From assembly GCA_949987565.1 (NCBI GenBank), contig OX465116.1:1341001-1405000 (forward strand): a stretch of 64,000 nt of DNA, written 5' to 3'. The stretch comes from Luidia sarsii. Its lineage: Eukaryota; Echinodermata; Asteroidea; Paxillosida; Luidiidae. Positions 1-64,000 of the stretch are shown here, piece after piece. The first letter of the stretch is position 1, and each line of letters starts with the position of its first letter. The notes under the pieces are model-generated. The model was not told the DNA's origin and did no database searches. It worked only from the letters and a program-made list of their open reading frames with translations. The position numbers and the translations under genes are program-made.

Positions 1-3000
1 ATGCCGCACTGACGGAGAAGAGGATGTTGGAGCAAGAGTTGGAGCGGCTGAAATCTGGCGACGAAGCGGCACGGGAGGACCTCACCAAATCCGTCGGAGA
101 CCTCGCAGCCGAGAGAGACTCCCTGACTTCTCAGAAGCGGGAGCAGGAAGCCCAGTTCCGGCAAGAGATCGACAACATGTCAGCCTCACTTGCCGACCTC
201 AAGGAAGACCGAGACCGGGCCGGAGAGGAGATTGATAGCTTGAGGGCGGCCCGTGCCCAAGACGACCAGGCCGTGCAGCTCTTGCAACAGGAGAAGGAGC
301 ACCTCATCTCCCAGTCACAAGCCAAGGAGACGGAGCTCCAGAACCAACTGGAGGAACTCGCAGAGCAACTGGAACGGACGGAGACGGATAGATCCAGAGT
401 CGACCAAGAACTGGAGCAACTGGCTTCAAGGCTCGCCGAGAAGGAGTCGGACTTCCAGAGCCTGAGAGAGGAGATGGGGGCTGAGCTGGAGGCCAAGGAG
501 GCAGAGTTGGAGAGAGTGAGAGGTGCTCTTGATGCAGCGCAACAAGCCAAAGAAGACTCAGCCTCGAAGACCGAGTCCGACCTTCAAGAGGCATCCCCGG
601 AAATCCCCGACGTGGAGAGCGAGAAGAAGATCGGAGATCTGGAAGCCAAGGTCAAGGCGCTGGAGGCGGACAAAGTGGCCTTCAAGGCCAACTTTGAGAA
701 GCTCAAGAAGGCCAGCCAGACCAAGGTCCAGCGCTACAAGGACCAGACGGAGGCCCTCCAAGAGGAGAAGCGCCAACTCGCGGCGAGCCTGGAAGGCAGA
801 GCCGATCGGACGCAAGACCTGGAAGCCGCCATCAACATCCTCCGCTCGGACGCTGAGAAATCACAGGCAGAAGCCGCGGACGCGAGAGAAGGCGCCCGTC
901 AGCTCCAGAGTGCCAACTCAGAGCTGGAGTCCTCCCTGGCAGACCTGAAGGAGGAGAGGGCGTCTCTCATGGAGGAGCTCCGCACGGCCGGGACCCGTCA
1001 GGAGACCCTCGGCGAGACCCTGGCAGACGCAGAGGCATCCAAGCAGAGTCTGATGGATGCTCTGCAGGAGGTGAAGGCCGAGTTGAAGGAGAAGGCTTCG
1101 ACAATCGTCCAGCTGAGAGAGGACCTGGAGGCAGCAACGGCTCGGAACAAGAAGCTGGAAGACACCATCAAGGAAGCCGAAGCCATCTCTGAAGCATCAT
1201 CGGAGACAAAGGAGGTAAAGCACTATGGGCCAGTCAGAATTGCCCTTATTTCCCAAACACTCATGTACCAACCCTCCTACTTACAACCTCATTGTAATTA
1301 AGCACAACATTGAAACTTGGCTTTCTAACCTTTGATCTCCTTGTCTGTTCCCCTTTCCTACCTGCTCAGCAATCACTTTTGATAAGCCTGCTTTTAGCCT
1401 TGTGGTTGGCAATTAAAAATAAAAAATTATCCAAATAATGACCCTCCACAAATCAGCACCTTAGCCTCAGGCCATTTTAACATCCATTTCGAAACCAACT
1501 GCATAAGAGAAAAGGATCATTGTTAAACTGTTGATATTCACGCCGTCTTCTACCTTTGAGAGAAAACTTCTCACAACATCAATCCCTCCCTCTAAACCTT
1601 TGAGACACTTTCATCGTAATGTAACAGTCGTCCCTCATGGTTTTTTTCCCACACGCTGAAACGCTTTCCTTCAGAAGACGGAGACAGAATCTCTGCAGGG
1701 GTCATCAGCGAAGGCCGATTCCCTGCAACAAGAGCTAGGTAAGGAGCAGAGTTTACCTGCTAGATTAAAAGCTTCTCTTCAAGAATGATCAAGGAAGAGA
1801 GTTAGGCCACAACTGACTGCCTTGTTTTCCCATGCAGTGCAGTTTGTGATTTAAGACTTAACAATGCCAGCTCCGCTGTCCCATAAGAGCTGCAAAAAGT
1901 GAAACTTTTTCCCTTGGTGATAAATTTCCCACAATCTTTCACGGAATAGTTTACAAACAAACAAACAAAGGAAAAAAAACTGACTTGGAACTTTTGTGAA
2001 CAATTTGAAAAAAAATTGACAAAGAAAACTTTGACTGGACCAGGACTTGAACCCGAGACCTCTGGATTAACATACCAGTGCTCTCAGTATCTGAGCAATC
2101 CAGATGGTGGCCCTCCCAATTAGTCAACTAATCTTTGCCGGGGTGGGGGCGCCAGTCGGAATAGTTTCCGACGGCACTTTGTCCAAGTTGTTCACTTGTG
2201 TGGTTCTGCTTAGACCCAAGGGACTCAGTTACAGGTATACTCCATCCGTCGTCAGAAAATTGTTTCCCAAAGGTTGATTCGATTGTTTCTATAGCTTACT
2301 CTTTGGTTTTATTTGTGTGGTTTGTTTTTTAGAGTCCAAGACCAAACAGCTGAAAGAGACGGAGGAGAAAGCCCAGAAACTGAGATCTCTTGCCATGAAG
2401 GTCAAAAAGGAATTGGAGCAGGCCAAGAAGCAGGTAGTGCACCACTCTAAGATGCTTGATAAGACTTGAAGGTTTGCATGGTGGAAACACTAAGCGGAAG
2501 GTTTGCGGTGACACCATGTAACAGTTTAGAGATAGAGTATGGCTCTGAAAAGAGCCGGTAACTCAACGTTTCGGGCAGTGTGTACTCTGCCCGTCTTCAG
2601 GAGACTGCTGGATTCCCAACTATCATCGATAAAATGAACACCGATGATAGTCGGATAGTTGGAATCCAGCAGTCTCCTGACGACGAGCAGAATACACACT
2701 GCCCAAAACGTTGAGTTACCGGCTCTTTTCAGAGCCACACTCCTTCTTGAAAGAGAAGTGCTACATGGTGTCACCGCAAACCTTGAGCTTAGTATTTCCA
2801 CCATGCAAACCTTCAAGTCTTGTCCGGAAACTTCTCTCACAATCGTTACTGAGTACATGTATGGTTTGTTGAGGTACATCTGTGCATGTCTTCAGATTGC
2901 CGTATGGAAGAAGCATTTAATTTGGTTTGCTTGGTTTTGCCGCAAATGCTGAACCTTCAACCTCAATCTCCTCTCTCTCATCCTCCCCTCCTCCTTCCTC

Positions 3001-6000
3001 TGAACTCCAGATGAGCGCACAGACGGAGGAGCTCTCCCACGTCTCCTCCGAGAAGGAGCAGCTCTCCAAGAGGGTGGACGCTCTGACGCAACAGCTGAGC
3101 GGGAATCGGCAGCACATCGAGAACTTCCAGGTAGTGATGAGTCGTGGCCGTGCCGTTGGAGACAACTAGGGCCTATTGCTTAAAGTTGCTTAAAGGCCCC
3201 ATACAACACTGGTAAAAGTCAAAAGATTGCCACAGCTTGTGTGTTAAACCAGTAAACATTCCAAAAAAGGATCAGGATTTGTTTCAGCCTCTGTCCAATT
3301 TGACTGCATTTTCTTCTCTATTTACAGAGTCTTCAGGTTGAGTATGAGAAACTACAAGACTCTTTGGATGCGGAGAAGGAATTGTAAGTCCTTGTATTTC
3401 GTTTGTCCCTTTTAAACACCTGAAGATTCTTTAAATTTAGTGGGCCTGACATTTCGATCCTAGCAGGATCCTTGCATTTTGGTAATTTTAGTCAGTAAGC
3501 AGTTTGCAACATTTTTGTATATCGCCTGAAGATTCTGAAAGTAAAATGACCACTGCTCTGCAAACTTTTTCAAGCCTCTGTCTTTCCCTTTCTGCTGCAA
3601 AGGTCCGTGGCACTGCAGAAGAAACTGAATGAGACCTCAGAGGATCTGAAGGTAAGTTAGAACAGGTTTTTTTTTTGTCAGCGTTTTGCTGAACGAGTGT
3701 CAGTGTAGATAAGACTTGAAGGTTTGCACGGTGGAAATACTAAGTGGAAGGTTTGCGGTGAAACAATGTAGCACTTCTCTTTCAAGGAGGAGTGTGGCTT
3801 TGAAAAGAGCCGGTAACTCAACATTTCAGGTACTCTGCCTATCGTCAGGAGACTGCTGGATTCTAACTATCATCGGTGTTTATATGTGCCTGATGAAAGC
3901 GCTGGGGCGTAGAGAATCTTTCACTAAAGTATCAGTGTCCTGAGGTTTGAGGTGTTAGTCAGGTTTTGCGCTCTCTCGTCGCTCTTGTTCGCAGAACCTC
4001 TCCGCGGAATGCACCCAGACCAAGATGGCCAAGGAGGAGCTCGCCCGGTCATGTGACCGGGCCGCGCGGGAGATTCAGTCGCTGGAGCGGACGGCCGGCG
4101 AGCTTAGAGTCCGGGCAACAGCCCTCGGAGAAGAGAAGGAGGCGGAGAGAGCGGAGAAGGAGTCCAAGACGGAGGAGCTTGCCCAGGTAATTTGGGAACA
4201 AACTCAGAGGAATCGGAAAAGCTTTCATCCTAGGTCATACAGAAATCAGACAGATTTTTTGCCAGGGATGAGCAATCAAAGGAAAGAAAACAAATTTTAT
4301 ATCTTTTTTTTAAATTAAAATTAAAAATAGCAAGACCAAGGGTCGGTCCTAGAACTGTGGTTCAGCGTACCAGTGGAAACTGACAAGAACATTGAAAAAG
4401 CAAAAATACATAAGCAGCAACAATTGTTTTTTACTGGATTGAAGACTTCCAACCAGACCTTTTATTTTGTTGTACCTTGCTTTACCCACCTGGGCCCAAT
4501 TTCAGAGAGCCACTTAAAAACTCTTTCCCTAAGACAAGCCGTTGAATCTCGCAATTGAATCATCTCCCGGTCGCGTAAGCGCTCACTCGCAGTCGCACAA
4601 TTGATTGGCCTTCGGTAATCTTCAGGAAATGCCATCGGTCGGTCACTTACATCCCTGAATCCCTCTGCTTGGACAGGCCCTTGGCAAGATCAGAGACTAC
4701 GAGCTGAAGGTGGAGAAACAGAAGGACAGTTTTGACACGACCACACGACAACTGGAGGCTGCCCTCAAGGTAAACGTCACAGCCCGGTGAAAGGTTCTAA
4801 ATAATACTGGTTATTGATATTTCCTCTGCAAGTTATGCCTTATTTGGGATCTTAAATTTTAGCGGGCCTGACGTTTCGATCCTAGCAGGACCTTTCTCAA
4901 AGGCAGAGAGAGAAAGGTCCTGCTAGGATCGAAACATCAGGCCCACTAAATTTTAAGGTTTGCATTTTGGTAATTTTAGTCAGTAAGCAGTTTGCAACAT
5001 TTTTGTTTATCACCTTATTTGGGATATTAAAGAAATATAAAAATGTCACATTCAAAGATGCTACTTTCGAACTTCAAAACTTTCAGTACCCATGACCACC
5101 CCTCTTTTTTTAAATAATTTTTTTAATGAATATATTTTTATTGATGCACTATTTTCTATTAAACTCACTGAACTAAAATTTGAGAACGATAAATACCTGT
5201 GAAATAAATCATTAAGAATACACTCTGTGTACAATTTAGTCTTGATTTTGTTATTAAAAGCTACATTTTAGGGGGTTTTCCCCCCCCCCCCCCAAAAAAA
5301 AATGGCTGAAAAAGGGCACTCTGAATACAGAGGCTGTGATTTCTCAAAAATTCTCAGTAAAACATAACAAACACCCTAGAATTTGGTTTTGGGTTTTGTT
5401 TTGGGGGTTTTTTTGACTGAATTTTGGGCGGCTTTAGTACCATTACATTTGAGGTTGAGGTCGAGCTCAAATTGGAGCGAACAGACAATCTTCATGGTTT
5501 CTTTCTCGGGACTGTCTTAGGAGGCGAGTCAGAGCAACCTGATGGATCTCGAGATTGCCGACTACGAGAAGACCGTCTCCAATCTGACGGGAACGATCGA
5601 CGACAAAGACAGACAGATTGCCGAGCTCAAGGCGGAGATTGAGAGACAGCAGAAGCACATTGAGGCCATGCAGAAGGAGACAGGTCAGGCACACAGCGGC
5701 TGAGGCTGCAGAGAGCACACAAGCCTATGGGATGTGACTGCAGCCACTAGCAGCGGGCTTCCATAGACTCCTTTGTAATTCCAAGCCATAGCCATTCAAT
5801 TTGGACTGTGGCTCAAAGAAGTACACGAGTCTATGGGATGTGACCGCAGCCACTAGCAGCGGGCTCCCATAGACTCCTGTGTATTCCAAGCCATAGCCAG
5901 TAAATTTGGACTGTGGCTCAAAGAATCACACAAGTCTATGGGAAGTGGCTGTTGTGGCTATAGCTAGAAGCTTCCATAGACTTGTGTGTAATTCCAAGCC

Positions 6001-9000
6001 ATGGTTAATGAATTGGGACTGTCTGAAAATAGCACACACGTCTATGGGAAGCGCTTGCTGAGGCTATATGTAGCTAGCAGCTTCCATAGACTTCTGTGTA
6101 ATTCCAAGCAATAGCCAATTGAAAGAAGTACACAAGCCTATGGGAAGTGGCGGTTGTGGCTATATAGCTAGAAGCCTCCATAGACTTATGTGTAAATCCA
6201 AGCTGTACTCAATCAATTTAGACAATGGCTGAAAATAGCACACTAGTGCATTGGAAGTGGCTACTGGGGCTATAGCTAGCAGCTCCCATAGACTCGTGTG
6301 TAACACTGATCCATAGCCGATAAACTCTAGCCGATGACTGCTGTTACTGCATAACACCCTGCATCGATCCCTTGGTTTATAAAGACGTCTAATGACCAGA
6401 GTCCTTCATGCCAACAGATGCCTCTGATTATCAGCGCGGCCAGGCGGACGAGAGAGCCAACAAGATGAAAGCAATGCTGATGAAGACAAAGAAGGACTTG
6501 GCTGACGCCAAGAAGGCCGTAAGTCACCTTAAAGATGCACCTCTGAGATCCTCAAAGAGGCACCACTTGATATCCAAGTCACTTGACCGCAACCCTAGCC
6601 CCTTTATAAGGGGGAAAAAAACCCTCACAAATTTTAGAGGACTTGAGGTTTCAATCCCCGAAGGACCTGTGAAAGGTTCTGCCTTTTGAGAAATGTGGTA
6701 CAGTGGAACTTCGCTTTAACAAGCATCCAGGGATGCATGAAAAGTGTTCGGTAAAGCGGATTTGCACACCTTCCGGACATTTTGAGGTTCTTATAAGCTG
6801 CTCTTTGAAATTGACATCTAGTAGGCGTGAAACAGTAAGACCGCCTTTAATTTTGAGACGAAGGAACCAAAGAAAGGACTTTAAATGTTTGGACTGTTTT
6901 TTGTTTAGTTTAGCTTTTTTTTTTGTCGTCGTCTTGACTTCTTCTGTTTTTCGGGATGCTCTTGCAGGAGACAGACCAGCGGTCCACGGAGGCCGCCCTC
7001 AGGGGTCAGTTGGAGCATCTGACCCAGCAAGCGGAGTGCCTGAAAGTGGATCTGTCAGGCCTGACCGCCGAGAACCAGAAGCTCCAGGACCAGGTTAGAG
7101 GTCGTCCCGGGTGTGAATCCCTCCTGATCCCCGTCTGCTTGCGGAGGCGGGCTATGGCCCACAACCACACTGCTCAGGGAATCACTCAAAATGGATGCAG
7201 TTTTTTTTTTGGCCAATTGAAGTTGCACAGTTTTCCTTGACCTTTTGCTCTTTGAAACCCCTCCCCCCTAAAAAAAAATCACCGTTGCCTTTGTCTTTGT
7301 AGCTGAGAGCTTCGGCAGACGCCAATTTGCGGACGGTGCGGAGCCTTGAGCAGAGGAACAGGACTCTGCTGGAGGACCTGGAGATACTGCAAGGGGAGCT
7401 GACCCACACCCAGCAAGAGTTTGACAGCTACAAGGTAAGCCACGTCTCACCATCTAAATAGTGCCTGCATTGTGGTGTCTAGTCCACCCAGTTGACCCCC
7501 TTCTGATGATCGACTCGACCTTTGACCTACCCAGGTCAGAGTTCACAGTGTGCTGAAGCAGCAGAAGACCCGGGACAGCGGCCATGTCGCCATGGAAATG
7601 GAGATGCAGGAGAAGGATCAGCTGGAGAAGATGAACAAGCAGCTCAAGGCCAGGATTCAGGAGGGCAGGTCAGTGGGTCAAAGGTCAGAGGTTGGCCGGC
7701 TTGTTTTAGCTGAAACACCTGTCAGTTGAGATGTCAGAGAGTGTTGGGAGTCTGACAGTCAATCAGTCAATCAGTCAGTCAATCAATGAATCAGTCAGTC
7801 AGTCAATCAACCAACCAGTCAAACAGTCAATCATTAAACCAGTCAGTTAGACCGTTAAATTTTTCAATCATTAATTCAGTCAGTAAGTCATCGATCAGCC
7901 AGTCAATAAAAAAAATCAGTCTGACTGTTAATAAGTCGATCTATGAAACATTCAGCCAGTCAATTAATCAATTGATCCATCGGTTTTCATGGGTCGTTTC
8001 AGGGACGAGTTGCGTGCCGTGGCTACTGAGCTGGAACTGCTGCAGGATGAGCATGACCGCCTGCTGCAGCGACACAGCGACATGGTGCTGGATGGCCAGA
8101 GCAAGGAGGCTGTGTGGAGGGAAAGGTACGTGCCAAGGCGTTGGGCCACAGACGATAACTGGCTGGTTGCCTTTCTGCCTTACGAGGTCGTTCCATATGA
8201 ACTCAACCAAAATCTGGCAAACTTCCATCGTGACTAACTCGGATTTGGCTTACAATTTTACATTTGTTCCTTTTCAGTGTAGATGTTCTCCAAAAAATAA
8301 TTGTGAGGCAAATTTGAGTTGGTCACCATGGGAACTCTGGTTGAGATCATATGACCCTACAGACGTCCTCCCATTCCACAGTGGATAAGAACGTCTTGGT
8401 TGATGGGTTTTTTCCAAAGAAGGTTTGCCCTTTCCCAACTTGTGGTCGGCACTAAATGATCAGTGCTTTGCCCGATTACCTGGTCCAATAGAGGTGCTTT
8501 AGCACGAAAAAAACTGTTAAGCATGTAAATCCTTTGAACACACAAGTCCCGATTAGATTTGAAGGTTTGCATGGTATACATCATCTCTTAAGAGGAGGAG
8601 TATGGCTCTGAAAAGAGCCGGTAACTCAACATTTTGGGTTGTGGGTCGTCAGGAGACTCCTGTGCCAATGTCTTAACCACTCAACCGCCAAGTTCTTTTG
8701 GACTAGGTTCAGGGGTAATGGTTCAAAAGCTGCGGGCTTTTGGGGAATCAATACGAGGATGCTTTCACTGTTGAATGTTGAAATGAAACCTTGGTGATGA
8801 AAAGGGATCTGTCTGTTCTAGGTTGGAGAAGCTTCACATTGATCGGCAGTCCAGCAACATTGAGCACAGCGAAAGCATCAGGGAACTGACCACACAGAAT
8901 GAGTCCCTCACGAACACGTTCAAGGTAAGAGAGCACGGGATATCAGTTCATCAGTTGATCTATCAATTAGTGAGTCAATCTGTCAGACGGTCAGTCAATC

Positions 9001-12000
9001 AGTTGGTTTGTCGATCAATTCTTCAGTCGCTTGATTGATTAGTAAGATCGTTGGTTGATTGATTGAACGGTTGAACATGCAGTCTGTCAGTCACTCAAAT
9101 GGTTTGTCAGCAAGATGGTTTGTCAGTCATTTGGACGGTCGGTCGATTGGTCAAGCGGTTGGTTGGTCAGTAAGATGGTTAAGCGATCGATTAAGCGCTT
9201 GATCATGCAGTCTGTCAGTCACTCAAATGGTCTACCGATCAGATGTTAGGTTGTTCAGTCGGTCAATCAGTCGATCTTGTCGATTGGAGGAATCATTCCT
9301 CTTTTTTGGTAAAAAATTAATCACTTTTTACAAGCTTTTTACAAACAGATTCAGATTTTTGGGTCAGTAGTGATTCCTCTGTGATTCCTTGTGTTCCTTT
9401 AAGATAGGTTGGCAGCTATGATGCTTTTTCTTATGACATACTTTTCAAACCTCCCCGCCTACCACTGCCAAATCAATTGCCGCCGTTAGGTTCAGATGCG
9501 GCAGCTGCAGGACGACCACCGCCGGGCTCTGGACTCGCTGCAGCACCAGCTGGAGATGACGGAGAACCAGCTGTACCGACTGCAGCAGGAGCAGCAGCAG
9601 CAGCTGCAGGCGCTGTCCCGTGGACAGGGGGCAGCGGCGAGGAACGGCGACGCCAAGGACGGCCCGTCAGAGGCCTCACGACTCACCTTAGAGGAGAGGG
9701 AGCAAGGGGAGGTAAGGAACCACTCCATCTCTCACTCCATTCTGACCCCCCCCCAAAAAAAAAACCCCAGAAAGTATAGTATGACTCAATGAAGGTTTGC
9801 CTTGATATCAGATATCTAGAAAGCACTTCCTGCCTAATGCTTGTGAGCAATCGTCGGTGTTTACTTATCGTCCTCAAAAGAATTGGGTTGACAGCCAAAG
9901 GTCCACTTGTATTTCATGCGAAGCAACGGATATTGGAATCCAAGTCAAGTGCAAGAAGCATCAAGTGAAATAGGCTTGGCAATCTCGTTCTAAACATTGA
10001 AGAAATGCCTTTCTTAGCAAATGTTCACGCTTAAGCAGCTCAAATTTTAGTGGGCCTGACGTTTCGATCCTAGCAGGACCTTTCTCAAAGGCAGAGTGAC
10101 GAGGATAACACAGATACATGTACAGGAAGGAGGGGGGAAGGGCATCTTAATGAAATTAAGCCCCGAAGGATGATTTGTACAGCAAAAGAATTGTCTGTAG
10201 GGTTACTGCAAACTGACTCACTGCCTCCACCACTAGTTGCCGGAAACCTGATCAGATTTTTGTTTGGGGCGTTTGACGCTGGCTCGGCAGGGCATGGAGA
10301 ACACGGAGACAGAGGCCAGTGGGACGGGCAAGCCACGGCTGTCCTCGACGGCCAGTGGCACGGGCGTGGTGCCCCTGGCCCAGTTGCTGAGCGAGTCGCC
10401 GTCGGCGATAGCGGAGGCCCCGCCCAGCGTGGCCAGCCTGCTGGGCTCCACGGCCGAGGAGGAGCACCTACGACTGGAGCTGGCCGCGGCACGCAAGAAA
10501 CTGGACCACTCCAACGAGGTAAGAGATGGGACTCAGCTGTGAGCACTAGTGTCTGGGAGGTAGCCTGAACCTCTGCTCCAACCACTTCTGTCTCTCTCTT
10601 TGTCTCCCTCTGTCTCTATGTCTCTCTCTGTCTCCCCCTGTCTCTCTCTGTCTCCCTCTGTCTCTCTGTGTCTCCCTGTCTCTCTCTGTCTCCCTCTGTC
10701 TCTCTGTGTCTCCCTGTCTCTCTCTGCCTCTCTCTGCCTCTCTCTGCCTCTCTCTGTCTCCCCTGTCTATCTCTGCCTCTCTGTCTCTTTCTGCCTCTCT
10801 CTGTCTCTCTCTGTCTCTCTCTGCCTCTCTCTGTCTCTCTCTGCCTCTCTCTGTCTCTCTCTGCCTCTCTCTGTCTCCCTCTGTCTCCCCCTGTCTCCCC
10901 CTGCCTCTTTCTGCCTCTCTCTGGCTCTCTCTGTCTCCCCCTGTGTCTCTCTATCTCCCTCTATCTCCCTCTATCTCCCCCTGTCTCTCTCTCTCTATCT
11001 CCCTCTATCTCCCTCTGTCTCTCTCTGTCTCTGTTTCTCTTTGTTTGTCTCTCTCTGTCTCTCTGTCTCCCTCTCTCTCTGCTGCTCTGTCTTTCTCTGT
11101 CTCTCTCAATCTCTCTGTTTCTCTCTCTCTCTGTCTCCCTCTGTCTCTCTTTCTCCCTCTCTCTCTGCTGCTCTGTCTCTCTCTGTTTCTCTCTGTCTCC
11201 CTCTCTCTCTGTCTGTCTCTCTCTGTCTCCCTCCATCTCTCTCTGTCACTCTCTTATAATCAGGAACAATAAATACCTGTGAAATAAATCAGCAAAAGTA
11301 CATTATGAGTACAAGTGTGTCAAACGTGGCACAATCAGATGTCTGTGTGGCTTTTTGTCACGCTACAAATTGCTTTGTGGTAGGATGGAAAGAGTCTTGC
11401 TTGAAAACTTGGACAATAGTGGTTCCCGGATACGGACGGCCCATCATTTGATGAGGCCGAGGTCGAGCTCAACTTGGAGTGAAGAGACAGTCTATGGCTG
11501 CCTGATGGGATGGCCATTCTTTTGTTTTGGGTTTGCTTCAGATCATGAGTGACAACGAAGCGACCATCATGCGTCTGACGGAGCAGGCCAAGGTCCTGAA
11601 GGAGGAGATTCGGCGGCTGGAACGAAACCAGCAGCGTGAGGGCGCTATATCCAATATGGAATACCTGAAGAATGTCGTCTTGAAGGTAGGAGGGCTATAA
11701 CCAGTGTGAATGTGAAGAGCGCCCTCTATGGTCCTCATTTCTCTCTCTCTTCTTTTCTCTCTTTCTCTCTTTCCCTCTCTTTCTCTTTCGCTGTCCAAGT
11801 CAGCTCACCTCTCACGTTTAAAAAAAAACACCATTGATACAAATAATGTGTTTTGTAATGAAGTTTTCTTTGTGCATTACTTAACTTACTTCAACAAGTT
11901 TATGAAAAATACTTAATTAAGTAAGCTTAACTTTCGTCTCTTAGTGGGTTTGTCATCCATGGAACATTAAGCAACCACGTGCGTGATATATGATGCTTTG

Positions 12001-12676
12001 AAGTTACCCATGTCATATGATCATTCATTAACAAAAGTGAATGTTCTCCTCTCAGTTCCTAGTTCCAGCGCAGCCCGGTGAGAGGCAGCATCTGGTCCCT
12101 GTCCTGACTACCATGTTGAAACTCAGCGACAAGGAACGCCAAGATATTCTGGACACGATGGAGGGTTAGTCTGAACAATGCCTGACTCCTGACTCTTCTC
12201 CTCTCCTCTCCTTTCCTCTTCCTCTTCCTCCTCTCCTCTCTTCCTCCTCCTCTACCCCCCTCCTCATCTCCTCATCTCCTTCTCGCCCTCCCCCTCTTCC
12301 TCCTCTCCTCCATTCCTCTTCCTTCATTCTAAGCATTTATAAAAAGTTTAATTCCACCACAGTTCTGGTTTAAGGTCAAGTTTCATAATAATGATAAAAG
12401 TATTTGTTATTTCTAATCAGCTGTTATTGTTCTTATAATATTATTATTATAATATTCTTCCACATTCCTGAAAGAGCCTAAAGAAAGGTCCTGCTAGGAT
12501 TGAAACGACATGTCCTCGGTTATTTCAGACAGGGTACGGTATAATTTTATTAGTTGGTTAATTATTTAATTCCTTTTTTATCTCCCCACTCTAAAGGTGA
12601 AGAAAGTGTGGCATCTGGAAATGAGTCCAATAAGTGGGGCAGCTACTTACATCGCTGGTCTGGAGGCATAGTGTGA
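1..12676 (+). CDS. GCC2: GRIP and coiled-coil domain protein 2-like golgin (3' part, 20 exons)
   Basis: A trans-Golgi tethering protein. In the GCC2/GCC185 family the long coiled coil captures endosome-derived vesicles and the C-terminal GRIP domain binds Arl1/Rab GTPases. Exons read: <1-1214, 1675-1738, 2333-2433, 3011-3130, 3328-3383, 3603-3651, 3995-4186, 4677-4769, 5521-5683, 6418-6518, 6968-7093, 7303-7434, 7535-7668, 8003-8125, 8822-8924, 9496-9711, 10291-10518, 11542-11685, 12056-12164, 12597-12676. All junction phases agree and give 1181 residues. The first exon is open to the window edge, so the N-terminus and promoter lie outside. The protein is Glu/Lys/Leu/Gln-rich heptad coiled coil. 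GCC2-like blocks include KAQKLRSLAMKVKKELEQ (exon 3), KMKAMLMKTKKDLADAKKA (exon 10), VRVHSVLKQQK (exon 13) and IRRLERNQQREG (exon 18). GCC2 identity is confident; it is the recognisable golgin order, not just generic coiled coil. Confidence 0.9.
2460..2823. repeat. Family B fold-back element (long inverted repeat)
   Basis: Two arms of about 180 bp, roughly 2460-2635 and 2641-2823, are near-perfect reverse complements that meet at a short spacer. Each arm holds the motif AGAGCCGGTAACTCAACG next to a GGGCAG..CTGCCC hairpin and a segment reading GGTGACACCATGTA. It lies inside a GCC2 intron. Diverged single-arm copies recur at 3708, 8540, 16860, 23330, 31430, 46560 and 55860. Confidence 0.8.
3708..3905 (+). 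repeat. Family B partial copy
   Basis: Single-arm copy matching the left arm of the fold-back at 2460-2635 (GAAGGTTTGCACGGTGGAAA, then AAAAGAGCCGGTAACTCAAC and CAGGAGACTGCTGGATTC). It sits between two GCC2 exons. Confidence 0.7.
4850..5025. repeat. Family A palindromic element
   Basis: Two inverted copies of the family A motif (GTTTCGATCCTAGCAGGACC and its complement) meet at about 4907-4915. The tail TTTTGGTAATTTTAGTCAGT, then AAGCAGTTTGCAACATTTTT, is shared with copies at 26400 and 50540. Intronic in GCC2. Confidence 0.75.
5690..6330. repeat. Family C tandem hairpin units (about 105 bp, ~6 copies)
   Basis: Six diverged units spaced about 100-110 bp apart. Each has CACAAGYCTATGGGA and, about 35 bp later, its complement CTTCCATAGACTYGTGTG, so every unit can fold into a hairpin. 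Same family as 58683-59085. The array fills the GCC2 intron between exons 5521-5683 and 6418-6518. Confidence 0.75.
7755..7985 (+). repeat. Degenerate AGTCAATC repeat in a GCC2 intron
   Basis: Irregular runs of CAGT/CAAT words (AGTCAATCAGTCAGTC type) ending 18 bp before the exon at 8003. A similar degenerate array is at 8945-9280, after the next-but-one exon. Confidence 0.6.
8540..8665 (+). repeat. Family B partial copy
   Basis: Contains GAAGGTTTGCATGGT, AAAAGAGCCGGTAACTCAAC and GTCGTCAGGAGACT. Intronic in GCC2. Confidence 0.6.
8945..9280 (+). repeat. Degenerate GTCAATCAGT/GGTTGGTTG repeat
   Basis: Low-complexity intronic DNA built from TCAGT, TCAAT and GGTTG words, with an internal duplication of AGTCTGTCAGTCACTCAAAT (about 9080 and 9210). 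Confidence 0.55.
10045..10115 (+). repeat. Family A copy
   Basis: AAATTTTAGTGGGCCTGACG, GTTTCGATCCTAGCAGGACC, then TTTCTCAAAGGCAGAGTGAC. Intronic in GCC2. Confidence 0.7.
10588..11257 (+). repeat. (CTCTCTGT)n simple-repeat tract
   Basis: About 670 bp of CTCTCTGTCTC with TCCC and TGCC variants. It gives spurious Ser/Leu/Cys reading frames on + and Arg/Glu frames on -. It lies between GCC2 exons 10291-10518 and 11542-11685. Confidence 0.9.
11295..11500 (-). repeat. Family D copy (reverse)
   Basis: Reverse complement of the element at 13800-14035 (shared words TGTCTGTGTGGCTTTTTGTC, CTTGGACAATAGTGG). Ends about 40 bp before a GCC2 exon. Confidence 0.55.
11542..12676 (+). other. GCC2: GRIP domain exons of GCC2
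   Basis: The last three exons carry the GRIP domain. The first ends in MEYLKNVVLK, with the conserved Tyr of GRIP domains (known to be needed for Golgi targeting). Exon 12056-12164 reads FLVPAQPGERQHLVPVLTTM and then LKLSDKERQDI. The terminal exon encodes a WGSYLHRWSGGIV tail ending at TGA 12674-12676, close to the end of vertebrate GCC2. The domain is complete, so the protein should be Golgi-competent. Confidence 0.88.
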
Positions 12677-12679
12677 GCA

Positions 12680-13275
12680 CCGACCCAACCCAACTCCAGC
12701 CAACCCAACTTGATCCCATCCTATCCCAACCCAACCCAACCCAACCCATCCCAACCCAACCCAACCCAACCCAACCCAACCCAGCCCAACCCAACCCAAC
12801 CCAACCCAACCCAACCCAACCCAACCCAACCCAACCCAACCCAACCCAACCCAGCCCAGCCCAACCCAACCCAACCCAACCAAACCCAACCCAGCCCAGC
12901 CCAGCCCAGCCCAGCCCAGCCCAGCCCAGCCCAACCCAACCCAGCCCAGCCCAGCCCAGCCCAACCATCCCATCCCAGCCCAGCCCAGCCCAGCCCAGCC
13001 CAGCACAGTCCATCCCATCCCAGCCCAGCCCAGCCCAGCCCAACCATCCCAGCCCAGCCCAGCCCAGCCCAGCCCAGCCCAGCCCAGCACAGCCCAGCCC
13101 AGCCCAGCCCAGCCCAGCCCAGCCCAGCCCAGCCCAACCATCCCAACCCAACCCAACCATCCCATCCCAGCCCAGCCCAGCCCAGCCCAGCCTAGCCCAG
13201 CCCAAGCCATCCAAACCAACCCAAACCAACCCAACCCAACCCAACCCAACCCATGTCAACCCAACCCAACCCATT
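12680..13275 (+). repeat. (CCCAA)n / (CCCAG)n pentamer array in the GCC2 3' UTR
   Basis: The array begins within about 10 bp of the GCC2 stop codon. It is mainly CCCAA to about 12850, then CCCAG blocks with CATCC interruptions, then CCCAA again to about 13270. The complementary strand is (TTGGG)n. A second array of the same pentamer in the opposite orientation is at 26585-27440. The Trp/Gly and Pro/Gln reading frames across it are artefacts. Confidence 0.9.
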
Positions 13276-13799
13276 TCCCAAAAAAAACTCTTAACTCCAA
13301 GAAGCACACATTCTTTGCACAATCCTTCAGATGCCCCCGCAAAAACCAATCTCACACAACATCTCCAAAACAACTAAACACAATAGCACTTAGTATCTCA
13401 GTATCTGTTACAAAACCATGAATACTAATTCATTCAGTCCACCTTTGTCTTTGATGTCAGTTTGCGTTTCATTTCCACGGAAGATCTTCGAGGAAGTGAA
13501 TTGCATTTTTACTTTGGTTTTCAAAGCAATGACTTTTTGGCCTTTCAGTTTCCAAAATGTCCATGAAATCAGATGAAAAGAGTTGATTTTTTTTTTGCGG
13601 GGGGGGGGGGGGGGGGGGTAGTTCAAGTGCTACAACTTTGGGTTTCAGTGTGCAAGAAACGCGTTGATAAATTAATTTGGGATTACATGTTTTTTGGTGT
13701 TTGAGTTGAGGAACTTAGATCTGGTTTGTTTTTCCCCAAGTATATCGGAAGCTTGAGCTTCCTGGAAAAGAAGCAAGTCTTAGACAAGCTTCTTTTAAC

Positions 13800-14035
13800 C
13801 ACTTTTTGTCGTGACCTCCGAATTCAAAGTGCCGATGGTGTTGCTATGTTTTGGGCCTTCCGAATCTAGGCACCACCCTTGTCCAAGTTTTAAACAAAGA
13901 CTTTTTTCAGCCTACCGCAAAGCAATTTGTAGCCTGACAAAAGCCACACAGACATCCAATTGTGCCAGGTTTGACTCGCTTGTACACACAGTGTACTCTT
14001 ATTGTTCAGCAAGTTTAAAATGGCTTTAAAAAAAA
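13800..14035 (+). repeat. Family D dispersed repeat
   Basis: Shares GACAAAAGCCACACAGAC, GTGCCAGGTTTGACTCGCTT and GTCCAAGTTTTAAACAAAGA with 40390-40580. A reverse copy is at 11295-11500 and a diverged copy at 55010-55440. Confidence 0.65.
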
Positions 14036-14689
14036 TGAAATGTGGCAGTCATTGTCACTGAGAAATGATCCGATGCAAAGTGGTTAATGCTGTTTTCATG
14101 TTTTTTGAATTATTTTATGGATTTGTTATCTTTCTTGTGTTTGTTTGTTCATACATTGGTGCACTCATCTGTTTGTTTGTCTGTTTATTTTTGTAGCTCT
14201 GCTACTTTCTAAGACCATGTGAACAATTCCGCAGAAAGTGTGGGGCCAAAATTTCACAATTTTTCCAGATCATGTTTTTTTTGGGGGGGGGGAGGAGGAG
14301 GGGTTTGTGCAAATTTTCCCTTTTTGACATTGTGTGAAAAAAGTTTAAACATCAAAAAGATGTACATTTGTGAAATATTAGCAGCACAAAAATAAAAAAT
14401 ATGTGTCACAAGTTCCAGGTTTTAAAACCATGTCAGATTTACGGTGGTGGTCACAGGATATATTTCTAAGCATGTGAGAAAATTATGTCATCAATGTTTT
14501 ATTTTTTTTAAGATTTCTGTAATTCATAATTTCTGATTTCTGTAATTCTTCAAATATTTTTGCCTTTATTTGTTCCACAAATATCAGATATTTTTCTAGT
14601 TAAATTCTGTCAGTCAAGTTTGTGTTTGTTGCACATTAAGTTTTAATTTGGTTTAATTTAGGTTTTGAGAAATGGCAAAGAAAATATTG

Positions 14690-14795
14690 ACTTGACCAGG
14701 ATATGAACCCGGGACCTCTGGTTTTGCGTACCAGCACTGGTACGCAAAACCAAAGGTCCTGAGTTCAACTTCTGGTCTAGTTAAAGTTGACATTT
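14690..14795. repeat. Inverted pair of SINE-1 fragments
   Basis: A reverse B-box-type segment (GAACCCGGGACCTCTGGTTT) is followed by its own partial complement (GGTACGCAAAACCAAAGGTC), making a fold-back of two truncated tRNA-like modules. Confidence 0.6.
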
Positions 14796-15424
14796 TTCAG
14801 AATTGTTTATTTAAATTTTATTTTTATATTATTTTCCGATTTTTTAAAGGGTTAGCAGTAATTTTGTCTGTATTTATTTTTCAGTTTTAATATTTGCATG
14901 AGATGAGACAACTTAAATTTGGCACGAAATATTTCAGTTTGTTTCCCCTCTTGGGAGTTATGGGTTGAGGAGGAATTTTCTTATTCAAATTTGAAGCAGA
15001 TTTCAGTAACTTCTTTCCGTTCAGATCGTCACTGTCATGTGCCTTATTTTTGTCTTGAAATAATCTTCCCCTCTCAAGATCATGGTTGTAAATTGCTATG
15101 GCAATTAAGCATAGAAGAAGTATTTCAAAAGTAAGGTGGAAGATCAAGGCTACCGTAGAGCTTGCTCGGGAAGTCAAAGGTAAGGGTGATCAATTAATTA
15201 TTTGTAGATAAATGAATAAGGAAATAAAAAGCTGCAAAAGGGTTATTTCGGTATACTTGTCTGATCTAGAATTTACTTTTTAAGATTCTAAATATTGTGA
15301 AGTTGGCGAGTCGTTCTCCCAGAATTTCTGAACAGATTTTCTTGAAGGAAACAAAAATCGTCAACATTTTCCCATGATATGACTGGATTTGTTACACCCT
15401 TTTTAAAAGTTTTTTATCGGGCGG

Positions 15425-15535
15425 TCTTGGAAGGCCGTCATCTAAGGGCTGCATAGCTCAGATGGCAAGAGCACCGGCACGCAAAACCAGAGGTCTCTGG
15501 TTCGAGTCCCGCTCCAGTCAAACATCCGTTTGCCT
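15425..15535 (+). repeat. SINE-1 copy with tRNA-like module
   Basis: GGGCTGCATAGCTCAGATGG (A-box-like) and GGTCTCTGGTTCGAGTCCCG (B-box/T-arm-like) about 35 bp apart, preceded by the GGCCGTCATCTAA leader and followed by a pyrimidine-rich tail. It resembles a tRNA body but sits inside a conserved longer repeat, so it is called SINE-like rather than a tRNA gene. Confidence 0.75.
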
Positions 15536-15950
15536 GTTTTTTTTTAACATCATTTGTTGAAAAGTTCCCAGTCAGTTTTTTCCTTCCTTTATTTGACATT
15601 ATGGCAGAACTTATGTTTCTGCAGATAGCTGTGTTTGGTATATTGTATATGCTGTCGCTGTCGGAGTATACACAGGACGACACAGGCAATATTATGGACG
15701 TGATTACTACATGATTAATGCCCGTTTCACGGACTACATTATCGAGCCCCCTTGTACTTTCAGTTTCGGTCGTAAGTTGACATGCTTTCTTGCTTTCTAA
15801 TCCCAAGCATTGTGCCATTCCAACCTTCGTTCCCGGTAGTGTGAGCTGAATTTAAGGGCTTTCACGAACAAGTGATGCCAAAGGTTACCAGATACATTGG
15901 CGAAGATTCCTATTACCAGTTGAATATTTTGGTCCCAATATTGGTCGAAC

Positions 15951-15981
<31 letters not shown>

Positions 15982-16814
15982 ACAAAATGTTGCAATCTAT
16001 TTACGGTAATGTGTATCCGACTTCAACGATCAAAATGGAAAACTCAAACTTGTTGGTTGGACTGCCGTTTCGATCCCCACAAGACCATTCTAGAAAGCAG
16101 ATCTCAAACCCCCATCCTATTTGTTTGGGGGGCAACCATATTTACAGCTAAATATTCCCGTAACCATGGACAGATACAGTATAATTTAGTGAGAGTGGCT
16201 CATCGTGTACACCGTGATTCATGATTTCGTCACTGTGAAGTGAAAAGACTTGCCGCCCACTCACGTATTAAGGGGGGACCAGGAACCAGTCAAGCGAGGA
16301 AATCATTGAAAGAGCTCGGAAGAGGGAATTCCCACAGTTGCTCCAGCGATTTTGTTATTCACATGAGAACAGTAGTTCCCGTTCAGTGACGTCACGTGAA
16401 GTGACATGGAGACGTCACGTGAAGTGACATGGAGACGTTTACAGACAACAACAAAAAAAATCAAGGCCTTAGCTCAGCTCCTGGCCTTTCTCCTCGTTAA
16501 AAGACGTAAAAGACTATTGATTCTTGAATTCGCAAGCGCAGATCTATCCTGCTGCCGTCAATTGATAGTTTTTTAATGGGTTTCCCCCGCCCGGCCCAAT
16601 ATCGGGTAATAGCTACTGAAACCCGAAAGCCCTCTAAAGGTGAACCACCTTACTTCATGAGGCAGGACAACCTGACATTATATAATACCCTCTCCCTCGA
16701 TAATCTGGAATATCGTTTACCTATTATCTAATTCAGTGAGGTTTTGTGCCCTTACTCGACGTGATAAACACTAATGCAAACATCATTATATCTATGATAC
16801 CTATTGTCTATTTC

Positions 16815-16960
16815 TCAAAAGTTAGAGGGCCTGACGTTTCGATCCTAGCAGGACCTTTCTCTGCCCGAAACGTTGAGTTACCGGCTCTTTTCAGAGCCAC
16901 ACTCCTTTTCGAGAGAGAAGTGCTACATGCTGTCACCCGCAAACCTTCCACTTGGTACTA
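16815..16960 (+). repeat. Fused family A and family B fragments
   Basis: The family A half-site GGCCTGACGTTTCGATCCTA runs directly into the family B half-site CCCGAAACGTTGAGTTACCG and GGCTCTTTTCAGAGCCACAC. The join is at the shared CTCTGCC word. Confidence 0.65.
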
Positions 16961-18164
16961 TAACCGTGGGTTACATGCAACTATAACGAAAGATACTTGG
17001 AGACAACGTTGTACTTGGAGTGGTGTGGTTTATTCAGCTGGATACGATGTCTGTCTGATTCTCCATTCAGACGGGTTTATATACATTTTATGAACATTCC
17101 AAACATGCAAATATCACAGGAGTTTCCTGCCTTATTAGGAATTGCTTAACAGTCACTTGCATATTCGTATACAATCAAAGGATGTGTTTGGTCCACTATT
17201 GGTCTTGGGCAGGGCTAGGCAAATGATTAAAGGTGGCTTTCCGTGAACTGATTCACTGTGGCCAAGTTCCGGTCCAGCCCAGTGTCCGCATTCCTCGGAC
17301 AAGTCTGACTTCTAGGACAAGTCTCACTTCTTGTCCCTTCAAGGCCAACTCAGCACAGTTACACTTACAGCTATACATGTACACAAGCATGATGTTTTAG
17401 CATGGTGATAGTACTTCCACCATGCAAACCTTCAAGTCAAGGGCAAAACCTCATTGAATTCAAGTCTTATGTTGCAAACTGCTAACTGACTATAAAATGG
17501 CCGAAATGCAAACGTCAAAAATCGTCAAAAACGTAAAAAAAACAACCTGATGACGTTATAACTTCTATCAGAACGTCCCAACTGGATAACGCGTGCCAAT
17601 GTGTACAACAGGGATTTCCTCCTTAGTTATGGCCGCGTTTCGGACCGCACGATCGTCTCCCAGGAACCTTTTGGGGGGATTTTTTGGAGGCCGGACGACC
17701 GAGTTAAAAAAAAAAAAAACAACAACAACACCTGTACACACGCTTTATCTCCACCGAAACTATACGCGAGGCCTGTTGTTCGGGAACCGATGTCAATTGA
17801 AACGTGTATATTATACCGTTATCAGAATAAAGCCTGCAATATTAACCATCCATTACTGACACAGTGATCCGTGAAGTGGTTTATGAGTGGGACATTATCG
17901 TTAAGAAATGGAACCAACGAAACTTCTCTCTCGTCTCTTTCCGGGTTCACTAATTGGACCGAGAGATATGAGCGTCCATGCCCAGGTTTCCACACCGCTG
18001 ATAATACAAGGAACTGGATTGATGAACGAAACACAAAATAGTGATCCCCCTGTTAGTCAGTCGTGGGCTCAATTTCCTCCGACCGACCCTTCCACCGGGA
18101 TGCCAAGTTCCGGTGCGTGAATGTGCGCGTGTATAGTGGCGCTCTTTGTATTTTTACGCTGCTA

Positions 18165-18262
18165 GGCAACGTTTCGATCCGAACAGGACCTAGCTAGTAC
18201 CTCTCTGAAACTAAGAATGGCAAGACCGCGTCCCTGAGGAAGATCCTGTTGAAATCGAAACG
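18165..18262. repeat. Family A fold-back variant
   Basis: ACGTTTCGATCCGAACAGGACC on the left and CCTGAGGAAGATCCTG..ATCGAAACGAT on the right are approximate reverse complements. The right arm carries CTGAGGA (18234-18240) and GAAAC (18257-18261) around a short possible stem. Confidence 0.55.
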
Positions 18263-18404
18263 ATATGATAGGGATAATTTTTTTCTGGGTAAATCGATCG
18301 ACAATCATTTGTTTCTTTCCACTAATTAAACATTTGAGATATATGTATTGCAGGTCATTTCAGTCAGTTTCTGTATTTACCTCGATATTTTTTGGGGGCG
18401 TGTG

Positions 18405-18560
18405 ATTTGAATTTAAAGGGCCTGATCGTGTTTCGACCCATAGCTGGGCCTACGTCAAAGGCAGACAGGTCCTGCTAGGATTGAAACGTCGGGTCCCGTA
18501 AACGTTTGACAATTGCGTTTGGGTAATTTCAGTCAGGGAGAAGTTTGAAATTTCCATTTT
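18405..18560. repeat. Family A inverted pair
   Basis: GGGCCTGATCGTGTTTCGAC and GACAGGTCCTGCTAGGATTG flank a short spacer. The tail contains GGTAATTTCAGTCAG, as in other family A copies. Confidence 0.55.
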
Positions 18561-19164
18561 TTTTATTTTTGTTTTAGATTTTTTGTATAATTTTTTTTTT
18601 TTTTTTTTTTTTTGGGGGGGGGCATAGCTTTAATGAACTTGCAACACTTGACATCGGAAGTGTCACTCTGTAAACCCGGATGTTAAACCAGGCAACGATT
18701 GCTTGATCAGCTGTACACCTATAGCATGATGAAGGTCACACCGCACATACACCCTGAACATACAATCACCGGAAAATCCGGTACGGTTTTTAGTAGAAAC
18801 AAAAAAGCCAGGGCCGGAACTATGTGACCTGAGCTGAGCCATGTTCTCATCCACGACAGGTTGAAACATGGAACAGGGAGGGAAGCTATCTTATTATTGA
18901 CCGAAGTAGAGATGGCTATAGAGGAGAACTGCAGCTGGTAGATAGATATCGACAAAACCATGAAGATAATGTAATGGTGTTTCACCATTTCAATTATCAT
19001 CGCAGCCAATGATTAGCTGAATTGCACACATTATTACAAACATTAAAACCTAACAAAGTAGAATCTCTGCCATTGAGAAAGGTCCTGCTAGGATCGAAAC
19101 GTCAGGCCCTGCTAATTTTTTGACAAAGGGATTCTTGTTCAAAAATAAAATCCGACTAAAATCC

Positions 19165-19290
19165 GAAAGACTAGTTGACTATTTGGGAAGACCACCATCT
19201 AAGAGCTGAATAGCTCAGGTGGTAAGAGCGCTGGTACGCAAAAAACAGGGACCCTTCATGTCCCTGTCCATTGTCCAGTCGAAGTTTTCT
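19165..19290 (+). repeat. SINE-1 copy
   Basis: Leader GACTAGTTGACTATTTGGGA, GACCACCATCTAAGAGCTGA, A-box-like ATAGCTCAGGTGGTAAGAGC. The B-box region is damaged by an internal duplication of GTCCCTG. Tail GAAGTTTTCTTTGCCGTTTT. Confidence 0.7.
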
Positions 19291-19829
19291 TTGCCGTTTT
19301 TCAATATTAAAAAAAAATACAGTGCAGTGCAGCATTGTTTTAGTCATTCCCATGTTAGCCATGCGGTGTTAGTCTGAAGACAGAAAGTCAGAAATGTCCG
19401 ATGAAAAGGCTGGTTGTAATTTTCTATCGTCTAAACGACCGTTGCCGTAATCGGATCGCCTCGATGGCGCTGCATTCCCATTGCTTCAGTGCTGTAGCCG
19501 CACGCGATGTCGTCATTGTAGCACCTGAAACAGCCGTAGACCAGGCGCTTTCAAAACGCCGTCTGGTTCGTGGTTACAAGTTCTCGCAAGCCTCTTCCTA
19601 GAAACAAAAGCAAAAACCAAAAACGATCCATTCAGTTGCACTTTCAAGTTGCAATGGGCAATGGACTTGTTTTGCGTGGACCTATGCACACGTAGGCCTA
19701 TAGCCTTACAACTCAATGATAAACGTCCAATGAACTTTCAAAGTGAGAACTAAGTATGTTGGAGGGCTAATCTTGCTAGTCTCTAGAACCATGGCCATGG
19801 AGGTAATCCATGGATTAACTATCCACTGG

Positions 19830-20460
19830 ACTAGAATTTAACCGAGACGATGGTTAAATTTCAATTGTCAAATTTGACCGTCGTTCCCATTTGAACTTTT
19901 GAGTCAGTCAAATTTAACCGAGACGATGGTTAAATTTCAAATAGTCAAATTTGACCGTCGTTCCCACTTGGACTTTTGAGTCAGTCAAATTTAACCGAGA
20001 CGATGGTTAAATTTCAATAGTCAAATTTGACCGTCGTTCCCATTTGAACTTTTGAGTCGGTCAACTTTAACCGAGACGATGGTTAAAGTAACCAAGCTGG
20101 CAATATAACGGCTCATGAAGGTCAAGTGTCAGCCGGATACACAATGTACCTGTGTACATTTAGGCGCGCGATACGAATTAGACGCTGTGCACAGTGCATG
20201 TACGTGTTACGTCTTAGGCCGGATGTTTTTTTTTTTACCGAGTCGCGTTTTACCGAGTGGTGCGTTTCCACTGGACTAATCGGCTCGGTTAAACTTACCT
20301 GGTCACTTTTACTGGGCGGAGGTTGCTCGGTAAAAGTAACCATTGGACTCAGTTAAAGTAACCGAGATAAATTTGACTGGGCCGTTTCCACTGGACTTAT
20401 TTTGGTCAAAACATGGAGAAAAGAAAGTAACCATCGTCTCGGTTACTTTAACCAAAATAT
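19830..20460. repeat. ~76-bp tandem repeat in an inverted-repeat element
   Basis: AATTTAACCGAGACGATGGT starts at about 19835, 19911, 19988 and 20063 (last copy diverged), a 75-77 bp period. Downstream, TCCACTGGACTA (about 20268) and GTAACCATCGTCTCGGTTAC (about 20427) repeat parts in inverse orientation, so the whole may be one DNA-transposon-like unit. No transposase seen. Confidence 0.6.
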
Positions 20461-21009
20461 GATAACGTGCGATTTAAGGTCCGACAAATATTATTGTCGC
20501 CATTTTGTCCGACATAACTTTTTTAATTCTTCGTGTTTACTTTTGTTTCGTACAAATCAGACGATTCCCTTGCAAACCCGAGTTTTATTCTTAACCATGC
20601 ATGGTCAAGCTGTGTTTATATTTTCATTGTATTTCTGACTCACGATACACTGGCAAGAGAGGAAACATATACCAACTGTGTTGCTTTGGCCTAGTTATCC
20701 TGGACAAAACAGTGACCTAGCCATAGCAGCTAATCGAACATTAGGAATAATCAAATAAATCACACATTATGAACAAGATTGTGGTAGATCATTGGAACAA
20801 ACCTATTGAACTGCGAATACTGAAATGACAATCCATGATTTCAGTTCTACAATCCTAAATTGTACATACAAAGATAAGTGAAACACACTTAATTAATCCA
20901 TCAAATATCAGCGCAACAGTCATTTGGTGATATCGTTGTCTGATGGCTTGTTTGTTTATCGGTCTTTTTTTTTCTTTACTTTGGAGGAGATAGGAGCAGC
21001 TGCCAGCAA

Positions 21010-21183
21010 GGAGTATTCCTTAAAGAAAGCCATGGAGAAGATGAAGATTGACTGAAGTCCAGTGGAAACGCGGCTTGTATTTCCGCATATTAGCAAGAAG
21101 TATTCCTTAAAGAAAGCGATTACATGGAGAAGATGAAGATTGACTGAAGTCCAGTGGAAACGCGGCTTGTATTTCCGCATATT
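21010..21183 (+). repeat. 87-bp direct duplication
   Basis: AGTATTCCTTAAAGAAAGC occurs at 21012 and 21099. The following GATGAAGATTGACTGAAGTC and GTGGAAACGCGGCTTGTATT are also repeated almost identically. Confidence 0.8.
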
Positions 21184-21189
21184 AACGAA

Positions 21190-22306
21190 AGTTAGCGTCT
21201 AAACAGGAGCCAGTCTTCCCACATAAACAGAGCTTCACCTTATATATTTATTTATTTATTTGAGTAATATTTAATGAGGGTAAGCTCCAATCAATACACA
21301 GCACTGCTTTTCATAGAAGCCCTCAGTACATATAACAAAATAGCAAAACACATACCGGATAAAATAACTTACTTATCCGTAAACTTATACACACAAATAT
21401 AATCAATACATTAAGAATAAAATTAAAACGAAATAAGAAGGTCTCCTACATTGGCCCTTCATAAAAAAAATACACAAAATAAACCAAAAAAACCCCAGAA
21501 GATCCACTGACGAGTCAGTGGCAACGGTGAGCAACTTGCTCCGTAGTTCGATCTCCATCGGCGGCGGAGAGGGAGACAATAAGTCTGACCATCCATCTGC
21601 AACTCCCTAGCCTGTCCCGACCAATATAACAGATGGGATGTACATACATGCATTGACAACCATTATACTGATAACAAACAAAAGGTGGAGCGTTTGTTAT
21701 TGACTGTGGTCTCAGTCCCGCGCAGTTGCCAGTTGGACCTCTAATTCTATCGATCAACATTACGGGACAAGACTACATTTCGTATACAAGCTGTGTACCA
21801 GCCATTTACAACAGGTGTAAGTGATATCAAAGATACTAGAGGCCCTCACTAGTATCTTTGGTGATATCTACATCCTCTCCCAACTGCCGTTTTCGCCCCC
21901 AAAACTGTCCGTTCAAACCGTTCCCGTGCTGAAGTCCTCACCGATGCCGCGGGGACTGGTAGCCAGTCTAAGGGGTGTCCAAAGTCCAAACCATGACGCA
22001 ATGCGTGGCTCCGGAGGGGGAAACCCCTAGCGGGCCCCATACGCGCCAAAAGATCGATGCGTCATCATTCACCTTTCAACCCAGAGCACCCATATACCCG
22101 CCCACTAATCTGAATAGGGAGACAAAAAGGCGAATTTCCCATAAAACCCACCACCTTGGCCAGCACGCATCGCATTTCAGAATCGAACCAGTCACTAGTT
22201 GCAAGAACTCACGACCTGAAATTCGATATACTTTGGTTATATCATTTAGCTAATTTTCCTGACCGAATTAAGCTCCGTTCGTCAGGAAACTCGAGATCAA
22301 CGCACG
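21190..22306. other. Upstream region of the PDZ-like gene
   Basis: AT-rich to about 21500, then mixed. No exon recognised. It presumably includes the promoter and 5' UTR of the first-exon variant starting at 22307, but I see no clear TATA box or initiator. Confidence 0.4.
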
Positions 22307-22999
22307 ATGACTGAAATGGTGGTGGAATCACCGGGTTTTCTCTCGTGGGGGGATCGCGGCAGCCGCACGGAGGACCAGACTGGGATGGACTGGAACGGCA
22401 ACCCGCGGGATGATGAGGCCGAGTCCGTTGAGGGCAAGGTGCTGGTTGCCGGGGACCCGGTACCGGAACGGGTGTCCGAGTTTCTCGGTAACGGGCCAGC
22501 TTCCGTCGGCTACTGCAGGGCGGTAGATGAGGAGACAGAACACCAGCCTAGGAAGGAGGAGGAAGTGGGTGAGGAGGGTGAGATGGAGGAGGAGGAAGTG
22601 GTTGAGGAGGGTGAGATGGAGGAGGAGGAAGTGGTTGAGGAGGGTGAGATGGAGGAGGAGGAGAGGGTCTCCGTCAAGCGCCTCATCCACGACTTCGAGT
22701 TCAAGGCCGGGACCGGGCACCGACTCGCTCCCGGCAGCCCCGCCGGCGTGCGCGTCGGAGGCCCTGCCGAGCCCGCCGTCGAGCTCCCGGTCACGGCCAC
22801 CGAGGACGGGGGGCTGACGTCCGCCTCTCTCCCGGCCAGCCTCCATCGTATCACCTCCACGGCCAAGCACGCGGTCAAGAACACTCTGTCAGCGGTCGAA
22901 AACGGAACGAAGACGGTCATTGGAGCGGTGGTGGGCGAGACCAAAGAGGTCATCCACCGGGTCAAAGATGTAGTCCGATTCGTTTTCCCTCTACCCAAC
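22307..22999 (+). CDS. First exon variant A of the PDZ-like gene
   Basis: Starts MTEMVVESPGFLSWGDRGS and ends VRFVFPLPN before the donor GTAAGT at 23000; 231 codons, phase 0. It is GC- and CpG-rich against AT-rich flanks. It contains three tandem copies of an 11-residue acidic unit (EEGEMEEEEVV, DNA about 22566-22665). It ends with a probable amphipathic helix (TAKHAVKNTLSAVENGTKTV, then IGAVVGETKEVIHRVKDVV) that could be a lipid- or protein-contact segment. The ATG is the first in a frame that stays open to the donor. Confidence 0.65.
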
Positions 23000-25900
23000 G
23001 TAAGTCCGATCAGTTCTTGTCCTCAATTTTCCCCAAACATTTCAAAAAGCTTATTTTCACAGGTACTGCTGGCGTGAATATCATTTCCCTGGATTGTCTT
23101 GTTCTGTTCTAAACCTGAGGTCTCGGGTTTGAATCCAGGTCAAGTCAAATCCCATTTTGCGTTTATTAATTCAGACGATTCCATATTGATTGCTGATCGA
23201 TGATATCGATTGATTCTATTATTTACAAAATGTCATTCATCTCTTGCGTTAAAAAAATACATACCCTACATACCCTACCTTTACCTCACTTGTCTAATTA
23301 AGTATTGAACTTAAGTTCTCAGATTGTCTTAGTTTCAGAACCACACATACTCACAAAAGAGAGAATTGTACATGGTGTCACCGCAAACCTATTACTCTTG
23401 TTATTCTCACCATGAAAACCTAGTACCTTCAAATCTCATTGAAGATTTGTTTTATTTACACAATAGATTATGAAACGGAGTTATACCATAAATAACTTGA
23501 AACAGAAAATAGCTCTAAGCTGTTGATTTTCTTTATCACATCCATCGCAAAAAAAAAACCCATCAAATTCGGGAGTTTATTACCGGTTTTGATTTACTCA
23601 CCTCAACATTTATCAGCCAATACCTGCTGGTATTATTTGGACTGACCTCGGTCAATTAAACAGCTCCATTTTTTTCCCCAAAGCCTTTTGAGGGTTTTTT
23701 TCGGAGCTCAGCGTATGGCACGGCCCAGTCAACCCACTGCAAGTCAAGATAGATTTCAATTCTAAACCATTGACATAATTCAACAGCTAAATATATTATC
23801 AACACAGTTTCTGGATATGCCAACAGGATACAGCTGATAACTTGGCCTGTGCGTTGACCTTTTTTGATAAATTGCAAATGACCCCTAAAAAAATTACAAC
23901 ATCGATTGTTGGTTGACATTGTGTCTAGACAGAGAATGGGTGAAAGAATTTTGTAAAATTAAAAGGTTTTTTACACTGGCGCCATTTGAACCCATTTCAC
24001 GACACCTATATTATTAATAGGTACGTGGATGCACAAATGTCACTACTGTATATACTTCCATGACTCCCTTTTCCAACATATTTTGGGTTGTTTTGTTGTT
24101 GTTTCTGTTACTACTTGCGCACTACTAGTAACCACGGCCAAAGTGGTTTAGGTCTGTGTCTCACAACGCGATGTTTACCCCACAACCTTAGTCTCCTCTA
24201 GCTTTGACCTTTGAGTCTGCCTCAGTGTCTGTTACCTTCAGGTTCAAGTAGTTATTGTCCTTTGTTTCTCATCCACGTCCTATTCACTCTCTCCCCCCTT
24301 CCTTCGTGTACATGTATCTGTTTTGGCCTTGTCACTCTGCCTTTGAGAAAGGTCCTGCTAGGATCGAAACGTCAGGCCCACTAAATTTTAAGAGTTATAG
24401 TAATATTAATAAAGTAATATAATCCCCCTGAAGTTCTTCGCTCAATAAAAAATTGCCTACAATCGCAGCAATTTGGTCGGTTTTACAACCACTTGCTGTT
24501 TGTGTCTGTGCGAGGGCAAACAAGTGGTATACCCCAGGAGATAATACAGGCCCTATGGCAGTTATATGGTTATATATACATAACGCGTGCTAGCGCCCGG
24601 ACGTATGGAAACACTCACTAATGAATAACAAAAGTGACGCCACTATTTCCTGGTAACACCGACATCCAGGAAAACACCGCTTCGGGAAGTGATCGCCTTT
24701 CATTTCAGTTTGCATTTAAAGGCCGATTCCTTAAAGGCCCTATACAACATTGGTAAAAGTGACTGTTTGTGTGTTAAACCATGGTTAACTTAACCGATAA
24801 ACATTCCAAAAAAGAAATCCTGCGAAGGTTTTTATATAAGCTCAAAATAATGGTAATCTGAGAAAGTAGAAAAAGGCAAAAAAAAAAACCCGTCACGCTT
24901 TTTGCACCGTTCTGTAGTGTAAGAAAGAGCCTGGGTTATTATCACTCGCGAGAATATATTTATTTTGTCGATGTTTGAGTGAAGATTTCTAGGGAAGTAC
25001 AGCATCCCAGACCGTAAGATTTCAACATGAGGATTCTATCATGACCATCTACAAACTGTGTAAATTAGAAGGAAATCTGTGGACATGGTTGTTTTCCGAT
25101 CTTCCCAATGTTGTATTGGGCCTTTAAGTACTTACTACATTCAATGAATATTATCTGTCAATCTCCCTTCCTGGACTGTCTTATAAAGACAGCTGGCGGT
25201 TGCATAGTTCCCATTCTGACACGGGTACGTCACCGCGAGCAGTCGGAAGAACTATCTGTCGAGTACACGGTAAAAGTACAAGTGGTAACAGTTTTCCATA
25301 AATCGGACTGATAGACGGAATTACAAGCATGGCTGATGACAAGCCCACCGAGCACCCGTGGTCGCAGAGGAAGAGATCCGCACCGGCCGATCGTCGGACC
25401 GACACGGGCCGCGAGGACGATGGGGTCCGGGACTTGAAGACTCAACGGTCCGTGAGCGACGACCTGGCCCTGGGCAATCTGTGCCGGCTGGAGAGCGTTC
25501 CCGACGGCGGGGAAGGATCGGAGGACCGCGGCGGCCGCGTCCTCGCGACCGGTGAGACCGGTTGTGGTGGTGGTGGTGACGAGGCTTCGTCGGAGGAGCC
25601 CGGCGAGCCGGTGAGGGTGAGCTCGGAGAGGGCCGCCGGTGAAGACGCGATCGACGGCGGGTTCTTTGAGGAGCTGCTTCACAAAATGGAGAGGAGATTT
25701 TGCAAGATTACCAAGCAACTCACGGAGACTTTTCGGAAGATTCTTCCCCTTCAGGTTATACGGGAAATTAGTTATTCTGTATATTGTTTAACAGTGTTCC
25801 TGTGTTTGTTCTTTTCCTTCTCCTCTTCCTCCTTCAGCTTCCCTCTCATCCTCCTCCTTCGGCCCCTCCTCCTTCTCCCTCCTCCTCCTTCTCCTCCTCC

Positions 25901-28900
25901 TCACTCCTCCTCCCCTCCTCTTCCTCTTCCTCCCCTCCTCTCCTCTTCCTCTTCGCACCTCGATCCTCCTCCTCCTCACTCCTCCTCCTCCTCCTCACTC
26001 TCCCTCCTCCTCATCACTCCTCCTCCCCTCCTCCTCCTCCTCCTTCTTCCTCCTCCTTCCACCAGAGCCAAAGGCAAGAAGGTCTTGTGGAAGAGTTGGA
26101 TGAAATCAACTCCCGTGTTCCAGGAGGATACAGATGGCTGATACTTGTTCTTCACAATAATCATTTGTTTCCCCTTCCTCTGAATAGAACTGCTTGGAAG
26201 ACAATCCATTCAACAACATCCACGTGCCCCATCCGGACAGGGCCAACGGCTTTGGAATGGTTGCACTCGGCATGAATATTCAGAAGGAGGACAGAGGTCA
26301 CCGGGTTCACGTCCTTCGTGACGGTCTGGCACACAGAGCCAAACTCCAGTGAGTTGTTCCTTTGAATTCCTTTGAGAAAGGTCCTGCTAGGATCGAAACG
26401 TCAGGCCCACTAAATTTTAAGATTTACATTTTGGTAATTTTAGTCAGTAAGCAGTTTGCAACATTTTTGTATATCACCTTTGAATTCCTAGTGTGTAAAA
26501 CTGAGTTACAATCGTCATACATATCTTGGCTTGATCTTCGCTCATCAGTGGAAAGGGCATCTTAACTTAGGTTTATGTTGGGGTTGGTTTGAGTTGGGTT
26601 GGTTTGGGTTGGGTTGGGTTGGGTTGGGTTGGGTTGGGTTGGGTTGGGCATGGAGGTAGAGGAGGGACCTCCATGGTTTGGGTTGTGTTGGGTTGGGATG
26701 GGATGGGTTGGGTTGGGTTGGGTTGGTTTGGGCATGGAGGTAGAGGAGGGACCTCCATGGTTTGGGTTGTGTTGGGTTGGGATGGGTTGGGATGGGTTGG
26801 GTTGGTTTGGGCATGGAGGTAGAGGAGGGACCTCCATGGTTTGGGTTGTGTTGGGTTGGGATGGGTTGGGTTGGGTTGGGTTGGTTTGGGCATGGAGGTA
26901 GAGGAGGGACCTCCATGGTTTGGGTTGTGTTAGTTGGGATGGGTTGGGTTGGGATGGGTGGGGTTGAGTTGGGTTGGGATTGGTTGGGTTGGGATGGGTG
27001 GGGTTGGGTTAGGTTGGGATGGGTTGGGTTGGGTTGGGTTGGGTTGGGTTGGTTTGGGCATGGAGGTAGAGGAGGTTTGGGTTGTGTTGGGTTGGGATGG
27101 GTTGGGTTGGGTTGGGTTGGGTTGGGATTGGATTGGTTGGGATGAATTGGGTTGTGTTGGGTTGGGTTGGGTTGGGTTGGGATGGGTTGGTTGTGTTGGG
27201 TTGGGTTCGGTTGGGTTGGGTTGGATGAGGTTGGGTTGGGTTGGTTGGGTTGGGTTGGATTGGGTTGGGTTGGGTTGGGTTGGGTTGGGTTGGGTTGGGT
27301 TGGGTTGGGTTGGGTTGGATGAGGTTGGGTTGGGTTGGGTTGGGTTGGTTGGGTTGGGTTGGGTTGGGATGGTTTGGTTGTGTTGGGTTGTGTTGGGTTG
27401 GGTTGGGTTGGATGAGGTTGGGATAGGTTGAGTTAGGTTAGCTTTGGGTTGGATTTAGTTTGGTTTTGCTGGAACCTACTCTCTAATGGATTAATCAGGG
27501 AACGTGTAAATAAATTATCTGGGTCACTGTGTCAATCAATCCACAAAGTTCAAACATGACATTCTTGTCTCTGGAAGCTAGAGAATAGATACCATCAGCA
27601 GGATATCCTGGCTCTAACCACATACCGGTATTGCTGGCTGGTATTGGGTCAGGTACTGTCACAGTCTCTACAAACCTGGTCCCTAGTCCCTTTGCCCTCA
27701 TTTCCTGTTTGGTTGGTTTTTCTTTCTGCTTACACAGAGACAATGACATCATCGTCGCTGTCAACGAGCAAGACGTGCAGAATTGGGAGTTTGAGAGCCT
27801 GCAGGAGTTCTTTGGGAACTTGGAAGAACTAGAGATCAAGCTGGTGGGTTTGCAGTTTTAACAGTTTGTTTGTTTTCGGAATATTTTTGTCTGAAACAGA
27901 TAGACAGTTTATATAATGGCAACTGAGGGGTAGTGCTTAAAGACTGGTAGTGATAGATCAGGGTTTGGATAAAGTTAATCTGACACAGATAGTAGATAAT
28001 GGCAACTGGGGGGATAGTGCTTAAAGACTGTTAGTGATAGATCAGGGTTTGGATAAAGTTAATCTGACACAGATAGTAGATAATGGCAACTGGGGGGGGG
28101 GGTAGTGCTTAAAGACTGGTAGTGATAGCGGTGGTAGTGCGGTTTGGATGAAGGTTAGGGGGACCATGAATGTAGGAATAAGCCCTTTTCAGACGATGCT
28201 GGAAAAACTCGCAAGGCTTGAGAGAGAATTTTCGAGCATTGACACGGCACAGTGTAACATTTCGGAGGTTCGGACTTACACCCAAATCTCTCAAGGGTTC
28301 ACGAGGGATGTCTGTCACTCTCTCAAGCATTGGTAATAACCTTTCACACGATGGCACTTTTGTAAGATTCCTCATGCATGAGACATTTTCTCAAGCCTTG
28401 TGAGTTTTGTTTTTCAGCGTCGTCTGAAAAGGCCTATAGCCTCTTTGCCATTTGGACAGTGGTTGTGCCCGAATCTGAAAAGACTGGGTGTGTAGAATCA
28501 CCATCGGTGCTCTGAATTTGGAGGTCCCCGTCTGCAAAGTGGTTAACCCGCTCCATAGCCGCTTTGTATAGAACCGTACGTGGCTGGCCAGTCCTCGTCT
28601 TAGTCAAGCTCTTTTGTCAACAACTCGCCGTCCATTTTACATTGTAGTCGGTGGAACGCAAGGATGAGGACTCTGAGGACTCTGAGGACGGGGAACCAGT
28701 TTACAAAAAGCTCACCATTACCATTCGGCTGAAATTTGAAGGTAAAACCTCATTCTCACTGGACTGAATAGTACAAGTATCAATATTTGGCCATTAGCAC
28801 ACACACACACACACACAAAAGTGAGAAAAGAGAAATTGGCTATCCTTCCCCCCCTCTTTTGCACACAGGTGACACAGTTGTAGTGGAAACTGAAATCACC

Positions 28901-30730
28901 TACAAGGCTTTGAGTTGGCGCTTTGCCAGCGAGATAGAGCCCCACTATATCTTCCAAAATGATGGCCACTCCAACACCAAGTACCTCATGTACAAGGACG
29001 GATGCTTCTGTATGTCATCACCCAGCGATCTCACACCCTGTAAGTTTTCTTGCTTTCCTTCTTAGCGTTTGCCGACGCTCGATCGACCCTTGTTCTAGTT
29101 ACAGCGGCCTCATTGATCACCCCCGGGCCTTCAGATAGAGCCACAGGCCTCTTTGATATGCAAGGCTGGCTAGCCTATCTGAGTCTGATAATCCGAGATC
29201 CATTTCAAATACTCCCCTTGGTCTAATTAAAGTCACTCAGTTTCCACATCTGATTGAACAATGGCATCACTTGCACTGTCGCTGGAATGACATTATCTGG
29301 GCTAGGAAGTAGCCTTTAAGAGTAAGTGTATTTGGACTCAAGATCAACCACATGGCCTCACCATCTGGGAGGGGAATGACTCCCACCATCCTTGTTGACG
29401 TCTGCACTAGAAAGCGGGAGTCACGGGTTCGAATCCCTCCCGAGCTGCCAGATATTTTGTTCATTAGGATATTGAAGCAAAGCACTGATGAGCATTCAGT
29501 GTTTATCACGTCGAGCAGGGCAAAAACCTCATTCATTGATTCATCCTTGTTTATCGCACTTACCGGGTATATCAAAGTCAGTGAGCCGTGTGTGACCTTT
29601 TCTTGCTCCGTTTCTTCTGCTTTGCACATTCACCAGGCAAGTTCAAGCTGCTGAGCTACAGCCCAAACTACAATATCCCCAGGGTGTTCTTCAACATCAC
29701 CAAGGACAGACCACTGGACGCGGACAAAGACAACTACATTGTACGTTGATCTCACGACTAGTTGGTTATATAACTAGTTGATCTCATGGCTAGTTGATCT
29801 CACAGCTAGTTGATCTCACAGCTAGTTGATCTCACAGCTAGTTGATCTCACAGCTATAGTTGATCTCACAGCTAGTTGATCTCACAGCTAGTTGATCTCA
29901 CAGCTAGTTGATCTCACAGCTATAGTTGATCTCACAGCTAGTTGATCTCACAGCTATAGTTGATCTCACAGCTAGTTGATCTCACAGCTAGTTGATCTCA
30001 CAGCTAGTTGATCTCACAGCTAGTTGATCTCACAGCTAGTTGATCTTACAACTAGTTGATCTCACAGCTAGTTGATCTCACGGCTAGTTGATCTCACGGC
30101 TAGTTGATCTCACGGCTAGTTGATCTCACGGCTAGTTGATCTCATGGCTAGTTGATATCACAGCTAGTTGATCTCACAGCTAGTTGATCTCATGACTAGT
30201 TGATCTCATGACTAGTTGATCTCATGACTATAGTTGATCTCAAGGTTAGTTGATCTCATGAGTAGTTGATCTCATGACTAATTGATCTTAGGACTAGTTG
30301 ATCTCATGACTAGTTGATCTTACGACTAGTTGATCACAGGACTAGTTGATCTCATGACTAGTTGATCTCATGTCTAGTTGATCTCATGACTAGTTGATCT
30401 CATGACTAGTTGATCTCATGACTAGTTGATCTCACGACTAGTTGATCTCATGACTAGTCACGTTTTGTCTGCCCCTTTCTTTGTATGGGAATCCAGGGCA
30501 CCAACAGCAGTGACTTGTATGGGAAAGGGCTGGACATATTCAGCGACAGTCGATTCTTCTTCAGCCTGAGACAGGTGAACACAAGCAAGTTCACCTTTGA
30601 GCTGGCCTCACAAAAAGGTATGTAGCCAAAATGTGTCTGTCAGAGTGCACACTGGGACCCTTTATTGACAATGAGAGAGAGGGGGGACAGAGAGAGGGGA
30701 GACAGAGAGAGCGGGGAGAGAGAAAGGAGA

Positions 30731-30769
<39 letters not shown>

Positions 30770-30782
30770 AGAGAGAAAGGAG

Positions 30783-30821
<39 letters not shown>

Positions 30822-30840
30822 GAAGACAGAGAGATAGAGA

Positions 30841-30871
<31 letters not shown>

Positions 30872-30931
30872 GGGAGAGAAAGGAGAAGATAGAGAGAGAG
30901 AGAGAGAAAGGAGAAGACAGAGAGATAGAGA

Positions 30932-30987
<56 letters not shown>

Positions 30988-31044
30988 AGAGAAAGGAGAA
31001 GATAGAGAGAGAGAGAGAGAAAGGAGAAGACAGAGAGATAGAGA

Positions 31045-31086
<42 letters not shown>

Positions 31087-31269
31087 AGAGAAAGGAGAAG
31101 ATAGAGAGAGAGAGAGAAAGGAGAAGACAGAAAGAGAGAGAGATAGAGAGAGAGATAGAGAAAGAGAAAGGAGAAGACAGAGAGAGAGAGAGAGAGAGGG
31201 GGGAAGGAGAAGATAGAGAGATAGAGAGAGAGAGAAAGGAGAAGACATAGAGATAGAGAAAGAGAGAGT

Positions 31270-31337
<68 letters not shown>

Positions 31338-31745
31338 AGGAGACAGCTAGACAGGGGAGAGAAGAGAGCGAGGGAGGAAGAGATTGAGAGAGAGGGAGGG
31401 GAACCAAAAAGTTGAGTGAAACCCTTTGGTTCTTTTCAGAACCACACTCACATTCAAGAAGAGAAGAGCTTCCCGTACACGCTGTCACCTCAAACCTACT
31501 CTTTATCAGTACCGCCACCAAGTCTTATGCGTTGATCTGTCTGGCTTGACCACCTCCTTCCTGTCCCATCCCCAGACCACTTCCTCGTGGCCACCAAGGA
31601 GGGCAAGCTGACCTTGCAGAAGTTCAAAGACATCAACTCGGTCACCTCCGTGGGCCTGTTCGACATGGTCCGGTCGTCCCTGGTGAAATACGACGGAACC
31701 GGCAAGGACAAGGGCACGGGAAAGCCAAACTTGTGGCAAAAATAA
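22307..31745 (+). CDS. Unrecognised protein: PDZ-like domain plus candidate IL-1/IL-18-type beta-trefoil
   Basis: Shared exons: 26188-26348, 27738-27843, 28648-28741, 28869-29039, 29637-29740, 30497-30617, 31576-31745 (TAA 31743-31745). They encode 308 residues in consistent phases. A phase-0 first exon at 22307-22999 (231 codons) or 25329-25754 (142 codons) precedes them, giving 539 or 450 residues. Exons 2-3 look like a PDZ domain: HRVHVLRDGLAHRAKLQDND, then IIVAVNEQDVQNWEFESLQE. Next comes an acidic linker (DEDSEDSEDGEP). The last ~200 residues alternate hydrophobic strands and turns. RFFFSLRQVNT and FTFELASQKDHFLVATKEGK followed by LTLQKF resemble the C-terminal strands of IL-18/IL-1 cytokines. 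No signal peptide or membrane segment is visible, as in IL-1-family precursors. An FGF- or fascin-type trefoil, or an unrelated beta-rich fold, is possible. The exon model is confident; the function is not. Confidence 0.72.
23000..25328. other. Intron/intergenic DNA between the two first exons
   Basis: No further exon seen. It contains a B-box-like SINE fragment (23118-23155), a family B fragment (23330-23430), a family A copy (24335-24400) and AT-rich DNA. Confidence 0.5.
24335..24400 (-). repeat. Family A copy
   Basis: CTTGTCACTCTGCCTTTGAG, AAAGGTCCTGCTAGGATCGA, AACGTCAGGCCCACTAAATT: the reverse orientation of the copy at 10045. Confidence 0.7.
25329..25754 (+). CDS. First exon variant B of the PDZ-like gene
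   Basis: Starts MADDKPTEHPWSQRKRSAP and ends LTETFRKILPLQ before a weaker donor GTTATA at 25755; 142 codons, phase 0, so it joins the same acceptor at 26188. Like variant A it is GC-rich and hydrophilic, and it ends in a possible helix (FFEELLHKMERRFCKITKQL). It shares no clear sequence with A apart from the closing FPLP/LPLQ. I infer an alternative promoter; a cassette exon is less likely because no acceptor precedes the ATG. Confidence 0.55.
25820..26065 (+). repeat. (CTCCTC)n pyrimidine tract
   Basis: About 245 bp of CTCCTCC/TTCCTC immediately after first-exon variant B and ahead of the shared exon at 26188. Confidence 0.85.
26375..26480 (-). repeat. Family A copy with tail
   Basis: TTTGAGAAAGGTCCTGCTAG and GATCGAAACGTCAGGCCCAC, then TTTTGGTAATTTTAGTCAGT and the TTTGCAACATTTTTGTATATCA tail. 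Begins 27 bp after a coding exon. Confidence 0.7.
26585..27440 (+). repeat. (TTGGG)n array with 79-84 bp higher-order units
   Basis: TTGGG pentamers are interrupted at 26646, 26730, 26809, 26888 and 27056 by a cassette GGGCATGGAGGTAGAGGAGG (four of the five then read GACCTCCATGG, making a small palindrome). This is the complement of the GCC2 3' UTR pentamer. It lies in the intron before exon 27738. Confidence 0.9.
27895..28135 (+). repeat. ~83-bp tandem repeat, 3 copies
   Basis: TGGCAACTG at 27917, 28000 and 28084, with TAGTGCTTAAAGACTGGTAG in each unit. Intronic in the PDZ-like gene. Confidence 0.8.
29350..29540 (+). repeat. SINE-2 copy
   Basis: B-box-like GGGTTCGAATCCCTCCCGAG followed by CTGCCAGATATTTTG and GTTTATCACGTCGAGCAGGG. 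A reverse copy is at 40725-40850 and a fragment at 32195-32285. Intronic. Confidence 0.65.
29745..30465 (+). repeat. 16-bp satellite-like array (CTAGTTGATCTCAYRG)n
   Basis: About 720 bp and more than 40 units of CTAGTTGATCTCACAG/ATGA, with occasional TATAG insertions. It begins right after the exon ending 29740 and ends about 30 bp before the next exon at 30497. It fills almost the whole intron. Confidence 0.92.
30660..31400 (+). repeat. (GA)n purine tract
   Basis: GAGAGA runs interrupted by AAAGGAGAAGACAGA and GATAGAGAGA words, repeated at roughly 110-130 bp. It is followed by a diverged family B end at 31420-31500. Last intron of the PDZ-like gene. Confidence 0.9.
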
Positions 31746-33987
31746 AATCAGATTAAAATGCCTTCCTGCATTTTTTTTTCCAGCAAAGATAACAAGCACC
31801 TCACCAAATGTCAGACATCGATGGCACTATTTAATGATTAATGGCACTCCATAAAAAAATAGCAGGAGGGCTTTTTACACTTTTGTATAATTTTTGTTAA
31901 TGTTTGTTTTAATTTTATTTTATTTTTGTACAGATATGGAAGGCTTTTATTTACTTGCTTTTGGCATTAATTATTTTTTATTAGTTTGGGAGATATTGAA
32001 AGGTTGTGTATCTTTTGGATGGACTGTCTTGTTTAAGCATTTGAAATGTGTACTCTGTTAAAAGCTTCAGGTGTGGGGATGTTTAGCTTTTGCAAGCTTA
32101 TTCTGGGCATTTTTGGTTAAAAACTGCATTTGTACATAATCTTTTTTCTCTTTAGAAACATTGATAGCACAATTGTTTGGACATTCAGAATCTGAGATGG
32201 TTCGGGTTCAAACCCCGCCCTGAACTGCCTGGCTTTTTTTTCAACGGCTAGTCAGGCCAAGCACTGGGCATACTGTGTCAATATGAAGTAGGGGCAAACC
32301 CTTGTTCAAATGCAATTGCCTTAGACACCACCCACATCAATCATTCTAGATCTTTAGGCCTAAAGGAAGATATAGCATCATGATAGCGCTCTACAGTATT
32401 ATGCTATTGGATAATTGCCTATAAACAATGCCATTGCTATAGAGGTGATCACGAGCTTCTTAGACATAAGCTACTTTAATAGATAACGGCTAATCATAGT
32501 GATTACATTATCAGTCGATCATAAGTTACATTTTGTTCACGTGAGCATATGAAGAAATGTTGATTCCTTTACTAATCAACTACCCGTAGTTCTTTGTTAA
32601 AAAGTTACCAGTGTGTCTATTTGTCTTCAATTTATTTCTTCGCTGCGTCCACTTTGTGTGGTCCCCGAACTGCTGCAGCCAGGTTTACGACAAAGTGTTG
32701 TCTGCACCTGATAGGAATTGGTTTCTGACCCCTGGAGATAAATACACGGCAGTTGATGGTTCTACTTGTACCCCCACCCCAGCAAAGATAAGTCGACTAT
32801 TTTGGAAAGCTAACATCGGCATTAAAAGCTCAGTCTTCAAATCCCTGATGATTTGTCAAATCTGATGGGTGTTTTATGGTCTAATATTTAAAAGAGATTT
32901 CAAGTCATATTCCCCTCCCCCCCCCCCCCCCTTCATTGATTTGTCTGAAATGAAAATGATTATACTTTCTCAGGGTTTCTTTGTTTGGGGGAGTTTTAAC
33001 AGCTGAGCTGAGTAATTCGTTGGGCTCTGTGAAGTCTAATTTTATATATGTATTGATTAAGACAGTGATTTGGAATTTTTCACATCACATGTAGTCAATC
33101 AAAATGTCAATCAAAATATCCTTGAAATACCATGACTTTAATTGCCCTTAACAATTTAAATTATCCGTAAACATAAACAGTGATTCAGAGGCCAATGTAA
33201 TTCTGTATAAATTAGTTTTTATCTTTTCAGTATTTTGTTACTTTGCTGTGTTCACACTGTATTTGTGCGGTTATTAAAATTGTACCACTTTTGCACATTG
33301 ATAATTTTTTTCGGCACAGTGTCATGCAATCAGCCCTTTATATCCTTCACAACAAAATATCACACAGGGTATCGCTTTAAAATTGCTGCGGCACAATTCC
33401 TTGCTCTATTTTCTAACTTGTATCCAATGTTTCATCAACCTCAGTAAATATCGAGCGGCTGTCTGTCTGTCTGTCTGTCAGGCAGGCAGACAAAAAGACG
33501 GGCAGACACAGACAGACCAACAATTTGACCAACAGATCGACAGACAGACAGAAAATGTTGCAAGGAGTTGTTAGCCTTGCAATTTGACCAACATTTTCAG
33601 AAATTTCACTTTTTTTATTATGCACTCCAAATAAAATCTAAGGACCCACTTTGTTTTTTTTTAATTTGGAACAATTTTAAGCCGTTTTTCACATTTAATT
33701 AATTTATCTATTAGTAATGATATATAATCTTCAAGAATCAATTAATTTAAATGACCCTGGAAGTCCACAGACATTGTCAGACATTATTCAAGCAAAATTA
33801 ATTATTCATACTTCGGGCCCAAAATTGACAACAAGCAAAAGTGTGAGCAAGACGCCGCTAGAGGGCGGCCTTCGCACTATCCACCACCATTATCGCAGAG
33901 TCAAACTTTTACGGCTGCGCGCAACTTTCCATGTGTATTTTATTTTGTAAACAATTCCCAGAAACTGTCCAAAAACGCGGACGATAA
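31746..33987. other. 3' flank of the PDZ-like gene and intergenic DNA
   Basis: An AATAAA overlaps the stop codon (31741-31746), so it is too early to be the only polyadenylation signal. SINE-2 fragment at 32195-32285, SINE-1 leader fragment at 32700-32815, AT-rich remainder. No exons recognised. Confidence 0.5.
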
Positions 33988-36900
33988 ATGTTGGACTTTG
34001 TTACCCAAGCAACACGGTAAGTTTTAGTTAATGTTAACGTTCTTTTAAGGGTCACTGGTACACTGTATGCAGTCAAATTTAAGAGGTCAAAAGTTTGGAC
34101 ACTGATTCTGTGGGTGAGGTTGGCCTAAGTTCACGACCACTGAAAACTTAACTGCATGAATGTATGAAACCGCAAGAATTTAGTCCATTTCCCTCACTGC
34201 AAACTCGCTAAAGTGTGGAAATGTAGAACAAATACACACAACCAGTTGGCACAACCAGTTGCCGAAATAACTGGACTTACATTTTTCCAAAAAAAATCGT
34301 GATTTTGTGACGCGTATGCGGGCGCGTTTGTATAGGAATAGTGCGTGTATTGTGCACAGCCGCGTGTGGACTGTTGTCAGGTGACGCATTCGCGCCACAA
34401 AATCATGATTTTTTTGAACACTGTAAGCCCCTATAAGTCAATTTTGTTTGCAAGTGGTTGTGCCAGACAGTGTCAATTTTCTACATACTAAGGCCAGGCT
34501 ATTATTTGGTCTATTGACTTGTGGATTTGGGGTTTTGGTATTACAAATTTCAACTATAATTTTTGCATTTACTACTTGGTCTGGGCCTATGATAAAAAAA
34601 AGAAAATCACTTTAGTTTATATAATTGTGTTTATAGGCCAGAAATGACAGGAGTCTGGAAATCATAAAGTTGACCCATAAGCGGCTTCAGAAACACTATT
34701 CCCGGCATTTCAAAATAAGATTTTTTTGGGGGGGGAAAAATTGAAATGGGATAGCCATGCAATTTTGATAAAAAGTGGATGGCTATATATACCCCTTGTG
34801 ATTTTCTTAAATTTGTTGTTTATGTTTCATATTTTAATACTGGAATACTGGATCATGAGGTGTCTACAGTTTTACTGAGTACATTCATATACCACTAGGC
34901 TCATAGATAGAAACAATTGGTAAATGAATGATTGAAAATTGGGTTTTGCTAATTAGATCAGAAGATAATATGGCTTTATGAATAAACATTTAATGCACCA
35001 TTGCCACTGACAGATTGGCTGAACCATGTCAAATTGTACAGTGGCTTGAGAAGCTACAATTAACAAGCTCCATTATGCTGGTTCACTGTGGCTAGGATTA
35101 GTTGACATTTTGGGAAGGCCACCATCTAAGGGCTAGGTAGCTCAGATGGCAAGAGCAGCTGGTACGCAAAACCAGAGGTCTCAGACTCAAACCCTAGTCC
35201 AGTCAAAGTTTTCTTAGGCATTTTTCAAAATTGTCAACAACAAAAAAACAATATCAAGAGTTCTCATTCAGTTTTTCTTTACTCTTTTGGCAAGATGTTT
35301 TTGATTACATTCTGTCAATTCTGGTTTTGGAATCAAATGGCTGACTGACAACCCAATCCAGTTTCATGACCTACATGTACATGTATTATCTTATGTGCTG
35401 TTGGTTAAGTACATGATCTAATACAAGAAATTGAGCAAACTGCTCATTCACTTGAATGACCGAAATAGAAATCTTGAACATTTGGATAGCAGAAAGGCAG
35501 AATGTTTGGATCCTAGCAGGACCTTTCTTAAAGGCAGAATGTTTGGATCCTAGCAGGACCTTTCTCAAAGGCAGAATGTTTGGATCCTAGCAGGACTTTT
35601 CTCAAAGGCAGATTGTTTGGATCCTAGCAGAACCTTTCTCAAAGGCAGAGTAAACCTAGGATATCACACATCTCTTCCTTCCTGTTTCCCTTGTCATTCT
35701 GCCTTTGAGAAAGGTCCTCCTAGGAACCAAATGTGTCTAAATGGGCCGAGTTAGTTGACCTCTAGTGACCTTTAACCTTTACCCTTGGATAAACAGAAAG
35801 AGAGGTGGTGGGCCAAATCAAAACGCAGACAACTTTGTACAGTTTATCTTAGGAATATTTTATTTTCAATTCAGTCTGTTTACATCAATGAGTCCCATTG
35901 CATCCCAAAACCAAAGTCAATAATGGATGATCACTTCAATTCAACAGCTATATACCCCTTGCAAAACTCAAATTACTCTGCCGTCCATGATCAAGTTTCC
36001 AATGTGAAGCAGATGGTTTTCGTTTCCGTTTACTGAGTTAATCTCTTGAGTGCCTTCATTAAGAATATTCATTATTGGGAAGGATGGAGAATGACAACAA
36101 ATGCTGATTGTTGAATATCAATACTTGTCTTTGCATATCAACCGTGTCCTTTAGGGAAGCTCTATTCACAATATGGTACAGGGTCAACCTACATGGTTTG
36201 CAGGTAATGTTTAAGCAAAGCATTCACTCTTTTTATCTTCTCTTAACAAAAATGTACAATAAGAATAGACTTACTGCTATTACTACTATAGACTACTGTA
36301 GACACTTGCATTGAAATGGCATTGCCAGTGGAAGTAAAAAAACCAAACCATTTCCATGATTTCCTTTTTACAACAAAATCGACGACACTCTGCCCTCCTC
36401 ATTATACTGTGGTCTTAATAAATACAAAATTATATTGACTACAAATGTACGCTTCAAGAAATAGGAGAGGGATGGATGTGGGCTTTTTTATTCAGATTTT
36501 TTCAGAAGAGGTTTAGAAGATGATGTTTTTCAGGAAAAGTTTGAAATGCATGTAGGAAGTTGTGCTGCGTTGTTTTTTTTTTTTGGGGGGGGGGAAACAA
36601 GTTAAACATGGAGTACTAGTAAGGCTATACTGCAGGTAAATGTGAAGATTCGGTTTATTTTTTGTTTTTTGTTTTTTTCTTGGGGAGGGGAGAGGCTGAT
36701 AGCTTACCATGCAGGGCCAGAATCTAGAGAAATGTCCTCACTCGCTTGCCATGTGATAGACGCTGGCATTCTCACGGGAAAGACAGAACTCAAGCTGCCA
36801 AAAAGATGCCCCGTACTATTTGAACGTTTTGACCTTGATGGCCTTGGAAACCTCACAAGAAAACCTCCCTCCAAAAATTTCCCCCAAAATGAAACGCGAC

Positions 36901-38192
36901 CATTTATTACACTGCTTCAATCTGATCTATGAGTTTAAGACCCCAATTAGTTTGAGAATAGATAGCCAACAACTTCTATAAAAGCAGAAACGTCAATGTA
37001 CATTAATTAATTATTGACATTAACATAGACTGCTTTACATATTTGTCTGAAGTGGCTTGCGGTTTGGGGCTACTGAAACTGAGCAAGGTGACAATATTTT
37101 GGATTCTGGGAAAATTCCTCTACTTCTCAAAATATTTTAACATAATCTGTGCCATTGAAGTATCGGTTTTTAAAATGTTGTGTAAAGGATCTCATTGAGT
37201 GTGAAGACAAATCCAGATACACTGCTCATTTAGCATGGCAGACAGTGTCCCTTCCATAGGCTAGTGTGTAAACAGAAGCCATAGCCACATACACTGCACA
37301 GGGATTGGCTACAGAAGCTACCTTGTGGCTCCCATAGACTTTGAAGCCAAGAACCTTTCTGAAAACAAAGCTGAAAAGTGAGACACATGAGAAGCTACAA
37401 TGTCTGATCTGTCAGCTTTGATATCCAGCTTCATTTTTTGAAAAACTCTGCCGTAAAAACCTAACAACTATGAATTTGCAGTTTATACAACCAAGCCTGA
37501 GTTTAACCCTAAGCCATGCTATTCCATTCTCATTTTCAGTCAGCCTGAAATACAAAAATAAATACTACAAATCCAATATACTGTATTGAATATTTATGAC
37601 AACTTCCTTTCTCTTTTAATTTGTATCTACAGATCTTGGTTTGGTTAATATTTTGAAATTATCGAACACCCAATCATCAGAAAATTGGTCTGGAACACTG
37701 ACTAAAATTACGTTGTAGACTTGCATGCAATAAGTTAATATTAATGCTTAATAAGTTGATATGGTTTTTATTAAAATAACTTGTCTGCTCTGATCATTAA
37801 GGTACAAGGAATTGTGGGGATAGCCAACAAGTTCAAGGGTTTGTGGGAGTTGTTCAGCTAACCACAGCATTCCTCCCTTAAGGATTCCGGGGGAAGAAAT
37901 AATGTTGACAGCAAACTGGCAACAGTCTGGCGCCTTGTGCGTAATGACTGCTTCACCTAATGAATACTGTCCAGGAACCAGACTCAAGCTGCAGCCTATT
38001 AAATGTGTACATTTTAGATTACCTGAAATACCATCCACGACAGTACAAAACAACTCAGTGATAATCCTACTGGTCTTTTTGTTTTCATTGTTCTAGATTC
38101 GCCTAGTGCCAGCCTCAGTACCCAAGCTGCAGACCTACACAGTGTATCCAAATTTAAGGCAAGTAAAATTGAAAAGTTTTCAAAAGTGTTAA
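33988..38192 (+). CDS. Possible small three-exon gene (57 codons), unrecognised
   Basis: Three splice-consistent exons: 33988-34016 (MLDFVTQATR, donor GTAAGT), 36155-36203 (EALFTIWYRVNLHGLQ, acceptor TTTAG, donor GTAATG) and 38097-38192 (IRLVPASVPKLQTYTVYPNL, then RQVKLKSFQKC and TAA). Phases agree (29+49+96 nt = 58 codons with stop). The first ATG follows a GC-richer segment (33840-33987) that could be a promoter/5' UTR. No domain or signal is recognised. The third exon has a second open frame (SPSASLSTQAADLHSVSKFK onward), so another exon order is possible. The stop lies 124 bp from the ACADVL stop on the other strand, so the 3' UTRs would overlap. Chance assembly of short exons cannot be excluded. 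Confidence 0.3.
35095..35220 (+). repeat. SINE-1 copy
   Basis: GATTAGTTGACATTTTGGGA, GGCCACCATCTAAGGGCTAG, A-box-like TAGCTCAGATGGCAAGAGC, then CCAGAGGTCTCAGACTCAAA and a CAAAGTTTTCTTAGG tail. Confidence 0.75.
35495..35735. repeat. Family A short tandem array (37-bp unit)
   Basis: Four direct units with GTTTGGATCCTAGCAGGACC and TTTCTCAAAGGCAGAAT, then one inverted copy (CTTTGAGAAAGGTCCTCCTA) at about 35700. A shorter version of the array at 39385-40040. Confidence 0.8.
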
Positions 38193-38278
38193 CGAGTCCC
38201 ATTGCAGAACCATTTCAGTATCTACAGCTGCTACAGAGGTAATTTGTAATTCTATTTTGTTTGATTCGTTTGTTGATG

Positions 38279-38281
<3 letters not shown>

Positions 38282-38310
<29 letters not shown>
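38282..38310 (-). repeat. 29-bp poly(A) tract (minus strand) just after the ACADVL stop
   Basis: On the ACADVL strand, the stop codon TAG (38318-38316) is followed by GCCTC and then 29 consecutive A. Either a microsatellite in the 3' UTR or the scar of a retroposition or cDNA-mediated event. Confidence 0.85.
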
Positions 38311-38315
38311 GAGGC

Positions 38316-41300
38316 CTAAAAGCCGAGAGGATGTTCGGCAAGCAGCCCCCCTGACTGCACCATGGCCTGCGAGATCTTGGGGACAGCCTCAAAGTTTTCC
38401 CGGCTGTGCTTGTCCTTGAGGGCCTTCAGGTTGTCCTCCACACGCTGAGAGGCGTCGTTGCAGAAGAACTGGCACATGGTGCGCTCATGCTCTGCCGACG
38501 GAAGGTTCTTATTCAGAGACCGAGAGGTCCTGTTCGGGTGTGAAGTGTGAAAAATAAACTGAATTATAAGTTGGAATTTACCTTGAAGGAGTTAATGGTT
38601 ACGTTACGAGACTGACAATGCTTGGCCAATGGCCAGTGTACAATTTTCGTAAGGGGTTGGGGGTTAACATAACGTTCGGAATGCTGTTTGGAACCTGGCC
38701 TGACCAACAACCGACCTCTTAAAAATGGCAGGTCAGGGGTCAAGGGGACCGGGGATCAGAGGTCAGCCTATGGCATCTGGACAACATGGCCAATATGGGC
38801 AGGTATGCCGATGGCTAAATTGGCTGATGCTGACTGGGAGAAGGGCAGGGTTTGGCAGGTCAGGAGGGTCACCAGGGGTCAGGGGTCATCACTGGGTGTC
38901 AATCACAAGAGGTCAAGACTAATGAAATAGCATGCCAACTGTGACCAGTCAGCTGTGGTGGGAGGATAGGGAAGGTCACTGTGGGTCATGGGGTCATAGG
39001 TCAGGGGGTCAGAGGTCAAGGGGGTCAAGCCTACCTGGACAAGGTAGCGACCATGGCGTAGATGTCAATGGCAGCGTCGGCCAGTCGCCACAGCTCCAGC
39101 TGCTTGTTGACCACATTCTTGCCGTGGCCAATCAGGATCTCCTCCACGGCCGTGGCAAAGTCGCCGGCGGCCTTGCTGGCCTGGTCGGCCGACGGCTGGA
39201 GCTGGGCGGGGCAGTGCTCGGCCAGGGAGGGGCCGGAGGTCATGCCCACCATCCGCTTGGCCCGCTTGTTGGCCTCCTCCATGATGACGCCCAGGTTAGT
39301 GGCCGGGCTCTTCAGGGCCTTCTGTAGCTCCTTCAGACGCTGACCGGCATTCTAAGGAGTTCCGAAAAAACGTTTAAAAATTAGGCGGGCCTGACGTTTC
39401 GATCCTAGCAGGACCTTTCTCAAAGGCAGAATGTTGGGATCCTAGCAGGACCTTTCTCAAAGCATAATGTTGGGATCCTAGCAGGACCTTTCTCAAAGGC
39501 AGAATGTTTGGATCCTAGCAGGACCTTTCTCAAAGGCAGAATGTTTGGATCCTAGCAGGACCTTTCTCAAAGGCAGAATGTTTGGATCCTAGCAGGACCT
39601 TTCTCAAAGGCAGAATGTTTGGATCCTAGCAGGACCTTTCTCAAAGGCAGAATGTTTGGATCCTAGCAGGACCTTTCTCAAAGGTAGAATGTTTGGATCC
39701 TAGCAGGACCTTTCTCAAAGGCAGAATGTTTGGATCCTAGCAGTACCTTTCTCAAAGGCAGAATGTTTGGATCCTAGCAGGACCTTTCTCAAAGGCAGAA
39801 TGTTTGGATCCTAGCAGGACCTTTCTCAAAGGCAGAATGTTTGGATCCTAGCAGGACCTTTCTCAAAGGTAGAATGTTTGGATCCTAGCAGGACCTTTCT
39901 CAAAGGCAGAATGTTTGGATCCTAGCAGTACCTTTCTCAAAGGCAGAATGTTTGGATCCTAGCAGGACCTTTCTCAAAGGCAGAATGTTTGGATCCTAGC
40001 AGGACCTTTCTCAAAGGCAGAACGTTTGGATCCTAGCAAAAGGAAGAGGATGATGATGATCAGGAGGAAAGGAGGAAGAGGTGATGAAAAGGAGGAAGAG
40101 GAGAAGAATGAGGAGGAGGTGTGCACCTCCACTCTTCAAAAGAAGAGCTTCCCAATCAAGGCCTCCTGGAACCAGCCAATAAGGTTCCACCTACCATCAG
40201 TCCAGTCAGCGAGATGAAGAGACGAAGGATATCATTGGTCCCTTCAAAGATGCGGAAGATACGAAGGTCCCTCATCACCCGCTCTAGCCCAGCATCCTAA
40301 AAGAATGAAAGAGGAAAATAATATACGAGACGAAGCAGGCAGACCATGTGAATCTTCCTGTTTCACAAACCGGGAGCCTTTAACCAAATTCAGAGCACCA
40401 GTGGTGCTGCTATGCACTTAGCCCTGTGAATCCGGGCACCACTATTGTCCCAAGTTTTAAACCAAAGACTCTTTTTCAGCCTCACACAAAACAAGATGTA
40501 GCCTGACAAAAGCCACACAGACGTCGGATTGTGCCAGGTTTGACTCGCTTGTACACAAAAGTGGCCTGGTGCAAAATGGTTGAAGCTGACGCTCAGGCTT
40601 GGTCTTCAGAGTCATTTCTCTTGCCAAGATGTCACAATTATTCAAAAACCACAGTATTCTCCCTGATGCTAGCCAGAAGCTTCCATAGACTCGTGTGCAA
40701 ACAGAAGCCAGAATGGACACCAACAGTTTGCCCTGCTCGACGTAATAAGCACTGAAGACTCAGTGCCCGATGCCTGATGAAAACATTTCAGGCAGCTCGG
40801 GTGGGATTCGAACCCGCGACTCCTAACCCATCATGTTATATCAACGACTGTCTGAACTGTGAGTCAGGCAGGACCATTCACCCAGTGGTTTTGTGTCATT
40901 CGGACACAGCTTGGAAAATAGCCCCGATTGGCAAACACGTACCTTCATGAAACCCATTCCACCATACACTTGGATGGCTTCGTCCGCAATCTCCCAAGCA
41001 GCCTCCTAAATATACGAAGAAACCATGGCCAAGAAAGGACAAATAACTGGTAAATTATAAACAAGTGATGTTGCAAACCGCTTACTGACTAAAATTACCA
41101 AAATGCAAATCTGATCCTAGCATTGAATCACATTCTCTCTCTCTCCCCTCCATCCCCTCCCTCCCCCTCCCCTCCCTCCCCTCCCTCCCCCCTCCCCTGA
41201 CTCCTCAGAACTCACCGAGGCAAAGATCTTGCCGATGGCAGCTTCAATCTGGAACTCGGTGGAGCCTGCGTCCATGTTGGCACAGATCATGTAAGCCATG

Positions 41301-44300
41301 GACTCCGTCACAAACTGCTTGACGGCCATGCGGGCCAGTTTCTCCTGAATCACACCAAAGCTGTCCAGCTTCTCACCAAACTGTGTGCGGTTGGCGGCAT
41401 GGTCCACCTACGGGAATGACGCAAGGTATGGGTCGGGGTTGGTTACTTGGGGATTAGAGGGTCTTGGATAGAACAATCCTTCCTTATTATCCTCATCTTC
41501 ACCAGCATCTTCTCCATTCAACACCATCATCACAATTAACATGCTCATTGTGCTAATTACCATCACCGCCATTACCTCTGTCATCAACACTCACCATGAT
41601 CATCACTATCACCACCATCATCATAACCTCTATCATCGTGATCACCATTATCACCACCGTCATCACCATCATCTCTATCACCATGATCACCACCATCATC
41701 ACCATCGCTTTCACCATCATCTTCACCATCATCATTAGCAACACCATAATCATCATCACTACCATCACCGCCACCATCGTACTCACCAACGCCATACTCA
41801 TCATAACCATTATCAACATCACTATCACGGTGAGTTTAGAGGAGATTTGAGCCAGGACACATTATTCCCACTTACAGCTTTCTTGATGAGTCCCTTCATG
41901 GTACCAGACAGGGCGGCGGCCATACCAAAGCGTCCGTTGTTCAGAATCTGCATAGCCACCTTGAAGCCACCGCCGATTTCTACAACGACCCGGAAAAAAC
42001 AACAACAACCCAAGAAAGGTAAGACCAAAAAAAGCAAACCAAGCATATTCTTTCTTGACGGCATTTCTGGAAGACGCAGGTGACTGCCATCAGTTGAGAC
42101 AGACAGGTGACATTTCACAGGTCTGGAGCAGAAAGCGACGAAGCCTTGCAGGAGAATAGTGAAATCTGGCTTCAACCGCCCAAACTGACAGCCTAGGGAT
42201 GATTCAACTTCAGGTGTATGACCCTCTCTTGATCTAACTCTAAGTGTACTCTTTTCCTAGCCTCAAGGAAAGATTCCTTGAGGAATCCTCGTTCAGAAAT
42301 CAGGCCAAACCAGAACTGACAACTACTGGAATCTCAAAGACTCCACGAATACAGAAAGTCGACTGTCCGATTGTTTGGGTTCCTTCCAACTCACCTCCGA
42401 GAACGTTTTCGACGGGGATTTTGACGTCCTCAAAGTAGACTTCGGCTGTGTTGGAGGCTTTGATGCCCATCTTCTTCTCAGGGGGTCCGCTGTGTTGGAG
42501 AAGAAAGACAATGGAATCAGGTGCAATGCATTTACAACCTTGTTCTCACCATTCTATTGCAATATCAAGCCACCTCTCAATCCAAATGCATGGCAAAGGT
42601 GTGGCAATAGTACTGACCTACAGAGCGATAGTTTAGAACAGCAAGTCAATATTTTATACCAGTAGGGCAAGTTCATACCTGCAGGGCAATAGTTCATACC
42701 TGCAGGCCAATAGTTCATACCTTCGGGCAATAGTTCACACCTACAGGGCTATAGTTCATACCTTTGGGGCAATAGTTCACACCTACAGGGCTATAGTTCA
42801 TACCTGCAGGGCTATAGTCCACACCTGCAGGGAAATAGTTCATACCTTCAGGGCAATAGTTCATACCTTCGGGGCAATAGTTCATACCTGTGGGGCAGTT
42901 GTTCATACCTACTGTGCAATACTTCATACCTACAGGCAAACGGGTGACAAGTGTACTGACCTGGACACCCCTCCGAAGCCTCGCTCCACGATGAAGGCTG
43001 TGATCTTGTCCCGTGTCATCCCCTCAGCATCGGTGACAGGTGTCTGCGCAAAGACGGTGAAGACCTCGGCAAAGCCACCGTTGCTGATCCTGTGTCCAAG
43101 CAGATATACCAAGGAAAATTTACAAGATGCAGACACAAGGACTCACAAGGTAACTATTTTGTGGGTTCTTTTGACAACACTGTGGTGCAGACTCCATAAA
43201 CTGGTACCCAGTAACCTCCATTACCTGGTACCCGGCGCTCATCACAGCTCGCTGGCATTCATGATAATAGTGCACTGCATGGTACCCTGCATTAGTGGTT
43301 CCTTGCTCAACCTGGTACCCTGCACTAACCGGTATACCTTTATTGCCTGGTAACCCACACTACCCAATACCATTACCACTGCCTGGTGCTCCGTATGCAC
43401 CACAGCTTGCAGCAATTCATATTGGTAGTGCACGACCGGTGCCCTGCACTACCCAATACCATTCTCACTGCCCGGTACCCTGCAATCACCACAGCTTGCT
43501 AACATTTGTGACGTAGAGCACAGGTAACCACCACTAATCGAGTACCCTAAGCATTATACGCTAGCTGCCCGGTACCCACCACAGCTTGCTTCCGTTCAGG
43601 ATGTAGTGCTTGCCGTCCTCGCTGACCACCGCTCTGGTGCGGATGGAGGCCGCGTCTGACCCGCTGGCGGGCTCCGTCAGACAGAAGGCAGCCATCTTCT
43701 CCCCTTTGGCCAGAGAGGGTAGGTACTTCTCCTTCTGCTCGGGGTTGCCAAACAGCAGGATTCCCTTGAAGCCGATGGACTGGTGAGCACCCAGGACAAT
43801 GCCGACGGCTAGATCGTACTCCCCGACAACCTCCACCATCCTGGCATACTGCGGAATAAATGTAGGTAGACAGGATCCACCAAGCTCTTGCAAACATCTT
43901 CTCCATCTCTCGTCTTCAAGCCTTCAAAGGCAGAGTACATAAATTTCTCCTTACATAATAAACCATATTTTGTTATCCTTTATTTTACCATCACTATAGT
44001 AATCTGGTCAGATGCTCTGAACTATTGATTGGCCTTAGGGAATTTTTTCTTAAAATCTGGAATGCTACTGTTCACATAAGCATTTTTTTTTTCCAAAAAG
44101 AACAAAAACAAAAACAGCTCTAACTAACTTAACCAACTTTAATGACCAAAATGCAAATCTCATAACTTTCTTTCTATCCTAACAGTAGCCTTCAAGTCAC
44201 TAGGAGAAGACTAGATGACTACCGGTGTTAGGGAAGGCCACCATTTAAGGGCTGGATAGCTCAGAGAGCACTGGTACGTTGATCCAGAGGTCTCGGGTTC

Positions 44301-47300
44301 AAGTCCCAATCCAGTCACAGTTTTCTTTGCCAATTGTTCAATGTATTCAAACCAAATCAGTTCAAATCTAATTTTCTGTTCACGGTCACACGGGAATGAT
44401 CCCCAATGGCTTGGGCTATGGACAGCCCATTGCTGAGTACGTGTGGATTAGGGTAGCCATAGCTGTAGGAGTTATTGGAGTCTTTCACAGCACCGATGGG
44501 ATTTGTCCATTACCTGGGTGTTGGTGAGGCCAAGACCGCTCAGATCCGTGGGCACTTGGAGTCCAAACGCCCCCATCTCTCGAAGCCCCTGCATGGTGTG
44601 GTCCTCAACCTTCTCCAGGGAATCGTTCTTGCCGGCGTCGTTCACCTCCTACCCAGGGCCAAAACAAAAAGGAAAAACATCGATTAGAAAACTCTTCACC
44701 AGTCTGTAACAGGCCAGGGGTGGATTTTACGATGCATCGTAACTCACTCTACCATGGATAACCCATCGTATGTTGTGATAGGCCGTATGGTTTCTGTGCA
44801 TCGCTTGTTGTCTTGCGATCGGTTGTAAGTTACGACGTGTTTGGTGAAATCGACCACAGGGTGGATTTCACAAAGCCTTGAAATGCATCGCAACTAATTG
44901 TACATTGGATAACCCATTGTAAGACGTGATTGGACATTGTTTCTGTGCTTTGCTTACAATCTTACGATTGATTGTAAGTTACGATGAGTTTCATGAAATC
45001 GACCACACAAGTACAATGAACAGCTCCAACCTCTCATCCACCACCTCCTCTGTCTCTTCCCCTACTCACCTCAAAGAATTTGTGTGTGGGCTCCACAAAC
45101 ATCTGTGTCTCTTCCGCCATTTCAGCACTCAGAACTGTAGGTGACAAACGAGGTTCCGTCTGAGTTGCACGCGTTTCAAAGACAAAACCATTGGGCGAAG
45201 GATCTCGCCCTGAGGTGGTCAACTCTGTCCATGAGTGATTGTCAAGTGAAAATGCACCCCCTTTCTTTCTTCTTTGATTGTATGAAAATAGCAAGGGCAA
45301 AATTACTGGAAATTCCAACTGCGGGTCTCTAGATGAAGATTAACAGCTTTCTACTGCCTGAGATATCCAGCCCTTAGATGGTGGCCTTCCTAAATAGGCA
45401 GCTATCTTTGCTGGGGTAACAGTGCCAGTCGGAAGCACTTCACCATTTCACAGCCATACATCTCCTGGGATCACACCCGAACTTGATCCAGAAGTCTTCC
45501 TTGTTATTTCCCTTATATCAGTGTATGTATTCTTAACCCTAACCGGCATTGAAACCACAATTAACCACACATGGTTTTTCCTGTGGGAGGATAAGGGCCA
45601 CACACCACGACATACCACAGCGGGTTTTTTGTGGTATCCTGTGGTATGTGAGCCTGCACCCCTGAGAGCACTGTGGTAAATTGTGGTATACAGTGTGTGT
45701 CCTGTGTGGGAGGTGCAAAGCGGTAGTGTTAATGTCACTTTCCTTGCATTTGTTTGCAAACTGCGATAGTGTCTACATTGGAGAGAGCAATGTGTCCGTC
45801 CGATGACTTCTTTAGCTCAGGACTTACCCTCAGGGTATGGAAAGACTTCCTGAAGATTGATCTCTCCCTTAAACAAACCCATGCCGAAAGAGTGCGACTC
45901 CTGGAGACCAAAAAAAAAAAGACACACCAAAAGCAATTCAATCTCAAAATTAATCTCACAAAACAGAAGTCAGGGTCAGAAACTCAAGCAGTATCTGCAC
46001 TGGAGTTCTCTGGGAGAGAAAAGATTCCATTTGGTAAATGAAATGAAAATCTCCCTATGAGAAAGATCTGCAATTGAGAAAGGTCCTGCTAGGATCAAAA
46101 TGTCAGGCCCTCCTTATTTTCGGTAAAAGTAAATGGTTGAATTTTACCAAACTTGGACATTTGACACAAGTATTTTGTCTGTCAAGACACTGGCCTTCAA
46201 TGTGAGAGTATCATTATGTAAAGGTGTAATTACTATTTTTGTTTTCAACCAGAATGCTAGGCTCTGTCACTGGCTGGATGTCCAACTAATGACGGTACTT
46301 GTATGTGTCATGCCAAGCCTCAAGAGTAAACCTTTCCCTGCTGTCTCGGGATGAAACTCTGAGTTTTTTCTTACCCTGGGCTTCTTCTGTGCGGGGCTGG
46401 ACTGCTTGGGCTCAGCCATGCTTGCCTTGTAGCGCTGCTGCAGGCTCCATGACGCCACGCTCGGCCTGGTCAATCAAAGAGCAAAGCAACACCAAATAAA
46501 AAATTACCACTTAACTTAGCTCTTAGGAACTGTCTACACTGGTCTTAATGCCCCACTCCCAGTTAGAATCCAGCAGTCTCCTGAAGACAAACAGAGTACA
46601 AGTTTTTCCGGTTCTTTTCAGAACCACACATACTCACAAAAGAATTTTGCATGGTGTCACTGCAAAACTATTATTTCAAGGCTGGATTTCACAAAGCCCT
46701 ACGATGCATCGTAACTCAACTTACGATGGATAACCCATCGTAAGTTGTGATAGGCCGTATGGTTTCTGTGCATCGCTCATCGTCTTGCGATTGATTGTAA
46801 GTTACGACGAGTTTGGTGAAATCGACCGCAGATAAGACAACTCCTGCCTTTATCAAATTTGCTTTGTTTTGGTTTGTCAACTGCCAAGTCGGATGGAACG
46901 ACCTTTGCACGTTCTATTTTTGACTTCACATTCACAGAAAGGAACTTATCACATTGCCCTTTGCCCCATGGATATTTAGATGAATTTTGTTTTCCTCATG
47001 CTGTGTTATTAGACAAAAATAGATCTACAAATGATTATTCTTGTGAAGAGAATGAGAAAATCTCCAGTAACACTAACAGTAACACTAACAGACAGTGAGA
47101 CACAGCAGTGCATTTACAAGTTATTACTTGATCTTCATAATCTTAGTCCACGAAAAAGAATCTTGTGTGGCTTTTACATTTACAACTACATGTAAACAAA
47201 CCATGAAAACAGAAATTATGTTACAAATGCAACTTGCAAGGCAGCAAATGTTCCCCTTTGCAATAAAGAGAGGCACTGTGGTCGTCGTAGGTCATAAAAA

Positions 47301-47581
47301 CAGATCGTAACCCTTCGAACCACTTTCCTTGCATGGAAAAACTAGTGAATGATGTATTGTCTATTGATTGTTTCTAACTTGTAAGCCATATCTTTTCACT
47401 TCAAGTTCATCATGGTCTGTTGAAAAGTTACTAGTTAGAAAAAAGGCCCGATTTTTGTTCAGTTTTCTACGATAAAACACGGGTAAATACGTCGAAAAAT
47501 CACCCACCTCGCGGCCGGAGAACGCAGTCCACCACTCACCACCTCACGGACCACCGGAATCAGTCGCGATGATCGAAACAT
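38316..47581 (-). CDS. ACADVL: Very-long-chain acyl-CoA dehydrogenase, mitochondrial (14 exons)
   Basis: FAD enzyme of the inner mitochondrial membrane for the first step of long-chain fatty acid beta-oxidation. Exons (5' to 3', minus strand): 47581-47508, 46465-46375, 45900-45828, 45134-45070, 44645-44514, 43848-43580, 43089-42961, 42489-42395, 41979-41876, 41407-41216, 41005-40943, 40296-40195, 39351-39035, 38529-38316. They total 639 residues plus stop; human VLCAD is about 655. The N-terminus [18 protein letters not shown] is Arg-rich with no acidic residue until Glu13, a mitochondrial presequence. Family signature [13 protein letters not shown] is at about 201-213. The catalytic base is the Glu of [13 protein letters not shown], residue about 447. 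The extra C-terminal domain typical of VLCAD ([17 protein letters not shown]; ending LLAEHPLGF) is present, which argues against short- and medium-chain ACADs. ACAD9 is the nearest alternative. Confidence 0.93.
39385..40040 (+). repeat. 37-bp family A tandem array (~17-18 units)
   Basis: Unit AATGTTTGGATCCTAGCAGG plus ACCTTTCTCAAAGGCAG, repeated with 37-bp period and nearly identical units (occasional AGTACC or GGTAG variants). It fills most of the ACADVL intron between exons 39351-39035 and 40296-40195. Near-identity implies recent amplification. Confidence 0.92.
40380..40585 (+). repeat. Family D copy
   Basis: GACAAAAGCCACACAGACGT, GTGCCAGGTTTGACTCGCTT and CAAGTTTTAAACCAAAGACT as at 13800-14035. 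In an ACADVL intron. Confidence 0.65.
40725..40850 (-). repeat. SINE-2 copy (reverse)
   Basis: CAGCTCGGGTGGGATTCGAA and CCCGCGACTCC are the complement of the B-box-like part of the copy at 29350-29540, with CTGCTCGACGTAATAAGCAC at the other end. Confidence 0.65.
41540..41835 (+). repeat. (ATC/ACC)n trinucleotide-rich tract
   Basis: Imperfect CACCATCATCACCATTATCA repeats over about 290 bp, giving spurious His/Ile/Thr and Met/Val frames. In the ACADVL intron between exons 41979-41876 and 41407-41216. A CCCTCC tract is nearby at 41130-41200. Confidence 0.85.
42655..42945 (+). repeat. 21-bp minisatellite in an ACADVL intron
   Basis: About 13 units of GGGCAATAGTTCATACCTGCA with CAC/CAT and CTTCG/CTGCA variants. 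The period is seven codons, so the minus strand stays open as a repeated GMNYCPE peptide for 74 codons. Intronic by the gene model; ends 16 bp short of the donor of exon 43089-42961. Confidence 0.85.
43190..43570 (+). repeat. Degenerate CTGGTACCCTGCAC repeat
   Basis: Irregularly spaced CCTGGTACCC/TGCACTACC words and two copies of CACCACAGCTTGC. Units are 20-40 bp and diverged. It abuts the ACADVL exon ending 43580, and the last TACCCACCACAGCTTGC overlaps that exon's end. Confidence 0.6.
44213..44345 (+). repeat. SINE-1 copy
   Basis: GGGAAGGCCACCATTTAAGG, GCTGGATAGCTCAGAGAGCA (A box with a short deletion), CCAGAGGTCTCGGGTTCAAG (B box), TCCCAATCCAGTCACAG, then TTTTCTTTGCCAATTG. Confidence 0.75.
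44718..45010. repeat. Two tandem family E elements (~145 bp each)
   Basis: Units 44718-44864 and 44862-45008 begin GTGGATTT(TAC/CAC) and end GTGAAATCGACCAC/ATGAAATCGACCAC, so each has short terminal inverted repeats. They contain GGATAACCCATCGTA, GGTTTCTGTGCATCGCT and GTAAGTTACGA. A third copy is at 46680-46832. Confidence 0.7.
45350..45445 (-). repeat. SINE-1 fragment (reverse)
   Basis: CCAGCCCTTAGATGGTGGCC, TATCTTTGCTGGGGTAACAG and GTGCCAGTCGGAAGCAC are the complement of the SINE-1 leader, without the tRNA-like B box. Confidence 0.6.
46555..46835. repeat. Family B fragment followed by a family E element
   Basis: 46560-46670 carries AATCCAGCAGTCTCCTGAAG and GGTTCTTTTCAGAACCACAC (family B). 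46680-46832 is family E (GGATTTCACAAAGCCCTACG .. GGTGAAATCGACCGCAG). Intron 1 of ACADVL. Confidence 0.65.
46836..47507. other. ACADVL intron 1 remainder
   Basis: AT-rich sequence with no exon or recognised repeat apart from a short ACACTAACAGTAACACTAAC duplication (about 47070-47090). Confidence 0.45.
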
Positions 47582-48400
47582 TTTGTCAGAAAATGATGGA
47601 ATCCCGACGATCCAATTCAGACTAAACCACAGCACAGACGGATTGCTTACTCAACATCTACCGGCACGCGAACACGATCAGTGATTTACGTTACATATAC
47701 ACCGTACAGTAACCTTGTGTTTATCATTCACTGCGATGCGAGGTCATGTGACGATTATGACGTAATCGTTTCCGCGACCGCTATTAAAACATTACCAAAC
47801 ATAAGAATTAAAATTATGATAACTCAACCATAAATTATATGGCATAAGTTAAACAACAGTCTTAGTTTTGTATTTAATTTTTTTTTTATTTCCATGTTAA
47901 TCGAGATTCATGATTGTATTTGTGGGTTGTTGTTTTTTTGTTTTTTGAGGGGTGGTAGGCTGGTTCCCGTCCCCTACCTGGTCTCCAGACGTCTCACGTC
48001 CTCCGAAATGTGGTAGGGCCCTTTTCCAAAACACGGCTTAGGCTCAGGCTTCGGCTTTGTCTCCATTTCTTTCATCCATCTTTAAGTGCAAGGGTTGAAA
48101 ATGGAAGACATTTGGCTTTGTTTTGAATGTTATACTGCGTTTTGAAAAAGAATGCAAAGTTTCGACTTCATCAAAGAACTCCAACCTGTTTTTTCAGCTT
48201 TTGGATAACAGAGACGAAGCCGGAGCCGAAGCCTAAACAGGGGTTTGGAAAAGGACTAAAATGTAGAACACGGAGGACGTGAGACGTCTGGAGACCAGGT
48301 ACGGGACGGGAACCAGCCTAGACGGTGGTGTGAAACATCGTGAGGTCTCGTGAGGTCTCGCGGAACGCGTGCGAGATTTCAATGCGGAAGTGTGGCGGTT
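47582..48400. promoter_or_regulatory. Divergent promoter region between ACADVL and the SHIP gene
   Basis: ACADVL runs leftwards from 47581 and the SHIP 5' exon starts rightwards at about 48400, so under 0.9 kb serves both. It contains the palindrome GTCATGTGAC (47743-47752), an E-box of the kind bound by bHLH-Zip factors, and TGACGTAA (47758-47765), a CRE/ATF half-palindrome. It also holds the inverted-repeat element at 47956-48320. No TATA box is obvious. Function is inferred from position and motifs only. Confidence 0.45.
47956..48320. mobile_element. 365-bp terminal-inverted-repeat element (MITE-like)
   Basis: The left end TAGGCTGGTTCCCGTCCC, ACCTGGTCTCCAGACGTCTC and ACGTCCTCCG is mirrored on the right (CGGAGGACGTGAGACGTCTG, GAGACCAGGT, GACGGGAACCAGCCTA). 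Homology continues inwards through GGCTTAGGCTC..GGCTTCGGCTTTGTCTCC against GGAGACGAAGCCGGAGCCGA. The arms are about 110 bp, the centre has no ORF, and no clear target-site duplication can be assigned. Confidence 0.8.
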
Positions 48401-51400
48401 CTTGAAAAGAGATTTAATTTCGGGCAACATTTATTGGACGACGAGAAGTAGGCAGACATGTCCGAGGTTGTCTTCCCCGGTGGGTGAATAAATGGTCTCT
48501 TTCCTCCCACTTCTGCCTTGCCAAGTCGCTCAAAGATAAGGTGAGTCTCCCCCGCCTTTTTGCCTAACGTATGTGCCGCACGTTCACGCGAAATTACGCG
48601 AGGGTTTTTCTGTGAAGTTAATAACATTTGTAAACTTTTCCTAAACTAAAGTGAAGGCACCGGCTGTACTGTCCAGTGTCTGTCTGTAGACATTGTTGAC
48701 AGCGACCCTGAAAACAATGAATGAGTGAAGGGAAATTCCTTGGGATTTTCCCTGAAATGTAAAACGGTTGACGTCTTTGCATCTTGGGAAAGACTTCATA
48801 AAATAATGACAACTTTTGTATATATATTTAATATTATAAATATAAATATTAATCATAATAATTAATATTGTTGTGTAAGTCATCAGTACACTACTACTAC
48901 TAGTCTGAGTAAATATAGGACCTTACAATACAACTAGTTACATTACAATTAATGCCAATTACTCCGTTTTTTTTCTGTCAGTTTTCCTTCAAAATTTCCC
49001 TGTCATTTTTCTTTTTAAAAATGTCCCAGTCATATTTCCTTCAAAATTTCCCAGTAATTTTTCCTTAAGAATGTTTATTAAACTGTCATTTTTTCTTTAA
49101 ATTTGTTTGTCATTTTTCCTTTGAATTTTCCCTGTAATTTTTCCTTCATAATTTCCCTGTCATTTTTCCTTCATAATTTCCCTGTCATTTTTCCTTCATA
49201 ATTTTCCTGTCATTTTTCCTTCATAATTTCCCTGTCATTTTTCCTTCATAATTTCCCTGTCATTTTTCCTTCAAAATTTCCTTAATTTTCCAGTTTCGGG
49301 TAACTCTGTTTTGTTTGAAGTGGGCGTTGCTAGAGCCTGTAGTGCTTATCATTTTGATTTGAAAATCATTTGATTTGTGAACCTGGCTAAATGTAGCCCC
49401 TTTTCCCATCTAATTCTAAATTCATAAAAAAAAAAATCCAATTGAATTTCTGGGAAAGAGGTCAGTAACACAGACAGACAACATTTGACATCCAGCGTAT
49501 GAACCCTGTAAACTGGTCTGGTTGTTTGAGACCAAAAGAATCCTTCCTAGTTTTCAAATAGAGTTTGATACCTCAGATAGCTTAGATGGTAGTTATTGTT
49601 TAAATACTTCACATACAAAAATTAAATCTCAATAGTTAGAGGGCCTGATGTTTTGATCCTAGCAGGACCTTTCTCAATGGCAAAGTGACAAGGACGTACA
49701 GAGACAGTCAGGGGAAGGAAAGCCCTGACACTCATGACAGAGAAAGAACAAAAGGGAAGGGAATGGGATGCAGATGTTCACCAAGGGAGGGGAGATTAAT
49801 GGAAAACAAACAAAAGGGTCGGGAGGATCAAAGGGACAGAAGGGAGGTGGGAGATCAAAGGAGAAAGCTACTGGGATGAAGAAAACAGGGATTAATGAAG
49901 TGAGGATTAGTCATTCCCTTCTTGGATGTTGAGGCCATGAGGTTGGATAGTGCGGAGACGCTTAATCCACAGTTTCTCCCTGCTGAGGCGGACAGCATCA
50001 TAAAACAAATTAAATGACAGCACAAAGGGTCAAAGTGTAATGTCAATGTCATACAAATGTCTTGTGTCTTATCCGAAGGCTTCCCTTGGCCAAGTTGTTG
50101 CCCAGTCATGTCGTCCTCCAGCCAAGGAACACCGCTGAATTATCCCTGGTACCATGGCAGCATCACCCGCCTTCAGACGGAAGAATTCCTCATGCGAGCC
50201 AACAAGACAGGATCATTTCTCGTCCGGGACAGTGAGTCCTTCAAAGGAGCCTATGTCCTGTCAGTGCTGTGAGTTCCATTTTCCAATTGAAATGATAAAT
50301 GTTTAAATTTTGAAAATTGAAAATTTCATATTTAAGATTTTTTTACATTTTTACATTTTTACATTTTTACATTTTTACATTTTTATATTTTTACATTTTT
50401 ACATTTTTACACTTTTACACTTTTACATCTTTATCTTAAAATTGAGTGGGCCTGACGTTTCGATCCTAGCAGGACCTTTCTCAAAGGCAGAGAGAAAGGT
50501 CCTGCTAGGATCGAAACGTCAGGCCCACTCAATTTTAAGATTTACATTTTGGTAATTTTAGTCAGTAAGCAGTTTGCAACATTTTTGTATATCACTTTAA
50601 CATCTTAACATTTGTTTTCCATTTTTACATTATTTTTTACATTTTTATAATATTTGTTTTTACATTATTACATTTTGACATAATTTTTACTTTTTTACAT
50701 GTTTTTTTTTTTACTTTTTTACATTTTTACATAACTTTACATTTTTACATAATTTTACATTTTTACATAATTTTTACATACTTTTTACATTTATTTTTTT
50801 GTTACAATTTTACATTTTGAAAAAAAAAATATTATCTGTTGTGGAAAGTCTCACAATGCATGGAAGTCCACATTGTTCCCAAACCCAAACCCTGAAAATG
50901 TTCAGCTTGAGTTTCAACAGCTTCAAAGCACAAACTTGGAAAACGAAATGAGCAACGAGGAACAGGAATCAGGGGCATGCTTTGTACAGAAAAGTCATTC
51001 CATTTCCTTGTTCATACAGTGGCCAGTTATAGCTTTCAAGCGGATTACAAAGTCAGATAAATTTCCTTTTTGCTTTTGGTGATGACTTTGTCTCTTTGAA
51101 AAATTAGCATCAGAGGGGAAGTGTTACTGGAATGTTGGAAACTGCTACCTGACCCCAAATCTGCAAATCTCAAAACAAATGTTTGCATAACCGGGAGTTA
51201 TGTAGTTTTGCAGCTTATGACCAAACTTCTGATCATACCATTTCCTTGATATCTCAAAACAAATTGTTCCACTCGAGGTGGGTGGTTTTTTTTATATTCA
51301 TACTCGACGTGAACGTTCAGTCCTGAAACTGAGAGAACGATCCTCAGTTTCCACCAACCAACCAACTATTGGTTGCAATTTGCGCAAAAACCTCCACAGA

Positions 51401-54400
51401 TGGATTCCTGCGGCTGAACCCGATGCCAACTTTTCCAATGAATTGAGTTCTTTGCAAGCTCCCTGTTTATGCCAACAAAAGCAGCCTGAACCCATCTCTA
51501 TAAAAAAAGAAATTTGCTGTTTTATTTCCTTGTCCATAAAAGCGATTGTATGATTGTATTGGACTGGTGATTTGTACACATATTGTATATGTATTGCATG
51601 TACATGTATGGTTCAACCTGTACACAATTCATGTCGCACACAAAGTCTGTTACGTCAATTGACTTATTTTGGAAACTGTATTGTATACACAACTCTGTAA
51701 TGAGCACACTCCCTTTGAACACAAGTGGATATACTGCATTGAAAATGTATGGAATTTTGAAAGGGAATTGCTGTCTGACAGTAGAAGGCAAATTACACAC
51801 ACACAAATGGACAGGTACTTCTAGTGGGAGCTTTCTCAATTGCAGAATCATTCCGGGCTTTTAGAAAAGAACATACTAGACAACACTCTAATAGGTCTTG
51901 TAACTGAAGACACTTACTGGACCTGAACCATTTTTACAAGACCTGTGCCATAAATAAGAAATAAAAACAAAATTTTGCACGCAGTGAATGGAGCACCATG
52001 AGAAATTACTGTTTACTTGTACTGTTGTACAGGTGAAAGTCAAAGTTACATTTGATTCCATTTTCTTCATGGTGCAAGAAAAATTCTTTGATTTCAAACA
52101 AACCAAGGAAATGACTAGTTGACTATTAGGGAAGGCCACCATCTAAGGGCTGGATAGCTCAGACGGTAGAGCACTGATACGTAAATCCAGAGGTCTCGGG
52201 CTCAAGTCCCGGTCCAGTCCAAGTTTTCTTTGCCAATTTGCACAGTTGTTGATTTCATTACGGCGCATGGTGACATTTGTAAACAACAGCTTCCGTCTTA
52301 TCATGGTCGTGGCTGTTATGATTGTCATTCAAACCTTCTCTGTCCTCTCTCAGGTGTGAAGGAAGGATATATCAGTATCGCATCCTGCCTGATGGCAATG
52401 GCTTCCTTATTAAGGTTAGTTCAGAGGTCAGAGGTCAGAGGCCATATCAAGTGAGGCGAGTCAGAGTGGTCAAAGCCAAGGTCTAAAAAAAAAAAAATGT
52501 AGGATTTAGGATTTTTAAATCTTAAATCAAAATGTTAATGTAGGATTTAGGATTTTAAAATCTCAAAACAAAATGTAAGGGCCTAATGTTTCAATCCTAG
52601 CAGGACCTGTCTTTAACTGTCAAAGTGTTAGGCTCTTGATAACTTTTTAACAGGTCCCATTTACATTTCTTTCTTGAAAAAAATTACTGCAAATTCACTG
52701 CACCTTTCAACGTTTTCTTAGCCATTTTTTGTTCTGGTCAAAAGTTCCCAGTCAGTTTTTCCGTTATTTGTTTGACTTCTTGTTATATTCAATGCTTCTG
52801 ACTGGTACCCACACCCCGGCAAAGACTAGTTGACTATTAGGGAAGGCCACCATGCAAGGGCTGAATAGCTCAGATGGAAGAGCACTGGTACGCAAATCCA
52901 GAGGTCTCAGGTTCAAGTTCCAGTCCAGTAAAAATGTTCTTTGCCAATTTATTTTTTCAATTTTTTTGTTTTGATAATTGCATTTGAAATGAAAAGTCGA
53001 CGGACGCTTCGAAGCAGCACACCTTCAGCAACGTGCCGGAGCTAATCCAGAGTTACAGCATCACCAACAACGGCCTGTGCTGCCCCCTGCACTATCCGAC
53101 CGAGCAGCCCAAAGTGGAGACCGAAGAGGAGCAGGACTCCGGTACGTTGCCAGCGGCTTCCCTAGAGAAAGGGCAGCAGTTTGGATGCCAGCCTTTGAGA
53201 AAGGTCCTGCTAGGATCCAAACGCCAGGCCCTCAAATTTCTTTGAAAATGTTCGATATTGGATGTGGTTTGAAGCAAAGTGATTTGTTTGCTAGATATAA
53301 TTAACAATGGAAATGTATTCCTCAGATTTGTAGTCCTCCTTATCTCTCTTCCTCCACCTCCACCTTCTCTTCCCCCTCTTCCTTCTCTTCCTCCTCTTCC
53401 ACCCCTTCCTCCCTTTCCTCCACCTTCTCTTTGTCCTCCACTTCCTGTCCCCCACTACCTCTCCTGCTCTTTCTCTTCTTCTTTCTCCTCCACCACCTTC
53501 TCCTCTTCTTCTCCCATCACAAGGGATTGTCTTTAGTGCCCTCTTCTCTGCCGTGCCAACAGACCTAGATTCTCTCGTTTATTTTTTGGCTTCTCACTGA
53601 AGATGACGAGGCTCCAATGTCAGACGAGGATGAGGCGGACTCGCTGGCCGCAGGCACCTCTCAGGTGGACGTGGCCGTGGAGGTGCTCAAGTCCCGACTG
53701 GAGCACCTGAACCTCGCCATGCTGGACGGGCCATTCCAGGAGAGGCTGAGAGACTACATGGGCGGGAAGGCCAAGCAGGACTTGGAGGAGGTCAGAGCAG
53801 GAGCCACCACAGCTTACAACCTTCGGCAGTTAGTGCTTGCCTCAGCCAAGGACCTGACCAGGTAAAGCTAAGAGAATCAGAGAGACAGAGACTTGGGAAG
53901 AGACAGATCAATACATAGACAGCGAATCAGGGAGAGAAAGAGCCAGAGAGAGACAGACAGATAGACAAGGAGAGACAGATATAGATAGAGAGAAACAGGG
54001 AGACACAGACAGAGGCAGAGAGAGAAAGACACAGATAGACAGAGAGACAGGAGGAGGCGGGCAAGACAGAGACAAACAGACAGAAAGAGGGACAAAGAGA
54101 GACAGATAGAGACAGAGGGAGATGGAGAGAGATAGAGGTAGACAGAGACAGAGACCTCTCCGAGACAGACACAGAGACACACAGACAGAGAGACAAGGAC
54201 AGACAAAGAGGTTTTGATCCTTTCTGTAAGGTCTGTGTGTCTATCTCTTTGTGTCTCTGTGTCGTTGTTTCAGACAAAAAGAGACTGACAAGACACACAG
54301 ACAGAGTGGGACACAGAAATAGATAAAGACAGATGGACAGACAGACAGACACAGAGACTTTGCTGGAGAAGATAACCAAAAGCACCAACCTTATCAGGAG

Positions 54401-57400
54401 CTTTATTTTCTCCGCCATTTTCCCAGGCATGTGGACTTGTTCCTGAGTAAAATCGAAGCCCTGCAGCAGCTGTTTGAGCTCTCGTCGGTCCCCATTTTGG
54501 CCAGCCCTTCAGAAAAGGTAGCATTCAAAAGATATCAAAACCAAAACTCTCAAGGGACTGCTCCCTTGATGCCCGCAGGTCTTTTCAGAAAGCGGTGAAA
54601 AGTTCTTGCAGGAATCATAGCGTCCGACCCTCCAATTTTTTTTGGGGGGGATTTGCATCGTAGTGATTTTTTTGCCAGTTAGGAGTTGTGATGCATGTGT
54701 GTCGTGATTGAAAATAATGCCGGCAGGCCCTCACCGAATTTACAATCTCACTGACACAGAAATCATGGCATATCCGAAAAACCTTTAATCCTCTCTCGTA
54801 ACTCATGCATGAGATCCACTGTGGCACTCACTAACGCCTGTTCTAGTTTGAATGGAGCGCGAAATGCGAAAGATGAATTTTGACAACTTCCACCGAGTGC
54901 ATGGTTATTTGAATGTAGACCACCGTTGCAGTTGGTTTTAAAACCCGTAGACCAAACCTAGAAAGTATTGCTTGGAAGGCAAAACAAATTGTTAAATTGT
55001 TAACCACTTCATCCCAGGACCTCCGAATCTTGAGCACTGGTAGTGTTACTACCCACCCGGCCCTCCAAATTGATTCCCAATTTCATAGAGCCGCTTAAGC
55101 ATGAAAATCTGCTAAGCAGGAAAAGTCTTCCTCGTGTAAGCAGGATTACAAACTGCCCTGCGATGTGACGTCCAATCCTTTGGACTTGTATTCCACTCTT
55201 CTTTGCTGAGCATGAAACAATAGTGAAGTTTGGGTAAGCAAGGGGGGTCCTGTGGCTGATTTTTTTTGGGGGGGCGCTTAAGCAAATTTTGGCGCTTAAG
55301 CGGATCTATAAAATTGGCCCCTGGGCACCACAATTGTCCAAATAAAAAAGACTTTAAAGCTTACCATAAAGCAAAATGTCAAATCACAAAAGCCACACAG
55401 ACGTCCCCATGTGTTAGGTTCGACTGGCTTGTTAAACAGAATACACATGATACACATTGTTTAGTGAGTTTTGAAAATGGAAAATTTTCAACAACAAAAA
55501 ATCCTGGGTCGGTCACGGACACTAAAAAGTAGCCCTGTAGCTCTGTCGTACACACTTCATGCTTTCCATTGTTTTGTCATTGTTTCACCTCTAAGATGGC
55601 GACCTAGTGCCTAATGTCTGTTCCTCATAGCTGCTGTGCCAGCGCACTTTTGTTGTAGTTGGTGAGCGTAGCACACACCTTGCACACTTACTTCGCGAGC
55701 ATTCATCACATAACCTTTAATAATCTTTGCTCTCTGTTTTTTTCCATCGTCCTATCAATTTAGAGCTTGAAATGTCACGGCTGCCATCAATTTAAAAACT
55801 TTTTGCTTAAAAACCAAATTAAAGTTGAGGAGTTTATCAAAGGGCAATAGTATCTTTTATGAGATTGACTGTGGCTCTGAGAAGAGCCAGTAACTCCAGA
55901 TGAGATGTGAAGGTTTGCATGGTGGGTTCAAAATGTAAGAGGTTTGCAGTGACACCATGTGCAGAATCTCTTCATGTGAGTGAGTGTGGCTCTGAGAAGA
56001 GCCAGTAACTCCAGATGAGATGTGAAGGTTTGCATGGTGGGTTCACAATGTAAGAGGTTTGCAGTGACACCATGTGCAGAATCTCTTCATGTGAGTGTGG
56101 CTCTGAGAAGAGCCAGTAACTCCAGATGAGATGTGAAGGTTTGCATGGTGGGTTCACAATGTAAGAGGTTTGCAGTGACACCATGTGCAGAATCTCTTCA
56201 TGTGAGTGTGGCTCTGAGAAGAGCCAGTAACTCCAGATGAGATGTGAAGGTTTGCATGGTGGGTTCTTAATGTAAGAGGTTTGCAGTGACACCATGTGCA
56301 GAATCTCTTCATGTGAGTGTGGTTCTGAGAAGAGCTGTGTACATACATCCTACAGAACTTCCTGTGGTGGGTCACGCTTTTGTGTGATTGTATTTCTACC
56401 AACCACTTCCTCTCAATTTCTCCCAAAACAGTGTCGATGCAAGGGCCTCAACCAAGGAAGTTGAACTTGTCAATACAGCGCCCTTACATATTACAGTTGG
56501 AAAGTTAGTCTGGCCTACAGTGCTGAAAAGTACGGGTCACATTTGTTCAGAATCACAGAAAAACAGAATCACAGAAATATCCTGAAGTCACACTTCTTCA
56601 CCCATAAATCTGTTCAATGGATGTTGATAGGTGTTTGTAGTCTGGTACCCCACATGAATTGTGCCATCTGCATGAACTGTAAATAAATGCACTCGGGGAT
56701 CTTGACCAGTATGCCCCCTGCAAAAAAACCTCTCTTTGCAATTCTGTATGTTAATGTTCAGAGCTAGTTGGCAATGCAGTCTGATACCAAAGATCAAAGT
56801 AAATTTCTTGCATGGTTATGGCTGAGTGCAGACTGGGACCTAGACCAGCATACCCAAATCCCAGAGTGCTAGTAAGTAGTTGCCTAGGGCTTGTGGTGGC
56901 GGTATTGTTCCTTGCTTTCCTTGAAGCACTGTCTCATTCTCCTTGTTTCTGTCCCTCGACTCAATTAGGCCGGACGAACAGGCAGCGATTTAAAGCACTT
57001 GTTCAGCCGGCTGGGAGAATGCCAGGCACAGGTCACCACGTTAGAGAACAAGGTGAGACACGCCCACTGACCCAGTGACCCATGACCCTTGACCTCAAGG
57101 TACTTAGCCCCTTCGGCATTTGACCCCTATGGCTGTTGATCCCATGGTAATTGACCCCTTGACCCATGGTACTTGACCTCCGTGACACTTGACCTCCATG
57201 ATGCTTGATCACAGTACTTGATCCCATGCCACTTTACCCTATTGCAATTCGCAAGGTGACCCATGATGCCATAATACTTGACCCCTGACCCCATGCCACT
57301 TGACACTATGGCTCTTGATCCCCATGAACCTTGACCCATGTAGCTTGGCACCATGGCCCTTGAGGCCATGACCTCTGTAGCCTATGACCTCTGGACTCCA

Positions 57401-58081
57401 TTGACCCATGGCACTCGGCCACATCACTCTTGACCTCGATGACCCTTGACCCCAATATGGCTCGCTTTCTCCCACACACTATCACACATCCACCCCTTGC
57501 CCTGTGTGATTGCTAAGCCGCTGCATGCCTTATGTACGGTAGCAGCAATGGCTGTGAATATCATCTCAAGAGGGTTCTTCAGCCCAATGGCCAGCTGCTT
57601 AAAATAGCATAACGCATTGAGATGTCTCTCAGCAAATAATGCAGCTCAGATCGGATTTTAACCCACACTATTCTTCTGTCTGACATAGACATCTAACCAA
57701 ACTCCTTTCATTTGTCCCTAGTTACAAACCATTCCACTCAAGCTACCACATTTCCTGCTAACTCATACCCCTCTGCCTTTCCCATTTCAGAAATTAATGT
57801 TACTATAATTTTATAATATTGTTCTTTTGTCAGACAAGCAGCTTTGAATCATGATTTCTGTCAATTTGTTTCCAGTATCATTTCACATTTCACCTTGCTA
57901 CTGTTGCTGCTGTTGCAGTTGCTGCTGTTGCTGTTGTTGCTTCTGCTATTACTGCTGTTTATTTTGTTCCTGCTGTTATTGCTGCCATCAATGTTGCTGC
58001 TGCTGTTGATGTTGTTGATATTCCTGCTGTTGTTGCTGTTGTTGCTAGTGCTGCTGCTGTTGCTGTTATTGCTGCTACTGT

Positions 58082-58113
<32 letters not shown>

Positions 58114-61100
58114 CTTCTGCTGCTGCTGCTGCTGTTGCTGTTGCTGCTGTTGCCGTTGCTGCTGTTGTTGCTGTTGTTGCTGTTGCTGTTACTGCTGTTG
58201 CTGTTGTTGCTGTTGTTGTTGCTGCTGCTGTTGCTGCTGCTGTTGTTGTTGCTGCCTTTACTGTTTCTGTTGCTGTGGCTTCTGCCCGTCGTTATTCTCA
58301 TCATCCTATCCAAGAATGCAGTTCACCTTTCTCTCCCTCTGTATTTCCCGTCCGACCCGACCCCCAGGCCGTGTCCGCCTTTCAGGACCTCTGCAAGGCG
58401 TCGGCCCAAATCCCAGCCACGCCCGCCAGGCCCGATCCCGAGCTGCCGGACATGTTTGACATGGACACGGCCACCTACATGGGCGGGGCCATGGAGTCCA
58501 TGAGCAACGGGACCGACACCCTCAAGGCCAACCCCTCCTGCATACCCAACCTTAGCATGGTGGCCACGCCCTTCGAGGTCAGGAAGTTCACACTTGATAG
58601 TTCAATGCATACATTTTTCTGAAAATTCCTTCCTAAAAGGATTGTGTGGCTACATTCGGGCAGTATGATGACTCATGGGCTATGGCTTAGAATAGCGCAC
58701 AAGTCTTTGGGAAGTGGCTGCAGCTGCTAGCCACAGGCTTCCATAGACTTGTGTGTGATTCAGAGCCATAGCCAATGTATTTGGACAGGGCCTATCAACT
58801 GTATTGATTGATGTCACTGATTTATTGGCTGTGGCTTAGAATAGCACACAAGTCTATGGGAAGTGGCTGCAGCTGCTAGCCACAGGCTTCCATAGACTTG
58901 TGTGTGATTCAGAGCCATAGCCAATGTATTTGGACAGGGCCTATCAACTGTATTGATTGATGTCACTGATTTATTGGCTGTGGCTGAAAATAACACAAGT
59001 CTATGGGAAGTGGCTGCAGCGGCTACAGCTAGCAGTTCCCATAGACTCTTGTGTAACTACAAGCCATAGCCAGTCAATTTTGACAGGGCCTTAGCCACCC
59101 AAAGTGATCTTCGGCTCCAACTCTTCTCCCCTGTCCCCAGGTCAAAGTTGAAGGGTTAACTGTGGATGCCCTGAAGAACACAAAGGTCAAGCTCACGGTG
59201 GACGTTTCGCTCGGCAGTCTCTCCATCATGAAGCATTATGGGAAGGATATGAAGGAAGAAATGACGATTTATTCTCACGACAAAAGTGAGTGGTTGACGT
59301 ATATTTCGCTCCTAGCAGGACCTTTCTAAAAGGCCGAAGGCTCGTGTTAGGATCGAAACATCAGGCCCTCTAATCTGTTCAAATGTTCCCAGTCTGTTTT
59401 CCCTTTCGTGGTTTTGATTGAATTGTGATTGATTTTTTGTTTTTCCTTTTAGTCGTTCAGCTGATCAAGTCCCGGGTGAATCACACCAAACTCCTAATCC
59501 GATTCTCCAACGGCAAAAAGAAGGAGTACGGCTTTGACGACGCAAAGGTTTGTGGAGGATTGCTCACCATTCTTCTCAGGAGTCCACCCGAAAGCGTACC
59601 GGAAGTACCTCACAGAGAAGGGATACCTCAAGAGTGAAGAAACAGAGAGAGACCAAAAACCAACCGGAGAAGAAACAATCGCAGCAGAACTGGAAGCAGC
59701 CAACACGACCTGCCCAAAAACCGAAGCAACAATTTTTCCATTGTCGTCCATTGTTGCTCTTTTGATCCCTTCCCTACTGCTTGCCCTCCACTTTGATCTC
59801 ACCCTGGTCTTTCTACCAGCTTTCCTCCTTTGATACCTTCCCTACTGCTTGCCCTTCCCTTTGATACCTTCCCTACTGCCTGCCCTTCCCTTTGATCTCA
59901 CCCTGGTCTGTCTACCAGCTTTCCTCCTTTGATCCCTTCCCTACTGCCTGCCCTTCCCTTTGATCTCACCCTGGTCTGTCTACCAGCTTTCCTCCTTTGA
60001 TCCCTTCCCTACTGCCTGCCCTTCCCTTTGATCTCACCCTGGTCTGTCTACCAGCTTTCCTCCATTGATCCCTTCTCTACTGCTTGCCCTTCCCTTTGAT
60101 CTCACCCTGGTCTGTCTACCAGCTTTCCTCCTTTGACCCCTTCCTTACAGCTTGCCCTTCCCTTTTTTTAACAGAAAAGGGAGACTTTCTGTCAGCTAAT
60201 ACAGTGTATGAAGATGGAGCACTCCAACAGCAAAGAATTGGATCAGATCTCGGTCTTCATTGGAACCTGGAACATGGGTAGGTCACCACCTCCGACCTTT
60301 GACCCCGGCCCTTTGATCAGATGTTCTTCATAGCTTAAGGCTGGTGATGGGCCATTCGGTGCACCCATTCACAGTCACACCTGTGCAGCTTGTACACAAT
60401 GGGCCATTCAGTGCACCTATTCATAGTCACAGTCTGTGTGCAATTCAGTGCATCAATGCAGTACTAATGTAAGGGATTTTACTGATGATGTTATGTGGTT
60501 TGGTTGCTAGGCGCGGCCATCCCTCCCAGCAGCATCACCTCGTGGCTGACCTGCCAGGGTGAGGGGAAGACCAGAGACCTGAGCCTGGCGGCCATGCCTC
60601 ACGACCTGTATGTCATCGGGGCACAGGAGTTCAAGAGTGCTGCCATCAGTGACCGGGACTGGATCAGTCGTGTCAAGATGGAGATTGCCCGCCTGAATGC
60701 CGCCACCAACAAGGAGTATGTCACGGTGAGCCACTCAATCCTTGCCTTCTCTCTCTCTTTCTCTCCCCTGCATCTCTCTGTCATCACTCTGTTTCCCTCC
60801 CTCTTTCCCATCCTCCCCCTCCCTGATTTTCTCTCTCTCGCTATTTTTGTTATCTCTCTGCCCCTCTCTGCCTCTCCCTTATCTATTTCCCTCTCTCTGG
60901 CCCTCTGTCTCTCTCTGTCTCTTTGCCTCTCTGTGTCTCTCTCTGTCTCTCTGCCTCTCTCTGTCTCTCTCTGTCTCTTTCTGTCTCCCTGTCCCTGTCT
61001 CTGGCCCTCTGTCTCTCTCTGTCTCTCTCTCTGTCTCTCTGTCTGTCTCTCTGTCCCTGTCTCTGGCCCTCTGTCTCTCTCTGTCTCTCTGCCTCTCTGC

Positions 61101-64000
61101 CTCTCTCTGTCTCTTTCTGTCTCCCTGTCCCTGTCTCTGGCCCTCTGTCTCTCTCTGTCTCTCTCTCTGTGTCTCTCTGTCCCTGTCTCTGGCCCTCTGT
61201 CTCTCTCTGTCTCTCTGCCTCTCTGCCTCTCTCTGTCTCTTTCTGTCTCCCTGTCCCTGTCTCTGGCCCTCTGTCTCTCTCTGTCTCTCTCTCTGTGTCT
61301 CTCTGTCCCTGTCTCTGGCCCTCTGTCTCTCTCTGTCTCTCTGCCTCTCTCTGTCTCTTTCTGTCTCCCTGTCCCTGTCTCTGGCCCTCTGTCTCTCTCT
61401 GTCTCTCTCTCTGTGTCTCTCTGTCCCTGTCTCTGGCCCTCTGTCTCTCTCTGTCTCTCTGCCTCTCTCTGTCTCTTTCTGTCTCCCTGTCCCTGTCTCT
61501 GGCCCTCTGTCTCTCTCTGTCTCTCTCTCTGTGTCTCTCTGTCCCTGTCTCTGGCCCTCTGTCTCTCTCTGTCTCTCTGCCTCTCTCTGTCTCTTTCTGT
61601 CTCCCTGTCCCTGTCTCTGGCCCTCTGTCTCTCTCTGTCTCTCTCTCTGTGTCTCTCTGTCCCTGTCTCTGGCCCTCTGTCTCTCTCTGTCTCTCTGCCT
61701 CTCTCTGTCTTTCTCTGTCTCTCTGCCTCTCTCTGTCTCTCTCTGTCTCTCTGCCTCTCTCTGTCTCTCTTTCTATCCCACCGTAGTCTCTCCACTGACT
61801 TTCCTCCTTTAGTCCACCTTCATTCATCTGTACCTCATTAGTTCTCCTCCCTCTCATCTCTTTTTCTCATTTGAGAATGGTCCTGAGAGAGACCTTCTCA
61901 AAGGCAGACTGACAAGGCCAAAATCGGTATCATTTTGGATCATCGATGTCACTGTCACCAAATTGTTTGCTTAATCTTGTATCACATTGAGACTCACACA
62001 AAAAAAGTTGTACAGTAATTTTCTCGTGTTTCCGTCCACAAACTGTTCTGGACGGGTAATGGTTGACCTTTGTTCCTCTTCTCGGTCAGGTGTCCATGAC
62101 CTCTCTCTGGGGCCTTCGTCTGGCCGTCCTGGTCAGTCCTGAGCACGAGCACCAGATCAGCCATGTCCGGGAGTCCTTTGTCCGCACCGGCATCGCCAAC
62201 ACTCTAGGTAACCACACACACACAAAAACCCGCCTGAGGTGATCGGCTGAAATGATCACTATTCATTCGTATCATTTGGCTCGAACAGAGGCCGCCTGAC
62301 TTGTATGACGCGGACTCGCTCGATGACAAATTTACTCTGGCTAGGACTCAGTAGGGACTTGCGTGACTTGTGGCTCAATTTAAAAAAACATCCAACGCAA
62401 CAATTGGTAATTGCAACACTACTAGGATAGACTCCAATTGCCAGCTAGCAGCTTTTGTATACTCATATTGAGGGTATTGAAGGGTATGGGTTGCTCAAAT
62501 AACTTGATATCTACAGTTTACTTGACTATCTTACCGATATGAGTGCTTGCCTTTTACCATTCAATGTTCTTTGGGAAAACTGCCCCCAAAACGGGAAAAA
62601 GTGTTTCCAATACAGTGCTTAGATCGAAGACTCAAGACTCGACATTTGTGACTCGTGACCAATGACAGACTCAACCTGGATGACTCGGGACTCTGGACTC
62701 GACTCAAAGACAAGTCTGAAAAAAAAAGCTCAACACCAATTATCAGACTGGCAAGCAGTATAGAACTCAGGTCTCTATAAAAAAAAAACAAGGTTTTTCA
62801 TGATTTTTTTTTCAGCCAGAATTCTCTGCCCATCTTGGAACGGCATTTCTATCAAGATGGCATTGGAAATTGTTGACTTTGCCTCCGTTGTGTGCAGAGT
62901 CATCGTCACAGGACATCTTTGTTCTTATTCCGTTGCCAGGCAACAAGGGAGCAGTGGGCACCTCTTTCCACTTCAGCGGCACCTCCTTCTGTTTCATCAA
63001 CGCTCACCTCACCTCAGGAACAGAAAAATGCACCAGGTACGACAGAAAATGCTTTTCCTCCGCAGCCTATAAGCAGTTGATCACCCTTTCACAAGAACCG
63101 TATTTCGATATCAGACGCCGATTTCACTAATGCGTTGTGATCATCGCAAACGCCAAAAATCTATCATACCCTGGCCTCCTTAAAACTCCTAAACCAAGCA
63201 GTGTTTGGTCTTGTTTCTGCTCCAACCAACAGGCGTAACAACAACTACCATGACATTATCCGTGGGCTGGCTCTCAGCTCTAAAGGATTGAGCCCATTTG
63301 ATCTGACCAACCAGTTTCATCACCTCTTCTTCCTGGGTGACCTCAACTACCGGATTGAGTGGAACATTCCTGTAAGCAACCCCCTCCCCTAGCCCCCAAC
63401 CCCCCCCCCCAAAAAAAAATAATAAATAAATAAAAATAATAATAATAATAAATTAATTAATTAATTGAAATAATTTAAAATAAAATAATGATAAAAAAAT
63501 AATAATACTTTTTACTTTTGCAAAGAAAACTTTATTCCGAATTCAGGAGGGATACAATGCAAATAAGGGGAAAATATACAAAGTGGGATAATTGCACGTA
63601 AAAGAAAAGAAGATTCAAGAAAAGAAAACCTTGGGAATTTATAGACATGTTGCATTATTTTGTATAAACGTTTACTTTAGTTTGAACAAAATTAATGAAT
63701 AACTTATGTGTGCATCCAAGAACTCAGAAAACCTCCCAAAGCAGAGGCATACGCCATATCTCGGAGTCCAAGCAGCTGCTTAGGAAGGAAACAGAGAGAA
63801 CAAGAAACAAAATCTTAACTAGGGAGGGGTATACATTGCCTTGATAATAATAATAATAAAAAAGCAGGTTTATATTAAACGATGCCCACAAGTCAGAAGA
63901 CCTCCCACAAGTCACTGGCTCCGCCCACAAGTCAGTGGTCCCTCCCACAAGTCCTTTTATTTCTCACCGTATTACTCTTTTGGATTTCAGGAGATTCTGC
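48400..64000 (+). CDS. INPPL1/INPP5D: SHIP-type SH2-containing inositol 5-phosphatase (5' part)
   Basis: Removes the 5-phosphate of PI(3,4,5)P3, opposing PI3K signalling at the membrane. A 5' non-coding exon (about 48400-48540, donor GTGAGT) joins an acceptor at 50105. Coding exons: 50108-50268 (ATG 50108), 52354-52414, 52997-53141, 53603-53861, 54427-54517, 56969-57052, 58368-58577, 59141-59285, 59453-59547, 60175-60277, 60511-60725, 62090-62207, 62940-63036, 63233-63371, 63991->64000. This gives 641 residues plus the start of another exon, in consistent phases. SH2 is at about 14-105 (WYHGSI; FLVRDS with phosphotyrosine-binding Arg40). A helical linker follows, then a PH-like region (about 335-430) and the catalytic domain from about 443. 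Vertebrates have two paralogues; this is probably the single pre-duplication type. The C-terminus lies outside the window. Confidence 0.92.
48458..48539 (+). promoter_or_regulatory. Two upstream ORFs in the SHIP 5' non-coding exon
   Basis: ATG 48458 opens a 9-codon frame (MSEVVFPGG, stop). ATG 48492 opens a 15-codon frame ending TAA 48537-48539, just before the donor at 48541. If the transcript starts upstream of 48458, both precede the main ATG. The transcription start is not known. Confidence 0.4.
48541..50105 (+). other. First intron of the SHIP gene
   Basis: No coding sequence recognised. It contains a 25-bp tandem repeat at 49000-49285 (CATTTTTCCTTCATAATTTC unit) and a family A copy at 49635-49720. 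Confidence 0.5.
49000..49285 (+). repeat. 25-bp tandem repeat (CCCTGTCATTTTTCCTTCAT unit)
   Basis: At least six near-identical 25-bp units from about 49130, with diverged units before that. In SHIP intron 1. Confidence 0.8.
50330..50820. repeat. (TTTTTACAT)n tracts split by a family A palindrome
   Basis: TTTTTACATTTTTACAT runs at 50340-50430 and 50640-50820 flank an inverted family A pair (GTTTCGATCCTAGCAGGACC and complement, 50435-50605, with its long tail). The element seems inserted into the pre-existing tract. Confidence 0.75.
50821..52110. other. SHIP intron, no recognised feature
   Basis: AT-rich intronic DNA between SH2 exons. Open frames here show no splice support or family resemblance. 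Confidence 0.45.
52115..52250 (+). repeat. SINE-1 copy (best preserved)
   Basis: GACTAGTTGACTATTAGGGA, GGCCACCATCTAAGGGCTGG, A box ATAGCTCAGACGGTAGAGCA, then CCAGAGGTCTCGGGCTCAAG (B box) and TCCCGGTCCAGTCC. GGGCTGG and CCAGTCC can pair as an acceptor stem, so the tRNA ancestry is clear. Confidence 0.8.
52820..52996 (+). repeat. SINE-1 copy abutting a SHIP exon
   Basis: Same leader and A/B boxes as the copy at 52115 (GCTGAATAGCTCAGATGGAA; GGTCTCAGGTTCAAGTTCCA). Its T-rich tail continues to the acceptor AG at 52995-52996. Confidence 0.75.
53335..53520 (+). repeat. (CTTCCTC)n pyrimidine tract
   Basis: CTCCTCTTCCACC-type low-complexity sequence in the intron before the SHIP exon at 53603. A family A half-copy lies just upstream at 53190-53235. 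Confidence 0.8.
53875..54365 (+). repeat. (GACAGA)n purine-rich tract
   Basis: AGAGACAGACAGATAG words fill the intron between SHIP exons 53603-53861 and 54427-54517. Confidence 0.85.
54518..55860. other. SHIP intron with a family D copy
   Basis: A diverged family D element spans 55010-55440 (GACCTCCGAATCTTGAGCAC; AAAAGCCACACAGACGTCCC). It is interrupted by unrelated sequence between 55080 and 55320. Nothing else recognised. Confidence 0.5.
55860..56345 (+). repeat. 111-bp family B tandem array (4 units)
   Basis: GTGTGGCTCTGAGAAGAGCC starts at 55984, 56095 and 56206 with an earlier diverged unit at about 55868 and a truncated end at about 56317; the period is 111 bp. Each unit holds GAAGGTTTGCATGGTGGGTT and GTTTGCAGTGACACCATGTG from family B. 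Confidence 0.9.
57060..57470 (+). repeat. Degenerate TTGACCCATG-type repeat
   Basis: CCATGACCCTTGACC/CATGGTACTTGACCC words of 15-30 bp, directly after the SHIP exon ending 57052. Confidence 0.65.
57890..58265 (+). repeat. (CTG/TTG)n trinucleotide-rich tract
   Basis: About 370 bp of CTGCTGTTGTTGCTG, ending about 100 bp before the SHIP exon at 58368. Poly-Leu and poly-Ser/Asn frames are artefacts. Confidence 0.9.
58683..59085 (+). repeat. 149-bp family C tandem repeat (3 units)
   Basis: Units start at 58683, 58832 and 58981. Each contains CACAAGTCTATGGGAAGTGG and the inverse CTTCCATAGACTTGTGTG, so each can form a hairpin. In the intron before SHIP exon 59141. Confidence 0.88.
59740..60172 (+). 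repeat. 68-bp minisatellite ending at a SHIP splice acceptor
   Basis: TCTACCAGC recurs at 59911, 59979, 60047 and 60115 (68-bp period), within units of CTTTGATCTCACCCTGGTCT and TTCCCTACTGCCTGCCC. Earlier partial units go back to about 59740. The last unit runs into the acceptor for exon 60175. Confidence 0.88.
60740..61790 (+). repeat. CT-rich array with ~118-bp higher-order period
   Basis: Built of CTCTCTGTCTC with a marker GTGTCTCTCTGTCCCTG at 61169, 61295, 61413, 61531 and 61649 (126, then 118 bp three times). Lies between SHIP exons 60511-60725 and 62090-62207. The long Ser/Leu and Arg/Glu frames in it are not genes. Confidence 0.92.
62208..62939. other. SHIP intron, no recognised feature
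   Basis: Intronic DNA with several GACTC words (62625-62710). Otherwise nothing identified. Confidence 0.4.
63372..63990. other. Last SHIP intron in the window
   Basis: C/A-rich then (AATA)n/AATTAATT low-complexity sequence (63400-63500), followed by AT-rich DNA and a CCCACAAGTCA..CCTCC repeat (63885-63955). It ends at the acceptor TTTCAG (63985-63990). Confidence 0.5.

Follow-up and report, generated by a model that had tools for sequence, protein, structure and literature searches.

The 64,000-nucleotide stretch of Luidia sarsii DNA analysed here (the window) contains a gene that is probably a non-vertebrate relative of fish nIL-1F and would encode a leaderless cytosolic protein composed of a PDZ domain, a linker and a beta-trefoil. 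The gene is real, as seen from its exons, GT-AG introns and matching phases. Assignment of the C-terminal region to the IL-1-type trefoils is supported, short of proof, by a profile score, by the intron phases and, above all, by the existence of a known protein of like make-up. The closing motif of the protein is IL-1-family-like, and we infer the trefoil fold and homology to nIL-1F.

Gene structure and the PDZ domain

As originally predicted, seven exons on the forward strand (26188..31745) yield a shared body of 308 residues: the joined frame is open, the phases fit and all 6 introns between the body exons are of the GT-AG type. The intron phases of the gene read 0,2,0,1,1,0,1. Third codon positions have a G+C content of 0.58-0.88, depending on the exon, versus 0.41-0.50 overall in the introns. 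The gene is single-copy at the sensitivity of our search.

Two possible first exons, both on the forward strand, enter the body in frame and in phase 0. First exon A (22307..22999), open from its ATG to a GTAAGT donor, would encode 231 residues and give a protein of 539 residues (variant A), whereas first exon B (25329..25754), open from its ATG to a GTTATA donor that we judge by eye to be weak, would encode 142 residues and give a protein of 450 residues (variant B). The predicted product of exon A consists of glutamate-rich repeats followed by an 11-mer-like amphipathic helix, with the helix moment of a chosen 44-residue tail being attained in 4 of 5000 shuffles; the predicted product of exon B likewise ends in an amphipathic helix, as indicated by its helix moment. 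The N-termini of both variants are hydrophilic and, in line with the original prediction, a signal peptide is not visible by eye in either.

Body exons 1 (26188..26348, phase 0 to 2) and 2 (27738..27843, 106 nt, phase 2 to 0) encode the first and second parts of a PDZ domain, which straddles their junction and ends in body exon 3 (28648..28741, 94 nt, phase 0 to 1). The domain had been proposed from a PDZ-like pattern in the first third of the body, and it is now recognised by PF00595 over body residues 27-91 with 30.3 bits, against the Pfam cut-off of 23.2. The carboxylate-binding motif of PDZ domain proteins is a G-phi-G-phi loop, and the GFGM at body residues 21-24, encoded by exon 1, fits such a loop by inspection. 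The remainder of exon 3 encodes the acidic linker, which is found where it was expected (body residues 92-105), and the first strands beyond it.

Profile searches with the C-terminal region

According to our inferred strand map, body exon 4 (28869..29039, 171 bp, phase 1 to 1) would encode trefoil strands 1-3, body exon 5 (29637..29740, 104 bp, phase 1 to 0) strands 4-5 and the start of strand 6, body exon 6 (30497..30617, phase 0 to 1) the rest of strand 6 and strands 7-9, including RFFFSLRQ..FTFELASQ, and body exon 7 (31576..31745 with the TAA codon, phase 1 to stop) the putative strands 10-12 (HFLVATKEGKLTLQKF, GLFDMV) and the tail. Exons 6 and 7 together carry the match to the IL-1-family profile.

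The last 200 residues were assigned to no family by Pfam, NCBIfam or PDB sequences, and PF00340 (Pfam IL1) matched neither the body, at E values up to 5, nor 2 C-terminal pieces, at E values up to 10. A profile of 11 human IL-1-family members scored 7.4 bits on the closing strands, over approximately 48 residues, a value attained in 3 of 4200 shuffles (1/1200, 2/2000 and 0/1000 in 3 runs), although these counts are not selection-free because the match had first been picked by eye from the whole window. Smaller IL-1 profiles scored 3.2, 6.3 and 5.1 bits on the same region (attained in 1/500, 1/500 and 0/500 shuffles, respectively), and the PDZ part of the protein scored 0.0 bits with the IL-1 profile. 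For comparison, IL-33 reached 8.7 bits on an IL-1-family profile built without it, and FGF2 scored 12.8 bits on the 11-member profile, which is above the Luidia protein. Local scores of the Luidia protein with the FGF and fascin profiles were 1.3 bits, attained in 50 of 1000 shuffles and hence at chance level, and 2.0 bits, respectively. The local score is higher with IL-1 than with the two other trefoil families, but end-to-end tests gave similar profile Z values for IL-1 and FGF and did not tell the two apart. The hhalign comparison was weak for the IL-1 reading (P 0.028, probability 1.8%), and putative strands 1-7 on their own gave no signal.

Collectively, these results uphold in part the original prediction of an IL-18-like trefoil: the closing strands appear to resemble the IL-1 profile above chance, but Pfam and NCBIfam are silent and hhalign is weak. 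The link to IL-18 in particular was not supported, with IL-18 not being favoured over the IL-1 family in general. Nor does the protein contain the PROSITE-type IL-1 signature: 4 substitutions would be needed, as in IL-33, compared with 3 in IL-18. The distance to the signature is uninformative, with 4 substitutions at most sufficing in 568 of 1000 shuffles. Self-similarity of the trefoil repeats was not detected above chance (42 of 200 shuffles attained the score); among known trefoils, IL1B (13/60) and IL18 (12/60) fail this test as well, FGF2 to a lesser degree (3/60).

Homologue searches in nr and UniRef animals returned 794 candidates for the body, none at E 0.1, and 148 candidates for the C-terminal part of variant B, none at E 1; relatives of low identity can escape such searches because a shared exact 5-residue word is needed. 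When 7 human IL-1 members were used as queries, nIL-1F was absent from the matches listed (120 of 375), among which the named proteins are mammalian. The Pfam IL1 search of the Luidia genome itself gave no match and is uninformative, since 14 control genomes likewise gave none.

Comparison with fish nIL-1F and other cytokines

The closest parallel in domain make-up is nIL-1F of lumpfish (MN689249), described as a protein of 352 residues with a PDZ domain and an IL-1 domain, encoded by 7 coding exons (PMC7144542); in the same report, the nIL-1F clade also takes in coelacanth and ghost shark. The related nIL-1Fm is described as lacking a signal peptide and as an IL-1beta antagonist (PMC4929537). 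The Luidia protein resembles these proteins in its PDZ domain, in the absence of a visible signal peptide, in length (a body of 308 residues) and in exon number (7 plus one first exon), and would share the IL-1 domain if the suggested trefoil is correct. It differs in that the fish proteins have a recognised IL-1 domain and signature, whereas the Luidia protein fits neither model, and in having 2 possible first exons.

The intron phases of IL-1beta are arranged as II,0,I,I,0 (PMC4880838). This series, 2,0,1,1,0, is contained in the phases of the Luidia gene, where it would occur somewhere among 7 phases by chance in about 1.2-1.4% of cases. Furthermore, body exons 2-5 (106, 94, 171 and 104) agree in length modulo 3 with the internal exons of pacu IL-1beta (73, 181, 168 and 137 nt). 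The strand map places one boundary, that of exons 5 and 6, at another strand than in IL-1beta and an additional intron ahead of strand 10. IL-1beta is also like the Luidia protein in being made as a leaderless precursor and in its closing RF.F....F.FE.A.....F-like motif, but it has no PDZ domain and carries the IL-1 signature which the Luidia protein misses. IL-18 and IL-33 likewise miss the signature, and the profile score of IL-33 is similar; neither is known to have a PDZ domain, and the Luidia protein shows no special likeness to IL-18. Members of the FGF family have the beta-trefoil strand pattern proposed for the Luidia protein and give it a similar end-to-end profile Z, whereas its local FGF score is at chance level; no PDZ domain is known in this family, nor any PDZ-FGF pairing. 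Pro-IL-16 is a PDZ protein that has no leader and works as a cytokine; its released part is the PDZ domain itself, and IL-16 has no trefoil, in contrast to the putative trefoil of the Luidia protein.

Alternative explanations

Two other readings of the C-terminal region have to be weighed. The PDZ domain might be joined to a trefoil of another lineage, be it FGF-like, fascin-like or independent, which would have converged with IL-1 on the strand pattern and would serve in an intracellular scaffold or an actin or lipid adaptor rather than in a cytokine. We consider this improbable: the local profile favours IL-1 over both FGF and fascin, the intron phases suit IL-1beta, and a pairing with PDZ is on record for the IL-1 domain, whereas none is known for FGF. 

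Alternatively, the protein could be an ordinary PDZ adaptor, with an unrelated, lineage-specific C-terminus that is all-beta or partly disordered and bears an IL-1-like motif by chance. The lack of a weighty family match for the C-terminal half, the hhalign probability and the shortness of a match that was selected by eye would all be expected from such a protein. Nevertheless, the match falls where the closing strands are expected, it shares the protein with a PDZ domain, a parallel to nIL-1F on which the original prediction did not draw, and the series of intron phases fits too; we regard a chance motif as unlikely and favour the relative of nIL-1F.

Possible function and origin of the IL-1 family

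In a relative of nIL-1F, the alternative first exons might position the precursor, perhaps at membranes through their amphipathic helices, and the PDZ domain might dock it onto the C-terminus of a partner. Cell damage, or cleavage within the acidic linker, could then free the putative C-terminal trefoil, which might act on an Ig-TIR (IL-1R-like) receptor, either as an agonist or, as fish nIL-1F, as an antagonist.

The interest of such a gene in an invertebrate would lie in the prevailing view that IL-1-type signals are confined to vertebrates. No IL-1 orthologue is known outside vertebrates (PMC9382457, PMC9020223). According to the latter, a review, IL-1R-like genes occur in invertebrates and IL-1-like ligands have not been found there, from which it is concluded that the receptors preceded the ligands; it also cites an IL-1-like activity of starfish from 1986, with no such invertebrate molecule having been characterised. 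A PDZ-trefoil protein outside vertebrates had been predicted to be new; the pairing itself is already on record in lumpfish nIL-1F (PMC7144542), and it is its presence outside vertebrates that would be new. If the reading is correct, the Luidia protein would be a candidate ligand, the unusual presence of a PDZ domain in fish nIL-1F would be explained as an ancestral trait and not a later gain, and one could test directly how a major cytokine family arose. More tentatively, the IL-1 family might predate jawed vertebrates and descend from an intracellular PDZ-trefoil protein of an invertebrate ancestor, with nIL-1F retaining the full ancestral make-up and the pro-domain of IL-1beta corresponding to exons of the old PDZ half. 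Were this so, conversion of the PDZ-half exons into a pro-domain would account for IL-1beta phases that match the Luidia gene across both halves.

Genomic neighbourhood

A possible microsynteny with the human IL-1 cluster, through GCC2 on human chromosome 2q12, was given no weight. The window also contains a SHIP-like gene, the SH2 domain of which is 46% identical to SHIP2 and 45% to SHIP1 from the PDB (55% between SHIP1 and SHIP2), and the phosphatase piece 53% and 55% identical to SHIP2 and SHIP1 (62% between the two), with the comparisons covering only 95 and 66 residues and exon ends set by eye. The gene is thus about equally distant from SHIP1 and SHIP2, which, like the lack of any database relative of the PDZ-trefoil candidate, makes a fish genome, in which that candidate would simply be nIL-1F, unlikely. 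These identities fit a split that would have preceded the SHIP1/SHIP2 duplication.

Gene structure and PDZ domain

The candidate PDZ-trefoil gene itself is sound. As originally predicted, 7 exons on the plus strand (26188-31745), joined by GT-AG introns with matching phases and ending with TAA, encode the 308-residue body common to both variants. Third-position G+C of the body exons is 0.58-0.88 each, whereas the introns overall lie at 0.41-0.50. The body can be entered in phase 0 from either of 2 candidate first exons: A (22307-22999; 231 residues), for a product of 539 residues, and B (25329-25754; 142 residues), for one of 450. The exon B donor, GTTATA, appears weak by eye. An exon-by-exon search of the 470.9-Mb genome (E up to 0.001) returned 7 matches, every one of them the gene's own exon; thus, the gene is single copy at this sensitivity. 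Exon A includes a 33-bp tandem repeat (22554-22662; 3.3 copies, 98% matches) encoding a glutamate-rich stretch, and body introns 1, 5 and 6 carry large minisatellite and microsatellite arrays (26581-27452, 29745-30458 and 30673-31398) comprising GGGTT units, a 16-bp unit in 44 copies and GA repeats.

The PDZ-like character ascribed to the first third of the body was confirmed by a Pfam PDZ match at body residues 27-91 (30.3 bits versus a cut-off of 23.2), making the domain assignment sound. The match spans the junction of exons 1 and 2, which supports that splice. The GFGM loop belongs to the carboxylate-binding kind, and the domain's probable ligands are therefore C-terminal peptides. The acidic linker expected after the PDZ domain was located at residues 92-105.

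Possible relationship of the C-terminal region to the IL-1 family

The proposal that the C-terminal half is an IL-1/IL-18-type trefoil obtained nothing of weight from Pfam, NCBIfam or PDB sequence searches, and no relatives of the body were found in a protein database covering many animals. By inspection, this half can be read as 12 putative strands (HYIFQNDG, TKYLMYKD, CFCMSS, KFKLLSYS, RVFFNITKD, DNYIGTNSS, LDIFSD, RFFFSLRQV, KFTFELASQ, HFLVATKE, KLTLQKF and VGLFDMV). Against a profile hidden Markov model built from 11 human IL-1-family sequences, the 178-residue target (body residues 106-283) scored 7.4 bits over approximately 48 residues at the closing strands, a value reached by 1/1200, 2/2000 and 0/1000 shuffles. 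Profiles of 8, 4 and 2 members gave 3.2, 6.3 and 5.1 bits (1/500, 1/500 and 0/500 shuffles, respectively). The FGF and fascin profiles yielded 1.3 bits (50/1000 shuffles) and 2.0 bits (25/1000), respectively, and a pooled IL-1 and FGF profile 5.7 bits (6/1000). Members left out of the IL-1 profile scored 40.8 (IL-1A), 22.3 (IL-18) and 8.7 bits (IL-33); judged by these yardsticks, 7.4 bits is the kind of score that a distantly related cytokine with a trefoil fold obtains. On the 11-member profile, the protein's own PDZ part scored 0.0, fascin repeat 3 0.9, FGF1 1.8 and FGF8 7.1 bits, but FGF2, which lies outside the IL-1 family, outscored the target with 12.8 bits. The profile comparison of the target ranks IL-1 ahead of fascin and FGF. 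Overall, we regard a trefoil of the IL-1 type as a likely but unproven assignment.

The exon structure offers a further comparison. Typical IL-1beta coding phases are II, 0, I, I, 0, with all 12 strands in the last 3 exons (PMC4880838), and the internal exons of pacu IL-1beta measure 73, 181, 168 and 137 nt (PMC7687281). The candidate gene, with phases 0, 2, 0, 1, 1, 0, 1 when the first-exon junction is counted, contains the same series consecutively, and its exons 2-5 (106, 94, 171 and 104 nt) leave the same remainders modulo 3 as the pacu exons. With random phases, such phase agreement would arise by chance in about 1.2-1.4% of cases. In the putative strand map, the exon 5/6 boundary falls within strand 6, whereas the corresponding IL-1beta boundary follows strand 7, and there is one additional intron before strand 10.

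According to published work, IL-1 orthologues are not known outside vertebrates (PMC9020223), nor from jawless vertebrates or invertebrates (PMC9382457), and IL-18 and IL-33 are equally distant from IL-1 and FGF, possibly of separate origin (PMC5861070). Our literature search, from which most subscription papers were absent, covered amphioxus, echinoderms, ambulacrarians, starfish, lamprey and the pairing of the IL-1 family with PDZ; none of the papers listed described an IL-1-family gene from an invertebrate. A PDZ-trefoil relative outside vertebrates had been considered new; the pairing itself, an IL-1 domain with a PDZ domain, is already reported for the fish protein nIL-1F of lumpfish, the sole such report found in the same literature (PMC7144542). 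There, the nIL-1F clade comprises teleosts, coelacanth and ghost shark, with loss in tetrapods in the authors' view. The like pairing described here comes from an apparent non-vertebrate, and would be new outside vertebrates if the fold is confirmed and the genome proves to be that of an invertebrate.

Possible mode of action

In agreement with the original observation, no signal peptide is apparent in the sequence, and the precursor would be cytosolic. Strong amphipathic helices end both possible first exons (moments of the chosen tails each reached by 4/5000 shuffles) and might attach the precursor to membranes; by eye, the exon A helix comprises approximately four 11-mers and is reminiscent of lipid-binding helices. 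The PDZ domain may tether the protein. By analogy with nIL-1F and IL-1 biology, the putative trefoil could be freed by acidic-linker cleavage or cell damage and act on an Ig-TIR receptor as agonist or antagonist. Fish nIL-1Fm also lacks a signal peptide and antagonizes IL-1beta, in grass carp probably through receptor competition (PMC4929537).

Genomic context

A SHIP-like inositol 5-phosphatase gene with SH2 and phosphatase exons occupies about 50100-64000 (plus strand). Its SH2 domain is 46% and 45% identical to those of SHIP2 and SHIP1 in PDB (55% between the two), and its phosphatase piece 53% and 55% (62%). This near-equidistance fits a split preceding the SHIP1/SHIP2 duplication, an early vertebrate event; the genome is thus probably not from a jawed vertebrate. 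The failure to find any relative of the body among the many animals of the protein database likewise argues against a teleost. A very-long-chain acyl-CoA dehydrogenase (VLCAD) gene lies at about 38319-47590 (minus strand), one exon matching PDB VLCAD chain 3b96 at 71/91 residues (78%), and a long coiled-coil gene at 1-12673 (plus strand), a putative GCC2 with a GRIP-like end. The 33-bp motif GAAAGGTCCTGCTAGGATCGAAACGTCAGGCCC and its relatives (within 5 substitutions) recur between 3442 and 59336, 10 times on the plus and 8 times on the minus strand, in places as facing pairs (4864/4912 and 50448/50494), and probably represent a dispersed mobile element. A tRNA-like 3' box, matched within 9/46 substitutions, marks a set of repeats at 15489, 35174, 44286, 52189 and 52900 on the plus and at 2018 and 14674 on the minus strand; these look like tRNA-derived SINEs, and one was called tRNA-Asn by ARAGORN (44250-44318).
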